The position numbers and the translations under genes were made by a program. Of a stretch of 64,000 nucleotides of DNA, positions 1-64,000 are shown piece by piece; positions within the stretch are counted from its first letter, which is position 1, and each line of letters starts with the position of its first letter. The stretch comes from Zasmidium citrigriseum (Eukaryota; Ascomycota; Dothideomycetes; Mycosphaerellales; Mycosphaerellaceae): NCBI GenBank assembly GCA_002786025.1, contig NHNW01000033.1, forward strand, positions 372,001-436,000, written 5' to 3'. Below the pieces are notes generated by a model. That model was not told where the DNA came from. It was given only the letters and a program-made list of their open reading frames with translations, and made no database searches.

Positions 1-1228
1 CGATGTCCATGCCCGAAGTAGCCGGGGCGTTGTCAGTCTGATGTGCAGTACTGTTCGTCTTCTCTGGAGCCTGCTGCGTCCCAGTGGGCTCAATAGGCGA
101 ACTTGTGCCCCCTTCTTGCTGCTGCTTTCCCTCTTCCCTCATGTACCACTTGCCTCCTTCTGCCCAGAACATCCTTCCGTCCGGGAGTTCTACTCTGTTG
201 ACAACCGTCATCTTCTGCCCTCGCTCTTTTTCCTCGATCTCCATCCTGTCTCCCGGCTGGGCGGGTCTGTGATGTCCGTCGTCCGGCCGCAGTCCCGGCT
301 TCTCACTGCTGTCAAGACCCAGAGCCTTCCTGAGAGAATCGGACATGTCGCAATCCCGGAGTCGACCAGCTCTCCCGGCAAGGAGCTGCCCGATCAGTAG
401 CCCCAAGTTACGGTCTCCTTCATGCATCCATTTCAAGAATTGCACTGTAACATCGACGTCCATATCGCTTACACGAGTCTTGGACAAGATATACAGCAAG
501 TGGCAGCAAATCGTCACCACTGCTGATGAATCCCTGGGCAAGCCGATCGTGGCATGACGGATCTGGTCGAAATTGTCCGGCTGCATGATTTTCAACCAGG
601 GATATGCCGTTGGCTCGAGGTACGGATCATAATGCTCGAAGCTGATCTGCGTAAGCTTGTTGATGATCGCTGGCTGGTGTTCCTCCGACTCTGAGATCAT
701 CTCTCCATCTCTCCATTCCTGAGTCGTAACGCTGGAAAAGCGAAGGGCGTCTTCTACGGCCGGTTGAAATTCCTCGAGGATAGAAATAGAGTGGGGGCAG
801 ACCTCGCCATCAGCTCCTCGTGTAAGACTAAGCAGAACTACCTGTTTCCAGGCCTTATGGTTAGGATGGTTCGCGAGTCGAGCACCTTCTTCAGCAATCT
901 CCTTGCTCCGTGTCGTTAGGTCGTCATCTTCCACTCCAGTAACACCGAGGAGAGACTGCGCTCCGGCCATGCTGCCAAACACGATACCTTTCCGCGGCAA
1001 CAATAGATGCATGTACATATCGAGGATCTGCAAACGAGGCCCGCAATTCTCCTCATCGCCGTTACGCCAGTTGCCAATCAGCGTCGCAATTCGTTGATCT
1101 TGGATCTGGCCGAGGTCGAAGGTGTCTGATTGCATGTCGCGAGAGGCATCGCTCCATTTCTGTGAGGCGCGCCAGTCAACTGCGGCCGGTGTCACTCCAC
1201 AGGAGAGCAAAGTGTCGTTGATGTCCAT
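1..1228 (-). CDS. Hypothetical protein, 3' end outside window (partial)
   Basis: An open frame runs on the minus strand from an ATG at 1228 to the window edge without a stop, giving at least 409 residues; codon use is like that of neighbouring genes. I recognise no family. The protein is acidic to neutral and helix-like in its first two thirds, beginning MDINDTLLSCGVTPAAVDW. The visible C-terminal part becomes low-complexity and Gln/Thr/Pro-rich (a GKQQQEGG stretch near residue 370), suggesting a disordered tail. There is no signal peptide or membrane segment. It is transcribed divergently from the gene at 1549 across about 320 bp. The stop lies outside the window, so total length and any later intron are unknown. 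Confidence 0.6.
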   Translation of the reverse strand, partial: MDINDTLLSCGVTPAAVDWRASQKWSDASRDMQSDTFDLGQIQDQRIATLIGNWRNGDEENCGPRLQILDMYMHLLLPRKGIVFGSMAGAQSLLGVTGVEDDDLTTRSKEIAEEGARLANHPNHKAWKQVVLLSLTRGADGEVCPHSISILEEFQPAVEDALRFSSVTTQEWRDGEMISESEEHQPAIINKLTQISFEHYDPYLEPTAYPWLKIMQPDNFDQIRHATIGLPRDSSAVVTICCHLLYILSKTRVSDMDVDVTVQFLKWMHEGDRNLGLLIGQLLAGRAGRLRDCDMSDSLRKALGLDSSEKPGLRPDDGHHRPAQPGDRMEIEEKERGQKMTVVNRVELPDGRMFWAEGGKWYMREEGKQQQEGGTSSPIEPTGTQQAPEKTNSTAHQTDNAPATSGMDI

Positions 1229-1548
1229 TGTTCAAGTCGTATGGCCCGCAAGGTTGTTGTCTGGCCGATGTTTTGTAGACTCCATGGACTAGCGCAATAG
1301 TGAAGTGCCCACCATGCACGGGCGACGCTAGTTTCGCTTGTGCCCACGCTAAATTTTAGCGGGGCTTTTGCCCGCCATTCATCGCACAAAGCGTACTAAT
1401 CTTCTTTGTCTGGCTTCAACAATCCAGAAGACGTCCGAACACTCATAAAGAGCTCCCCTAAACATTCTGGAAGTCCGTGGATCCAAGGTAGACCTCCCTT
1501 GTGTATCACAGCCGTACGTACATACTAAAAAGTTCTCCAGGCCTGACC
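1229..1548. promoter_or_regulatory. Divergent intergenic region
   Basis: This 320 bp stretch lies between two divergent starts (1228 minus, 1549 plus) and must hold both promoters. I see no convincing TATA box or repeat. Confidence 0.4.
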
Positions 1549-2787
1549 ATGCCGCTCAGAGCTGCGGACACGCGCGACGTCACTCTCGGTGACCCGCTCC
1601 CTCCACATATCACCAATGCCGTGCAACAGACCGTCACCTACCCCATGAAACTGCTCGAGGCGTTTGGTTGGAGCCCCAAGATTTTGGAGGCCGTCGCTGA
1701 GTGGAAAAAGAACGCATATGAGAATGAGCAGACCTTCCTGTCCGAAGAATTTGTAGAGGCGTACTGCGATATGCTTCGCAACAGCTCGTCGTCCTGGCTT
1801 CCGACCGCACATCGGCCACCATTCATCTTTCGTCCACAGGACTTCCGCGGCCTCGTTTCATCATTTGGAGTGGATTGGCAAGACTACTCTTATACCGGCA
1901 ACGTGGATGTCGAGACCATGACACTTCCTGAGAGCTTTGCATGGGACTCTCGTGAGGAATCGCCACCTGGAACGCGAGAAGAGCTCGACCAATACTCGCG
2001 GATTATCCTCCCGCTATCATCGTCGAAACACTTCACTGTCATCTGTCTTGACCCTGGCCGCCGCAGTCTCCTCTACTACGACTGCTACGCCAACGAGCTC
2101 AGCAGTCATGGATACTATGCACTCACCATGGTGGCGTACTGGTATCTTCGAATCATTGGAAAGAAAATTCCCGGCAACAAATCCGCAATGCAAGTCCTAG
2201 CCGGGCACGACTGGCAGGTTGGATACGCCAAAGATGGATTGAAGCTGAGATCCAACAACCGCGCCGACATTGCGTGCTTACATGTCCGCTTTCTTTCGTT
2301 GCTAGGAGAAGTTCCAAGCTTCATCGCCGGCTTATGGTACACGGCCGGATATCACACGCGATGGCGTCTCCTCGCCGAAATCATCACTGGAAGAATCAAT
2401 CCAGCCGGATGCGACGTACCAAAAGAGCTCGTCCTTCCACGAGAAAGCCTGGACGCTGGTACGTGGCTGCAGACGTTGGACAATGTATGGGCGGTGCTAT
2501 CGGAGAGGAAGCCTCATTCTTTCGACCTCGCCTTGGCTCAGCCGTTGTTCTATACTTCAAGGATTAGCAGAGAGCCGCGTGAGCTAGAGAAGACCAAGCG
2601 TGAGGTGTACGACGAGCGATTCAAGCTCTGCGAGTCCTATGCAGGAATGATCAGAACAGCGAGAGGGGAGGAAACCAAGATAGACATCCTGGTGGATGAT
2701 CTCCTTTTTTGCCTCAAGGCTTTCAAGACGTGGATGAGGTTCATTGAGTATCGTATCGACAAGATCGAGGCCGGTGAACTTCTTTGA
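1549..2787 (+). CDS. Divergent Ulp1/C48-protease-like fold protein
   Basis: Single exon, 412 residues from the first ATG (1549); the frame is open further upstream but has no earlier ATG. Residues about 155-290 resemble the Ulp1/SENP (peptidase C48) core: a hydrophobic strand before a histidine (KHFTVICLDP, about 160), then LLYYDCYAN (about 177) where the family has its catalytic Asp, then NNRADIACLHVRFLSLL (about 237) where the family has the D-C-G nucleophile block, and TRWRLLAEIITGRI matching the terminal helix. The DCG motif itself is not intact: a Cys is present but displaced by about two residues. It may be a degenerate or inactive SUMO/ubiquitin-like protease. The family assignment is inference; the gene itself is solid. 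Confidence 0.6.
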   Translation: MPLRAADTRDVTLGDPLPPHITNAVQQTVTYPMKLLEAFGWSPKILEAVAEWKKNAYENEQTFLSEEFVEAYCDMLRNSSSSWLPTAHRPPFIFRPQDFRGLVSSFGVDWQDYSYTGNVDVETMTLPESFAWDSREESPPGTREELDQYSRIILPLSSSKHFTVICLDPGRRSLLYYDCYANELSSHGYYALTMVAYWYLRIIGKKIPGNKSAMQVLAGHDWQVGYAKDGLKLRSNNRADIACLHVRFLSLLGEVPSFIAGLWYTAGYHTRWRLLAEIITGRINPAGCDVPKELVLPRESLDAGTWLQTLDNVWAVLSERKPHSFDLALAQPLFYTSRISREPRELEKTKREVYDERFKLCESYAGMIRTARGEETKIDILVDDLLFCLKAFKTWMRFIEYRIDKIEAGELL

Positions 2788-3052
2788 GACTCTGCAGGGA
2801 AGGACAAGAACAGCAAATAATGTACTATACGCGGTTGAATCAAGTTTGAAGTACCAACTTTATCTGAACTGGTTGAAATGGATGTTCTAGCAGGTAAAAT
2901 CTCAATCAAATCTTGCGTGAAGTCGATTTAAGCTTCGGAACAAAGTTTGAGCCTGGGGTCGTCCCTGCCCGCAAGTTGAAGTCAGCAAACAGGCCGTAGT
3001 CTCGATATCGCCACACTTTGACTGCTCCGACCCATTCACATACTCGCCCAAG

Positions 3053-4123
3053 ATGCCACAAGTCAATGCGTTTACGCGAAGATACGGCCCAGTGACGAAC
3101 TTACTCAAATTGCTCACGGACTACGGCCATCTGGAGCGCTCAATCGAAGAAGGAAAGCGCGATCTACAAAAATCGCAGGACGAAATCGAGAACAATGGCC
3201 ACGAGATCATTTCCCAAGCTGAGAAATTCCGCGTAGCACTTGCTTTCGCCCGCGGCAGCGGCCGGGAAGAAGACATCAAGTCTTTGATGGACGGAACGAG
3301 GGAGTGGCTTGCTGAGTTTCGGCGAGAACTGGACAAGGTTGAACTCGAGAGACTGGACACGAAGATCAAGAATATGGAAGCACAACACACTGCGGCCATG
3401 AGCGACAAAGACTCCGAGATTGCGGCACTGAAGGAGCAGCTTATTGGCTATACTGCGGCCAAAGAACGCATCGAAGCGCTAGAAAGCGACAACAGATACG
3501 TTCGCGGAGATCGGGATCGACTGCAAAGTGAAATTTCCTCAATGAAGACGGCCTCGGAGCATGGAGGGTCTACGGCCCAAGAATCCAGACGTAGCGTAGG
3601 CAACGCCGTGGCGGAGTTGAGCAAAGAGGGCCGAGTCGAGATGAGATCGAGGATGACGGACCGAGAGTCGGCCGCAGTCGTACAAGGGTCGTCGAAGCCA
3701 CATACTGGTCACCAAAAGATACAAGACACGCACGATAAGCAGAAGAAGACTGCGGCCAACATGAATGCAGAAAGATCCGTCTCTTCCTTGCAGAACGATA
3801 TTCAAATGATGCAAGAGGATGCACAACAGAAAGAACGACAGTACGAAGACAATCTGGAGCATGCCCGGCACCAATTGCTGGACTATAAAATCGAACACCA
3901 CCTCGAGCTCAACAAGGCATCTATTGCTAGCGGAGATCGCGCAATAGCACACTCCCAGGCGCAACGTCGATCAATCGCCCAGTCTTTGGGTATAGAATTC
4001 GATGAGTCTGAAGGCCCTCCGAGGGACGCAGAGGAAAGCATAGCATGGGCGGAGGAAGGGCGGGAAGAGAGGCGTCAACGCCGTCTGGACGCAATGGCGA
4101 AGTATAGACATCCTGAGCAGTAA
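3053..4123 (+). CDS. Hypothetical coiled-coil protein
   Basis: Single exon, 356 residues, ATG at 3053 (MPQVNAFTRRYGPVTNLL). Residues about 25-170 and 235-285 have heptad-like spacing rich in Glu, Lys, Arg and Gln, predicting long coiled coils; the region between is charged and Ser-rich, and the C-terminus (EEGREERRQRRLDAM) is a charged helix. There are no membrane segments and no recognised domain. It could be a structural or scaffold protein. The tripeptide Thr-Ala-Ala is encoded three times by the same nine bases (ACTGCGGCC) at 3389, 3452 and 3749. I do not recognise the family. Confidence 0.6.
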   Translation: MPQVNAFTRRYGPVTNLLKLLTDYGHLERSIEEGKRDLQKSQDEIENNGHEIISQAEKFRVALAFARGSGREEDIKSLMDGTREWLAEFRRELDKVELERLDTKIKNMEAQHTAAMSDKDSEIAALKEQLIGYTAAKERIEALESDNRYVRGDRDRLQSEISSMKTASEHGGSTAQESRRSVGNAVAELSKEGRVEMRSRMTDRESAAVVQGSSKPHTGHQKIQDTHDKQKKTAANMNAERSVSSLQNDIQMMQEDAQQKERQYEDNLEHARHQLLDYKIEHHLELNKASIASGDRAIAHSQAQRRSIAQSLGIEFDESEGPPRDAEESIAWAEEGREERRQRRLDAMAKYRHPEQ

Positions 4124-4200
4124 TCCATCAATAGCTAGGAAGTCACCAATCGGTCGAAGTGCAGATAGCTATTCGGCTGTTCCACCCTTGCTAGTATTGC

Positions 4201-6193
4201 TCACTGTGTTCTACGCTTCTTCTTCTCCTCTTTTCTAGCCCTCTTCGCCGCCTGTTCCTGCTTCTCAAGCTCCAGCATAGCGGTAATTCCACCGCTAGGA
4301 GGTGGCGCGAAAACGCTTGCTGCTCCTGCCTTCTTACTCGAAGTCGGCGCTCTCGCCTCCGGCTCCTTCGTTGGCGTTTCCGGTTCTCCGCTGGATACCA
4401 CCCTCCGCGCTCTTCCCCTGCGGCTGGACTTCGGCCTCGATGAAGAGTGCTGCTCGACTGCGGCCGTTTGCGATGCCTCGTCAGGTGTATGTAGCCGCTC
4501 GGCGTCTCTCTTTCTCTTGTTGCGTGAGGATGAAGAATTCGCCTCGGCGGTAGACGGCTTGGGGGGCGTTTGAGGTTGCGCTTAGAATAGTTAGCGATAA
4601 CATACTTCGGCAGCATATTAGATCTGAGTACTCACGATGTTCTTCTTGATCTGGCGTTGCACTCTTCTCTTTCTCACGCTCCTCATTCAGCACTGGGTCC
4701 TTTTCTTTGTCTTTCTGGGGTCCCTCAGCTTGCTGATCTTCAGCCAATGGCTCTCGTTCGTTCTCAACTGGCTCTTCCTCCGGCACCGTGTCCAACCCAG
4801 CATTCGTTGACTGTAAGCCGACTTGGTTAGGCCTACGAGGGCCGGCTGGAATCATCGAAGCACCAGAGCTGTCGCTTCCGAGAGAATCTCTACTCTCAAA
4901 CGATCCATTCCTCCGTTCGCCAGCAGCTTGTATCTTCTGGTGGGATAGATCGTGGCTGGAGTGCGACTCTGCCATGCTGGAGGCTTTCTTCTGGCCGGAG
5001 ACGCTTCGAGTAAGATGATCCTGGGCTTCTTGTTCCATGCGCTGCAAGAGAGCCCGACGATTCTTGTTGATGTGAGGTGTATCGCCGTGGCTGCTTTCCC
5101 GTTGGGAAGGGCTGGAGTCGGGTTCAGAATGATCAGCAGCCTGTGCCGGATCCGTCAAGTCAGCGTAGGGATCAGGGACAGTCAAGTCCAGCTCATCATC
5201 GTCCATCGGCAAGTGGTTTGAGGACGAACGTTGGATGAGTCCACGGTTTGGCTGATTTTCATCATGCTCGTCTTCATCCTTGATATCGGGCATTTGTTGA
5301 GAGGCATGGGAATTCCAACGTCCGCTAAGCGGCCGCGGTTGATGCTCCGAAAAGGATTGGCGGTGTGAGCGTTGATGTGTGCCAGGATGCTCCGATCGGG
5401 GGTGAGGGTCGAAGCTTTGCGTAGAGTTGGCTTCTGGAGAAAAGCCGCGATGTTCGTCTTCTGGCCGCAGTGCAGGCTCGTCGGTGCTCATTCTCTGTAC
5501 TGGCTGCTGTACCGCTTGTGTTCCTAGAAGTCCAGCAGGGAAGCGGCCGGTAGTATTGGCGATATCATTACAAGCACGCAGGGCCGGGACAGGCGACATG
5601 TTATCCAGTACTGCAGAATCCAACAGTTGGTCTGTGGTCGCAGTCGGGGTGAAGAGCGTTCCGCGTGGGACATAGATGGCCGAGCCTTCGGGATCTGGAA
5701 GTTCTTCATTTCGAGCGCTGTCGATAGCCATCGGATGCCATGTTGGCTGATGGCCGCTCCTATCTCGATAGAACTCGTCGACGATCTGGAGAGGAGTGAG
5801 ATCCGTTCGAGTGAGGAATCGGTACATGTTGTTGAGCTGTGGCGACGTGAATGATGTACGACCGTGTGGGCGCTCGTACGTGACTATCCATATCACGTAT
5901 CGACAGCGAAGCTGCAGTGCTAAAAGACCAAAGCGTGTTTGGCTTGGGTCTATGCCCAGCATGTCAAACTGGTCGTCATTGCGCAGGCTGGGTTCGATGT
6001 GGATTCCGACCATTTCGACGTTCTGGCTGTAGATCTGGAGTGACTTCCGGGATAGTGTTGGGGTCGAGGCCGAGCAGTGTCTAGATTGTTCAAGTCGACG
6101 GCGGGCGACTTCGGCCGGAGATGGTAGATTGAGTGGTTGGTCAAAATGTAGAGGAGCTCGAGACTTTGAGAGTCGCGTGCGGAGATGAGACAT
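4201..6193 (-). CDS. Hypothetical nuclear-type protein with basic C-terminus
   Basis: Two exons, 6193-4636 and 4580-4201, joined across a 55 bp intron (GTGAGT...CTAAG) that restores the frame into the downstream open stretch; 645 residues. Residues about 55-180 form the only ordered-looking part (TYERPHGRTSFTSPQLNNMY, then FLTRTDLTPLQIVDEFYRDR). The rest is Ser/Pro/His/Glu-rich and disordered, with long acidic stretches. The C-terminal exon has several basic clusters (RNKRKRDAE, SSRRGRARR, RARKEEKKKRR) typical of nuclear localisation signals. No domain is recognised; a chromatin- or telomere-associated role would be speculation. Without splicing the protein would stop soon after the intron, so the intron call matters. 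Confidence 0.65.
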
Positions 6194-6287
6194 GGGCCTT
6201 CACTGGCGCAAGCTGCACTGATTGGCCGACGCTCTCCGAGTGAATGATGCCTGGGCAACGACAAACAAACGCAAGCGGCTAATCTCG

Positions 6288-6554
6288 TCATAAACAGTGG
6301 CCGTGTGGGACAGATCTTTTGTGCGAGTAGCCGAGAACATTCTGAAGAGCGCTGGATCTACAGATTGGCGTCATCGATTCTTGCGGCTCGGAATAGACCT
6401 CCTCAGCCTCTGTGAATGGAGGAGTGAAGTCGGGATTCACCGAATTTAGATTTCTCGCCCGGCGATCCTCCAGATCTTCCCACCTCGCTGCTCCTCCCAC
6501 TCTTTCGTACTTCATCTCTTCTTCCTTAATGTCCTCGCTCAGCTCACTGGCCAT
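6288..6554 (-). CDS. Small hypothetical ORF, doubtful
   Basis: An 88-residue frame from ATG 6554. It begins MASELSEDIKEEEMKYERVG and is acidic with plausible codon use in its first 60 residues. No family is recognised. It lies just upstream of the start at 6193 on the same strand and could be a separate short gene, an upstream exon of that gene, or the remnant of a decayed gene in the 6.3-7.5 kb stretch. Confidence 0.25.
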   Translation of the reverse strand: MASELSEDIKEEEMKYERVGGAARWEDLEDRRARNLNSVNPDFTPPFTEAEEVYSEPQESMTPICRSSALQNVLGYSHKRSVPHGHCL

Positions 6555-7850
6555 CGTCTATCCCGCTCAGCAATCGTCGATCGGTCTCTGCTGGATGGTG
6601 CTCGCCCAATGCTGTCGTCGCCGCGGGTCCATCTCTGCGTTGATCCTCGGAAATCGACAATCTAGCGGAATCACCACACTCGATCTTGCTGTGACGAGGA
6701 ACTAAAGTTCCCTCGACGTAAGGCACTACGACCAGAATCCTGCTCCGATGTGTACTGCAGTCTGAAATTCTTGGGGGCATATCGCAAGACCAGGATCCTT
6801 ACAACCCGACACGATATCACTTCTGGAACCATTCTGCATATTGGACAAGCGATCTTCTCAGCGCAAGGCCCTGGTCTCCATGCCAAAGGTTTTGAGCTCG
6901 AGATCTGAGACCGATCTGATGACTGCCACCTTCGAAGACGGAGCACTCGATCCCATGGCGCTGATCATCGACGAGGCTCACGTTTTCTGCTAATGGGTCC
7001 TGGTCGCGCTTGACGTATGACGGGCGCTTGCCATCTCAGGAAAAGGGCTCGACTCAAAACTCCCGGTCGTCGTTCCTTTTCGACTCCAACTTCGGCGAAG
7101 TCTACGGGCTACAAGGCTTGCCGAGACGCCATTCAGAGAGACTGCCGCTTGGGAGAGACTCAACAAGCTTCTCCTTTTAAAGAGATCAAGTTCTTCGCAT
7201 AGCAGTTTCGCTCCTTGCTGCCTTCTAGACCACATTCTCGGCTGCGAGTACGGACAAGCACCTGAATATTCCGTGCGTACATTTAGATGCACCACAGGAG
7301 GCATGTTGCTCCCATCACAGGTCCTCGTAACGACTCACAAGGACATGTGATGCTAGCATGTGAAAGTGGCCTAAGCTTTTGAACTTTTACCAAACCTGGA
7401 GGCTCACCTTCAGGCGGCCAATGATCTGCGGACGGATGAACCCTAGAAGCCACACACCTCAACTGCTCTAACCCGAAGCGGTCACTCCAGAGGGAATTTG
7501 GCTCGGGACTTTGCATCTCCTGCAGCGTGCTCCTCAACAATTACAACCCCGATACCTTCGTTCGCACGATTCAAACGAGGCTCACTGTATGAAGTGCCCC
7601 ATATCGTTTGCGAAAAGCGTCGCCATGATTAATCCTACGCTTCAGCTTGAGAGGTGGCTCGAATGTGTAAGATAAGTAAGAGGGCCCGGTAATCTTCGAG
7701 AGCGATCGCCGTCTCTGTCTCCGGGTGGGCCTGAAAGTGACGACATGAAGCGCAACTCTATAAGAAACCTTCCCACAGTAGTAGCGCCCTGTTCTTATAC
7801 GTCCACGTCCACATGTCTCTCTTTTCGCAAAGCTACAGCCGTTCCTTAAC
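6555..7850. other. Stretch without a supported gene
   Basis: About 1.3 kb in which no frame stays open for long. Several short gene-like fragments occur, among them plus-strand HDITSGTILHIGQAIFSAQG near 6810-6870 and ALIIDEAHVFC just before 6993. They lie in different frames with stops between, so this may be the relic of a decayed gene. The last few hundred bases must include the promoter of the transporter at 7851. Confidence 0.3.
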
Positions 7851-9183
7851 ATGGCCCCTCCAGACCTTACCAAGACCGAACAGAATGCTTCACAATCGAA
7901 GCCAGAACCGCCCAAGGAAGATCTCCAAGCATGGTTGAGAGTTCTTGGTGCATGGTTTCTGTTCGTGGCGGCCTGGTAAGTATCCACATGCCTGTTAATG
8001 ATTCCGATGTATATCTAGCTGATAACGGCAATCAAGGGGACCGCCACAAGCATACGGCGCCTTCGAATTGTACTACACGGATTCGCTCCTTCCAGAGTAC
8101 AGTGCTTCGAGCATAGCATGGATCGGGTCTATCTCGACTGCAATGCTGGTTTGCGCTGGAGTTCTTGCTGGGCCCTTCTTCGACCGTGGATATCTTAAAC
8201 CGATTCTAGCGCTGGGATGTCTTCTGATGGTCCTCGGGCTGATGATGCTCAGTCTTTCTACGGAGTACTATCAGGTCATGCTGTCACAGGGCATCTGCTT
8301 CGGTATCGGTTCTGGCTTGGTGTACGTACCTGGCCTGGCCTTTGTCACCGGCTCGTTCACGAAGCTCAGGGCATATGCTGTTGCAGTCACAACGACTGGA
8401 GCAAGCGTCGGAGGCATGATCTTCCCGATCATGTTCATCAAGCTTGTTCCCGAGGTCGGCTTTCCGTGGACTTGCCGCATCTTTGGCTTCATCGATCTCG
8501 CTCTGTCGATGGCCGGACTGGCTCTGTTGTCTTCGGCCCCAGTGAAGAAGAGCCAACCACGCAAGCTATTCCAACTCGGGGCTTTCCTGGAACCCGCATA
8601 TTTCACACTGGCGCTGGGCTTCTTTCTTCAATTTCTTGGGTACTGGATCCCACTCTTCTTCATACCATCCTTCGCGAGCTCTGCCCTCGGGGCCAGCCGG
8701 GACCTTTCTATCTACGCAGTTGCGATTTTCAACGCAGCCAGTGTTTTCGGGCGTCTGTTGCCGGCGTTCTTGATAACCAAGTTCGGTGCCGTCAACGTGG
8801 TGTGCTCGGCTACGGTCGCCATCATGATCCTCCTGTTTTGTTGGATCGCGGTCTCGAATCTCGCCGGGTTCCTGGTGTGGTGCGTGTTCCTAGGGTTTTC
8901 GTCAGGCGTCCTCATCAGTGGCAATCCTGTGATTGCCGCTCATCCTCAGATCAGCGCCCTCGCCGTCTTGGGAACGAGACTTGGCCAGTTGTGGCTTTGT
9001 GCTGGCATCGCTGCTTTGGTCGGAACGCCGATCGCTGGAGCGCTCACAGACCCGGCGACAGGTGCCTTCTTGGATGCTCAAATATTCGCCGGTAGCATCC
9101 TTGCAGGCGCCTCATTGGTATTTTTGTACCCTGTCGTCAGCTTGAATGCTTACGACAAGAAGGTGAAGAATCAGAGCAAATGA
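7851..9183 (+). CDS. MFS transporter, monocarboxylate (MCT/SLC16-like) family
   Basis: Two exons (7851-7975, 8037-9183) with a 61 bp intron GTAAGT...CAAG; 423 residues. The splice joins FVAAW to GPPQAYGAFELYYTDSLLPEYSAS, which is the TM1 exit and loop of fungal monocarboxylate-type MFS proteins (family: W G x x x A F G x F x x Y Y). About 12 hydrophobic segments follow, with the usual central loop after TM6 (PVKKSQPRKL). The length fits the family (about 400-450). It likely moves monocarboxylates or a related small acid across the plasma membrane; the substrate cannot be read from the sequence. No metabolic partner lies adjacent. Confidence 0.85.
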
Positions 9184-11036
9184 ATGGAATTGCTTGCGTC
9201 CGGCGGAGGAAAGGCGGGAGTTCGAACTTGACAGTTGAAATAGAACTTTTTCAAAGATAACTGATGGACTGGCTCGTTCACGTCCAGCAGTCATACCTAG
9301 TCGACAGCACGGTCAAGACGCCAGAGCCATTGCAGTGTGCCCGAGATCTAGATGAGTGAACAATGTAGCGGCGAGTAGCTGCGACTGCTGACAGCCAGGA
9401 CGAAAGACTTCGAATCAATGGTGTTTGTTCGTGTCGAAGGGGCGGAAAGACGCGGGCCTTGCACTGCGAGTCTCGCAAGCACAGATCATCGAAGAGTCTG
9501 AGCCCTTGCCGGGAGCCGAGGTCACTTCACCTGCCAACTCTCGCAGCAATCCATCCTCAACTGCAGTCAATCCATCATGAAACCAACCAAGATCGACTCC
9601 GGCAGACACGGACCAGAAAGAATCATTCGGGCCGCTTGTAGCATCTTCGAATCTACCCGAAAAAGGTCCATTCATCGACCTCCATGGCCAGCGGTGTTGC
9701 CAGAGCCCACGCTCCCCTGTCACTGTTCGCAGCACCCCGCGTGACGATCATCGAGCCTGTAATCCACCGAGCACACCTTTTGGAATTCATTCCATCGACT
9801 TTTCGATCGCTGCATGAGCCGCACGTGCAGGAACGGTCTGTTCAGCGCGGTCAATGAGGCCGTTTTCGCACAGTGCAGCTAAACTGCGCAATGGATCGGC
9901 AGGCCCCGACAAACATGCTTCACGCCATCACGAACTTCCAGTGCACAGACCGGAAGGATGGACCGAGGAATCTCGTGACAGGAATTGTAAGGCGTCAGCA
10001 AACGGCCTTTTCGTGAAAGCGATGTGAACTCACTCATGAACTATCGAGGCGGCTTTCAGCAATTCCAATTACCTACGAGGCCCGCAAGATGACTCTCCTC
10101 CGCGCACAGCAACTCGCGAAAAGGTCGATTTCAGCTCAAGATTTCTTGTTCACGATATGAGAAATTCGGATCTCGGCTTTGATAAGATAAGATCGTTGCC
10201 TCAACGTCAAGCCAGTGCGCCATTAAAGGGCCTTAGCCAGGAGGCTTGTTCACTTGCTTGGACGGCACGTTCGGGCTCTACCGTGGGAAATAGTCACTGT
10301 CTGGCACAAGATGGCGCCACCATTCTCGCAAGTGGACTTGCCAAAATCCAAGTTATCCAACAAGGTCCGCTCGATGCGCGGCCTAGGCAAGGATCGAGTG
10401 ATCGTCCATGCCCCCTGCCTTCTATACCGCGGCAGGATCGGTCGAGACATCGCACGTGCACGAGATGCCCATGGGGAAGCGTTGATCTTGGTCAGTAGTT
10501 GCGGATTCTGCATTGGAGAGCTGCTCCAGTCCCCAATGGTACCTTACGCCGTTTCCCCCACCGTTGAAGCCTACCGTGCGGCCCGACTGGATCGAGACTG
10601 TCATTCGGATGGAGCCGACTATTCCACGGCGACCTTTTTCCTACTGCTGTTTTTACGCCGCCGCGGAACGGCAGTCCCTGTGGGGCCCGCCACACGGATT
10701 GCGTTCAAGGCTTCTCAGGATTGAGCTCGATGCCAGCACCAAGTCGAGGCTCTCCATTCAAAGATGAAAATCCCGCAGTCCAGCATGAGCGCGAACACGT
10801 CCCACGCTGCCTGAGCATTCCATGTGTCAGTAGCGTGAGCCCATGGCATATACCGCCGCCAGCAGTAAGTTCTGAAGACTATCGAACAGTATGCACAGAT
10901 CGACAGGACGCCAGACGCCTCTGGCCTCATGAAGCTCTTGCAACGCCAACGTACTCCGCACGCCAACATCACACCGTAGGACTGAGCTTCCAGCCACCTG
11001 CGTGTGCTGCCTCGACGAGAGAGCTGTGGAAGAGGG
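9184..11036. other. Long intergenic stretch, nothing recognised
   Basis: About 1.85 kb with only short, mutually overlapping frames and no recognisable motif, tRNA or repeat. The base composition is ordinary and not RIP-like. The right end carries the promoter of the repeat protein gene at 11166. Confidence 0.5.
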
Positions 11037-11043
11037 TATAAAG
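11037..11043 (+). promoter_or_regulatory. TATA box of the repeat-protein gene
   Basis: TATAAAG lies 129 bp before the ATG at 11166. It is followed by a CA/TC-rich leader (ACACTCAATACAAACAATC and similar) of the kind found in strongly expressed fungal genes. The position fits a TATA box with a leader of roughly 100 nt. Confidence 0.5.
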
Positions 11044-11165
11044 TCAGAGTCCTTGTCGCTCGAATCCCGTCTCTTCCATCCTCAGCAAACACTCAATACA
11101 AACAATCATCTCATCACAGTCGTTGCAAAAAGTCCATCGCTTCTTCTCGATCACTACCTATCAAG

Positions 11166-12550
11166 ATGCGTTTCGCCCTCGTTGCAGCAGCCATCATCGG
11201 CTCCGTCGTTGCGCTCCCAACGGCTCAACTCAACGGAAACCTTGACGTATGTTGATTCTGAATGGCATCATGAGTGATCCCCGTCTAATCTCAAGGCAGG
11301 GTAACCTTGGGGGTAACCTCGGCGGGAACAACGGCGGCAACGACAACCACTTCGGCAAGCGCCAGATTCCAGCCTTCGGCAACGGCAATGGTGGGCCTTT
11401 GCTCAGCTTCAACATGAGGCATCACTAACTCTCGACAGGCGATGGCAACTTGAACGGCAACGGTAACAGCAACATTATTGGCTCCGGCAACTCGTTTGGC
11501 AAGCGTCAGGGCAATGGTACGTCGGAAGACTGATGGTCTGACTTGAATCGATACTCACGACTACAGGCAACCTCGACGGTAACCTTTTGGGCAACGGAAA
11601 TGGCAACGTCATCGGCTCAGGCAACTCGGGCCATTTTCCTCGTGAGGCTCAGCTCAACGGTATGCATCCCTCCCGCTGCAAGCCATATCTCTAATCCAGT
11701 CAATAGGCAACCTCAACGGCAATGGCTTGAACAACGGTGATGGAAACATCATTGGCTCGGGCAACACTTTCACTCCACGTGAGGCTCAAGGCCTGGGCAA
11801 CTTCGACGGCAATGGCAATGGCAACCTCGATGGCAACATCGTGGGCTCCGGCAACACTTTCGGCCGTCGTGAGGCTCAGCTTAACGGCAATGGAGATGGA
11901 AACCTCCTCAACAATGGAGACAAGAACACCATCGGCTCCGGAAACTCTTTCGGACGCCGTGAGGCTCAGGGCAACGGCAACTTGGATGGTAACCTTGGAA
12001 GCAACCTCAACGGCAACAAGATTGGCTCTGGCAACAGCTTCGGCAGACGCGAGGCTCAGCTCAACGGGAACGGTGACGGAAACTTGTTGAACAATGGCGA
12101 CAAGAACACGATCGGCTCCGGAAACCACTTCGGCAGACGTGAGGCCCAGCTGAATGGCAACCTGAACGGCAACCTCGGAAACAACTTGGGAGGCAACCAA
12201 ATCGGAGATGGTAACTCTTTCGGCAAGCGCCAGGGCAACGGAAATTTCGATGGTAACGGAATTGGTAACCTCGGAGGCAACAAAATTGGAGACGGCAACT
12301 CTTTCGGAAAACGCCAGGGCAATGGTAACGGTGATGGCAACTTGCTCAACAACCTCGACGGAAACACGATCGGCTCTGGCAACCACTTCGGCAAGCGCCA
12401 GGGAAATGGTATGTACCATCTACGAGACACAGTGAAGTTGAGCCTAGGCTGACTTGAGAGACAGGAAACTTTGATGGCAACGGCAATGGCAGTGGTAACA
12501 GCAACACCATCGGCTCTGGCAACACCTTCAAGGCTCCTTCGTTCCCATAA
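11166..12550 (+). CDS. Secreted Kex2-processed repeat protein (KEP-like), Asn/Gly-rich
   Basis: Six exons: 11166-11246, 11300-11390, 11439-11516, 11567-11659, 11707-12408, 12465-12550; 376 residues. The N-terminus MRFALVAAAIIGSVVALPT is a clear signal peptide. The rest is about 12 units of 28-32 residues, each ending in an IGSGNxFG or IGDGNSFG block followed by KR or RR (two are degenerate PR). Units restart with QGNGN or EAQ. Kex2 cleaves after KR/RR, and a following EA pair is a Ste13-type dipeptidyl peptidase substrate, as in yeast alpha-factor; release of many near-identical secreted peptides is therefore inferred. The unit interior alternates GN/DGN and could instead form a beta-solenoid. 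No UstYa or other tailoring gene adjoins it. Introns after the first are all phase 1, inside a Gly codon following Asn. Confidence 0.75.
11300..12541 (+). repeat. Tandem 28-32-residue GN repeat array with dibasic spacers
   Basis: Protein-level tandem repeats of roughly 84-96 nt. In order, units end at FGKR, FGKR, FPR, TPR, FGRR (four times), FGKR (three times), and a last unit ends FKAPSFP before the stop. DNA copies are diverged except for two units that share LNGNGDGNLLNNGDKNTIG at protein level. Confidence 0.8.
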
Positions 12551-13045
12551 GCGTGCCAGTCGCGGAGACGATGGCATGGATAGAGCGCAGGCGCTTGAGA
12601 TGAGTATTGATGATGGAATGGATATTGAACGAGGAAAGGTGAACAATGGATTTGATGGTATCGCGGCCCGTGGTCATGATTATGCCATGGTCAATCTCCT
12701 CTGTAATGAATGGACATGGCACCGATAAAATTCAAGTTTCATTTCAAGCTTCTAGTTCACGAAGAGGTGCTGTTGTAGACCTTGCCTTCATGATGGTGCA
12801 GCATAACAGGAAACAGGATATCGCAAGCCGTATCCTGATTGAAGTACTTCGAAGGTTTCCCTCAAAGAACAACCACAAACCAAGTATGTGCATCGCTGTC
12901 CCATTTCATCCAATGATTATCATTCCAATCGCTGCATCGCTCGTTATAAAGTATGATCCCCGGTATCCATATCCGCATCCCACCTCATGACATCTTCACA
13001 ATTAATCCTCCCGTCTCACTGTCCTTTCCCAGCATTCATCTATGT
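12551..13045. other. Intergenic stretch between convergent genes
   Basis: About 495 bp of 3' flanking sequence between the repeat-protein gene and the minus-strand gene ending at 13046. Only short frames occur; nothing is recognised. Confidence 0.4.
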
Positions 13046-13407
13046 CTATGCAATCGGCTCGTATCCGCCGCTGTTGTGCTTGGCTCGGTCGGCAAGGAGG
13101 TAGTAGATGATGACACCAACAACCGGGAAGATGAAGACGAGGACACACCACAGAATCTTGTGGAGCGGTGGGCGGTTCGACTTGAGGATTTCCACTGCAC
13201 GAGCAGGTCAGTCTCTGATAAGCGTAGAGTGGAAGAGAATGTCTTACTCCAAGCAAGGACGTCAATCACGAGGACGATGAAGCCCAAGATTCCACCGCCG
13301 GTGCCGTACTGCCATGCGTCGGCCTGGATGGTGAAGGTGGGGTCGTTGTCGATGGGGGCGGCGAGGGTGAGGGCCGCGAGGCAGAGTTGGAGGATCAGGC
13401 TGAACAT
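13046..13407 (-). CDS. Small PLDc_N-domain membrane protein
   Basis: Two exons, 13407-13248 and 13194-13046, with a 53 bp intron GTAAGA...TGCAG; 102 residues. The N-terminus (MFSLILQLCLAALTLAAP) is a signal peptide or first membrane segment. A second segment (GGGILGFIVLVIDVLAW) is joined by splicing to MEILKSNRPPLHKILWCVLV, then a third segment and YLLADRAKHN. The pattern of a segment, a short loop with Lys/Ser, then K-x-L-W-x-x-V-V-x-x-P-V-x-G is the PLDc_N (phospholipase D nuclease N-terminal) module found in many tiny fungal membrane proteins of unknown role. It is divergent from the amidohydrolase at 13824. Confidence 0.75.
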
Positions 13408-13823
13408 GGTGACCGGTTGTTTCCTGTGGTGGTGGATGTTCTTTGGTTGTCAGTAGTAGGAGGGAGAAGATATTTGTTTGGAGCAAGAATCCCAGCAGGC
13501 AGCGGCTTTCTGACCAGCTGATGGGAGGAGCTGAGGTTGAATGTCACGCGACCGCACGTATTCGTGACGTAATTTCTTTTTGGGGGCGGCCAGGCGCGGT
13601 ACAAAGCACAGCGCAGAGCAAGCTATCTCGCCGCTCGCCTATGGTGCATTTGCCTACCAGAATTTGGACTGATAGCAGAAGAGGGGATGGAGGTGAAACA
13701 GCCCTGGAGAGATCAAGACGCGCTGCAGTGATGTCGTCGCCGATCGTGCACGGTCCGCCGTAAAAGTGGGTCTTCCATATCACATCGTCTTTGACATGGA
13801 GTCTCCTGTCTCCAACTTCCGCC
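13408..13823. promoter_or_regulatory. Divergent promoter region
   Basis: 416 bp between the minus-strand membrane-protein start (13407) and the amidohydrolase start (13824). No distinct element is recognised. Confidence 0.4.
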
Positions 13824-15254
13824 ATGGCGGGAGAATTTCTTCGCTCACATGGCATCGACATCGACGCTGAGATGGCGCGAATCCAAGCTGCTGGCTCATC
13901 GCAGCCATCTACGAGGCAGATCCGAAATATTTCCTTGCCTGGAACGGATTCTGGCAGCCGGTGGGTTGTCCAGCTCGAGAATGGCATTGTCACTGCAGTC
14001 AAGCCCCATGTTCCTGGGGAACAAGCCTCTTTCAAGGCTGTGGATGGTTTTGGAGGCCTCCTCGCTCCATCTCTCTGCCATCCTCACATTCACCTTGATA
14101 AGGCTTTCCTGCTCTCACATCCCAAGTACAGCCATCTCCAGATCGAACGAGGCGATTTCCAGGAGGCCATGGACCTCACGGGCCAGGCAAAGTCCCAGTT
14201 TGATCATGATGATCTCCTCCAACGTGGCTTGCGCGTGATCGAGGAGAGCGCCGCTGCTGGAGTCACTCACATGCGAGCATTCGTCGAGATTGATGCTGGT
14301 GTCCATACCAAGTGCCTCGATGCGGGCCTCCAGCTCAAGCGGTGGGCCTCAGAAGAGAATACTTGCCATGTTCAGCTTTGTGCATTTGCTCAGCTGCCAT
14401 TGTTCTCTTCGGCAAAGGGCGACGAAGATGGCAGTGTCATTCGAGAGCTGATGCGGGAGGCTGCTCGTAATGACCAAGTTGATGTGATCGGTAGCACGCC
14501 TTACGTTGAAGCTGATAGGGAGAAGATGAAGGAAAACGTCGAGTGGATGGTAGACTTGGCCATGGAGCAAGACCTCCATCTGGATCTTCATCTGGATTAC
14601 AACCTAGATCCGAAGCTGGAGCCGATGATCTGGCATGTCATCGAAACGTTGAAAGACCGTCAATGGAATCAGCGAACCAACAAGACGATCGTGCTTGGCC
14701 ATTGCACGCGGCTCACTCTATGGGACGACGATGAATGGCGAAGACTTGCAAGGGAGATAGCTGACGCTGATCTACCAATCTCCTTTGTGGGCCTCCCTAC
14801 CAGCGATCTCTTCATGATGCGCACCGGACAGCAGCCTGAGATACGCGGCACTCTCAACATCCCTCAACTCATCAATGAGTACGGGCTGAACGCCTGCATC
14901 GGCATCAACAACATTGGCAATGCATTCACTCCGCAAGGCTCCTGCGACCCTTTGAGCGTGGCCTGTCAAGGAGTTGGCATATACCAAGCAGGAACAAAGA
15001 AAGACGCTGAGCTCCTGTTCGAGTGTGTCAGCACGAGAGCAAAAGCAGCAATCGGGTTCCTGCAGCAGCGAAGTGCTGACCTGGATCTGGGTGTCCGGGA
15101 AGACGACACTGCCGACTTTGTACTCTTCAAAGGTGGCGATGGCTTCAACGAGTGGCGAAGCAGGAAAGCCGTGAATGAAGCAGTCTACCTGTACGACCAC
15201 TGTCAGGGCAGACGTGTGATTCATGCAGGTGAGATAGTCACAGTGAAAGACTGA
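13824..15254 (+). CDS. Amidohydrolase, cytosine-deaminase-like
   Basis: Single exon, 476 residues, first ATG at 13824 (MAGEFLRSHGIDIDAEM). It has the amidohydrolase metal-site order: PSLCHPHIHLDKAFLL near residue 85 (HxHxDK, typical of cytosine deaminase-like enzymes), AGVTHMRAFVEID near 145, a histidine-rich strand DLHLDLHLDYN near 250, and VLGHCTRLT near 290; an Asp late in the barrel is likely the NIGNAFTP(Q)GSCDPL region. It is predicted to hydrolyse a C-N bond of a cyclic or amide nitrogen compound in the cytosol. The substrate is not readable from sequence. Fungal paralogues often serve nitrogen scavenging. There is no operon-like partner. Confidence 0.85.
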   Translation: MAGEFLRSHGIDIDAEMARIQAAGSSQPSTRQIRNISLPGTDSGSRWVVQLENGIVTAVKPHVPGEQASFKAVDGFGGLLAPSLCHPHIHLDKAFLLSHPKYSHLQIERGDFQEAMDLTGQAKSQFDHDDLLQRGLRVIEESAAAGVTHMRAFVEIDAGVHTKCLDAGLQLKRWASEENTCHVQLCAFAQLPLFSSAKGDEDGSVIRELMREAARNDQVDVIGSTPYVEADREKMKENVEWMVDLAMEQDLHLDLHLDYNLDPKLEPMIWHVIETLKDRQWNQRTNKTIVLGHCTRLTLWDDDEWRRLAREIADADLPISFVGLPTSDLFMMRTGQQPEIRGTLNIPQLINEYGLNACIGINNIGNAFTPQGSCDPLSVACQGVGIYQAGTKKDAELLFECVSTRAKAAIGFLQQRSADLDLGVREDDTADFVLFKGGDGFNEWRSRKAVNEAVYLYDHCQGRRVIHAGEIVTVKD

Positions 15255-15583
15255 CCGCGAAGGTGCCAGGAGGTCCATGTTTAAAAACGCCAAGAGCGGC
15301 GTTTGCATGCTCATGCATATGCGAGCAGCCACAGGCACTGACTTCACTTCTCGTCGCTGGCAGATCTGTGCATTCGACTACGATTGTGAATCCAGCAGAG
15401 GGGTAGAAAGCCGTGAAAATGCCGTTCGTGTTGGATTATGATGGGTGAGTTGTGAGTGAAAGTGAAGCTTCAACATTCACTGACGGCGGCGTTTGCTCGC
15501 GTAGCCATGGCAACGTCACAGGCGGCCACTTCGTTGAGGTGCTTCCAGATCGTCACCTCCAACTAGAACCCAACAACACCGAC
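15255..15583. other. Intergenic stretch
   Basis: 329 bp. A plus-strand frame continuous with the next gene is open from 15452 but lacks an ATG before 15584. No other feature is seen. Confidence 0.4.
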
Positions 15584-17329
15584 ATGGCCAGAAAGTCGAC
15601 TGCTCCGGGCAGTTCTGGCGGTTGGCCACCGGGCCACTTTCCCTACGCTCAGCAAAACACCAACGCCACCCAACCGAATCAGCTGCTCATAGGCACTGCA
15701 CCTGCACAGGGCCTGCTTGGTGCACCTCCCACCGCTCCAGCAGCAATGAGGCAGCAAAGTCGACCCTACAGCCCTTCGTTTCGCCCATCTCAGGCCCATC
15801 GTCTCTCGAATCGCCCTGCAACAGCCAAATTTCACACTCACTCTTTGCCACCATCAACCTCAGTGTGGCAGCCGATCCAAAACACACTTCCTCCACACTC
15901 ACAGAATCGCCACCCTTCATCATCCTCGTCATCGAGCTACAAACCTCCTTCCTTCACCGCTGCATCGCAAGTGAACGACGAGACCCACGCGGTGGCACCA
16001 GAGACGCCTCGGTTCGGCAGCTTCACGACGAGCTTCACAAACATAAGCATGGCTGATACAGAGCCGGCTGAGTCGGACCACAATGCAGCACCTGCAAGCT
16101 CCCCATCGGCCGACATCGATGTTGACAGACTTTCGAAGCCGCGGCAATACGTCTCTGACTTTGCAGTGCACTTCAACGACGATGCAGAGGCACTTGCCTC
16201 CTTCCAAAATCTTTGCACCAGATACAATCAGAAAGACAGCGATGAAGTCGACTTCTATGTCGGCGTCTACCGCATTCTCCTCCAAACGGACTCGCTGCAT
16301 CTATTGAAAGGCTTCAAGGAGTTCCTCCCGCCGAAGTGGAAGGACGCCGATCTTTACTGGTTGGACATCGCCATTGAAGCCGAATTCCAGAAAGAGCTGC
16401 GTGAAGTGGACAAAGAGAATACAGAAGTTTCGAAGAGGGTTCCGAAGAAGAAGCCGCCAGTCAATGGATTCAAGACGGCCAACCATCCTGACTCTTCGCC
16501 ACTGAGGGCAGCGCTGGTGAAGTTGCCCATCAACCTCGTTAGCCCTTCCACGCCCAGATCACCGAGCGAGAAGACACCGGGTCGGCCAGCTCCATCAACA
16601 CCATCTCCATCAAGTGGAGGTGTGTCGCAAGATCGACCGGGCCTGGTCAAGCTCCCGCTGAAATCGCCAAAGACCGCCACACCACCGCCGGCAGCACCGA
16701 ATGGGGGAAGCAGCAAGAGAAAGAGACAAACAACACCGAAGAAGACCACCCCCGCCAAGCGGGCAGCACCTGCCACGTCCGGAGACAAACCACCAAACAT
16801 CAAAGGCAAGATCCGCTACACCGCATTGCTTGGCTCCGAAGTCCCGCACGTCGGTCCTGTCTACCCAAGCCGCCGAGCCGTTCTCGCACGCCCTGGCAAG
16901 CCATACATTCATGCCGCCTGTGGTCAGGGATTCACTCACCCTCAGGATGTCAAGTCGCATGAGCGCAAACTGGCAGGCGGAAAGGGATGTCGTGAAGAGG
17001 GCAAGGAGTGGGATGATCATCCGAGCTGCAAGGTGGACTATCCGCAGTTGAAGTACGTGCAGGTGAAAGATGGGTATGTGATTCTTGATCAGGAGAGTTT
17101 TGATAAGATTGAAGTGGCGATCGCGGCGGGATTGAGGCATCATGAGATGGAAAAGGGTGCTGAGAAGATGGATGTTGATGAGGAGGAGGAGAGCGAGGAT
17201 GGCGATGAGGATGCGGATGCGGAATTTGAGGAGGATACTGAGATGGCTGACGCAGTCGAAGAGGAGGAGGAGGCGGATGTGCGAGCTGCTGCTCTGGGTC
17301 TGCGCAAGAGAAGCAGACGTGCATTGTGA
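15584..17329 (+). CDS. PAH-like and zinc-finger-like nuclear protein
   Basis: Single exon, 581 residues from the first in-frame ATG (15584). The N-terminal 170 residues are Ser/Pro/Gln-rich. Residues about 190-265 contain NQKDSDEVDFYVGVYRILL followed by LHLLKGFKEFLPPKW, closely matching the amphipathic-helix pattern of PAH domains (Sin3 family: V..F..LL..HP.LL.GF..FLP). Then comes a basic Pro/Lys-rich linker (KRKRQTTPKKTTPAKR), a Cys/His stretch CGQGFTHPQDVKSHERKL ending GGKGC near 445-470 resembling a C2H2 finger, and a highly acidic tail. Together this suggests a chromatin-associated regulator. Both domain calls are pattern-based inference; I know no named orthologue. Confidence 0.6.
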   Translation: MARKSTAPGSSGGWPPGHFPYAQQNTNATQPNQLLIGTAPAQGLLGAPPTAPAAMRQQSRPYSPSFRPSQAHRLSNRPATAKFHTHSLPPSTSVWQPIQNTLPPHSQNRHPSSSSSSSYKPPSFTAASQVNDETHAVAPETPRFGSFTTSFTNISMADTEPAESDHNAAPASSPSADIDVDRLSKPRQYVSDFAVHFNDDAEALASFQNLCTRYNQKDSDEVDFYVGVYRILLQTDSLHLLKGFKEFLPPKWKDADLYWLDIAIEAEFQKELREVDKENTEVSKRVPKKKPPVNGFKTANHPDSSPLRAALVKLPINLVSPSTPRSPSEKTPGRPAPSTPSPSSGGVSQDRPGLVKLPLKSPKTATPPPAAPNGGSSKRKRQTTPKKTTPAKRAAPATSGDKPPNIKGKIRYTALLGSEVPHVGPVYPSRRAVLARPGKPYIHAACGQGFTHPQDVKSHERKLAGGKGCREEGKEWDDHPSCKVDYPQLKYVQVKDGYVILDQESFDKIEVAIAAGLRHHEMEKGAEKMDVDEEEESEDGDEDADAEFEEDTEMADAVEEEEEADVRAAALGLRKRSRRAL

Positions 17330-17598
17330 AGTCGCCGACACACGAGGCTGATGGATACTGAGAAGCACCAACGATGCTAGTCAGAGAGCTTCATAGCGTA
17401 ACTTAAGGCTACTCTGTGCCTCAAGTGTAGCCTCCAAGTCATGAAGAAAACATCCAAAACCACCTTTCACGTTTCACAGACATCTCATCGAAGACCCCTG
17501 TCAACTCAAGCCCACTAGCGCAACTCTAATTAGCGCCAGCCTCACCTCACCTCTTCCTTCCTCCCTTTCACATCAACAATCCCACCTCACAACCCATC

Positions 17599-18727
17599 AT
17601 GACCTCCCACGTAACCAGCGGCCGTGGAAAACGCTGGCACGAACACCTCACCATCGATCTCTTCGCCAATGTCTTATCCAACAGCCTCTTCCACCCCTTC
17701 GTCGCATGGATGATCCCGCTGTGCTTCCGCGCCGTGCAAGCGCCTTACGAAAGTACGAAGTTCATCGGCTCCTGCGTCTACGCGGGTATCATCACGCTGT
17801 TTTGGGTCCTGGGTGTCGTGAACAAGCGACTGGCGTACGGACTTCCGAGGGAGGTGAATTGGGACGAGGAAGTTGTGGTCATTACTGGCGGGGCGGGTGG
17901 ATTAGGGAGGATTTTGGCGGAGATTTTTGGGATGCGCGGAGCGAGCGTGGCGGTTTTGGATGTTGTTGAGGTGGAAGGGGAGAGTGAGGGTCTGAATGGA
18001 GTGAGGAGTCATGTTTGTGATGTTGGGGATGCGGAGGCTGTTGAGAGGGTGAAGGGAGTGATTGAGAAGGAGGTTTGTTTCTGTGTGATGTACGACTGGA
18101 GGTGTGATGTGCTGATGAGGTTTGCAGCTTGGTACGCCTACGATCTTGATCAACAATGCTGGCATTGTCAACGGGAGACCTTTGTGGGATCTGTCTGCGA
18201 AAGACGTCCAACGCAACTTCAACGTGAACCTGCTGTCCCACTTCCACACAATCCGCACTTTCCTCCCCGGCATGCTGGCCTCAGAAGCCGGCGGCACAAT
18301 CGTAACAGTTGCATCCGTCCTCGGCAAAGTCGCCGCAAGCCACCTCTCCGATTACTGCGCCGCCAAAGCCGGTCTCATCGCCATGCACACCGCCCTACGA
18401 TCCGAGCTATCTTCCACCTCCGCTCCAGAAGGCTCAGAAAATATCCGCACGATACTCGCCACTCCAGGTCAACTCGCCACACCACTGTTCGAAGGTCTTG
18501 AGACTCCGTCGAATTTCTTTGGACCGGTCGTGGAGCCTGTCGAGCTTGCGAGGGAGATTGTGAAGATGATTGATGCGGGCGAGAGTGGCGAGATTAGTTT
18601 GCCGCTGTATGCGAGGTTGATTGAGTGGATGCATGTGCTGCCGGCGAGCTTGGAGAGGGTGGTGAGGAGTGTGAGTGGGGTTGATCGGGCGATGGAGAAG
18701 GTGCGGCGGAAGCCGGCTGTGAAGTGA
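17599..18727 (+). CDS. Short-chain dehydrogenase/reductase, membrane-anchored RDH/SDR16C-like
   Basis: Two exons (17599-18072, 18128-18727), 55 bp intron GTTTGT...TGCAG, phase 0; 357 residues. An N-terminal hydrophobic segment (GSCVYAGIITLFWVLGVVN, about 55-75) precedes the Rossmann fold. The cofactor motif is TGGAGGLG (about 97), then NNAG after the splice, VASVLGK with the catalytic Ser, and YCAAK (YxxxK). This layout matches ER- or lipid-droplet-associated retinol-dehydrogenase-like SDRs that use NAD(P)H on lipophilic alcohols or ketones. The donor GTTTGT is non-consensus, but the join restores GxxTILINNAG exactly, so the intron is well supported. Confidence 0.85.
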
Positions 18728-18871
18728 GCAAGCACATGAAGACCTTCAATCTTCACATGTCCCTACATGTGAGACCCACGGACCTGCTCTCTTCGCTCTT
18801 AAGCTCCACCGTCTCTCTGGCACCACGACTCATCTCTTCTCTTCATCAACAACATTCGGTAATCCGCCAAG

Positions 18872-19501
18872 ATGGACGAGAGCGCCGAACACCAGAGCAA
18901 ACACACCCTGCTGACCGTACCTCCCGAGATGCGCAACCGCATATATGAGATGGTGTTCACCATTCCGGATCTGTCACAGATGGGCGTGCGCTTGACCTCT
19001 ATCAAAATGACGAAGAAGACGCGCTCGTGGCCTCGTCAAGTTTCTGTCCTCCGCCTGCTCGAGACTTGCCGCCAAATCTACGAAGAGGCCAAGGGAATCT
19101 TCTACCATATCAACAAGCTTTGCCTCGACAACGGCGAGCGCCTTGAGGCACTCGTGTCTAGGGCCGGTGCATCTCGCTGCAGACACATTCGCGACTTGCG
19201 GATTTATGACATTCCTTGTCACCGGCCGTTCGCGGCTTCCAGCTTTCAGCCGCTTGAGCGACTGAAGCTTCTGGAGATCGAATGCTATTACTCGAAGATT
19301 TGGGAATACGAACCGTTCATTCTGAAAGCCGTCAGTCCTTTGCGAGGCTTGGAGAAGTTTCGCATTGAAGTATATTCAGTCCTTGAATACGACGATATCT
19401 CTGCTGCGCTCGAGCGAGCCAAAATGATCGAGGACGAGGTGAAAGCAATCGTGTGTCAACCAAGGGAGAAGCTACCAGAAGAGGAAGCGGTGTCAGAGTG
19501 A
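18872..19501 (+). CDS. F-box-like / 2EXR-type protein
   Basis: Single exon, 209 residues, ATG at 18872. The N-terminal LLTVPPEMRNRIYEMVF is the hallmark of the large fungal family with F-box-like starts (LLxLPxELRNxIYELV), followed by VLRLLETCRQIYEEAKGIFY, the next conserved helix pair. Members are presumed substrate adaptors or uncharacterised; these families are strongly expanded in Dothideomycetes. The protein is soluble with no membrane segment. A short spliced-looking stretch (GTGAGT near 19518) after the stop may lie in the 3' untranslated region. Confidence 0.7.
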   Translation: MDESAEHQSKHTLLTVPPEMRNRIYEMVFTIPDLSQMGVRLTSIKMTKKTRSWPRQVSVLRLLETCRQIYEEAKGIFYHINKLCLDNGERLEALVSRAGASRCRHIRDLRIYDIPCHRPFAASSFQPLERLKLLEIECYYSKIWEYEPFILKAVSPLRGLEKFRIEVYSVLEYDDISAALERAKMIEDEVKAIVCQPREKLPEEEAVSE

Positions 19502-19829
19502 TGGACTTTCAAAACATGTGAGTAAACCGCTGCCTCTCTACTTTCTACACCGCAAGCCAGACTGACAAAGCTGCTATAGGCGCTGGCTTGTGCAATGGAA
19601 GGAAGGACAACGTCGAACGCGAACATGACACTAGAGGAGAGAAGGGCGGGCAGCTCCACATCAGCATGGAGCACTATGCCATTGAGGAAGCGCACAGCTG
19701 GCTGAAACCACATGCAGCCAAGCGGAGAGCTTCTTCAAGCTTACAGAAGGATCGTCGTTGCTGTGCACCTTAGCTGAACCTCACCCAGAACGACCACTTC
19801 TACTGTTTCATACACCCTATCCAGTCACA
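19502..19829. other. Intergenic stretch
   Basis: 328 bp between two plus-strand genes. It contains a GTGAGT...CTATAG intron-like pair (about 19518-19579), possibly a 3' UTR or 5' leader intron. Nothing else is recognised. Confidence 0.35.
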
Positions 19830-20850
19830 ATGTCCCCTCCTTCCACCCAATGGGCCCTCATAACCGGCGTCTCAGAAGGCGGCCTCGGCGACGCCCTCAC
19901 AACGGAACTCCTCGGCAAAGGAATCAACGTAATCGCCACGGCTCTCGAGCTCTCCTCTTTAGACTACCTGCAACCTTCCCCCAATCCTGAAGCCACTCTC
20001 AAGAAGCTTCAACTAGACGTAACATCCACACCCTCCATCACCTCTGCCGTGACAGCAACCTCGCAAATCACATCCGGCCGTCTCAACTTCCTCATCAGTC
20101 CTTCTCCCCTTGGCCCTCCATTCATCCTCCAACCCACCTAATGACTCTAAACAGACAACGCCGGCTACGGTTACATGTCCCCGATCCTCGACTCGCCCAT
20201 CTCCTCAATCAAAGCCAACTTCGCCGTCAACGTCTTTGGTCTCATCGAAGTGACCCAAGCCTTTTTCCCCCTCCTCCGCGCCGCAAAAGGCACGGTCGTA
20301 AATCAGAGTTCCATCGCGGGCATGAATGGGATTTGCCAGCCGTTTATCGGGTGCTATTCTGCGAGTAAGATGTGTGTTACGGATTGGGGGAATACGATGA
20401 GGGTGGAGTTCAAGCCTTTTGATGTCAAGGTATGTTTGTGGTTGTAAGTGGGTGGGTGTGTGTTGACTGACCGGGTGGCAGGTTGTTACGTTGTTTACAG
20501 GGGATGTTGGGACGAGGTTTTGGCAGGATGGGCATGTGAAGGGGAGTCGGGAGGGGTTGCCGTTGAATTCACCGTATGTTTTGATGAAGGAGCATGCGGA
20601 GGCTATGATGCGTGGCGAGACGAATCCGAAGGGGCAGCATTCGCGGGAGCGGTGGGCGCAGGAGGTGGTGGGGGATTTGCTGAAGAAGGAACCACCGGCA
20701 GCCATACGGAGAGGCTTCCTGGCTGAGATCATGTGGTGGGTGAGTGCTCTGTTTCCCATCTGGCTGCTTGACTGGATGTTTTGGCAGACGTGTAAGTTTG
20801 AAGACTTCGAGAAGAGACTTGATGCGGAACAGACCAGGAAGGATAGATAG
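19830..20850 (+). CDS. Short-chain dehydrogenase, Ayr1-like
   Basis: Three exons (19830-20097, 20155-20429, 20482-20850), introns 57 and 52 bp; 303 residues. The first splice joins LNFLI to NNAGYGYMSP, recreating the SDR NNAG motif. The cofactor loop is TGVSEGGLG (about 11), the catalytic block is VVNQSSIAG and CYSASK (YxxxK). A C-terminal hydrophobic segment (ALFPIWLLDWMFWQTC) probably anchors it to the ER or lipid droplets. This architecture fits NADPH-dependent 1-acyldihydroxyacetone-phosphate reductase (yeast Ayr1) and relatives in phospholipid or lipid-mediator metabolism; substrate identity is inference. Its stop is only 5 bp from the stop of the convergent Lcp5 gene. Confidence 0.85.
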
Positions 20851-20855
20851 TGTCG

Positions 20856-21926
20856 CTATATCTGCCCCTTCTTCTGCATGCGCCGTCTCTTGATGTCGAA
20901 CTGACTCCCAATACCATCTCCTCTTGGCCCGTCTTCCACAGCCCGTCGCTTGCGACTCTTGTCCAGTGCGCTGTCCTTGCTCTTCCTCTTGGTGAGATCA
21001 CCAATCCGATCCACGCTCTCGCCCAACCCTCTCCATTCCTCACCACCAAAACCGCCGTCTCTTGCCCTTCCGAGACCTTTCTTCGCACGCTCCTTCTTCG
21101 ACATGGCGGGCAGACGCACGAGATTCGTCTCTTCGTAGTCCCTCCTCTCGGCCTCTTCGCGTAATTGGCGAGCGTCCTTGCTTTGCCTTCCTCCTGCAGC
21201 GAGATTGCTGCCAATGCTAGGCTGTGCCACGGGTGCAGCAGAGAGTTCAGTGGAGACGTACTCGTCCAGCGTCTTCGATCGGCCAGGCCTTCTCTCCGCT
21301 TTCTGGCGGCTTTCGGCAGTGGGCATGGCAGTCGCAGAGATGCGCGGTGGTCGATAAATGCCATCTTCGCTACTCTTCGCGCGACGGTCTTCTTTGCCGC
21401 CCTTCTCAGGGCCAGCCATCATCATCCCAGCAGCGCGCGGCCTATGCGCCAAATCCTGCTCCTCTTCGCTTTCACTGTCATCCTCCGAGTCGTCTTCAGA
21501 GTCTTCACTCCCCTCCTCATCAGCATCCTTCTTCGCCTTCGCCTGCTTTGCCTTCTGCACAGCCATCCGATCCTCATCTTCTGCAGCCTTAACGACTCGA
21601 TCCACCTGGTACTTGATCTTCTGCTCCAAAGGCCTCACGCCTCGTTCCAGGTACACCCGATGTTCGACCAGTTTCTTGGTGAGTTCGTTGCTCAGCGCTT
21701 GAGCGGCTTCCGAGTCGCTTCCATCTTTGATGCTCCGGATGACGTTCAAATTTCGGAGCGCGAGGGCTTGGAGGTACGAGAGGAAGATTTCGTTCTTGGC
21801 GTCGAACAGGGTGATGCCGTTGTCGGGAGGGAGAAGGGTATCGGCGCTGGGTAGACCTTGGATGGCGGAGTCTGTGGAGGTGTTGAAGTCGGCGAGAAGA
21901 TCGGAGAGGGATGCCGTGGCCGCCAT
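20856..21926 (-). CDS. LCP5: Lcp5/neuroguidin, U3 snoRNP-associated (Sas10/C1D family)
   Basis: Single exon, 356 residues, ATG at 21926. The N-terminal domain (about 30-130) has the Sas10/Utp3/C1D pattern: a conserved FDAKNEIFLSYLQALALRNL, VEHRVYLERGVRPLEQKIKY and QVDRVVKAAED. The middle is acidic (EEGSEDSEDDSEDDSES) and the C-terminus basic, ending IGSQFDIKRRRMQKKG, as in Lcp5/NGDN. The yeast orthologue acts in the small-subunit processome for 18S rRNA maturation in the nucleolus. Length matches the family (about 320-370). It is tail-to-tail with the SDR at 19830, so transcripts must overlap. Confidence 0.9.
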   Translation of the reverse strand: MAATASLSDLLADFNTSTDSAIQGLPSADTLLPPDNGITLFDAKNEIFLSYLQALALRNLNVIRSIKDGSDSEAAQALSNELTKKLVEHRVYLERGVRPLEQKIKYQVDRVVKAAEDEDRMAVQKAKQAKAKKDADEEGSEDSEDDSEDDSESEEEQDLAHRPRAAGMMMAGPEKGGKEDRRAKSSEDGIYRPPRISATAMPTAESRQKAERRPGRSKTLDEYVSTELSAAPVAQPSIGSNLAAGGRQSKDARQLREEAERRDYEETNLVRLPAMSKKERAKKGLGRARDGGFGGEEWRGLGESVDRIGDLTKRKSKDSALDKSRKRRAVEDGPRGDGIGSQFDIKRRRMQKKGQI

Positions 21927-22217
21927 GGAGAAAAGTTGCTTGTGGTGGTGGAGAAGTTGGAAGTGCAGATCGAGCTCATGAATTTTTGATTGAGCTCGGG
22001 GCTTCGGCTCGTCGGATCAGATAAGCGAGCCAACTCTAAATGGACGGCAGCGCAGCACTAGGTACTCTTCCAACTGGATGTACCAAGACGAGGAGGTGAA
22101 GCAGATAATGGAGGAATGAAGCAGGAGACTAATAGAGCAACTTTTGGTAGGCAGCATTCTTGGATGCCTGCCGAATTTACGAGCTTGTCCAGGTCAACTG
22201 GACTATCGTATCATCCG

Positions 22218-25200
22218 CTAGTATCGGCGCTCATATCCACCCTGCTCGCCATAGCCGCTGTCGCCATAGCCGGGTTGTCCGTAGCCAGAGCCGCCGCCGT
22301 AGCCACTCGATCCGTACTCGTTGTCATCGCGTCGCCCACCTCCATACTCATCGCCTCCCTCGCGCCCGCCATAGCCGCTTAAGCCATACTCCTGGCGCTG
22401 ATTGTAGCCTCCACCGCCGTACGAGTCGCCGCCATAGCTCTGCTGCTGCTGGTATTCGCTGCGTCCACCGCCGTAGCTGGAAGACTGCTCGTACCTGCTC
22501 TCGCTGTAGCTGCTTTGCTCATAGCGACTCTCCGAGCTTCCATACTCCTGTCGGCCGTAAGATCCGCGGGATTCGTGCTCGGAGGATTGTCCACCATAGC
22601 CACCGCTCGAGCGACGGTAGTCACCAGACCTCCTCTCACGGCTGCGAGACTTGCTCTTCTTCCGCTCGCGGCTACCACTACGACGGCCGTAGCGCTCCTC
22701 TTCCTCTTCTCGCATCTTCTTCAAACGCTTCTCTTCCTTCTTGCGGCGCTTCTTTTCTTTCTTCTCCCAGTCGTCATCATCGCCGCTGTCATCGTCGTCG
22801 TCACTGTCGTCTTTCTTCTTGTGATGGCCAGAGTAGCTCTCCTGGTGGCTGTACTCGCGACCAGAGCTGCTAACACGCTGCTCCTGGTACTCGCCCTCGA
22901 AGCGGCCACCTGGGTGCTCATAACGCTGCTCAGAGCGCTCTTCGTAGCCTCCACCGTATGTTGGACGAACTTCGTGGGACTGCTCATATCCGTAGCCAGT
23001 GCGACCTTGAGACCCATCTTGTTCGTAGCGCTGATAGTCTTCGCGGTATCCGCCCGAAGAGTACTGGGTCTGTGACATCTGCGCTTGGCCATAGCGCTCT
23101 TCCTGACCATAGCCACTTGGACGATGGGCAGTCTCGGTCAGGCGAGTGTTGTATGATCCGTCTTCCTGATATTCGCTGCTCTCGTAGGTCTTCTTCTCGG
23201 TCTTGTCGCCACCGAAGGCGCCGCCGAGCAGACCGCCTCCGATCGCGCCAGCAACGCCTCCGACAATGGACCCGAGTGCACCACCACCGACAGCATCGCC
23301 GACAGTATCGCTGATCTGGTTGCTGACGTGACTGCTCTGTCGTCCGCCAGAGCCGCCACCAAGAGCCTCGTTCAAGCCGCCTACAACACCGCCAATGGCA
23401 CCACCAGAGCCCTTACCGGTGTTCATCTTAGCCATGCCAAGAGGCTTGCAGCATCCATGTCCGGAGTCCTCGACGCCTTCCTTGTGGTTGCGAAAGTTCT
23501 CAACGCCGTCACGGCTGAGCTTGTCGCGCAGATCATCTCTCACGCGGTCATCCATCTCACCCCACCACTGCTCAACGACTCTGAACATAGCCATTCTGCC
23601 GTCACGAGCACCGTCTTCGCCGTACTCCCGCTGAGCTGGGTGGTGCATGACGCCGTGGATGATTCGGTCGTTGGTGCGGCGAATGTCGATGCTGTCGTCA
23701 TCCCAGGCAGCGACAATCTGCGGGACTGCCCACTTGAGAACCGCACATGCCACCTTGCCGGCGGGCTCATTGAGTACGTTGGTGAAGTGGTCCTTGGAAA
23801 GCATGCTGTGAGTGGGGTCCGTGGAGTCATCATCGTTGAAGACGATCATCTGCTTATCGCGGCTGGACTGAATAATCTCCGACGAGCCAGTGCGAAGTTC
23901 GTTCTTGACTTGCGAGATGATTGGCACGACGAATGGTGCCAGGAGCGAGAAGACGAACAAGCTGACCTGATTTTGCAGTTCTTCAATAAGGTCGGGCAGG
24001 ATTGGGATCTTGTCAATGGCCTCGGAGATGCTCTTGACGATGTTGTCGTGGAACTCCAGGATTGGATAGATCTGCTTGGAGATCTCGCGCATCTGCTCGG
24101 TGAACTCCTCTGGTTCCTTGGGCGAGATGTGCATATTCTGCATCTGAGCTGCCTGCGCATTGGCCTGCAGCTGGTCGGCCTTGCCTTTGTGATCATCGTC
24201 GCCAAGAATGCCTGGTGGGAGCTTGTCGAGGAGGTCCTTGAGCAAGCTCGTGTCTGCATTCTGGGACTGTTCGATGGTACCTTCAAGCTCCTGGAGCTCT
24301 GATTGAGTAGCCTTGTCGGTAAACTCTCCCATGACGGAGTCTAGATTGAGATGTCAGTCCATGTCCCTGAGTAGCGGGTCCCATAGTCTGCTATACGTAC
24401 GCAAGAAGTCGACCCCACCAAAAGTTCCAGTGATGAGAGGGTAGACTGGGCCACGGGCACCTTGCAGGCGCATCTGAGTATTCTGTCCAACATGGGGGAA
24501 GATTTCGCGCTCGCCAAGCTCAATCAGAGCCAGCTCAGTATAGTTGCTGTGGGCAGAAAAGTCCTCCAGACAGTGGCAGCCAGTACCCAGCAGTCTGAGA
24601 GCCTCGTAGAAATCACGCTTGTCCCCAGTCTCGTTGTACCGGCGTCCCAGCTCAATGGACTTGCAGAAGAGACTCCGCACGAGGCCTGCAGATGTCGTGA
24701 TGCCGCGATCTTCGCTTGCGATGTAGGTCTTCATTCCATTGCGCTCGTCAATGCTCAGCTCCCGCTCTTCATCAATTGGGCCGCGCAGTCGGCGATCGTA
24801 TTGCCGAGCGTCCAAGTTGTCCGCATAGTCCTTGGGGTTGTCGATATGCTCTTCTGGACGGTAGCAACCGAGGCGCTGAGCCGTAACTTCGAATTCCCCG
24901 GTTCCGTAGCTAAATGCAAAGGGCAGAAGGTCAGTAGAGGTATTACACTTAATGCACAATAGCGTCTGCTCCTGAGCTCACCCGAAAGTCATGAAACCAA
25001 GGATCCAAAGCAGCAGTCTGATAGCCTCCGACGACACGTATTTCACCGTTCCCACATCGACGGCCTGAGAGTAGTCACGCAACCAGTTACCGAAGTACAC
25101 TCTGGAGACGTCAATCTTGCTGAACTTTTTTCCACCCATTGCGCGAGCGGTGAGAAGGGTGAGAAGAGTATCTTCGATATCGCCATGGCGCCAGTTGCTG

Positions 25201-25378
25201 CCTTCGATCTTGGACGTCGAGCCAATCTGTGAAAATGAAAGGTCAGTCAAATGTTCAAGTCTTCTCGCTGCAACACGCTCAGACTCACATTGCCGGCGCC
25301 AAATGCGTGGGTTGGTCGAGCGTAGAGCACGAGGAGAAGGGCCAGCACGGGCAGCCATGTGCCGTACTTGACCGCCAT
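22218..25378 (-). CDS. het-c: Het-C heterokaryon-incompatibility protein
   Basis: Four exons: 25378-25289, 25226-24982, 24909-24401, 24340-22218; introns 62, 72 and 60 bp; 988 residues. A signal peptide (MAVKYGTWLPVLALLLVLYA) is followed by GSNWRHGDIEDTLLTLL, KFSKIDVSRVYFGNWLRDYS and a splice producing GTFGGVDFLHSVMGEFTDKA, all hallmarks of the Het-C family (Neurospora Het-C about 966 aa). Later come coiled helices, a glycine-zipper stretch (GSIVGGVAGAIGGGLLGG), a poly-Asp/Lys/Glu block and a long Gly/Tyr/Ser-rich tail with RYEQSS and SGYGG repeats. In Neurospora, allelic Het-C with pin-c triggers vegetative incompatibility. No pin-c/NLR-type partner lies beside it; the HET-domain gene at 54371 is 29 kb away. 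Confidence 0.92.
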
Positions 25379-26027
25379 CTTGTTTGAGTCCGTTCAAATG
25401 TGTTGGTTGTGAGAAGAGAAAGACGTCGGATGTGGTTGTTGAAAAGTCAACATGGAGCTCCTGCCTGCCTGTCTTCACCCCACCAACGCGCCTGCCCCTG
25501 CTGGAAACGTGGCGCAGACCCTGCCAAGCGACGGCGACGTCACGCCAAGGCCGTAACACGACTGCATCTCGTGAAGTGAGCATGTGAGAGACAACAATAT
25601 CCAAAATGTATACCTTGAGTGTTTTTCAGCATCAGGCTGTGATGTGTGCCATCAAGGTCTCCCCAGACTTGATCCGACGTCTGGTCAAGGTTTCTGTTCC
25701 TGAACGGCCCGCCGTGGAGCTCAGACCCTGGCATGGAAAAGCTTCACATGTGTCAAGCAATTGCACGTCCTTCGACTCCATCATCGCATGCTTGGCTGCA
25801 GACGGCTATCATACCAGTTCGCATCAATGGCTGGAAAGTCGCTGACGGCACTCCCGGCGAATCAAGCAACTTTTCAAACCCATACTGTTGCGAGCTTCCC
25901 CTGATACCTGCCCCTCAACGACACAAATTTGGCATTGGAAACCTCTCTTCCACGCCGGCCATGGCCATTTGATGATCTCTGGCAATGATCGGAGGCACAC
26001 AATCTGTTACCAGCAAGGAGATCAAAT
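25379..26027. other. Intergenic stretch
   Basis: About 650 bp containing the Het-C promoter and the 3' flank of the gene ending at 26028. No supported gene or repeat. Confidence 0.45.
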
Positions 26028-26489
26028 TCAGCCCACCACATCTAGGCCCTTCAACACAGTCGCTTTGTAGCAAAGCCATCTGTCTCCTTCCCTCCACCAC
26101 TCAAAGACATTCATACCAGCCGTCTTCATACCTTCGGTTATCACACCTGGCGGATTCCCCGACGCCTCTCCATGGAGAAAAACATACGCTCGGCCTCGAA
26201 AGTCATCAACATCCGCAGAGACATCAAGTGTCTTAATCTGGAAGTCTGGAGATTTTGCAAGCAGCTGACGGTAGTGATCCAGATGTTCCGAGAATGAGTA
26301 CGTGGAAGAATGGTATGCGTATTCGGCAGTAAAGTCTGGGTGTGCAGCGTGTTTGATCTCCAGGTCCGAGTCGAGAGAGCGCGAATTGATGGCGGACATC
26401 AACTCACAGACCAGTCGGATGAGATGCGCCTTGGTCTTCTCGATGGACTCAGGCTGGTTTGGGTCATTGTGACTTTCTTGTGGGATCAT
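26028..26489 (-). CDS. NTF2-like / SnoaL-type small protein
   Basis: 153 residues from the first ATG (26489). An N-terminal helix (KAHLIRLVCELMSAINSR) is followed by alternating strands, including FTAEYAYHSSTYSFSEHLDH, FQIKTLDVSADVDDFRGRAY and a terminal FEWWREGDRWLCYKATVL. This is the helix-plus-curved-sheet order of NTF2-like proteins, and the final W-R..G.W.C/C pattern is common in fungal SnoaL-like members. Function is unknown; family members include cyclases, dehydratases and simple binding proteins. It stands alone between Het-C and a drug transporter. A short upstream exon cannot be excluded. Confidence 0.6.
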   Translation of the reverse strand: MIPQESHNDPNQPESIEKTKAHLIRLVCELMSAINSRSLDSDLEIKHAAHPDFTAEYAYHSSTYSFSEHLDHYRQLLAKSPDFQIKTLDVSADVDDFRGRAYVFLHGEASGNPPGVITEGMKTAGMNVFEWWREGDRWLCYKATVLKGLDVVG

Positions 26490-27371
26490 TGGTCCGTTGG
26501 CGAGCAATTAGAGAAGCAAGGTATGACGTTCCCATTCGCTTCGGCATTGGCCTGACTGTTGCTGGAAGGGGCCTCAGAAGGCTAGCACAATTGTGTCGAT
26601 GGGCTGTACGTCTGGCAACGTCTCAAAAGCTCTGCAAAAGATATTACCGCGTGTGTTGTTCTCCGATCGAGAGGAGGTGAGGTCGGGAGAGCGGTTGCCG
26701 GAGAATTGTCTCGCCACCGAAACTCAAACCATCCTTCGATCTCACAAGAGTACCGAAGTCTCTTCTACCTCCTATTACTGATGTCTCTTTCTCTTCCATC
26801 ACTATGGACACCTCACAGCACCTGGACACTTGCGATTACTCAAGTCGAGATAGTAAAGACAAGCGGGTGATGGAAGTCACCAGCTCGATGGACTTTCCAA
26901 AACGAGGAACTGCCCAATGCCGTCAGTGGCGGACTCCACTGATATACCTGCAGAACAGAAGACCAACGGAGCCAACAAAGACGACGTCGATTTAACCTCG
27001 CGCAGCGCCGACATCTGATCAGATCTGCGTCTATCGGATCGCCCTTACCAGGTCGTCGGGAGCAGGAGATGTGAAGAAGATTGGTCGATTGTGACCTCAT
27101 CGACCCGACTGTGGGTCGCACGTTGATGGTTGAGAGGCTTTCCTGCGCCGCTAACTCTCTTCTGGGTACTGCACTCCCCAAGAACATCACTGATCTATGG
27201 CTTGCTATCTTTGCTCTGCAGAATCGTGGTGCGCGGTGAGGGAGGAAACCGCTGTCGACGTTGACGTTCTCGTGGGTGAGTATTTCGTAAGTATGTTTCT
27301 TCGTCTTCCTTTTCGATCAGTTCTACACTCCATATTTTTCGCTTCTCTTGGCCGAGTTTCATTGCTTCGAT
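26490..27371. other. Intergenic stretch, possible transporter leader
   Basis: About 880 bp. Short frames occur, for example an ATG at 26917 opening a 33-residue acidic frame (ADSTDIPAEQKTNGANKD) and one at 26804, but none is supported. GTGAGT and GTAAGT signals near 27275-27290 suggest a leader intron of the transporter at 27372. Confidence 0.35.
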
Positions 27372-28910
27372 ATGCATCCTGAACAATCCCGCGACCCAAG
27401 TCGCAAATCCTCAAATGCCAGTCTCGACGATGAAGAGAAGGATGTTGGACATTCGGGGAGACCAAGCACCACACAATCACCTCCTCAAACATCACCGAAG
27501 CCAGAGCAGAAGGTCGACGATTGGGATAGCCCTGATGACCCCAACAACCCTCAAAACTGGTCCAAGGCCAAGAAGATCTACCATACCTTCGTACCGGCCG
27601 CGATAGCTTTCGTCTGCACCATTGCTTCTTCGATATATACACCTGGACGGAAGGACTTGATGAGAGACTTCGGTGTCTCGGATGAAGTGTCCCTCCTGCC
27701 ATACGTACTGTATGTACTGGGATTGGCATTCGGACCCATGCTATCGGCACCATGCAGCGAGACTTTCGGACGGAGGACGGTCTACCTAACCGGCATACCT
27801 CTCTTCGCCATCTTCACCCTCGGATCAGGCTTTGCGAACAACATCACTGCACTATGCATCCTTCGATTCCTCTCCGGCCTTTCTGGAAGTCCTGGCCTGT
27901 CGATTGGAAGTGCGACTCTATCAGACATGTGGAAGCCGGCCGAGAGAGCAGCACCGATGGCCATCTACGTTACTACACCCTTCCTAGGACCCGCCGTTGG
28001 TCCTCTAGTGGGAGGCTACACCGCACAATCGATGGGCTGGCGCTGGACAATGTGGGTGCTCCTCTTCTTCACCGCCGCCTGCCTAACACCAGCCCTCTTC
28101 ATGAAAGAGACATACAAATCCACAATCCTACGCCGAAGAGCAAAGCACCGCGGACTGGACTATCCCACACCAAACAGGACACCCATGCAAGCCGCCCGAT
28201 TCTTCCTTAAATCAACCCTCACTCGCCCGATCCACATGTTCGTCGTCGAACCAGTGGTCTTCTTCTTCACGCTCTACGTCGCCATCAACTTCGGCATGCT
28301 CTACGGCTTCTTCGCCTCCTTCCCCTACGTCTTCGAAACAGTCTACGGTTTCGACCTCGGACAAATCGGTCTCACATTTCTCGGAATCGGCGTCGGATGT
28401 ATCGTCGGCTGTGTCCTGATCATCCTCTTCTTCCGACTGGTCTACAGACCGAAAGTCGTCCAGTCCTCCAAAGCTGGAAAAGGAGGTAAAGTCCCACCCG
28501 AACTCCGTCTCTGGATCGCTATGATCGGGTCTTTCATGCTGCCTGTATCGCTCTTCTGGTTCGCGTGGACGGCGGATAAAGGCGTCCATTGGATGGCTCC
28601 TGTCGCTGCTGAGGGAGTCTTTGCTTGTGGAAATCTGATGATCTTCATGGCGGCCGTGTTGTATCTCATGGATTTCTATGGACCGCTCTACGGGGCGTCG
28701 GCGATGGCCGCGAACAACTTGGCGAGATACGGCCTGGGTTTTGCATTTCCTCTTTTCGTGGTACAGATGTACGAGGCGCTTGGGATTGGATGGGCGACGA
28801 GTTTGCTTGGGTTTGTGAGTTTGGCGTGTCTGCCGATTCCTTGGGCTTTTTATTATTTTGGGCCGAAGTTGAGGAGTCGGAGTAGTTATGCGAAGCCTGA
28901 TGGGAATTGA
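27372..28910 (+). CDS. MFS drug:H+ antiporter, DHA1 (12-TM) family
   Basis: Single exon, 512 residues, first ATG at 27372. After a charged cytosolic tail comes DDPNNPQNWSKAKK, the signature preceding TM1 in fungal DHA1 transporters (Flu1/Tpo/Mdr-type). Twelve hydrophobic segments follow, with motif A-like SETFGRRTVYLTG after TM2, motif C-like GPAVGPLVGGYTAQ in TM5, and a loop after TM6 containing a charged YKSTILRRRAKHRG. Members export polyamines, weak acids, toxins or secondary metabolites from the plasma membrane. Its neighbours, an MpaB-like oxygenase and a CrtC/lipocalin-like protein, hint at an export role for a local product, but that is inference. Confidence 0.9.
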   Translation: MHPEQSRDPSRKSSNASLDDEEKDVGHSGRPSTTQSPPQTSPKPEQKVDDWDSPDDPNNPQNWSKAKKIYHTFVPAAIAFVCTIASSIYTPGRKDLMRDFGVSDEVSLLPYVLYVLGLAFGPMLSAPCSETFGRRTVYLTGIPLFAIFTLGSGFANNITALCILRFLSGLSGSPGLSIGSATLSDMWKPAERAAPMAIYVTTPFLGPAVGPLVGGYTAQSMGWRWTMWVLLFFTAACLTPALFMKETYKSTILRRRAKHRGLDYPTPNRTPMQAARFFLKSTLTRPIHMFVVEPVVFFFTLYVAINFGMLYGFFASFPYVFETVYGFDLGQIGLTFLGIGVGCIVGCVLIILFFRLVYRPKVVQSSKAGKGGKVPPELRLWIAMIGSFMLPVSLFWFAWTADKGVHWMAPVAAEGVFACGNLMIFMAAVLYLMDFYGPLYGASAMAANNLARYGLGFAFPLFVVQMYEALGIGWATSLLGFVSLACLPIPWAFYYFGPKLRSRSSYAKPDGN

Positions 28911-29235
28911 TCAGTACGTTTAGCGATGATAGAGTTAGACTGTATGATACATGGGCAAGTGACACGATTCTCAAGCCATCGATTGCCCTTTCAAGAGATT
29001 GCCCTTGCAACGAAAGACAAATGCCCGACGTTCGCCTGCTTCTTCTCCATCGGTCGTGCCTGTATGATAATACATACTAGGTCTCTGCTCATAGCAGCAC
29101 TGTATTCTCGTCAATCTTGAAACAAGCGTCGCCGTTGGAATGGGCTGCATAAACATTCACTTGCTGCATGTGATAACGCGCCAACGACGCAAGTGCCTTA
29201 ACGTCCCGACACCCACTCAAACCTTATCCACTCTC
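28911..29235. other. Convergent 3' flanks
   Basis: 325 bp between the stops of the transporter (plus) and the MpaB-like gene (minus). Nothing recognised. Confidence 0.4.
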
Positions 29236-30453
29236 TCACCTCGCCCACGCAAACGGACATCCCATTATAACACTTCCGCCCTGCTTCGCATACTCCTCCA
29301 ACAACTCCGCCTGCTTCCCAACCTCGTCCTTAGCCTTCTCCGTCCGGAACTCCTTCGGCCCCAACTCCTCCGGAAAGTATCCCTCGCTCAAAAACTTCGG
29401 GCCAGGGATAATAACACTCTCATCAGCCTTCCACCATTTGAGAAACTTGGACCATATCGTCTCTTTGACGTACCACGGCTCGAAGAGGTACAGCTCTCGT
29501 TGCAGGCGGCCGGTAGACGGCGAGGGCGTGACGATTTCGCGGGTCCGGAAGCGGGGGAGGAAGCAGTATCGAATGAAAGTAGCGCGGATTCCGAAGAGGG
29601 TATGGACGAGCCAGGGAGCCCAAGCTGGAGGGTCTTCGACGCCGAGGGCTTTGCGGACGTAGGGTTCTGCGAGGGAGTCGGCCATTTGCTTTGCCATGGG
29701 TCGAAGGGAGTTGAGCAGAGGCCGCAGGTATAGCCCTACCGTCCCGTCGTAGCATGCGGTGTTGTCTGGTGAGTAGACCATATGCCCCTTTTCATAGACC
29801 CGCATCCATTCCACGAGATCGTCGAGTGTGTCGGGGATATCTGTCATGCCCATCCGGTTTCCGATTTCTTTCCAATAGACGAACAAGGCGACTTCCTCGA
29901 GTCGGTCGAGTTTTCGCCATTCGAAGTTGTTGATGTAGCGGATCGGCTCTAGCACAAAGAGACCGAGGGTATGTATCAGATCCCCGTTGGAGATAGCAGA
30001 TCCATACCGCGCATGAATCCAATTCATCTTCGCCAGCGCCGTCCTCCCACGAGGGGTGTCAATCCCAGTGACGAGCATCTCGTAGAGGAAGAGACCTGTA
30101 TCCTCGCTTCGTTTGCCCACCATCCTCTCGTCCGTGAGTCGGCGAGTCCGCACGAGGAGAGCGGTTCCTGTTGAGATTCCGTAGGACTTTATCAGAGCCC
30201 ATTGCAGGGAGAATCCGAACATGAAGGGGAAGTCCCGCGTCATGGTTATTGCGATGATCTCTTTGGCGGTGGTATAGCTCATGGAGTGAGGGTTGGTGGT
30301 GTAGGCGGCGTATTTCTTTCGTAACTGATGGAGATTTCTGTAGCGTAGTACGGCGACGGTGCAGAGGTATGCGATTATGGCAAAGGCAAAGAGGGCGACT
30401 GGAAGACTTGTGGCCTGGGCGAGGTCCAGACGATGATGGATCTCGTCGAGCAT
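29236..30453 (-). CDS. MpaB-like ER-bound oxygenase (DUF2236)
   Basis: Single exon, 405 residues, ATG at 30453. An N-terminal membrane segment (LPVALFAFAIIAYLCTVAVL) is followed by LRKKYAAYTTNPHSMSYTTA and the catalytic-domain blocks KMNWIHARYGSAISNGDLIH, LGLFVLEPIRYINNFEW and FVYWKEIGNRMGM. These match the MpaB/MpaB'/latex-clearing (rubber oxygenase) family, haem or metal oxygenases; MpaB cleaves the farnesyl chain in mycophenolic acid biosynthesis. Candidate ligand histidine is in WIHARYG. Length and single ER anchor fit. The protein probably oxidises a lipophilic substrate at the ER; its substrate is unknown. Confidence 0.85.
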   Translation of the reverse strand: MLDEIHHRLDLAQATSLPVALFAFAIIAYLCTVAVLRYRNLHQLRKKYAAYTTNPHSMSYTTAKEIIAITMTRDFPFMFGFSLQWALIKSYGISTGTALLVRTRRLTDERMVGKRSEDTGLFLYEMLVTGIDTPRGRTALAKMNWIHARYGSAISNGDLIHTLGLFVLEPIRYINNFEWRKLDRLEEVALFVYWKEIGNRMGMTDIPDTLDDLVEWMRVYEKGHMVYSPDNTACYDGTVGLYLRPLLNSLRPMAKQMADSLAEPYVRKALGVEDPPAWAPWLVHTLFGIRATFIRYCFLPRFRTREIVTPSPSTGRLQRELYLFEPWYVKETIWSKFLKWWKADESVIIPGPKFLSEGYFPEELGPKEFRTEKAKDEVGKQAELLEEYAKQGGSVIMGCPFAWAR

Positions 30454-30625
30454 GGTGATAGTGAGTCGACAACAATCGGCTTAGGAACTTGCGATGGTAT
30501 CCTGGGGACGTCCAGGGTATTTGAAAGAGAGAAAGGCCGGTTCTGAGATCTCTTCGACTTTGTGCAAGTCCAAGCATTTATCATGAGTCGCAGCCTCGTT
30601 CTCGTACACAATCTGAAGAGGGATC

Positions 30626-31360
30626 TTATAGGCCGAAGCCTCGGTACCGCATAGCAGAGTTGAAAGGTTCCCGTGGTGTATGCCAGTGCAAGAGTCTTGC
30701 ATAAATCTCTCGCTCCCGATGCATAGCAACAGCTCTTCTTGCCAGCCTTAGCGAAGGAGGCAAGCTAAGTTCGTTATGATTCGTTGTTGATGTGTTGCGG
30801 TACGAGGGCGTAGAGACTATTGGCTCAGCAAAATCGTCTGCTTCGATGTTGGCAGTCAGTCGGAAGGGATGTTGTCGTCGAGGTCGACTCGTCTCCGCAA
30901 GTGCAGAAGGCTCGCTTGCACTCATCACCAGACCCTGGCCAATCTTGGCCCTGGGCATCTTGAATGAAAGCAGGTCCTCGTGTTCGTTACATTCAGCAGC
31001 AGCACCACCAGCTCCTGGAAAGCAGCAAATAAGCCAGCTGAAGATCACAAGCCAGTCCACACGGCGCCGAATCCTCGGCCGGCGTTCTTCGTCTCCATTC
31101 TCTCCGCATTTAATATAAGAAGCGAATGTCCACCCTTCCGAATTGAGAAGAATGGGCTCATAGTACGTGCGTATGGGTCCACTCATGAGGCGTCCTGGAG
31201 TGCTGGGTATGGCCGTATTGGCATTGGGTGGTCGAATACAAAAGGCTCGAGTATCGTGGTACCTGATAAGAAAGTCAGACCAATCCAAAGAGCTTTTAGG
31301 CTTATAGTTGTGTCTTGCGATGGTATATCTTACTCGTTTTAGCGTCGTGATCGGCGTCAT
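30626..31360 (-). CDS. Doubtful hypothetical ORF
   Basis: An open frame of 244 residues from ATG 31360. It overlaps the first 41 bp of the oppositely oriented CrtC-like gene. It contains one hydrophobic segment (VDWLVIFSWLICCFPGAGG), then a Ser/Arg-rich remainder ending MRYRGFGL. No family is recognised, and long chance frames are common here. The rest of 30454-31319 shows nothing else. I list it because it is the only substantial frame in this 866 bp gap. Confidence 0.2.
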   Translation of the reverse strand: MTPITTLKRVRYTIARHNYKPKSSLDWSDFLIRYHDTRAFCIRPPNANTAIPSTPGRLMSGPIRTYYEPILLNSEGWTFASYIKCGENGDEERRPRIRRRVDWLVIFSWLICCFPGAGGAAAECNEHEDLLSFKMPRAKIGQGLVMSASEPSALAETSRPRRQHPFRLTANIEADDFAEPIVSTPSYRNTSTTNHNELSLPPSLRLARRAVAMHREREIYARLLHWHTPREPFNSAMRYRGFGL

Positions 31361-32613
31361 ATTCGTCCAACTCGTCTCCCTCGCCGAGGCGCAAGGCTGT
31401 GGTAACACTCAGGGCACTCGTAATGTCTCGCCGCTCTTCGCCCTCGGACCGTCTGAGGCCCAATGTACGTCCGCAAACTTCATCGCATTGTCGGCCAAGG
31501 AGCCTGCTGACCGTTGACAGATACTTCTTGTGCGGACGGCTTCGACGGCCCCAAAGTCAACCCCATCAACACCACCGTCTACGACTGGTGGTACTTCGAC
31601 GCCGTGAGCGACGACGGCCTGCAGAGCCTCGTCGTCATCTACTTCACATCCTCCTCCCTAGGCTTCCTCTTCAACATCGGGTCCGTAACCAGCGCAACCT
31701 CCGCCACCGTCTTCGCGACCTTCGCCGACGGGACAAGTGGCTTCTGGTTCCTCCCCGCCGTCGGCGCGGAGATCACTACGTCTGGAAATGGGGCGTCCGG
31801 GAGTTGGAAGGGCATCGGTCTCAACTTCGATGGGGCGCCGGATCTCTCGACGTATAATTTGACGTTTACGAATCCGCTTTCCGGGATTACGGGGACGTTT
31901 GATTTGGAGTCTGTGAGTTATTAGTCTTGTTCTGGATTTGGGTTTTGGGGGAAGTAGCTGATGTGGATGATTGTCTAGCACGGCCCAGGCCACTTCGCAT
32001 GCTCCCCCCTCGTGGAAGGCGCAGACATGCACATCGTGCCCAATGTCGGCTGGGTCAATGTCTTGCCCGCGTCGACCGGCAAAGTAGACGTGAGCATATT
32101 TGGGAAGTCGTTGAGTTTCACGGGTCCGGCGTATCATGATAAAGTCAGTCTTGCACCCTCCCCAAACGTCACATCATCCGTGCTGATTTAATGATTTGAT
32201 AGAACTGGGGCGACAAACCCTTCACCTCCGCCGTCAAATCCTGGTACTGGGGCCACGCCCACCTAGGTCCCTACTACATCGTCTGGTTCGACGCCATCGA
32301 CAGCGCTGGTGAGGAGCACGTATCCGGGTACGTCGTCTCCGAAGGCTCAGCTGTAGGCTCAACCTGCTCCAACCTCAAAGTCCGTCCGGTCAACTCCCCG
32401 TACCCGCCGACGCTACCATTGGCAAATCCGAGGCAGTATACCATCACGATGTTGTTGGATGATGGCAGGAATCTGACGGCCACTGTGACGAGGGAGAGGA
32501 CGCAGATCAATGTTGCGTCGTATGCGAGGTGGATTGGGGGGATTGAGGGAACAGTGGGTGGTGTGAGCTATGAGGGGTCAGCGCTGTGGGAGCAATTTGT
32601 CTTCGAACTCTAG
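31320..32613 (+). CDS. Secreted CrtC/AttH lipocalin-like protein
   Basis: Four exons (31320-31464, 31521-31912, 31979-32143, 32203-32613), introns 56, 66 and 59 bp; 370 residues. The signal peptide FSVVIGVIFVQLVSLAEAQ is clear. The third splice joins TGPAYHDK to NWGDKPFTSAVKSWYWGHA, creating the YHDxNWGxxPF signature of the hydroxyneurosporene synthase (CrtC)/AttH double-lipocalin family, which in fungi includes pericyclases of natural-product pathways. Also VYDWWYFDAVSDDG and GPGHFACSPLVEGADMHIVP match the first lipocalin half. The fold is confidently called; enzymatic activity is unknown, and a secreted or ER-lumen location is implied. A copia element inserted 237 bp beyond its stop. Confidence 0.8.
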
Positions 32614-32845
32614 TCGCTGTGAGGATCCATGGCAGACCGGCGTATCGAGGAACAAAATGTCGCATATTGTGAGAGTGGACAGGATATCGTTGTCCGCGAG
32701 AAGATTTTGCGGGCTGAGCGACGCCCAAGGAGGGAGACAGAGGGCGATGAAGAATCTAGGTGATCAATTCAGCACTGTGAACATATTTTCAGCACACAGC
32801 GACCCACCGCGAGGAGCTGAAGCTACCGACCTTTTTCGTCTTGCA

Positions 32846-32850
32846 TATTC
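32846..32850. repeat. Left target-site duplication TATTC
   Basis: TATTC directly abuts the left LTR start TGTTG and is repeated exactly at 39423-39427 after the right LTR. Five bases is the usual copia integrase stagger. Confidence 0.9.
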
Positions 32851-32977
32851 TGTTGTGCTGAGATCACGTGAGAGTGCCAAGAAGGACACATCAGAGTTTT
32901 TACAGTCTATGTAGATAGTCTCTTCTTTAATTAATTATTTAATTATTATATGAAGGCTATAATCCTACTATATAATA
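32851..32977 (+). repeat. Left LTR (127 bp)
   Basis: Starts TGTTGTGCTGAGATC and ends TATATAATA (right copy GCACAACA). Aligned to the right LTR it differs at about 17 positions, all transitions. Its outer half keeps the ancestral bases and its inner half is mutated. Confidence 0.95.
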
Positions 32978-33049
32978 GGTTATAAGCCTAGCGCTTATAG
33001 ATTAGTTTATAAATATATTAATTTAATCCCTCTACCTTAATCTAAGAAT

Positions 33050-36000
33050 CTACCCTACTATCTCTACTTATATACCTACTCTATACTAAATATAGAGTCC
33101 TAAAGCGATAAGACTAGTAGTAAATACGTTCTTAAGAAGGGTAGTTTATTTATAATATAGAAGAATATCCTTAAGGGTATCCTACTAGAAAAGAACTATA
33201 TTAAAGTTATCTTTAAGGACATACTATACTTCCCTTACGAGCTATACCCTTAACACCTAAGACCTACGGCCTATAGAGCTCCTACGGAGACTTAAGAAGA
33301 GTTTAATATAAGAGTAAAGGCCTAGTAAAGGAAAGATATTATAGCTTTTAGTCTTATTAGCTTAAGACTTAATAATAATATTAGGCTAGACTTTAGTAGA
33401 ATAAGGAAGATAGTAAAGGAACTATTTAATACTATTAAAGTAATATATATACTAGTAGTTATAGTAGATATCTATTAAACGATTAAGACCCTCTATAGGA
33501 TAAGAATAGGTAATAATAATAATACCTTAGTATACTATAAAGCTTTTTAAAAGAATCTTCAAAAGCATAAAACTATAATAGAATAGTACTATAAGGCTAA
33601 TATAGTCTTAAGGGCTAATATTAAATTACTAAGAATATATATTAATATCTTATTTATAGGGGGTATAAGGTATCTAGAGTAGATAAGATTATAGAGGTAA
33701 GCCTATAGGCCTAAGAATTATAACTTAGAAGTATTAATATTAACCCTAAGAAATAAGAAGCCTCTATATATTCCTAGAGTACCTAGTAGACCTATAGGGG
33801 CTACTAGAGTAAGCTCTAAATATAAGGAATATAGGAAGAAAGGATATCCTATAGAGAAGTGCTAGATTAAGTATCCTAAGAAGGCTTCTCCTAGCTAGAC
33901 ACCTAAAGCTTAAGACTTAGATAATAAGAAGAAGTCTAAGAAGTCTAAAAAGGGTAAGTTAAAGAGTAGGAGGAGATCTACCTATAAGAAAGGCGTAGCT
34001 ACGTAAGGAGAAGAAGATATTAATAATAGGGTACTACTTAAGGAGTACTATTATAGTAAAGATAGCTTAAGTTAAGCTAGAGCCGCTATAGCTAATACTA
34101 GGTAGAAGGGCCTTACTTCTAATAGTATTATCTTTAATTCTAGAACCTTATATTACTTCTTTAATAAGAGATTATAGTTTAAATCTATAGAGCGCTTAAG
34201 TAAGCTAATTAACTTTTTATAAGCTATAGGAACTTTAAGCTATATATATAAGGGTGTAGTTAGGCTTTACTTAAAGACTAAGGTAGGCTATAAGACTAAG
34301 ATAAAGCTTATAAATACGCTCTACTTACCCTACTTATATTATAACTTAATCTTAAAGGGCAGACTTAAGCGTAAAGGTAATATTACTTAAAATAAGCATA
34401 CTAGAGATCTTATAAAGGATAGTAAAGTTATTAGGAATACAATACTAATTATAGATATTAATATACTATAGGGAGTCTAATTTCCTACTCCTAAAAGCTA
34501 GACTCTAATATCTACTACTAAGATTATTATACTAGCTATAAGGGATCCTAAATAAATTACTATATTATAGTATAAAAGACTTAGCTATATTAGGGTAAAG
34601 ATTCTTAACCTTACTAAGAACTTTACCTAGGGAATAGAGAATATTAATACTTCCCTCCTAGATTATTATAAGACTTGTAAACTAGTAAGATCTTAAAGAA
34701 AAGTCTTAAGACAGCCTAGGCTAAAGCCTAAGATAGCTCTTAATAAGATCTATATAGATTTAGTAGGCCTAATTACGCTACTAACTCTTTAAGGGTATTA
34801 ATAGCTATATATTTTAATAGATATAAAGACTAGAATACGCTTTACCTTTACTATAAAGATAAAGAAGGACATTATAGTAAAGATTTAGCACTTTATAAAC
34901 AAATTAATTATATAGTACCGTAGGCACCCGAAGATCTTCTTCTCTAATAGTAGAGGGGAGTTTATTAATATAGAGCTAGCTTAAATAGCTACTTAACTTA
35001 GACTTAGGTAGGATATATCTACCCTATATACACCTAAGTAAAATAGAATTATAGAGTTATCTAATAAGTCTATTTTATTTAGAGTAAGATCTATACTAGT
35101 TAGTATAAGCCTCCTAAGACAGCTCTAGGATTATATAGTCTAGTACGTAATCCTCCTAGCTAATATTTTAGGAAATATACGGATTAAGGATATACTAATA
35201 AAGCTATTCCTAGATAACTTAAAGGCTAGAGATTCTAGCCTTAAAGACTTAACTACGCTTAAGATCTTTAGTTATAAAGCCTTTATTTATATTCTAGTAT
35301 AAAAGAGACTTAAGTTAGCTAAATTTAATACTAGGGCCGTTATTACCTAGTTTATAGGCTTCTAAGAGAACTCTATAATAAACTATATCTACTAGAGAGC
35401 TAATTAGGATTATAAGAAGAAAATCTAGGTTAATAAGTTCTTTATATCCCCTTATATAACTTTTAATAAGTATAAAACGTATAGCTATTATATTATGCGC
35501 TACTAGAATATACCTAAGCCTCTTATAGCTTAGGGGGAGATCTTTAAGGAGAGCTTATAAGAGCTATAAGAAGATCCTTAGGATTCCTAGTAGTATCCTC
35601 TACTTAGGCCTATTGTTTAAGAGATATTTAAGGACTAGGGGGAGCTAGTATTTTCTTATAATATACTACGAGTACCCTAATAGGCTCTAATTATAGAGTA
35701 AACTCCTTAGACTATAGAACTACTATATAATATAACGTTATAGTAGAGTTTATAGCCTAAACTTAATTTTAACCTTACCTAAGCCTAACCTTCTAGAGTA
35801 TAAAATAGAGAGTTTAAGTAGTTATTAAGAGAAACTAAGACCTATATAGCTTAGAACTATTAACCTAAGACTTAAGAAGCTTAGAATTAATCCCTAGAAG
35901 ATTAAGATACTTAGGAAGAGACTATAGAGTAGTTTAATATATCTTAGACTCCCTTTAAGCCTATTTAAGTAACTAGGAAAAGGAAGAGAATACCTAAACT

Positions 36001-37640
36001 TAAAATTAAAAGGAAAAGTATAAGGTTTAGGAGGTAAGTTACTATCTATAACTATAAGGACATAGACTTAAATAGCCTAGCGTATATAGGAGGAGCTTTA
36101 AAGAGGTACTCTAATCCTAAAACTATCTAAGAGGCTTTTACTCCTAGTAATCCTTAATATAAGTAGTAGAGGAAAGCTATAGTTAAAGAGATTAAGTCTT
36201 TATAAGACATAGATACATTAGATTAGGTTTATAAGACTTAATTGCCTAAAGGAAGAATCCTAATAAAGTATAAGTAGGTATTTAAGACTAAGTAGCTTCC
36301 TAATAATATTATTAAGAAGTTTAAGGCTAGATAGACTAAAAAAGGGTTTACTTAAAGGCCTAGAATTAATTTTAGGGAGATATATACTCTAACCCTAAGA
36401 GCTATAATAAATAGAGTATTATTAGCTCTAGTAGTATAAGAAGTATTATATAGGGCCTAAGTTAATATAGAGACTACATTCCTAATACTAAATCTAGATA
36501 GAGATCTCTATATTTATCTACTAATAGAACTTAAGGAGTTTAATAGGCTAGGAATAGTTATACGCCTTAAGAAAGGTCTATATAGGCTTAAATAAGTAGC
36601 TATACTATAGTATTAAGAGGTTATTTAACTTTTAATTAATCTTAGCTTTAAAAGACTATAGTTAGACCCTTATATGTTTATCCTTATAGATATAGTTGTT
36701 ATAGTATATATTAATAACTTCTAGATTCTTAGTAAGTTAAGGGAGAAGATTAACTAGCTCCTAAGTAAGATATAGAAGCGCTAGAAGGTTAAGGAAGTAG
36801 AAACTAACCTCTTTCTAGGTATATAACTACTCTAAGATAGCAAAAATAAGTTAAAGCTCTTATAGAGCTATTATGCTCTCTAAAAGCTTAAGGGCTATAA
36901 TCTTAATATAGTACGCTCTATTAAGTACCCTATAGACAAGATATATAAGCCCTTTAAGGGAGAATATACTCTATAGGACTATACCTTATTTAATAAGATT
37001 ATTAGAGAACTATAGTACCTCTTAAACTATATAAGGCCTAATATCTCCTATATAGTTAATTACTTAGCTAGATTCCTTTAGAATTACTCTCCTAAGTATA
37101 TTACTACTACTAAACATATCTAGAGATATATTTCTAGTACTAAGGATAAGGGAATTGTCTATAAGAAGACTAAAGGCCTTAATATTAAAGTATTCTTAGA
37201 TATAGACTTCGCTAGAGATCCCTATACTTTAAGATCTACTACTAGATTACTTATTAAGATATATAGTACTCTAGTAATCTAGAGATTAAAGATATAAAAG
37301 CAAGTTATACTTTCTAGTACTAAAGCTAAGTATCTTACTCTTATAGAGATATATAGGGAGCTCTATTAGCTTTATAATTTACTTACTAAACTTAGGCTAT
37401 TTATTAAGTCTATACCTAAGCAATTTAAGATCTTTATAGATAATAAGTTAGCTATCTCTCTTATTAAGAATTATATAGACTTAAGAAGATCTAGATATAT
37501 ATCTTTAAGGAACTATTACTATAGAGAGTAGTATAACTTAGGATTTATTACTATTAAATACATTAAGACTATAAAGTAAGAGGCTAATACTCTTATAAAA
37601 GCTAGAAAGATAAACTAGCTTCTATAATTATATCCTATAT
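33050..37640 (+). pseudogene. Relic gag-pol of the copia element
   Basis: Translation with stops ignored shows copia domains. The gag knuckle at 33821-33862 reads YKEYRKKGYPIEKC, spacing C-x2-C-x4-H-x4-C with the first two Cys and the His turned into Tyr, as G-to-A and C-to-T RIP would do. The integrase region has KIYIDLVGL, YILIDIKTR and TPK(stop)NRIIELSNKS blocks. The reverse transcriptase YVDD centre reads YINN at 36707-36718, both catalytic Asp codons turned to Asn. RNase H begins DIDFARDPYTLRS near 37199, preceded by the KHIWRYISSTKDKG block. The 5' limit of gag is uncertain. Confidence 0.85.
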
Positions 37641-39286
37641 ACTTATATATATTATACTTATTTAAATCTCTTTTATAACTAGAAACTAGAGACTAGAGAC
37701 TATTTTTAGTAGTAATATATAAGCCTTTTTATTCTATAGTATTAAAATTAAATCTAAAAGCTAAAATAACTTTTTAGTATACTAATACTAGGTATCTAGA
37801 AAGTATAAAACATTAAAATATAAGAGAAGCTCCTTCCTAAGCTTAACTTTTCCTTCTAAGAGAAATTAAGAAGCTAGAAAATTATTTATACACTATAGAA
37901 TTAAGCCTAAGCACTACTAATTTAGTTATTTCTTAGTAGCTAATACCTATCTAGGCGGTATCTCTAGCTTCCCTTCTTAAAAGTATCCTTAAACTTATCT
38001 ACTATACGACGAATAGTAGTAGCTATACTCTTAATAGCCTCCTATTATAAGGAAACCTATAAGTAGTTAAAGTTAATTATAGCTTAACTACGATAACTTC
38101 TAGAGCCTAGGATAAGAAAGTTACGAGCCTAATCTACTCTCTAGCGGTTACCTAAGGCTAGTAACTAGTTTCTAGAAGCCTTATTCTTAGAGATTACGCT
38201 TAATAGAGATAGTAGAGCGCTATTTATACTATAGTTTAAGTCGCTTCTATTTCTACTAGCTTAAGATAAAGAACCTCCTTAACCTCCTAAGCGAGTACCT
38301 AGTACGTAGGTACTAAAGGAGTAAGTCTTATAGTAATTACTAAAGGTATACTTAATATATACTCCGTAGAAAGCGCCTAGGAAAGTAATATAGGCACTAA
38401 ATCTAGGGTTTCTACGCTCTTAATACTCCCTATAGCGGTTGTCTTAATTACTAGGCGTATTATAATAGCTATTAATTATAGTATTACCTTAAGAAGTAGC
38501 TAGGATAGTTAGAATATAGTATACGCTACTTCTAAAGTTAATCTTACTACTAGTAACTATTAAAGGAGCACGTACTATATTATCTAAGCTTAATAAGCCT
38601 ATCTACTAGCGATTTAGGCTATTCTTTAGATATCTCTTACTCTTAAACTCCTTAGGTATCTCCTTATATACCTAAAGTACCTCCTTAGTAAAGTTCTAGC
38701 TTAATTTTAAGGTCTTAATAAAGTAATTCTTTATAAGACGCTTTATAAGCGCCTTATGAATAGCGTTAAGTAACTTCTTACGCTTAGATATACCGCCTTA
38801 TCTAGAACCTTACTCTTAATTACGACGAGGAGGCTTACTACTACCGCTACTACTATTATCTCTAGTATTAGTTAAGGAACTAGCGGGAGTGTTAATAGTT
38901 ATCTATTAAGGTACGATAGCTATAGCTATTCTATAGAGGTTAGTACTAGCTTAATTAATAGCTTAGTATATTATATATACCTTATTAATGCTTTTAAAGC
39001 TTAGGAAGTATATATAGATATTATTAAATAAGTTTAAAGTAGTATAGAGTATTAAAAAGAGGAAATTAGTATATAGAGGTTAGTATAGAGGAGAAGGTTT
39101 AAATAGTAAGAAAGAGGGGTCTTTATACCCTACTAAGTAGTAGCGAAGGTTTGCTAGTATTATATAGACTAATTATATGTATTTGTAACTACCTAGTTAT
39201 TATTATAGTTACTTAAGCTTTCTTAAGAAGTATATAAAGTACTTAAGGTAGTAAGGTATCTATATTATTTAATATGCTTATATGCT
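37640..39286. other. Extra 1.6 kb between pol and 3' LTR of the copia element
   Basis: After the RNase H relic, about 1.65 kb remain before the polypurine tract, long for a copia 3' untranslated region. It keeps more CpG than the pol part. Minus-strand translation around 38600-38800 gives protein-like text with few stops (LIKRLIKNYFIKTLKLS, EIPKEFKSKRYLKNSLNR). It may be an additional antisense gene carried by the element or an older nested insertion. Confidence 0.45.
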
Positions 39287-39295
39287 AAGGGGGAG
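39287..39295 (+). other. Polypurine tract of the copia element
   Basis: AAGGGGGAG immediately precedes the right LTR start TGTTA. Its position fixes element orientation as plus strand. Confidence 0.8.
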
Positions 39296-39422
39296 TGTTA
39301 TGCTAAGATTACGTAAGAGTGCCAAGAAGGACACATTAGAGTTTTCACAGTCCATGTAGATAGTCTCTTCTTCAATCAATTATTTAATCATTATATAAAG
39401 GCCATAATCCTGCTGCACAACA
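39296..39422 (+). repeat. Right LTR (127 bp)
   Basis: Starts TGTTATGCTAAGATT and ends CTGCACAACA, followed by the TATTC duplication at 39423-39427. Its outer (right) half keeps ancestral C and G, and its inner half carries the RIP changes, the mirror image of the left LTR. Confidence 0.95.
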
Positions 39423-39427
39423 TATTC

Positions 39428-40001
39428 TACCGACGGCACTGCACCCATCGCTCTCACACCATTCTGCACCTTGCCTGTACGTCCCTTTCTTACAGGCCCA
39501 GCAATTGCCTGCCCCAAGCTCGCACGTCGTACGGTCCGCTAGACATAGTTGGCGCTGCTTTGGACGTAGCTTAGCTCGAACAGTGTCGGATGGAGGTCGA
39601 GTTGCTTACGGCGGGAAGTAGTGCCGTGGAGACTATTGATGTTAGCTACTGAGAGGATTGTTTGTGGAATGTTGTTGCTTGTCCGTCGGGGCGACGTGCC
39701 TCGGAGCGTCCAAAAGATAAGGGCGGTGATGTTGCCGACGTGATGATGTGAAGTGCTCGCCACTCCCTCGCGAGCAGTGGTCGAACGCCGTCTTTCCTGC
39801 TTCCATTAGCTCGAATATTGAGAGCCGTTTGTCACCGAAGTCAGTCTCTCGCCAGCTCATCTTCCCCGTGCGACTTAGACAGCTATGCATCTTTGCCTGA
39901 TACTCAATATTCTGCGATCATCAGCCATGTAAAGTCTCTTTCATCACCTACATGAGCTGTATAACGTAGCATTCCGTGGTCTCTTTTACAGGTATTCTCT
40001 T
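39428..40001. other. Intergenic stretch, ordinary composition
   Basis: 574 bp between the retrotransposon and the CCT3 stop. Base composition returns to normal at the LTR edge. Only short minus-strand frames occur; no gene supported. Confidence 0.45.
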
Positions 40002-41665
40002 TTAATCATCTGAACCTCCAGCGCCAACCTTGGCTTGCTTCGCGCCGACAATGTCGTCCACTCTCAATAGCAGACACGCACTCTCCACGGCCGTCTTGAT
40101 GCTCTGCAACTTCACGGCTTGAGGCTCCCAAATGCCAAAGTCCTTCATGTCCACCACCTTTCCAGCATCACCATCAATGCCGAATGTGCTGCCTCCCTCG
40201 GCATGCTTCGCTCGCAATTGAGTCAAGATCCGAATAGGCGAAGCACCGGCGTTTTGGATGAGTGTCCGTGGAATGACCTCCATCGCATCGGCGATCGCCT
40301 TGTACGGCCATTGCTGCACACCTTCAACACTCTTCGCTGCTTGCGATAATCGCACAGCGCAGGCCATCTCGGTTGCACCACCACCAGGGGAGAGGTAAGG
40401 GTGGAAGATGACGTTCCTGGCCACGGACATGGCGTCCATCAAATTCCGATCGATTTCGTTGAGGATGTCTTTCGATGGGCCGCGGAGGAGGATGGTGCAA
40501 GCCTTGGGGTTCTTGCACTTGGTAAGGAAGGTGAAGTACTCGTCGCCGATCTTCTCAATCTCGAACAAACCGCAGTGAGTGCCAACGTCGCGTTCAGTCA
40601 GATCGTAGACGGAGTTGACGATGGTTGCTCCAGTGGCACGTGCGATACGGTTGTTGTCGGTCTTTCGTACTCGGCGGAGGGCGGTGATGTCGTGCTTGAC
40701 AAGGAAGTGCTGCGCAAGATCTGAGACACCCTTCTCCGTGATGACAAGATCTGGCTTGACAGCAATGATGGCATCACACATAGCGCGCACCTGCTCCTCC
40801 TCAATCTGCAGCACACGGTTCCAGTCCTCCTCCTTGCTGATCTCAATGTTGGTCTGCGATTCACCTTTCTTGTACTCAAGGGTGCAATCGAGAAGCACAA
40901 TGCGTGGGTTCTCTATCCGCCTCCTCATCTTGGGGTGTGTGATGTCCTTGTTCAGCATGACGCCGTCCAGCACTTTACTATCCTCAATCTCGCCGCCTGG
41001 CACCTTCTCCACACGCGCGTATCGCTTGATATCCACCTCCTTCTTGCCGCCTCCTGCATCGTGGCTGACTGTCCGCACTGCTTGAAGAGCAAGATCGCAC
41101 ATCAGGTCCGAGTATCGTGAGGTGAACTTGGTGCCGATGGAGGTGGAGATGAGATCGCGCATGACATTGTTGTCGTTGATGTCGACGGGTATCGAGACGT
41201 CCTGGATGATCTTCAAAGCGTCGTTCAGCGCCCGCTTGAAAGCCTGGATGATGACGACGGGGTGAATGTTGCGCTCGAGCTGAGGCAGTGACAGCGCCAG
41301 AATCTCTCCTGCCAGAATGATGACCGTAGTCGTTCCATCTCCCACCTCTTCATCCTGCGTTCGTGCCAGCTCGATCATGCTCTTTGCGGCGGGGTGTGCG
41401 ACTTCGATCTCGCGGAGGATCGCGTGGCCGTCATTCGTCAGGACGATGCCGCCCATGGGGTCGAGCAGCATCTTGAGCATGGCCTTGGGGCCCAGACATG
41501 AGCGGATGATGTCGGCGACGGTCTTGGCGGCGGTGATGTTGGAGAGCTGAGCTTGTCGGCCGGTCTTGCGATCGCCGGTTTGCGTATCTAGAAGCTGTAT
41601 TAGCTGGTATCCCATATGATATTGGCTGTTCCCAACCTACTCATCACCACCACTGGAGCCTGCAT
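40002..41665 (-). CDS. CCT3: T-complex protein 1 subunit gamma (CCT3)
   Basis: Two exons: a 25 nt first exon (41665-41641, MQAPVVVM plus one base) and 41587-40002, with a 53 bp intron GTAGGT...TCTAG; 536 residues. The join gives MQAPVVVMNTQTGDRKTGRQ, the expected CCT-gamma start. Group II chaperonin motifs are intact: IVLTNDGHAIL, EEVGDGTTTVIIL (ATP hydrolysis loop), FEIEKIGDEYFTF, LLRGPSKDILNEIDRNLMDA and LSPGGGATEMA. It is one of eight subunits of the cytosolic TRiC/CCT ring that folds actin and tubulin. Length is typical. It is divergent from the TLC-domain gene at 42022. Confidence 0.95.
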
Positions 41666-42021
41666 CTTTGCGGTATTGGAGCGCCTCCTGCGCCTGTTCT
41701 GGAGCTTTCAAAGACACTCAAATCGTCGCTGCCGTTCGTATGGTGTCAATATCGTCGTTTGGGGGTTTCGTAATCGGGATACGTCGATATGGGCGGCGGT
41801 GGTGGTGGAGGGAGCTGTTCTGGAAAAGTTCGCGTCTCAAGCGCGCCGTCTGCCGAAGTTTGGCCGGGAAACGATAACGTCGGCGTATGGTGAGACAGAG
41901 TTCAACTGACCACTTAACAGCAAAACACCTCCTCACCCGACACCCTCAACCCTCGATATCGACAGTACAAGAATGCGACGGTGACCTCTGCAACTCCCAC
42001 CTCCAGCAATATCTCGTCAAT
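41666..42021. promoter_or_regulatory. Divergent promoter region CCT3 / TLC gene
   Basis: 356 bp between two divergent starts. An ATG at 41887 is in frame with the TLC gene, but the stretch it adds is not conserved-looking; I treat it as leader. Confidence 0.4.
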
Positions 42022-43236
42022 ATGAAGGACCCATTCCCCATCCCACCGCAGCCTTGGCTGATCGATCTCACCAAACCCCTCGCCGAAGCACTCGCCCTGC
42101 CAACGCTGCCCCTCCACATCCACGAGGCCATCTTCGCCTTCGCCTTCTACAACTTCATCAACATCGTCGTCTCGCCCATCGTCTCCCGACGGCTGTTCCC
42201 GGACCGATATGCCAAGCTCAACCGCCGGACACGCATCAACTGGGATGTCCATGTCGTGTCTCTGGTCCAGTCCACAATCATCAGCGCCTTCTCGCTGTAC
42301 GTCATCTTTGCCGATGACGAGAGGAAAGATCTGAGGCCGAGAAGTCAGTGGGAGGGCAGGATCTGGGAGTACACGGGTATGAGCGGGCTGTGCCAGTCTT
42401 TTGCTCTGGGATACTTCCTCTGGGACCTCATTATGTGCAGCTGGCATGTGGACATCTTTGGATGGGGGATGCTGGCTCATGCTATCAGTGCTCTGTCTGT
42501 CTTTGCGTTGGGATACCGGCCATTCGTGTACTTCTACGCCCCCATCTTCTTGCTGTACGAGCTGTCCAGCCCGTTCTTGAACATCCACTGGTTCTGTGAC
42601 AAGCTGGATCTGACTGGATCTGCCGTTCAGGCTATCAATGGCGCTTTCCTGGTCGGGACCTTCTTTGGGTGCAGGCTCGTTTGGGGGAACATCAGCAGCT
42701 TCTGGACCTTCTACGACATCTTCAAGGCTGTTCGGTACGGACACTCGCAAATCACGAATTTCGAGACGGGAGCCCCCAGCGCATTCACCACTCAGGAGCT
42801 GTTGAACATCTACGCCGATGAGCAGGGCCAAAGGCTGGCATTCGCAGGCCGACAAAATGTCCCTATCTGGCTTGGCTTGATCTACCTGGCATCCAACCTG
42901 ACCCTCAACTCCCTGAATATCTTCTGGTTCGGCAAGATGATCGAAACGATCCGCAAGCGCTTCGACCCCCCATTCGGCACCAAAGGCGTTGGCAATGATG
43001 TTGTGCACTATGAGCCACAAGAGAAACTTGCCAAAGCTGCCGGTGCGTTGGTGGATTCGGAGCCAGAGAAGCCCAAGGGTAGTGTCAAGGCTGCGAGGCA
43101 AAGGGCTGAAGCTGCGATGAATGGGCCTGTGGATGTTGATGATGGTACACATATTCAAAGAGCGGTAATGGCCGATGGATCGAAGAGTATTGAGGTGACG
43201 GAGCAGAGGACGCTGAGAACGAGGCGGAAGGCGTAA
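42022..43236 (+). CDS. TLC-domain membrane protein
   Basis: Single exon, 404 residues from ATG 42022 (MKDPFPIPPQPWLIDLTKPL); the frame also contains an ATG at 41887, less likely. The sequence has about six to seven membrane segments. The TLC core shows NWDVHVVSLVQSTIISAF, GYFLWDLIMCSWHVDIFGWG, LLYELSSPFLNIHWFCDKL and a late GKMIETIRKRFDPPF, matching the TMEM56/FAM57-type branch rather than ceramide synthase Lag1 (no homeobox-like region). Proposed roles are in ER or plasma-membrane lipid handling. The hydrophilic C-terminus is Lys/Arg/Glu-rich. Family call firm, biochemical role open. Confidence 0.85.
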   Translation: MKDPFPIPPQPWLIDLTKPLAEALALPTLPLHIHEAIFAFAFYNFINIVVSPIVSRRLFPDRYAKLNRRTRINWDVHVVSLVQSTIISAFSLYVIFADDERKDLRPRSQWEGRIWEYTGMSGLCQSFALGYFLWDLIMCSWHVDIFGWGMLAHAISALSVFALGYRPFVYFYAPIFLLYELSSPFLNIHWFCDKLDLTGSAVQAINGAFLVGTFFGCRLVWGNISSFWTFYDIFKAVRYGHSQITNFETGAPSAFTTQELLNIYADEQGQRLAFAGRQNVPIWLGLIYLASNLTLNSLNIFWFGKMIETIRKRFDPPFGTKGVGNDVVHYEPQEKLAKAAGALVDSEPEKPKGSVKAARQRAEAAMNGPVDVDDGTHIQRAVMADGSKSIEVTEQRTLRTRRKA

Positions 43237-43412
43237 CTGCAGCCACCTTATTTCGGTGCGCTTGTATTGGACATACTTACCTCATCAATCATTTTGGCAG
43301 CGTTCAGCGGGCGGCAAGCGTTTGCAGCAGAGCAGGCCTTTAAGGATCTGTTCATATATCAACGACCATTGGTAGAGCATTCGGCGACCCGATGCTTTTA
43401 ATATTTCCTCAA

Positions 43413-44760
43413 CTACGAATACGCCCTCACTTCGGCTTCCAGATCCCCTAAATCCTCCTCCTCCCGACTCGCTTTCGACTCTCGCCCTTGCACAGTCGCA
43501 AACCCCTTATCCTCATGATGACTCGCCGTAGCCTCTGAATCCGATCGTCTGCTTCGCAATGAGACAGATGACGAGAGCAATCGCACGAGTTTCGAGGAAG
43601 ATATGGCATCGAAGACTCGAGCGGAGGGCAGAAGACAAGCGACCATGAAACCAACACCCATTTCGACGTACGTCCAGAAAAGTGCTACCGTAGCAAGACC
43701 TTAAAATAACGTCAGTGGTGTAGGACAAGGAGGTATCATCGGGGTTGCGGTCAAAGTAGAAGATGCCTCAATCCCCATCTTTCTTAAGAAGGGCCAAGGG
43801 TGCCACAAGCCCTCTACTAGCTTAGAGTCGCGTGCTCTCGTAGAGAGATGATCTTCCATGTTTGAGGGTAGGGTGGACACTGACCTTCGAGATCTTGAAC
43901 AGGATAATCAACCCCGAGAATGGAATACACACTCGCCGTGTGTCCATCCGCGGTGACCTGAGCCCAGGTTACCATTCGAAGAAGGCCGGCGACGACAGCG
44001 CTACATCCACATCGTCAGTCCACACATAGACTCAAGAGTTGAAGACACTCACAAAGCACTCAACAAAAACACCGCGCTCGCCTGTATTCTCTTTCGAGTG
44101 GTGACGAGTCTCAACTTCTGCACCATCACAAGCGGTTCAATCAAAATCGCAAAATCAATAATCCAATTAAACACACTCGCCACGAGATTCAACGCAAACG
44201 TATCCACGCACGCATCACTCTTCCAGAAATCCGTCGTCCACAGCGCTTCGGGGTATTTGCCGCAGAGGAAGATCTCGGCAAACAAAAACGTGACGGTCCA
44301 GAGGATCGTGAAGATTATCAACGTCCAGTTTGCGATGTCGAAGGGGGTGCGTTCGGTTCGACCACGGAAGATGCGACGGAAGAAGAAGAGGATGGAGAGT
44401 TTGATGAGGGAGATTGTGACGATGTGGCCGATCCAGAAGGCGTATTCGAATTTGTTGAGTTTGATGAATTCTTCCGTCGTGAGTTGGGGGAGGGAGTGGG
44501 CGCCGATGATGGCCGTTTGGGCGCCGTATGTGATGGCTACGCCGGCTGTGACGACCAAAATCTTGTCATGATCAGAGACCATCTAACATCTATACATGGG
44601 AGGCGATGAGACTTACGAAAGCCGGTATGATCAAAATCCCATCAATCTCCAACTTCTCCGAATACTTCCTCTGGCAATGCATTCGCGTGGCAAAGAGGAT
44701 GCAGCCCAAGATAGGAAACATCACTCCAATGGCCGTGCAGGCTGCGATGTTGTAGCCCAT
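43413..44760 (-). CDS. Rhodopsin-domain (PTH11-like) integral membrane protein
   Basis: Four exons: 44760-44617, 44561-44053, 44000-43885, 43699-43413; introns 55, 52 and 184 bp (185 positions 43700-43884); 351 residues. Segments follow the fungal rhodopsin-domain family: GYNIAACTAIGVMFPILG, then GILIIPAF spliced to ILVVTAGVAITYG, FEYAFWIGHIVTISLIKLSI followed by LFFFRRIFRG, IANWTLIIFTILWTVTFLF, and the late ATVALFWTYVEMGVGFMVAC followed by LLPSARV, equivalent to the family's E..iGiiaaClPt block. The C-terminal tail is Ser/Glu-rich and cytosolic. Some members are PTH11-type GPCRs; many sit in metabolite clusters with unknown role. It may be the left edge of the RiPP-like cluster. Confidence 0.8.
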
Positions 44761-45446
44761 CTTGTTTCAGGTCAGTCCAGCTGCCTGAGGAAGGAAGCGG
44801 CTGAACACCAACGAAAGAGAAGAGCGAATCCAACTAGATGGACGGCACAGTCGCAGAGACATTGGGCGACGAGAAGAGCTGAAGACAAGACTCTCTCAGA
44901 GCTGACAATGGCTCGGGGAAACTCCCATCAGCGTGCCGGATGCCGTTTCATCCAGCAGTGCACGCGAGATGCAGCGAAACGTGGGATGTCCTCTCCTCTC
45001 CTCGGAGAACAAGCTCTCATCGTCGGGCACTTCTCTCACATCTCACCGGCGAAGCGACGTCGTAGCATATGCATGTAATCTATGCTTGCTATCCCCACCA
45101 GTCAGACCCCGACACCACATTTGTGGAGCAGAGCACACGTTGGGGAAGATGTGGTGTTGGTACGACCGACGATCAGCTGGGTTGACGTCGAGCTTCGGGT
45201 CCTTCTTGAATCCTTCCGAGCTGGGTGAGGAACGACGTCAGCTCTTTTGTTGCAAACCCCGCGTGAAAGATTAATTGCTGAGTGAGGTGGTAGGGTGCTG
45301 CGTGTGGGGGCCATGGTGACGAAATATTACTTTCATTGTGGATGCGTTCTGCGTGAACAGAACAATCAAAGCACGTGGTTGTCACATGGAGCACAGCAGA
45401 TTGGATTGAATGAACGTTGATCTGGATTTTGAATTGGGATTACAAC
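44761..45446. promoter_or_regulatory. Divergent region between rhodopsin-like and UstYa-like genes
   Basis: 686 bp separating two divergent starts. Short frames only. It likely holds both promoters; no palindromic regulator site stands out. Confidence 0.4.
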
Positions 45447-46333
45447 ATGGCAGCCCAAATGGAAGAAGAGAAGTCGCCCTTTCTGCCTACACATGAAGAG
45501 AATGGAGAACGATGGCAAGGACGATCACAGAAACGATCTCGTACCTTTCGGATCCATGGACTCGTAATTCTGGTTGAGTTGCTCTTGCTAGGATTGAACA
45601 TTGGTCTATTCTTCATGACCAGCCTTTCGCGAGGGACTTCGATCGAACAAACCGGTTTTGATGAAGCATTTTGTAAGTGATACTTCATTTGCTGGGACGA
45701 TTGACTTGATCGTTACTGACAAAGTTGGTTCAGCACCTGCCACTTCTGCAGTCCCCTACAAAGTCGAAACGATCGATGTCTACGAGCCAAGCCCTTTCAC
45801 CGGCGAGCCTCGCCATGAGGTTGACGTTGCGTGGAGCGATCTGTTACGATGTATATCTTCCTATCTTCTCATGCTCCTGCACTCTGCTAACAAATATCTT
45901 TGTAGCGACCCAAATACGAGTGAGCGAAGACGAGATGAGACACATGAACAAAACCTCCGTCTCCCTCCTCGACAGCAGCGGCTACCTAGGCTATCCCGAA
46001 GCCCTCCACCAACTTCACTGCGTCAAACGCATGTACCAGTACCGGCACCTCGACTACTATACCAACCTCAACACGCACACCTTCGGCCTCCCACACTGGG
46101 ACCACTGCATCGAAGTCTTGCGGCGAGGGATTATGTGTAATGCTGACTTGACGATTAATACGGTTGAGTGGAGGGATGGGGAGATTAAGGGTGTGAGTAC
46201 GCATCCGAGGGTTTGTAGGGATTGGAGCAAGTTTGAGGAATGGGCAGAGCAAAGGGCGCTGAGGGGGAGGGCGGAGGGGTTGGTTGTTGGGGAGGATGAA
46301 GCAAATACTTATGGTCCCACAGATCTGTTATGA
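45447..46333 (+). CDS. UstYa-family (DUF3328) oxidase-like protein 1
   Basis: Three exons (45447-45672, 45734-45850, 45906-46333), introns 61 and 55 bp; 256 residues. A cytosolic tail precedes one membrane anchor (GLVILVELLLLGLNIGLFFM). The lumenal domain has IRVSEDEMRHM, then the first HxxHC motif in YPEALHQLHCVKRM (about 149-153) and the second in FGLPHWDHCIEVLRRGIMC (about 178-182). The pair of HxxHC motifs defines UstYa/UstYb proteins, which carry out oxidative macrocyclisation and related steps in fungal RiPPs such as ustiloxin and also act in other pathways. Both motifs are intact. It is convergent with a second UstYa gene, stops 49 bp apart, and close to the repeat precursor at 47829. 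Confidence 0.92.
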
Positions 46334-46382
46334 AAATGGAAGCGAATTATATTTGTTTGTTGAGGACCGCACTAGATTTATA

Positions 46383-47241
46383 TTACAGAGTATCAGGCCG
46401 CACCAACATATCCGTATTCGCCGACCGTCCCTTCATCCACTCATGCAACTTCTCCCAATTCACACACTTCTGCAATCCAGGCTCGTTATGTCTCACATGT
46501 CCTTTGTGCAATCCTTCTTCCTCCGCCCACATCACGGTATACATTGCATAATCGACGTGGCACATCATGCTTTGGCGGATCCAGTCGAGACAGTGATCTT
46601 CGAGCAATCAATCAGCACACATCAATGCGGTTCAAAAGGTAAGGTGTTCAAGACTCACCAGCATGCTCCTGCACATCCTTCCACTCCTCACTCTCCTGAT
46701 CCAAATCCCCATAAAAGTAATCCCGATAAAGAAACATCTTGATCTTCTTCACACAATGCAAATTATGAGCGACCCCTAGTCCCGCAGCGTATCCCCCGTC
46801 TTTCAGGGGAATGGAATCGAAACCGTGCTGATGGAGTTCATCTTCTGAGACTCGTAATAGCGTTCCTGCCATGAGATCGTGCATCGCTTGTTCCCATTTC
46901 GGTGAAGGTGGTCCGGTGAATTGACTGTTGTTGACGACTATTTTGCGCTGTTCGTAGGAGATTATGGGATTTGCGGGTGCTGGGGGATTGTCAGTAGTTG
47001 ATCGTTTGAGCTCGTGACAGAGAGACTTACAATATGGCTCAGGGATACCTCCATGGTCCCCATCTGTCATCGAGTATATCGTCGCCGTCAAGAACACGCA
47101 CAAGAGCAAAAGGGCGACATTCGCAATGGCCAATATCACGGCCACTGAGGAGCCCTTTCGCCGTCGAACGGGTCCATGGACATGCTGCTCTTCCCGATCA
47201 TCCTCGTTGAGAAACGACCTCTTCTCCTCTTCCGTCGCCAT
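46383..47241 (-). CDS. UstYa-family (DUF3328) oxidase-like protein 2
   Basis: Three exons (47241-47031, 46979-46659, 46597-46383), introns 51 and 61 bp; 248 residues. Anchor: SVAVILAIANVALLLLCVFL. Lumenal motifs: LLRVSEDELHQHG, AHNLHCVKKIKMFLYRDYF (first HxxHC, about 142-146), and after the second splice EHADHCLDWIRQSMMC (second HxxHC, about 176-180), then a Trp/Glu-rich end. Compared with protein 1 the shared order RVSEDE, HxLHCVK, HxDHC and a terminal W..L..W is clear, but identity elsewhere is low, so they are distinct paralogues, as in ustYa/ustYb. The 51 bp intron is a multiple of three with no stop, so a retained form would stay in frame. Confidence 0.92.
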
Positions 47242-47828
47242 ACTTTCGCCGTATGTACGATGGACAATCACGGTCGCCGAGTCTAGTCACACATACGCCT
47301 TGGCAAGAAGATACAAGAGCTGTAGTGGACCTCACCACCACGTCAAAGAGCCTCTCAGCCGCTGACGTCCCCACCACAGCTGAAGGAAAACCAACAAGAC
47401 CCTCTTCCTCCACAGGAGCCGGCACCGTCGTAAGCGCAGATCAGCTCCATCCCGATCCCCCAAGCTTTCCAGCTCCTTCATCGGGAATAGCATACCCAGT
47501 ACTCGCATTGTGCATGAGAAGATCGACCTTTTCGGTCTCCGAGTGAGCCAGGGGTCAAAACCAGTCAGATTCGCACATGCAACACGATTGCTTTATTGGT
47601 GTCGTTGTGGGGTGTTCCCACACGCGGATGACACCCCAAAGAAGGCGATGCTTGCAGGCGTTGGCTCTGTCTTGCCGTGCGTGTGGGATGTGGTCTTTAG
47701 GCTGTTGGTGATGACTGAAGTACTTCCGTTTTCCCATTGACATTGACGCCACCATCTCTGCGTCTCATCTCCTTTCGATACCAAGATCTCGGCAGAACGA
47801 AGAAGCTACATCGATATACTCCGTCAAG
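47242..47828. promoter_or_regulatory. Divergent region between UstYa-2 and the peptide precursor
   Basis: 587 bp between divergent starts. The part around 47440-47545 read on the minus strand gives KVDLLMHNASTGYAIPDEGA, reminiscent of an SDR NNAG region, but it runs into a stop; it is perhaps a gene relic. The last 100 bp are the precursor leader. Confidence 0.35.
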
Positions 47829-48240
47829 ATGAAGACGTTCTTTCTGGGCTTGCTGTTTGCGGTTGCTGTTGTTGCTGCTCCTGTGGCATTAGGTGAGTGT
47901 CTTCAAGTATCACGGCCGTTCAATGGCACTTGCTAAGTCGTATGCAGAACAACGAGACGGTTCGACTGAATTCGACCCCGATGCTTTCCTCAAACGAGAC
48001 GGCTCCACGGAGTTCGATCCAGACGCCTTTCTCAAAACTCGTGACGGCTCGACTGAATTTGATCCGGATGCTTTCCTCAAAGCACGAGACGGTTCAACGG
48101 AGTTCGACCCTGATGCCTTTCTGAAGCGCGACAATGCCATTTTACCTCCTGTCGAAGCGAGATGGCTCAACCGAGTTCGATCCAGATGCATTCCTCTGAG
48201 CGAGTCGAGTAATAATAGACAAGGGCCTGTACGATATTAG
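47829..48240 (+). CDS. Secreted repeat precursor peptide (candidate RiPP/KEP precursor)
   Basis: Two exons (47829-47892, 47948-48240), 55 bp intron GTGAGT...TGCAG; 118 residues in the continuous frame. The signal peptide MKTFFLGLLFAVAVVAAPVA is encoded mainly by exon 1. Exon 2 opens with EQR and then four tandem copies of DGSTEFDPDAFL, separated by KR, KTR and KAR and followed by KR. This is the architecture of Kex2-processed fungal RiPP precursors (ustA, phomA type): signal, then identical cores between basic sites. After copy 4 the frame leaves the repeat and ends in a non-repetitive 36-residue tail, while a fifth copy lies one base out of frame (48161-48196). UstYa genes, monooxygenases and a methyltransferase surround it. 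Product and activity are unknown. Confidence 0.85.
47956..48196 (+). repeat. Five copies of the DGSTEFDPDAFL-encoding unit
   Basis: Copies at 47956-47991, 47998-48033, 48043-48078, 48088-48123 (same frame) and 48161-48196 (frame shifted by one base). Spacings are 42, 45, 45 and 73 nt. All five encode the same 12 residues, yet every codon varies at its third position in at least one copy. Copy 5 is preceded by AAGCGA (Lys-Arg) and followed immediately by TGA. Confidence 0.9.
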
Positions 48241-48974
48241 GAGGACGGGTGAGCTGTATACATATTGTGAGCTTGGAAGGAGTTGGATCTTGGGTTAGCT
48301 AGCATGATATCCAATCTGAATGAACATGATTGTTTCGGTTTCATCCTTTACCTCTTCTTTCTCGACCTGTTGTAAACATCCAAGCAGGGCCGGTAAATCT
48401 GCCAGATCTCACTAAAACCTCAGCCAGCAGTCTTCCACCGGAACTGCAACACCCGTCGGACAGTTCCACAACATCTCAAATGAAGCTTCGTTTCCGAGCT
48501 TACGAAGTTGGAAGGAGCTGAAAAGCCAAGTGGAGGAGCTGAAGGATTGATCGACGCGGACCGCGCACTCAACGGCCGCATCGTGCATCGCTGCCGTCAT
48601 CGTCTGCAGGGACGTTGCACAAAACCGCTCGGGATATGGGTGCTAGCGCGGATGTTCCACACGTGCGTGGGGGTGTCGTGTCGGAGAACGTGTGAGTCTG
48701 GTGTGGAGACTTTGATGATTGATCAGTGAGGGCTGATGGTGTGTTTGACGTTGTGGGTATTGATTTCAGAGAAGCCCGAGAGGTGTGTGCTTCTGCGTCG
48801 ATCGAAAGAAAAGTAGTGAGCTCGTAGCACCTGCTTCAGCTCCATTGCAGTTGCCAACTCATTGACATTCCGACTGCATGCGATCCGTTACTTCCCACAC
48901 AACCCGGATCGATGGTGAAGACCTGAGAACATCACCACAAAAGAAGCCGTCGACCTCTCTACACACTTGCAATC
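48241..48974. other. Intergenic stretch inside the cluster
   Basis: 734 bp: 3' flank of the precursor and promoter of the first monooxygenase. A few short frames, none supported. Confidence 0.4.
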
Positions 48975-50261
48975 ATGTCGCCAAAGATCAGAGTTGCCAT
49001 CACTGGCGGCGGCGTGGCAGGAGCAGTGGCAATCCATGCCCTCCTCAAGCATTCTCACCTTGATCCTCACATCTTCGAATCGGCGCCAGCATTCAAAGAA
49101 GCCGGCATAGCATTTGGTGTAACTCGACAAGCCTACACAGCACTATCATTGATCGGAGAGTCCGCTACTCAAAGTCTCGACCGTGCCGGCGGCGTGGCAA
49201 TGAAGGGAGTGCATGCCTATGTTGGCCAGGGCAAAGGGGCCGGGGAGCTGGTGTACGAGCAAGACAATGCAGCCTTGGGAAAGTCGACGACCACCATTGT
49301 CCAGCGGGCGAACTTTCTCAAAGAGATGCTGGCAGATATCCCTCCTGAGCGAATGCATACTTCAAAGAAACTGCAAAGCATCGACCGGCGGGGCGATGGC
49401 TCAATTCTTATCCATTTCGCGGATGGCTCGACGCACGAGTGCGATATTCTGATCGGTGCTGACGGCATTCATTCAACGGTCCGAAAGATCATCCTGGGCG
49501 AGAAAGATCCAGCGGCCAACCCTCGAAACAGCGGCTCCTGGGCCGTGTTCACCATGCATCCATATGAAAAGGGCCGGGCAAGTATCGGAAATGCTCCAGT
49601 AAATCTCGAAGATGCCCGGGAATTCGGCTGGGTCGGTGAAGGTGGTTTCATGATGCACAACCTTTTCAGTAACGGCACCCAAGTCCAATTTACCGTAACA
49701 GGCCTTGATAAAGACGCAGTTGGGTCTGACAAGTGGCAACGGATGGTGACCAAGGATGAGTTCCAAAAACTTTACGTGGGCAAGGGCTGGCTGCCGCACA
49801 TGGAGAAGGCCGTCAATGATCTGCTTTGCGACGAACCAGAGCGGGGAGCTGTATACCTCTGGGAACATCCAAATGCTCGTACATATGTCGACGGACCTGT
49901 TTGCGTTTTGGGTGATGCCGCCCATGCCACAACACCATTCCAAGCATCCGGAGGAGGCATGTCCATCGAAGACAGCATGATCATGGGTGCGCTACTAGGC
50001 AAAGCTAGCTCGCCGAAGGAAGCACAAGCAGCGCTGAAGGTGTATGACGAGATCCGCCGGCCTCGAACGCAGAAGATCGTGGAGTCGAGCCTGATCACCG
50101 GTCAGCTCATGATGGGATTATACGAAGGCGTGGGTACAGATCCGAAAAAGCTCAGTGAGGCCTTGAAAGATCGATGGGACTTCATCATGGATCTTGACCT
50201 GAAGCAGCATCGGGAGGAGGCACTACAATTGCTGGATCAGCAGCTGAAGAACGGCGCATAG
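48975..50261 (+). CDS. FAD-dependent monooxygenase 1 (salicylate-hydroxylase-like)
   Basis: Single exon, 428 residues, ATG at 48975. Group A flavoprotein monooxygenase landmarks: dinucleotide fold RVAITGGGVAGAVAIHALL (7-25), DG motif DILIGADGIHSTVRKIIL (about 158), and GD motif VCVLGDAAHATTPFQASGGG (about 310), followed by MSIEDSMIMGALLG. It uses NAD(P)H, FAD and O2 to hydroxylate or epoxidise an aromatic or enol substrate in the cytosol. There is no secretion signal or anchor. In ustiloxin clusters flavin monooxygenases act after cyclisation, but those are a different subclass, so a role on the peptide here is inference. Same strand as the methyltransferase and monooxygenase 2. Confidence 0.88.
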   Translation: MSPKIRVAITGGGVAGAVAIHALLKHSHLDPHIFESAPAFKEAGIAFGVTRQAYTALSLIGESATQSLDRAGGVAMKGVHAYVGQGKGAGELVYEQDNAALGKSTTTIVQRANFLKEMLADIPPERMHTSKKLQSIDRRGDGSILIHFADGSTHECDILIGADGIHSTVRKIILGEKDPAANPRNSGSWAVFTMHPYEKGRASIGNAPVNLEDAREFGWVGEGGFMMHNLFSNGTQVQFTVTGLDKDAVGSDKWQRMVTKDEFQKLYVGKGWLPHMEKAVNDLLCDEPERGAVYLWEHPNARTYVDGPVCVLGDAAHATTPFQASGGGMSIEDSMIMGALLGKASSPKEAQAALKVYDEIRRPRTQKIVESSLITGQLMMGLYEGVGTDPKKLSEALKDRWDFIMDLDLKQHREEALQLLDQQLKNGA

Positions 50262-50898
50262 AAAGGCTGCAATCATGAACGTGATGTCTTTGGCTGTCCT
50301 GACTTGCCGACTTCAATTCTTCTGAGCGTTGATGCAGTGGTCCAGACTTGCTGGTGTACGATAGCCGGAAAGCGAAGTGGCCAAAGAATCAATTCTGACG
50401 CATCGCTGCTTTCCATCGAACAGCCTGGCAAAAAGAACATGATCTCATGTTGCCACGATCCTGACTGAATGAACGATGACAGGGTCCTTATCTGTTGTGT
50501 AGCCGAGACCCCTTCACATGCTATCTTGGCGGCCTCTGTAAGTGAATGCTCCGGCTCCGGCCAATAGATACTCCGGGCGAATCCTTCGGCAGGTCGATGG
50601 TCGCACATCACCTCGATGAGAACACAAAGTGCTGACCTTGGGCATCAGATTAGATACGAGTACAAGCGAGCTCTATAGCGACACGCGTGCCGATCGCTTT
50701 TGGTCTAGAGATGTACCTCCGAACTGGAAACCGAGCCAAGCTTTACGAAAGCTTCAACTCCGATCGACAGATGATGCGATCGGTGGCTTTCAAGTGTGGG
50801 AAAAACAACATCGCGTGCCTCTGATCTTGGTTCTGTTGACTTCTCGTGTGTTGCAGAATCGACCGCTTCCACAACAACTCTTGGACAACAATACCAAA
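50262..50898. other. Intergenic stretch
   Basis: 637 bp. A plus-strand frame open from 50629 is continuous with the methyltransferase but has no ATG before 50899 except a non-standard start. Likely promoter and leader. Confidence 0.4.
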
Positions 50899-52080
50899 AT
50901 GGCCGCATCGATATCAAACGTTACTTCAGCGGTGGAGGCATTGCTCGCCAACCCACCAGCAAAGCAAAACATCCAAGATGGCGAGACAGCCCGTCTATTC
51001 GATGCCATGGACAGACTCCGTGTGGCACTGGAGAAGCCAGAGCAGACCGTGAACAGAATCGTGTTCTCTTGCAGAAGTCTGCCCATTGTGAAGATCGCCC
51101 AAGGAATGGGAGTCTTCGACGCCTTCGCCGCTGCTGGAGAAGGCACTCCTCTGACGCTGGATCAACTCGACGCGCAGACGAAGGGAGACCGGAAAATGCT
51201 CATCCGCATCATGCGTCTTTTGATCACGGAGAAGGTCGTCAGCAAATCGAACGAGCAATACACTCTGGCTCCGTTTGCGTTCCAGTTCCGTAATGATACC
51301 GTTTCTGGCGAGGTTGTGAAGCATTTCTACAACACTGCCCTCACCGCAGTGCAATCGGACAACTACCTCCGGGCGAGAAATTACATCACTCCAGACGATG
51401 CATTCGATGCGCCGCATCAGTTCGCCAACAACACGAAGAAGCATTACTTCGAATGGCTGGCTGATGACGAGGAAAGACAGCGGCCTTTCAACGCCACAAT
51501 GTCTCTCCCCCGTCACGACGACCACAACCAATGGTTCAAGATCTACCCCGTGCAAGAGCGACTCAACGGACCTGGCAGCGTCTTCGTCGACATCGGCGGC
51601 GGTTCCGGCCACGACGTAGCTCGTCTTCGACAAGAATTCCCAGACCTCAAATGCGACATGGTGTTGCAAGACTTGCCAGCCGTTGTTGATGGCGTTGAGT
51701 TGCAGAACGTCAAAGTCCAGCCATACAACATGTTCGAAGCTCAACCGCTCAAGAACGCCCGGGCGTACTACATGCGTACTGTAATCCACGACTGGCCGGA
51801 CAAGCAAGCTCTGGAAATCCTCGCACGGGTCCGTGAAGCCATGAGCAAAGACTCCATTCTCTTGATCAACGAGAACGTCCTGTCCGAGAGCGGCGCGGAC
51901 GACACTCCCGTCGTCGCACACACCGACTTTACCATGATGCTGAACTTCTCCTCTTTGGACCGTACGGAAATGGAATGGTTGAATTTGCTCGAACAAGCAA
52001 AATTCAAGGTCGTCAAGGTGTGGAAGCCGCGCCAGACGATCAAGTCTCGTGCCTTGTTTGAGGCGATCCGCGCAGACTAG
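50899..52080 (+). CDS. SAM-dependent O-methyltransferase (COMT-like)
   Basis: Single exon, 393 residues, ATG at 50899 (MAASISNVTSAVEALLANPP). An N-terminal helical dimerisation/winged-helix region (VKIAQGMGVFDAFAAAGEG, KMLIRIMRLLITEKVV) is followed by the SAM fold: FVDIGGGSGHDVARLRQEFP (about 227-246), acidic LQDLP, then YYMRTVIHDWPDKQALEILA with the conserved catalytic His in IHDW (about 296), and ILLINENVL. This is the plant-type O-methyltransferase family, frequent in fungal natural-product clusters. It methylates a hydroxyl, often one installed by a neighbouring monooxygenase. Substrate unknown. Confidence 0.92.
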   Translation: MAASISNVTSAVEALLANPPAKQNIQDGETARLFDAMDRLRVALEKPEQTVNRIVFSCRSLPIVKIAQGMGVFDAFAAAGEGTPLTLDQLDAQTKGDRKMLIRIMRLLITEKVVSKSNEQYTLAPFAFQFRNDTVSGEVVKHFYNTALTAVQSDNYLRARNYITPDDAFDAPHQFANNTKKHYFEWLADDEERQRPFNATMSLPRHDDHNQWFKIYPVQERLNGPGSVFVDIGGGSGHDVARLRQEFPDLKCDMVLQDLPAVVDGVELQNVKVQPYNMFEAQPLKNARAYYMRTVIHDWPDKQALEILARVREAMSKDSILLINENVLSESGADDTPVVAHTDFTMMLNFSSLDRTEMEWLNLLEQAKFKVVKVWKPRQTIKSRALFEAIRAD

Positions 52081-52583
52081 ATTGGGGATATGCGAGTACT
52101 GTAGTTCGATCGATGTTTATATTCTCCAATATATCGTGATGTGTAGCGAGCAAAATCAATCATCTTTCCCGAAACGGTTGCAGTCGAGAGTGTGGTGCCA
52201 GATTCCAGATTCCAGATCGTCGTCGCTCTCCGGCTTCGTCTCATTCTGGCTTGGCTCCTCGTTTTCCGAACGCGAAGCACATGGCACAACATGCGACATG
52301 CCAACTGTATCGTGCGCTACCCCGATCGATGACGCAGCTGGCTTCGAAGGTAAATGGTGTTTTTGTTTGTCCGAGGACGTTTCAGGGTGTTGCGTGTTGT
52401 GGATGCGCTGAGCGATGGCAAGGGTTCATGATCTTCCGGGTGGCTGTTGCTTATCTCGTGTGCTAAGTCATGGGGGCTTGGAGGGTACATGCCAGCCTTT
52501 ATCGTCATGGAGTCGCGAGGTGTAGATGTGACTTGAAGTTGGAGAGCTGTAGCAAAAATTCCATCAATCAGATTTTGATCAAC
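52081..52583. other. Intergenic stretch
   Basis: 503 bp between methyltransferase and monooxygenase 2, same strand. Short frames only; holds the next promoter. Confidence 0.4.
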
Positions 52584-54314
52584 ATGCCTCGAATACATTG
52601 CCCACACGATGTAGGTCTCGAAGTCATACTGTCTTGAAGCCAGTTCTAACCTTCACAGCCGGCTCCGTTTCCAACAGGTGCATGGGAATACGTTCGCAAA
52701 GCCGAAGAGTGGGAACGAGGGGAGAAGCCCAGCGATTACGAACCTCCCAGCGAAGCTCCTATCCGATTACACGTAGCAGTTGTCGGTGCTGGTGTTGGTG
52801 GATTGGCAACCGCGGTGGCATTGCGTCGAGATGGACATGAGGTAGACGTATACGAAGATGCTCCAGCCCTCAGTGAGGTATATTCCAGAAAGATCGTCCA
52901 ACGTCTGGCATTCGCTGACACTCGTTGAAATCCAGCTCGGGGCAGGTATCCAGGTCCCACCCAACTCGCTCACAATCATGAACAAATGGGGCATGGAAGA
53001 ATCCATAAAATGCAAATCAGTAGAGCCCAATTACATGTGGTGGAAACGATGGCAGGACGGCAAAGTCATCGGCTGCACGAGCTACAAGCCCGACTTCCCC
53101 AAGAACTTCGGCGTACCGTATCGAGTCATCCATCGAGCCCATCTGCACGAAGCGTTGCATCAAAAAGCTGTCGAACATGGCGTGAGGATTCATTTGGGGT
53201 CAAGAGTTGTCAAATATGATCCAGAACGACCTTCGATGAAGTTCAAGGATGGAAGTGAGGTCGTTCCTGATCTCTTGGTTGCTGCAGATGGTAAGCTAAC
53301 CTTTTCGAGGCATGTGAACGAACAATGTTGACCTCACCTCTTACAGGCCTCAAGTCTCAGGCAAGAGAAGCAGTAATAGGAAGGAAGATTGACCTCCGGA
53401 ATCATGGCTTTGCTGCTTACCGAGCTTGCGTGCCGGTCGAGGAGATGAGAAAAAATCCGCTCATCGCCATAAACATGGATTTCGACAGCTTATGTCTTTG
53501 GTAAAGTCGATCTTGGCCAAGTGTTGTGATATATCGCTGACCCCGAACCAGGGTGGGAGACCAAACGCACGTAATGAGTTATGCCATCAAAGGCGGACAG
53601 GATTGGAACATGGTGATCACCATCCCGGAGCAGAAAGATCCATGCGAGTGGGAAGATTGGTCGCGAACTTCTCTTTCCAAAATGCAGTCCTTTTACGAAG
53701 GCTGGGACCCAACGTGAGTCTTCGTTGCGTCGAGGGTTGGCGTCTAGCTGACCGAAAACAGATTAACCGAGATCCTGAAAATGGTGAAGAAGACGAGCAA
53801 ATGGCCAGTCCAGGACATTCCGCAACTGCACAACTGGTCCTCGGCGAGTAAGAAGATGATTATTCTTGGCGACGCAGCGCATGCAATGCTGCCGTCGATG
53901 GCAGCAGGCGCATCCATCGCAATCGAAGACGCAGCCGGACTCGCTCAAGCACTCCGGCTAATCTCATCCCCATGCCAACTGCCAGACGCAATCGCAACCT
54001 GGGAGTCCGTACGAATCCCTCGGGCCACAGCTATGCAAGAAGCCAGCCGGAGGCATATGTACACCATCCACCTGGAGGACGGTCCTCAGCAAGAAGCCCG
54101 AGATCGGCTGATGGAGCCGGAGGTTCGAGGAGAGCACTACGTTGCGTCGCCGAACCAGTGGAGCGATCCCACAACGCAGAGGTGGGCGTATCTGCACGAT
54201 CCGGCGGAGGAGGTGAGGGAGGCCTGGGAGAGGTTTGCGCAGGTGTTGAGATCGCATGGGCGGAATTGGACAGCAGATGGAGCGAGCATTCCGGTGGTGT
54301 CGTCGAGGCTTTGA
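52584..54314 (+). CDS. FAD-dependent monooxygenase 2 (salicylate-hydroxylase-like)
   Basis: Six exons (52584-52610, 52659-52877, 52936-53290, 53347-53500, 53552-53713, 53762-54314), introns 48, 58, 56, 51 and 48 bp; 489 residues. Landmarks: HVAVVGAGVGGLATAVAL (about 48-65), splice-joined ALSELGAGIQVPPNS, DLLVAADG joined to LKSQAREAVIG (DG motif, about 200), and IILGDAAHAMLPSMAAGASI (GD motif, about 340) then AIEDAAGLAQAL. This is the better-known salicylate-hydroxylase-like class with an intact GAGI and GD segment. It has an N-terminal extension of about 45 residues. The nine-residue first exon is the least certain part. Confidence 0.87.
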
Positions 54315-54370
54315 TTCCCCTTTCGTGTAATATAGCCAGTATTCAACATTGCGAGTTCGAACATCCCGTG

Positions 54371-56308
54371 TCACCGAATTTCCATGTCCACGTACTCACT
54401 CTCAAGCAGAGACATGGTAGCTCCGTCCGGAGGGTCGATGTCTCCAGAGCCAGGCGTTTCTGTCTCAAGATCGTCCACGTAGCATTCTCCCGCATTCTTG
54501 AACCAGCACACAGACCCATCGCTCGAGTATTCAGTGCTGAGCACAAAGGTCGCATCGTCCGGAGCAAGACAGTATATACAATCGCCTTGTCGTTTCTTTG
54601 GAGACCCACATCCCATTTTTCCCCCGCGAGTCAAGAATACCGAGGTGTGGTCGATGCGCCATTGGAAAACAGTGTCGTAACTACGTGACCATTTTTCCGT
54701 GTACAGTTCTGCTGCAAGCTCTTTGAAATATTTAATGTCGACATCTGTGGTCCCTGGAGGGAGTAGAGCATAGCCAATATTGTAGGTATGATTTTCTACG
54801 TCCTGCGGGTCCAGGTCCAACGTGAATATGAAGTTGAGAAGCCATTGGTAGAATCGGGCCAAGAGACGAGGAGTGCGAGCGGGATGGTCAGTCTCCAGTC
54901 GTTCCGGACGGATCAATTCAAATAGGCCAAGTAAACGAGATTGCCCGTTGGCCAAATGAGTACCGGCGTAGACATAGTCTAGAAGAAATCCGCCGAAGAC
55001 TTCTTGTCGTTCAAAGACGTCAGCGTACTTTGCCGGATGGAGAGCCGGCAGAGTCAGTACTTGCTCAATGATATCCACTTTTCTGCCTCTTACTCGTAGA
55101 ACTTCGCGATCAACGCAGGTGGCCGTCACCAAAGGCTTCATCGAGCTGTCTCTGTGGCTGTACTGTCCCCAAGGATGAAAAGGTACGATACCGCACCACT
55201 CTGGCGCCCAACTGGGCAGCCCCGCGATCTGGGTCTTCGATGGGTTGGATAGGATGGTAGCGGACAGTCTGAGGATATCATATGCTTCTCCATTCCTGAT
55301 CGCATATCTTGCGAAATCAGTGTATACTTGCGCAACACTCTTGCTGTAGTCCGGTCTGATGAGGTCGTAACCGGGCTTCTTTTGGTCAGCAGCATTTTCA
55401 AGGGCATAGATCTTGTCTCTCGGATCTGTTGCATGTTGAATTGCTAAAGACGCGAGAAGTCTGGCAGTGAGAGGTCGTTCGCCTTGCAACCTGGATCGAA
55501 CCTCTTCCAAGAGCTTCAGCATGGACTCCAGTCTCCACAAGTCTGAGGTATCGGTGGGAAAACTTTGGCCGGTCCCCAGATATTCTCTGAAATCGGCCAA
55601 ATACACGAACATTCCTCTGATCCCAGGACTGAGGGCCAGGAGATACTCCAGGTCAATCGTCTGGTGCCCGAAATGGAACACCGCATGTTTGGCGAGTGCC
55701 AGCTCCGGAACCACCCAAAGACGGCTCCAATATGGACGAGTAACGAAGTAGAATATGGGCGGCATGCGAGATGCATTCCACTCGGTCGTAAGCTCCGGGA
55801 GGATGTCCTTCATTAGTTGTAGAGACCGGTGCGGACTACTATCCCCTGTCATGCTGGCGTTTATCCACCGTCTAATGGTCTCGAAGTCGACATGAGCATC
55901 GCTTGTTGCCTCACCAAGCCAGGCATGGACAACTTGACTTTGGCCGTAAACTTGTCCCATCTGCTGCACCTGCTGACCTCTTTCCTCTCGATCGGCCTGA
56001 TTGATGCAAATTGCGTCTGCCCATATGACCAGATGATCACTGGAAGATCGCAAATCCCGCAAAGCTGCCTCTAGAGGCGAGCCGATCGTGGCTGCTTCAT
56101 TATTGATCAGTACCTTGCGCCGTGGAGTCGAGTCCTCCCAGCAGTATGACAGAGCATGATATCGCAGTGCTTCATCGTCAAGACTGGCATGGAACAGGTC
56201 GCATTTGACAGTGTCGCTCTCATCGGTGGGAGACCGAGGATGCAGTCGAAGTAATCGGATCTCTCGAATGCTGGGATCAAGCGGCCGATATGTCAGTCCA
56301 GCAGCCAT
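54371..56308 (-). CDS. HET-domain protein (heterokaryon incompatibility)
   Basis: Single exon, 645 residues from the first ATG (56308). The HET domain spans about residues 50-215: YHALSYCWEDSTPRRKVLIN, VIWADAICINQADREERGQQ, VQQMGQVYGQSQVVHAWLGE and, further on, RPYWSRLWVVPELALAK, where most members read W.RVWV.QE; here Pro-Glu replaces Gln-Glu. The remainder (about 220-645) is the usual unconserved C-terminal part and has no NACHT or WD repeats. HET proteins trigger cell death in vegetative incompatibility in some species, but most are uncharacterised. It is convergent with monooxygenase 2 (56 bp between stops) and marks the right edge of the metabolite cluster. Confidence 0.9.
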   Translation of the reverse strand: MAAGLTYRPLDPSIREIRLLRLHPRSPTDESDTVKCDLFHASLDDEALRYHALSYCWEDSTPRRKVLINNEAATIGSPLEAALRDLRSSSDHLVIWADAICINQADREERGQQVQQMGQVYGQSQVVHAWLGEATSDAHVDFETIRRWINASMTGDSSPHRSLQLMKDILPELTTEWNASRMPPIFYFVTRPYWSRLWVVPELALAKHAVFHFGHQTIDLEYLLALSPGIRGMFVYLADFREYLGTGQSFPTDTSDLWRLESMLKLLEEVRSRLQGERPLTARLLASLAIQHATDPRDKIYALENAADQKKPGYDLIRPDYSKSVAQVYTDFARYAIRNGEAYDILRLSATILSNPSKTQIAGLPSWAPEWCGIVPFHPWGQYSHRDSSMKPLVTATCVDREVLRVRGRKVDIIEQVLTLPALHPAKYADVFERQEVFGGFLLDYVYAGTHLANGQSRLLGLFELIRPERLETDHPARTPRLLARFYQWLLNFIFTLDLDPQDVENHTYNIGYALLPPGTTDVDIKYFKELAAELYTEKWSRSYDTVFQWRIDHTSVFLTRGGKMGCGSPKKRQGDCIYCLAPDDATFVLSTEYSSDGSVCWFKNAGECYVDDLETETPGSGDIDPPDGATMSLLESEYVDMEIR

Positions 56309-56951
56309 TTTCAAACCAGCTGTTGGCTGGTTTGACTAGACCAAACGAGTCCAGACCATGTCTCGCGCCTGAAGATGGAAATCTAAGATCGATAACAATC
56401 GGCCAGAAACTCGCCCTGGATATTCGGCCAGTTCTCAGCCCCAGATTTGTGACACCGTAAGAGAAGCAAGCTGCTGTCGTTGCTTGGCCTCTGTGGCCAA
56501 GCATGACAAGGAAAGTCAGTCATCATTAGCAAGAAACCAATCTGGACGGGAGAGCAACGCAGTCTTCGCTAGAAGATATATGACATGAGGTCTGAGTTGT
56601 AGAATGTCAAGAGAAAGTGGTGCAACAACAGTTGCAGCCAAGGCCTGAGCCGAGTCGGCGTACCGGCCTGCAATGCTCCATCATTTCGACCATGATAGTT
56701 GTTCGGCTGCGAAAGTTCTGAGTGTACCGAGTTTGAAAATGATGCGGAGGATAAGGGCTCGATGAGAGGAGGCAAGAATTGAAGACGTGAAGTCCAAGGA
56801 AAGGGTGATCAAAGTTCAGACCCACCTTCTCCCAACCAATCAGCATCGCCCACCCCAAGACGACACCTCTTCAACTTCGCCATCAACAAACCCCAAACAC
56901 CACCACAACCCCATCAAACACCACCATTCCCCAAACCGAGGACTATCCAAA
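56309..56951. promoter_or_regulatory. Divergent region HET gene / GRASP gene
   Basis: 643 bp between divergent starts. The right 150 bp are C- and A-rich (CACCACAACCCC type), a typical leader of a constitutive fungal gene. Nothing else recognised. Confidence 0.4.
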
Positions 56952-58013
56952 ATGGCCAACATGTTCGGCGCCCTAAACCGCTTCATCTCCCGCCTGGACT
57001 CGGACCCCAACGCAGGCACCACCCAAACCCCCTCCCCAGGCCCCCAAAACAACAATCCATACGGCTTCCAAGTCCTCCGCAACACCAACACCGCCCTTCC
57101 CTTAGACCCCTGGTTCGACTTCATAATCGGGCTCAACAACCACTCTCTCACCTCTTCGTCCCCTGAGCTCCTGGCCACCGAAATAAGAAACTGCGCCGGC
57201 AGCACGATTTCCCTCGGCGTCTACGGCGCGAAAGGGTCCTCAATCCGCGAAGTCTACGTCGCAGTCCCGCCCGCTGGCGAATCGCTCGGCCTATCACTCC
57301 AATGGGCCCCCCTCAGCGCGGTCGAGGACGTCTGGCACATCCTGGACGTAATCCCCAATTCGCCCTCGGACGTCGCCGGACTGCTTCCCTACAGCGACTA
57401 TGTGATTGGATCCCCGGACACGAAAATCCCCTTGCATGGGGATGCGGCGCTGGGACATTTAGTTGAAGGGCGATTGAATGAGCCGCTCAGGTTGTGGGTT
57501 TATAACCAAGAGTATGATGTTACGAGAATGGTCACCATCACTCCCGCCAAGAACTGGGGAGGCGAAGGATCGCTCGGCTGCGTGCTGGGTTACGGAGCAC
57601 TTCATCGAATTCCAGCGCCGCTGACTGAAGGCTCGATGGCGGGACCAGGCGAGACGCTCTTCGAAGGCGGCGCAGACACCAGTCTTCCCGCTCCACCAGC
57701 AGTACCAAACGCTGGAGGCGAATTCCTCGTCCCAGCGAACATACAACCACCGGCAGGAGGACCTCCCGTCCCGCCAAAAGGCCCACCAGGCGGCAAAGCA
57801 CGAAAAGCACGAGCTCATCATTCGCCCGCGAGTGGCCTGGATGATTACTTCGCGGAGGGAGAGCAGAAGTCGAGGGAATTGGAGGGCACGTCGACGCCGA
57901 AGAGGGATGGGAGTGCGCCGCCTCCGCCGCCGAAGGCTGGTGCGGGACCGCCAAAAGCAAGTGCAGCTGAGACGCCGAAGGCAGAGGATGGTGAAGGTGA
58001 TGCAGAGGCTTGA
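56952..58013 (+). CDS. GRH1: GRASP55/65-family Golgi reassembly-stacking protein (Grh1-like)
   Basis: Single exon, 353 residues from ATG 56952. The N-terminus MANMFGALNRFISRLDSD is an amphipathic helix, as in yeast Grh1, rather than a myristoylation Gly. Two PDZ-like GRASP domains follow: first with YGFQVLRNTNTALPLDPWFD and ISLGVYGAKGSSIREVYV, second with WHILDVIPNSPSDVAGLLP, DYVIGSPDTK, LRLWVYNQEYD and GSLGCVLGYGALHRIP. The C-terminus is Pro/Ala/Gly-rich and disordered. The protein acts in Golgi organisation, ER-Golgi traffic and unconventional secretion. The start at 56952 is chosen because the upstream in-frame stretch is low-complexity leader. Confidence 0.93.
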   Translation: MANMFGALNRFISRLDSDPNAGTTQTPSPGPQNNNPYGFQVLRNTNTALPLDPWFDFIIGLNNHSLTSSSPELLATEIRNCAGSTISLGVYGAKGSSIREVYVAVPPAGESLGLSLQWAPLSAVEDVWHILDVIPNSPSDVAGLLPYSDYVIGSPDTKIPLHGDAALGHLVEGRLNEPLRLWVYNQEYDVTRMVTITPAKNWGGEGSLGCVLGYGALHRIPAPLTEGSMAGPGETLFEGGADTSLPAPPAVPNAGGEFLVPANIQPPAGGPPVPPKGPPGGKARKARAHHSPASGLDDYFAEGEQKSRELEGTSTPKRDGSAPPPPPKAGAGPPKASAAETPKAEDGEGDAEA

Positions 58014-58379
58014 TTCGGAGCCACAGTGGACAACAGGCAGTTTGAAAGTGAAAGATTCAATATTCTCAACGCTCGCTGTACAATCCCAATCCACGCTTCT
58101 AACCTCATATTTCCATCAATCGATGCAGTTGCGCTCGCTGATTTTCAAATGCCATGCCGCTCACAAGAAGCGCTGCCAAGAAGCTGATGAAATGCAAAAT
58201 TGCTTCTTCGTCGTCACAAGAGGTCGTTACGAAACGACCTCCAGAATAACACCCACCCAAACTCAAACCCAAACGCCAGGCCGGACTGCACAAAACACAT
58301 CCTCATCTTTTTACTCCATCACTCCAACCTCCAAGCTCTTGTTCAGTGCAAGACTGGGTCTTCTTCTTCAACACATTAG
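58014..58379. other. Convergent 3' flanks
   Basis: 366 bp between the stops of the GRASP and INCENP genes. Nothing recognised. Confidence 0.4.
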
Positions 58380-61300
58380 TTACGAGGCATTCGGCTCATA
58401 CCTCCAGCCACCCTCCCGGGCAACTCTCTCCCGCATCTGCATATCCTTTCTCTTCTCCGCACTGGTCACAGCATCACCAGTCTCAACCCACATGGCGCTG
58501 CTGCCACGATCGCGGAACTTCTTAGCCCGCTCGGGATTCTTGCTGTTCTTGAACACTTCATCCATCTTCAACTCTCCAATAGGTCCGAACACGGTCTCAG
58601 GATCGACCAGCTGTTGTTGGGTGAGCAGATCACGCAACGCTGGCGAAGCAACCCATGATGGGGCACGGAAGCCACCAGTCTCGTCCTCGGAATCCTCGTC
58701 TTCGGAGTCGGTCGCGATGTCGGGAAGCTCGATGTTGTCGCCTTGCGGGTAATGCGGCGTCGATCGAGCCGATTTGGGGGCGTGGGCTGGTCGCGCAGGA
58801 GTCTTGAACTTGTTCGGTTGAGCGTTCTCGTAGCCAGGATGCATTTGGGAATGCGATGGGTGATGTGCGGTCGCTGGCGGGTTGGCATTCTCTGCAAATG
58901 GAATGCGGGCGTTGGACATCTGCACCAGCTGGCTGGGATGAGTCGGCTTCGAACCGTGTTGCATCTGGTGCTGGGCCGTGACGGTCGCTTTGAACATGCT
59001 GGCATGGTGAGCAGCTGGGGGAGGAGCGTGAGTATATCCCGAGAACTTCGAAAGCGTCTCCTGCGTGTTGTTAGTATGAAGATGTGGGCGATGTGTGCCA
59101 GAACATACCTTTCTCAAGGTCGATGGCCGCTTGGGTGGCGCCATCACCGAGCGACGACCGTCCGTCTCTTCCTGCTCCTCATTCGTCCTCCGGCGCTTTG
59201 CATCCGTTTGCTGGTACGAGGGAGGTCCACGCACGATACCGGGTCTCTGTGGTTGATGAGAAGGCTCGTCATCATCGTTGAAGAGCATCCGCTTGGCCGG
59301 CTTCGCAGGATTGAGCTGGCTCATGGTGCTCTTGGTGAGCTGGCGAAGTGTTCCGGGAACATCGCCGCGAGGATGAGACTGGGCCTGATGTTGTGCCCGC
59401 TCGCGCTTGATCGCTTCAGCCAGCTCATGAGCCTCGCGTTGCTTGCGGGCCTCTTCTTGCTTCCTCAACTCCTCTTGCTCTCGGCGTTGCTTCTCAATCC
59501 GCTCCTGCTCACGACGCCGTTGCTGCTCTTCTTCCCGCTTCTGCTGTTCGACGCGCTCCTGCTCTCGCTTGCGAGCCTCAGCAGCGGCTTGTCTCTCGGC
59601 TTGCTTGCGCTGGGCAGCCAGCTTGGCCTCCTGAACACGCTGCTGCTCAGCGGCTTTGCGCTCTTCCTCAGCACGCTTCTCCTGCTCTGCCTTTTCAGCA
59701 CGCTTGCGTTCACGTTCCCGCTTCTGCTCGGCTTTCTCGGCCGCAGCTCGCTCGTCAGCCTCCTTCTTCCTGGCAGCAGCCTCAAGAGCCTTGACACGAG
59801 CGTTGCCCGGAGCTGCAGAACCTGGGCGACTGCCGAGTGCAGATGACGCACGAGGAGGAGCTTGTTTAGGAGCAGCGCTCTCCGCCTGTGATTTTCCAAG
59901 TGCGGTCGTGCTCTGCCCAAGACGCTGTGACTGCGATGCAACCTTGATCGAAACTGGAGCTGGCTTAGCCTGTTCCCTGGTAGGTCTCATAAGTCTGCCA
60001 GGTGCTCTGAGCTTGCCAGTCAAGCCGCTCTTGGTCGACTGAGCTGGTGCGTTATCGCTCTCAGAAGCCTTGGCACTGTCGGCGGTTCCTGGACGCTTGG
60101 CCTCCGCGGCTTCAGCCTCCTTTCTCTCCTTCTCCAGTCGAGCAGCTTCAGCACGCTCTGCCTTCTCAGCCTTGGCTTGCTCTTCAGCTTGCTGCTTGGC
60201 GGCCTTCTGGCGCTCCTTCTCTCTCGCTTTCTCGAGGTCGTCAGCAGCCTTTTGCTGTGCCTTCAACTCCTTCTCCTTCCTCTTGTCGCTCTCAGTGGAG
60301 CTTCGTGTCTTCCTGCTGGGGCTGAGCGACAGGAGCGAGCCGTTCTTCGTCGGTTTCTGCATGATGTCCTTCTGTGAGAAGAGCGCTCCAGGCATGTTGA
60401 AGATCTTCGACTCGCCAGAATCCCGCTTCTGGGAACGGGTGACTGGAGAGTCTCTGTGGGCTTCGAGCTTTGCTGCGGCACTGGCACTTGCAGATGAAGC
60501 AAAAATGTTCTTTGCTGACTTGAAAGCAGACCATAATCTGCTCTTCGAAGCACTGAGGGGACCATCATTCATCTTCTTGCCATTTGGCGAGCCCGCCGGC
60601 GTTGTAGATTCGAGAGCTTCGGCCAAGTTTGGATGAGAGACTGAGGTAGCCTTCTGGTGACGAGTCTCAGTAGCCATCTCTGGCCGGGAGGGCGATGGGA
60701 TCTGAGTCGTGGAGATGGATTTCTGGTGCATCGTTGGTCGTGCTGGCGACTTCTCGGGCATCTCGTCAACATCGACTTCCTGGAACTTAGACTGGGTAGA
60801 CTTGGTCGGTGCAATCCAGTCATCATCGTCGTCCTCGACAGGCACCATCTTGCTGGCGAGTTGTGCTTGATCAAACACTTCAGTCGCTTGAGAATTGACT
60901 GGCTCAGCATCGGGCAGTTGTGGGTACGATGGCTGGTGAATACTCTTCGACGTGCGCGCTTCTTTCGTCTTGCCCAGCATATTGAGGCGCTCGTGAAGTA
61001 GCTGTGCCGATGACTTGCTGTGCGCCCTCGTCTCTGCAGTCTTCTCTTGCGATGCTTCATCCTCATCCTGTTGAGTCTCTGCGGGTCTGCTCATCGACTT
61101 GTTGAACACGCTGCTTCGGTCGCGACCAATTTGTCCCATGCTGCGCTTAGCACCGAGTGGCTCGCGAGCAGGCAGCGAAGAGAAGGTGAAGCTGCTCTTA
61201 CGCTGGATCGGCTTCTCTGGGCTGAGGCCGTCAGATTGTGGGCTCGCACCATCCTCCATGTCCATGTCGACATCGTTGTCATGACCAGCCTCCGATGCCT

Positions 61301-62153
61301 CTGCTTCGGCATCATCTTTGGCAATTTCTTGTTCGTTCTGCGGAGCAACATTCTCATCTTCCATCTCTTCGTCTTCATCATTCTGCTTCTCTGCGGCTTC
61401 AACGTCCTCCATATCTTCATCAACAGCACCCGCGTCATCAGTTTCCTGTTCCTTGGCGGAGACAAAAGAGTCGTCACTAGCGCCAGTTTCGTCTCCTTTA
61501 CCATCCTTTAGTCGCTGAACGGGCTGTTGATCGTCACGTATGGGAACCTTCTGGGGCTCATGTGCTTGCGAAGAGGTCTCGAGTGTATCCGCCTGCGTGT
61601 GCATGTCTAGTTCCATCTCGTCTTCGGTCATCATACCATGGTATCCAGAGTCCAAATACGGCTTTCCGGCGCGGTTGGGGCTGGTTGCCCGGCTGACCGG
61701 CTTGTGCATGGGCGCGTAGTTCTCGACATTCTCGCGGTCCGCGTCCTGCGGTATGTGGAATTGCGCGACCTTGTCGAGAAAGGGCGTCTTCTTCGCAGGT
61801 GATGGTGCGGGCTGGGCATTCGGTGCGAAGATGTCGGTAAGCGGTTGTCGCGGAGCATCGCGTTTCCGGGCGGTTCGAGGAGTCTGACCGCGCAGCTTGC
61901 CGGGCGTCTTGAACATGTCGGTGAAGTTTCTACGGTATGTCAGTATCTCTGATAGCCTGTAAGATGGGGAGGTGCATTACGTCTGGTTCTTGGAGAAGAT
62001 GTCGGCCATGTGCGCGTTCAGCCAATCCAGGTCGTTGCGCACATTGAAGCTGAAGTCCTCCACGGCCTCGTCCACGAAGCCCTTCGTCGCCTCTCGCTCG
62101 TTCTGGATCCATTGTGACGAGCCGACGGGCGGCGCCTTCGTCCGGGTAGCCAT
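58380..62153 (-). CDS. SLI15: Inner centromere protein INCENP/Sli15
   Basis: Three exons: 62153-61981, 61929-59109, 59060-58380; introns 51 bp (GTAATG...CGTAG) and 48 bp (GTATGT...ACTAAC...CGCAG); 1,224 residues. The N-terminal helix (SQWIQNEREATKGFVDEAVE, then WLNAHMADIFSKN) fits the Survivin/Borealin-binding region. The middle is disordered with Ser/Thr-Pro sites, then a very long Arg/Lys/Glu/Ala single-helix block (about 700-900). The C-terminus carries the IN-box: APSWVASPALRDLLTQQQLV followed by DPETVFGPIGELKMDEVF, which binds and activates Aurora B/Ipl1. It is the scaffold of the chromosomal passenger complex at centromeres and spindle midzone. Fungal Sli15 is usually shorter, but filamentous versions reach this length. 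Confidence 0.92.
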
Positions 62154-62569
62154 TGTTGTGGTAGTTTGGGGGTTTTGGGTGGTGTCGTCTGATCTCGGCG
62201 CGCGAGATATCCAATGCGGGTCGTTCTCGTCAGCTATGCATTGTTCCAAAACAGTCGTCGATATCGTCGTGAGGCGTTCGGCGGCGCGTCGGGGTCGTCG
62301 GCGGTGGGTGCGGCGGTGATGTCGAAGTCGTCGCGGTATTTGGAGGTGACGCTGGTTTGTTTATTTTCGGCGCACCTTCCCCAACCTTAATCCCAGCGCG
62401 AAAGGAAGCCGCGTTCACGTGACAGGCTTGAACCTTCACCCGCTTCGACTCCACATCTCGAACCTTATTCCCGGATGAACATCATCAACATTCACCGATC
62501 TCGCTTCTACCTATTCATCTTCTTTTGTAGGCCAATTCCTTTCTCTGCATTTGTAAATTATCTCCTGCA
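62154..62569. promoter_or_regulatory. Divergent promoter region INCENP / acyl-CoA dehydrogenase
   Basis: 416 bp between divergent starts (62153 minus, 62570 plus). Pyrimidine-rich leader before 62570; no specific site recognised. Confidence 0.4.
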
Positions 62570-63977
62570 ATGGCTAAGAATCTCATATCTTCATTTCGCT
62601 CTGCGTCTCGTCTTGCTTCCTTTTCACGATGTACAACACCGGCAATAACGTCAAGATGTCACTCACGACTATTCTCAGTCTCGCTTCGAAGCAGATTGAT
62701 GGAGACATCAGGCTTCACTGAAGAACAAATGACCGTGCGGGATGCCATTGCCAAGATCTGCTCCAACTTCCCAGACGACTACTGGATGGAAAAGGACTAC
62801 TCAGGCGAATACCCATTCGAACTGCACTCAGCATTGTCGAAAGATGGCTGGATAGGCATCGCCTTGCCCGAGGAGCTAGGAGGCGGTGGCTTGGGAATCT
62901 CAGAAGCTACCATGATGTTGCAGACTATCTCTGAGAGTGGAGCCGGGATGGCAGGTGCCCAGTCAATACATGCAAATGTCTACGCAACCCAACCACTGGC
63001 CAAGTTCGCCACTGAAGATCAGAGAGACCGCTTCTTGAAGAAGATCATCACTGGCGAATGGCGAACATGCTTTGGCGTAACAGAACCCAATACTGGACTG
63101 GATACTCTCAAACTCAAGACGAGTGCAGTTCCTGATGGTGATGGCTATCGAGTATCAGGAGCCAAGATCTGGATTACGAACGCCCAGGTAGCGCAGAAGA
63201 TGGTTCTGCTCGCACGGACGACTCCATTGGAAGACGTTAAGAAGCCCAGCGAAGGCCTCAGCATGTTCTACATCGATCTGGACAAGAGCAATCCCGGCCT
63301 TGAAGTCAAGAAGATTACCAAGATGGGTGGTCGAGCAGTTGATGCCAACCAAGTCTTCTTCGACAACTACTGGATCCCCAAAGACTCTTTGATTGGAGAG
63401 GAAGGTAAAGGTTTCAAGATCATTCTACACGGAATGAACGCCGAGCGATGCCTGCTGGCTGGTGAGGCTCTTGGCCTGGGATACGCAGCACTGAAGAAGT
63501 CTACAGACTACGCTCGCGAGAGGGTGGTATTCGGAAGACCCATTGGTCAAAACCAGGCCATCCAGCATCCACTAGCATCTGCATACATGCAGCTCGAGGC
63601 AGCGAAGTTGGCAACATACCATGCAGCAAGACTCTACGACCGCAGCTCGCCAAACCACCCTGAATACGACGACAGCATCACCCAGCATCAAGTAGGCGTC
63701 GCAGCAAATTCTGCAAAGTACGTTGCTGCAGAAGCGGCGTTTACGGCCTGTGAGCGGAGCGTCATGTCGATGGGCGGTATGGGCTACGCAGCAGAGTATC
63801 ACGTCGAGAGGTATCTGAGAGAGTGCTTCGTGCCTCGTCTCGCTCCTGTGAGCAGGGTGAGTATCTCTTTCCAACTTTCACAGGCTTGTGGAGACGGTTT
63901 TGTTGACGTTCTTTGCACAGGAAATGATCATGAACTTCATCGGCGAGAAAGCCCTTGGACTACCACGCAGCTACTAA
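62570..63977 (+). CDS. Mitochondrial acyl-CoA dehydrogenase
   Basis: Two exons (62570-63856, 63921-63977), 64 bp intron GTGAGT...TGCACAG; 447 residues. The first about 45 residues are Arg/Ser-rich without acids (MAKNLISSFRSASRLASFSR), a mitochondrial presequence. Acyl-CoA dehydrogenase landmarks: GWIGIALPEELGGGGLGISE, CFGVTEPNTGLDT (FAD and substrate loop), GAKIWITNAQVA, ERVVFGRPIGQNQAIQH, then MSMGGMGYAAEYHVERYLRE with the likely catalytic Glu region, and after the splice IGEKALGLPRSY. It oxidises an acyl-CoA to the enoyl-CoA in fatty-acid or branched-chain catabolism; chain-length preference is not readable. The short last exon supplies the family C-terminus, supporting the intron. Confidence 0.93.
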
Positions 63978-64000
63978 ACATCACCACACTTTTCTCGAAA

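What the first reader, a model, noticed from the sequence alone, without database searches (positions are those of the whole stretch)
43413..54314. Candidate new dikaritin-type RiPP gene cluster with an unfamiliar core peptide
Within 11 kb there is a secreted precursor with identical 12-residue repeats between basic sites, two UstYa-family proteins with intact double HxxHC motifs, two FAD monooxygenases, one O-methyltransferase and a rhodopsin-like membrane protein. No PKS, NRPS or terpene core enzyme is present that could otherwise explain the tailoring genes. UstYa proteins plus a Kex2-type repeat precursor is the established logic of ustiloxin, phomopsin and asperipin biosynthesis. The repeat DGSTEFDPDAFL has no Tyr; its two Phe flank DPDA and would be the candidate aromatic cross-link sites. 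I know of no described product with this core. Cluster borders are inferred from housekeeping neighbours (CCT3, TLC gene, GRASP).
Basis: partly seen in the sequence, partly recalled or inferred. Interest (0 to 1): 0.93.

Follow-up and report, generated by a model that had tools for sequence, protein, structure and literature searches.

The report
Fungal repeat-peptide gene beside UstYa genes
A mould genome carries a gene for a small, apparently secreted protein built from copies of one short peptide, beside genes for UstYa-type enzymes that oxidise such peptides, and related peptides with the same constant front part and a changeable tail occur in other fungi.

Summary
In detail: a precursor with a signal-peptide-like start and repeats of DGSTEFDPDAFL lies beside two UstYa (PF11807) genes with intact double HxxHC motifs, then two FAD monooxygenases and an O-methyltransferase. 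The repeats are real coding units: five copies differ at all 12 third codon positions and at none of the other 24. The fifth lies in another frame.

New: the precursor belongs to a family. I keep 22 relatives (12 at E <= 0.003, 10 at E 0.02-1.5, judged by the shared block) that share R-DGSTEFDxD and vary in the next 3-4 residues. In Zasmidium cellare a precursor (PRZ48_002748, E 0.36) and the closest UstYa2 relative (PRZ48_002749, 63% identity) carry consecutive locus tags, which suggests a conserved pair.

A Phe-Phe cross-link is not supported as family chemistry: Z. cellare has one Phe per unit; Phe6 is near-invariant. The wider 11-kb cluster is unproven: FAD2 resembles 4-hydroxybenzoate hydroxylases, rhodopsin-like genes are abundant in this genome, and the promoters show no shared k-mers above control. 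No tyrosinase match lies on the contig. It is a new Tyr-free member of the known Kex2-repeat/UstYa (dikaritin-like) kind; product unknown.

The parts
47829..48240 (+). Precursor gene: exon 1 47829-47892, intron 47893-47947, exon 2 47948-48240; signal-peptide-like start and four in-frame 12-residue copies
   Evidence: no Pfam match
47956..47991 (+). copy 1 DGSTEFDPDAFL, preceded by QR
47998..48033 (+). copy 2, preceded by KR
48043..48078 (+). copy 3, preceded by KTR
48088..48123 (+). copy 4, preceded by KAR
48161..48196 (+). copy 5, in another reading frame, preceded by KR and followed directly by a stop codon
46383..47241 (-). UstYa2 (248 aa, 3 exons), HNLHC and HADHC; divergent neighbour of the precursor
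45447..46333 (+). UstYa1 (256 aa, 3 exons), HQLHC and HWDHC
48975..50261 (+). FAD1, salicylate-hydroxylase/AfoD-like monooxygenase; membership unproven
50899..52080 (+). O-methyltransferase (PF00891), LepI/MpaG'-like; membership unproven
52584..54314 (+). FAD2 (6 exons), 4-hydroxybenzoate/vanillate hydroxylase-like; probably not part of the pathway
43413..44760 (-). Fungal rhodopsin-like membrane protein; membership unproven

Best explanation
The core of the locus is three genes, UstYa1 (+), UstYa2 (-) and the precursor (+); UstYa2 and the precursor diverge from a 587-bp region. Shown: tandem units whose copies differ only at silent positions; relatives in other fungi; in one of them a close UstYa2 relative with the neighbouring locus tag. 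Inferred: the precursor enters the secretory pathway, is cut after R (Kex2 at KR; less certain at QR, KTR, KAR), a carboxypeptidase trims the basic residues, and a 12-residue peptide D1-L12 results. Inferred: UstYa1/UstYa2, membrane-anchored enzymes of a family with a reported copper-dependent macrocyclase (a reference title is all I saw), oxidise the peptide, with near-invariant Phe6 or a nearby beta-carbon as the likeliest site (macrocycle, hydroxylation or desaturation). The constant block DGSTEFDxD would be what the enzymes recognise and the tail the variable part of the product. FAD1 and the O-methyltransferase may tailor it; FAD2 and the rhodopsin-like gene probably do not belong.
For: Synonymous-only divergence of five copies. 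22 relatives with 37 units, in Dothideomycetes (Zasmidium) and Sordariomycetes (Monosporascus, Immersiella, Diaporthe). All 42 units, the window's five included, have R before them and 36 of 42 are dibasic; in 8 precursors (two of them Z. cellare assemblies, one the window's copy 5) the last copy stops exactly at the end of the tail, which suggests the mature C-terminus. Z. cellare precursor PRZ48_002748 and UstYa2 relative PRZ48_002749 lie on contigs of the same length, 4,497,513; the window and Z. cellare UstYa2 form a 100/99 clade (27 of the 42 hits used). Other UstYa matches in the window's own genome are far less alike (at most 38% over short stretches; best by E-value is UstYa1, 36%). 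Both UstYa proteins carry two HxxHC. Base rate: 22% of Kex2-repeat genes have DUF3328 neighbours (PMC7329392 abstract).
Against: No expression or chemistry. Adjacency outside the window rests on locus-tag numbers in one assembly of one species; the Z. cellare precursors scored E 0.36, not significant alone, and are accepted for the 11 identical residues KRDGSTEFDPD plus the neighbour. No UstYa2 relative from the second Z. cellare assembly (P0061) was among the 42 hits. UstYa2 relatives also occur in Cercospora, Septoria, Pseudocercospora, Aspergillus and Paecilomyces, where no DGSTEFD precursor was found. Three of the five window copies follow QR, KTR or KAR, not dibasic sites. The last copy is out of frame. 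Block conservation is partly due to how relatives were found (shared exact words).
Confidence: 0.66

Rival explanations
1. The precursor yields an unmodified secreted peptide (signal or pheromone-like), and the UstYa genes act on something else or are neighbours by chance.
For: 74% of Kex2-repeat proteins in the survey have no DUF3328 neighbour and are not annotated as pheromones (figure legend passage). The peptide has no Tyr, and all five copies are identical in protein, as a signalling peptide would be.
Against: A close UstYa2 relative is the next locus tag in Z. cellare. No Pfam match for the precursor, MF_alpha included. About 30 UstYa loci (my merging by eye of 43 exon-level matches) are spread over 44.4 Mb, yet two lie within 2.4 kb of the precursor.
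Confidence: 0.16
2. One reading: all seven genes form one pathway and the product is cross-linked between Phe6 and Phe11.
For: Gene order, and no PKS or NRPS domain among the ten proteins Pfam-scanned at the locus. A Phe side chain is cross-linked in victorin according to PMC9233826 (passage).
Against: Z. cellare and Podospora relatives have a single Phe per unit. FAD2 is 4-hydroxybenzoate-hydroxylase-like. No shared promoter k-mers. Rhodopsin-like genes are abundant.
Confidence: 0.08
3. The precursor is decaying: the change of frame before copy 5 marks a gene on its way out.
For: Copy 5 is out of frame.
Against: Four copies remain in frame and differ only at silent positions; copy 5 too has only third-position differences, so any loss is recent or an assembly error. 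Relatives with intact linkers exist (P0049).
Confidence: 0.07

Closest known systems
Dikaritins (ustiloxin, phomopsin, asperipin-2a, victorin; UstYa/DUF3328-modified Kex2-repeat peptides)
   Same: Signal-peptide-like start, repeated cores behind basic residues, adjacent UstYa genes with two HxxHC motifs
   Different: No Tyr in the core, no tyrosinase match on the contig, no peptidase or transporter among the ten proteins Pfam-scanned at the locus; a constant acidic block with a variable hydrophobic tail. Victorin is also closed through Phe (to Leu, PMC9233826 passage).
Epichloecyclins (GigA)
   Same: Repeat precursor; peptide variants arise from imperfect repeats (PMC9233826 passage)
   Different: There variation is between repeats of one precursor and closure is Tyr-Ile; here the window's repeats are identical and variation is mainly between species.
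Unmodified Kex2-processed repeat proteins and alpha-pheromones
   Same: Secretion and Kex2 logic
   Different: Pheromone-type precursors almost never have UstYa genes nearby (PMC7329392 abstract and passages); no MF_alpha match here.

Membership tests
Kex2-processed repeat protein (KEP) | N-terminal signal peptide | tested here: inconclusive
   Hydrophobic N-terminus read by eye; no signal-peptide predictor available
Kex2-processed repeat protein (KEP) | Tandem near-identical repeats | tested here: met
   Four in-frame copies plus one out of frame
Kex2-processed repeat protein (KEP) | Kex2 sites (KR/RR) between repeats | tested here: inconclusive
   KR before 2 of 5 copies in the window; 36 of 42 units dibasic over the family
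Dikaritin, 2021 definition as told in PMC12048977 (section 23 read) | DUF3328/UstYa protein with two HxxHC motifs | tested here: met
   Both proteins
Dikaritin, Ding et al. definition as told in PMC12048977 | Tyrosinase gene | tested here: not met
   22 exon-level tyrosinase matches in the genome, none on contig C76
Dikaritin, Ding et al. definition | Methyltransferase gene | tested here: inconclusive
   An O-methyltransferase is present but its membership is unproven
Dikaritin, Ding et al. definition | Transporter or peptidase gene | tested here: not met
   None among the ten proteins Pfam-scanned at the locus; MFS genes lie at 27.3-28.9 and 8.0-9.2 kb, over 14 kb away
Dikaritin | Side-chain cross-link in the product | not testable with these tools
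   Needs LC-MS
Fungal alpha-pheromone | MF_alpha-type sequence | tested here: not met
   No Pfam match for the precursor

The most novel reading that the evidence does not exclude
An undescribed RiPP family common to two fungal classes: each core carries one near-constant nine-residue block DGSTEFDxD that serves as recognition sequence and cross-link donor (Phe6), and only the 3-4 residue tail varies. Pro at position 8 always goes with a three-residue tail and other residues with a four-residue tail (12 of 12 and 30 of 30 units), as if residue 8 and the tail close one ring of fixed geometry.
Probability: 0.3. Interest if true: 0.72.

Novelty: new member of a known kind. Interest (0 to 1): 0.52.

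Why it matters
Few UstYa-modified peptides are characterised: a 2022 review counts five dikaritins (PMC10512285, passage), against 1758 repeat precursors with DUF3328 neighbours in one survey (PMC7329392, passage). A family whose front block barely varies while its tail changes, with the enzyme gene apparently next door in Zasmidium cellare, gives a small gene pair on which to ask what UstYa enzymes recognise and what they do without Tyr.

Tried and rejected
Literature: DGSTEF, GSTEFD and RDGSTE searched inside words: 3 papers, unrelated by title, not opened. Supplements and figures are not searched, so the family could be an unnamed row in an earlier survey's table. Passages of PMC6339444, PMC8403587 and PMC7099791 gave nothing on this motif.

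Promoter k-mers over five intergenic regions against 200 sets of random stretches from elsewhere in the window (32-40 kb left out): no excess at k = 7, 8 or 9.

Fold search of the Z. cellare UstYa2 relative (AlphaFold2, best of five models mean pLDDT 84.1, the others 66.0-79.9) against the PDB: 146 matches at E <= 10, none at E <= 0.001. phmmer of UstYa2 against PDB sequences: one hit at E 2.3, taken as chance. No coordinates were laid in the Python box, so the distance between the two HxxHC motifs was not measured.

Two of the 24 hits (P0065, P0066) were dropped as chance: neither has D at position 9, and P0066 lacks the basic site. Of the 22 kept, P0001 and P0002 were in the profile; ten others (P0055-P0064, the Z. 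cellare pair included) have E 0.023-1.5 and are kept for the block; some are fragments without a signal-like start.

UstYa2 tree: 27 of the 42 hits plus both window proteins; 12 of 26 inner branches open and UstYa1 on a very long branch, so no statement on horizontal transfer.

Full report
What is there. The window lies in a 44.4-Mb fungal genome (G000, contig C76:372001-436000). Between a TCP-1 chaperonin ORF and a TLC-domain gene on one side and a HET-domain and a GRASP gene on the other lie, in order: a rhodopsin-like gene (-), UstYa1 (+), UstYa2 (-), the precursor (+), FAD1 (+), an O-methyltransferase (+) and FAD2 (+). Gene models come from reading splice sites; Pfam confirms each enzyme. 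UstYa1 and UstYa2 converge with 49 bp between them; UstYa2 and the precursor diverge from 587 bp.

The precursor. It starts MKTFFLGLLFAVAVVAAPVAL, has one 55-bp intron, and encodes four in-frame copies of DGSTEFDPDAFL, preceded by QR, KR, KTR and KAR. A fifth copy, preceded by KR and ended by a stop codon, lies in another frame after a longer linker. I did not alter the frame. The linker holds NAILPPVE in the frame of copies 1-4; an unnamed relative (P0049) has SAILPPVE in an intact linker, so intact copies exist elsewhere.

The repeat is not an accident of DNA. The five copies differ at 12 of 12 third codon positions and at 0 of 24 others; 24 of 108 single changes to copy 1 would be silent. 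Divergent DNA with identical protein means selection on the peptide, copy 5 included. In the whole genome the pattern for DGSTEFD matches exactly 5 times, all here; with one mismatch allowed it matches 10 more places, all on other contigs, and the control (pattern read backwards) 5 places.

A family of precursors. A single-sequence search returned two hits at E <= 10 among 140 candidates: Nemania sp. FL0031 (E 4.6e-9; three copies of DGSTEFDGDLMIL) and Diaporthe citri (E 8.2; one DGSTEFDADALFF). A profile of the three found 24 proteins at E <= 10 among 5330 candidates. I keep 22: ten at E <= 1e-3 (two of them in the profile), two at 0.002-0.003, and ten at 0.02-1.5 that rest on the exact block. 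They carry 37 units, 42 with the window's five. All 42 are preceded by R and 36 by a dibasic site. D at position 9 is in all 42; Phe6 in 41 of 42 (Leu in one copy of P0048). The tails differ: AFL, DAL, FGF, FAL after Pro8; LMIL, LAFF, LGFF, LAVL, LAIL, LTVL, ALFF, LCIL, LCLL, LCLV after A, G, T or R. Pro8 goes with a three-residue tail in 12 of 12 units and other residues with four in 30 of 30; over 16 distinct cores this is 4 against 12 (Fisher p 0.00055, not corrected for relatedness). In eight precursors (window copy 5 and two Z. cellare assemblies included) the last copy ends exactly at the tail, which suggests the mature end. Relatives were found by shared exact words, so conservation of the block is partly built in; the variability of the tail is not.

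Partner gene. The UstYa2 search gave 42 hits at E <= 0.001 among 249 candidates; 35 of 42 carry both HxxHC, and the other seven are shorter than UstYa2 (146-220 aa). The best, 63% identical, is PRZ48_002749 of Zasmidium cellare, and a Z. cellare precursor is PRZ48_002748, on a contig of the same length. The two UstYa2 proteins form a 100/99 clade. In the window's own genome the other UstYa matches to UstYa2 are at most 38% identical, over short stretches; the best by E-value is UstYa1 at 36%. This is the strongest evidence that precursor and UstYa2 work together. Limits: one assembly of one species, inferred from locus tags; that precursor's own E-value is 0.36; the second Z. cellare assembly gave a precursor (P0061) but no UstYa2 hit; and UstYa2 relatives exist in genera (Cercospora, Septoria, Pseudocercospora, Aspergillus, Paecilomyces) where no such precursor was found. 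Of the eight named genera with precursors, five (Nemania, Diaporthe, Xylaria, Podospora, Zasmidium) also appear among the UstYa2 hits. Classes were looked up for Zasmidium (Dothideomycetes), Monosporascus, Immersiella and Diaporthe (Sordariomycetes) only.

The Phe-Phe cross-link cannot be general, since Z. cellare (DGSTEFDPDDAL) and Podospora/Immersiella (DGSTEFDADLAVL) have one Phe per unit. Of the tailoring genes, FAD2 is nearest to chains named 4-hydroxybenzoate decarboxylase and decarboxylative vanillate 1-hydroxylase (8gsm E 7.4e-94, 8x38 E 3.3e-83), which points to aromatic catabolism; FAD1 resembles salicylate hydroxylase and AfoD; the O-methyltransferase resembles LepI and MpaG'. PMC12048977 says O-methyltransferases had never been reported in dikaritin clusters (passage). 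The rhodopsin-like family gives 121 exon-level matches in this genome. Promoters share no k-mers above control. So the supported unit is precursor plus UstYa2, with UstYa1 likely, FAD1 and OMT possible, FAD2 and the rhodopsin-like gene unlikely.

How it probably works. Secretion, cleavage after R, trimming of basic residues, and oxidation by membrane-bound UstYa enzymes; all of this is inference from the family. Copper-dependent macrocyclisation by a DUF3328 enzyme is known to me only from a reference title (Chiang et al. 2025, in the reference list of PMC12186524; the paper is not held). UstYa proteins also desaturate residues in phomopsin (PMC10512285, passage), so an aromatic partner is not required. 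Phe6 is the one near-invariant aromatic. The Pro8/tail-length rule suggests that residue 8 and the tail belong to one folded or cyclised unit.

Place among known things. Kex2-repeat precursors with DUF3328 neighbours are a known kind: 1758 of 7878 in the survey PMC7329392 (abstract and passages), with Tyr in 65.6% of the repeated sequences. By the 2021 criterion told in PMC12048977 (section 23 read) this locus counts as dikaritin-type; by the older five-gene list it lacks a tyrosinase and a peptidase or transporter nearby. I therefore call it a dikaritin-like locus and a new member of that kind with an undescribed, Tyr-free core family. The motif was not found in the searched full texts, which do not include supplements or figures.

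Noticed in passing
window 11350-12452 (+): A second Kex2-like repeat gene, GN-rich, apparently in several exons, with units such as NGNGDGNLLNNGDKNTIGSGNSFG followed by RREAQ or KRQGNG. The nearest UstYa match on the contig is over 30 kb away.
   Followed up: partly
window 32000-40000: AT-rich island, 27-41% GC against 51-58% elsewhere, with no ORF of 200 aa; looks like degraded repeats.
   Followed up: no
proteins P0054-P0060, P0063, P0064: A second class of DGSTEFD precursors (Xylaria, Biscogniauxia and unnamed sources): one copy with Cys in the tail (TDLCIL etc.), then a segment like GDVLGIGFDNCDL with a second Cys near the C-terminus. All but P0054 score E above 0.02.
   Followed up: partly
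family of 42 units: Pro8 goes with a three-residue tail, other residues with four, without exception.
   Followed up: partly
window 54371-56335 (-) and 22221-24353 (-): A HET-domain gene next to FAD2 and a Het-C gene, both heterokaryon-incompatibility type.
   Followed up: no
model of P0003: A UstYa-family protein predicted at mean pLDDT 84 has no PDB fold match at E <= 0.001.
   Followed up: partly
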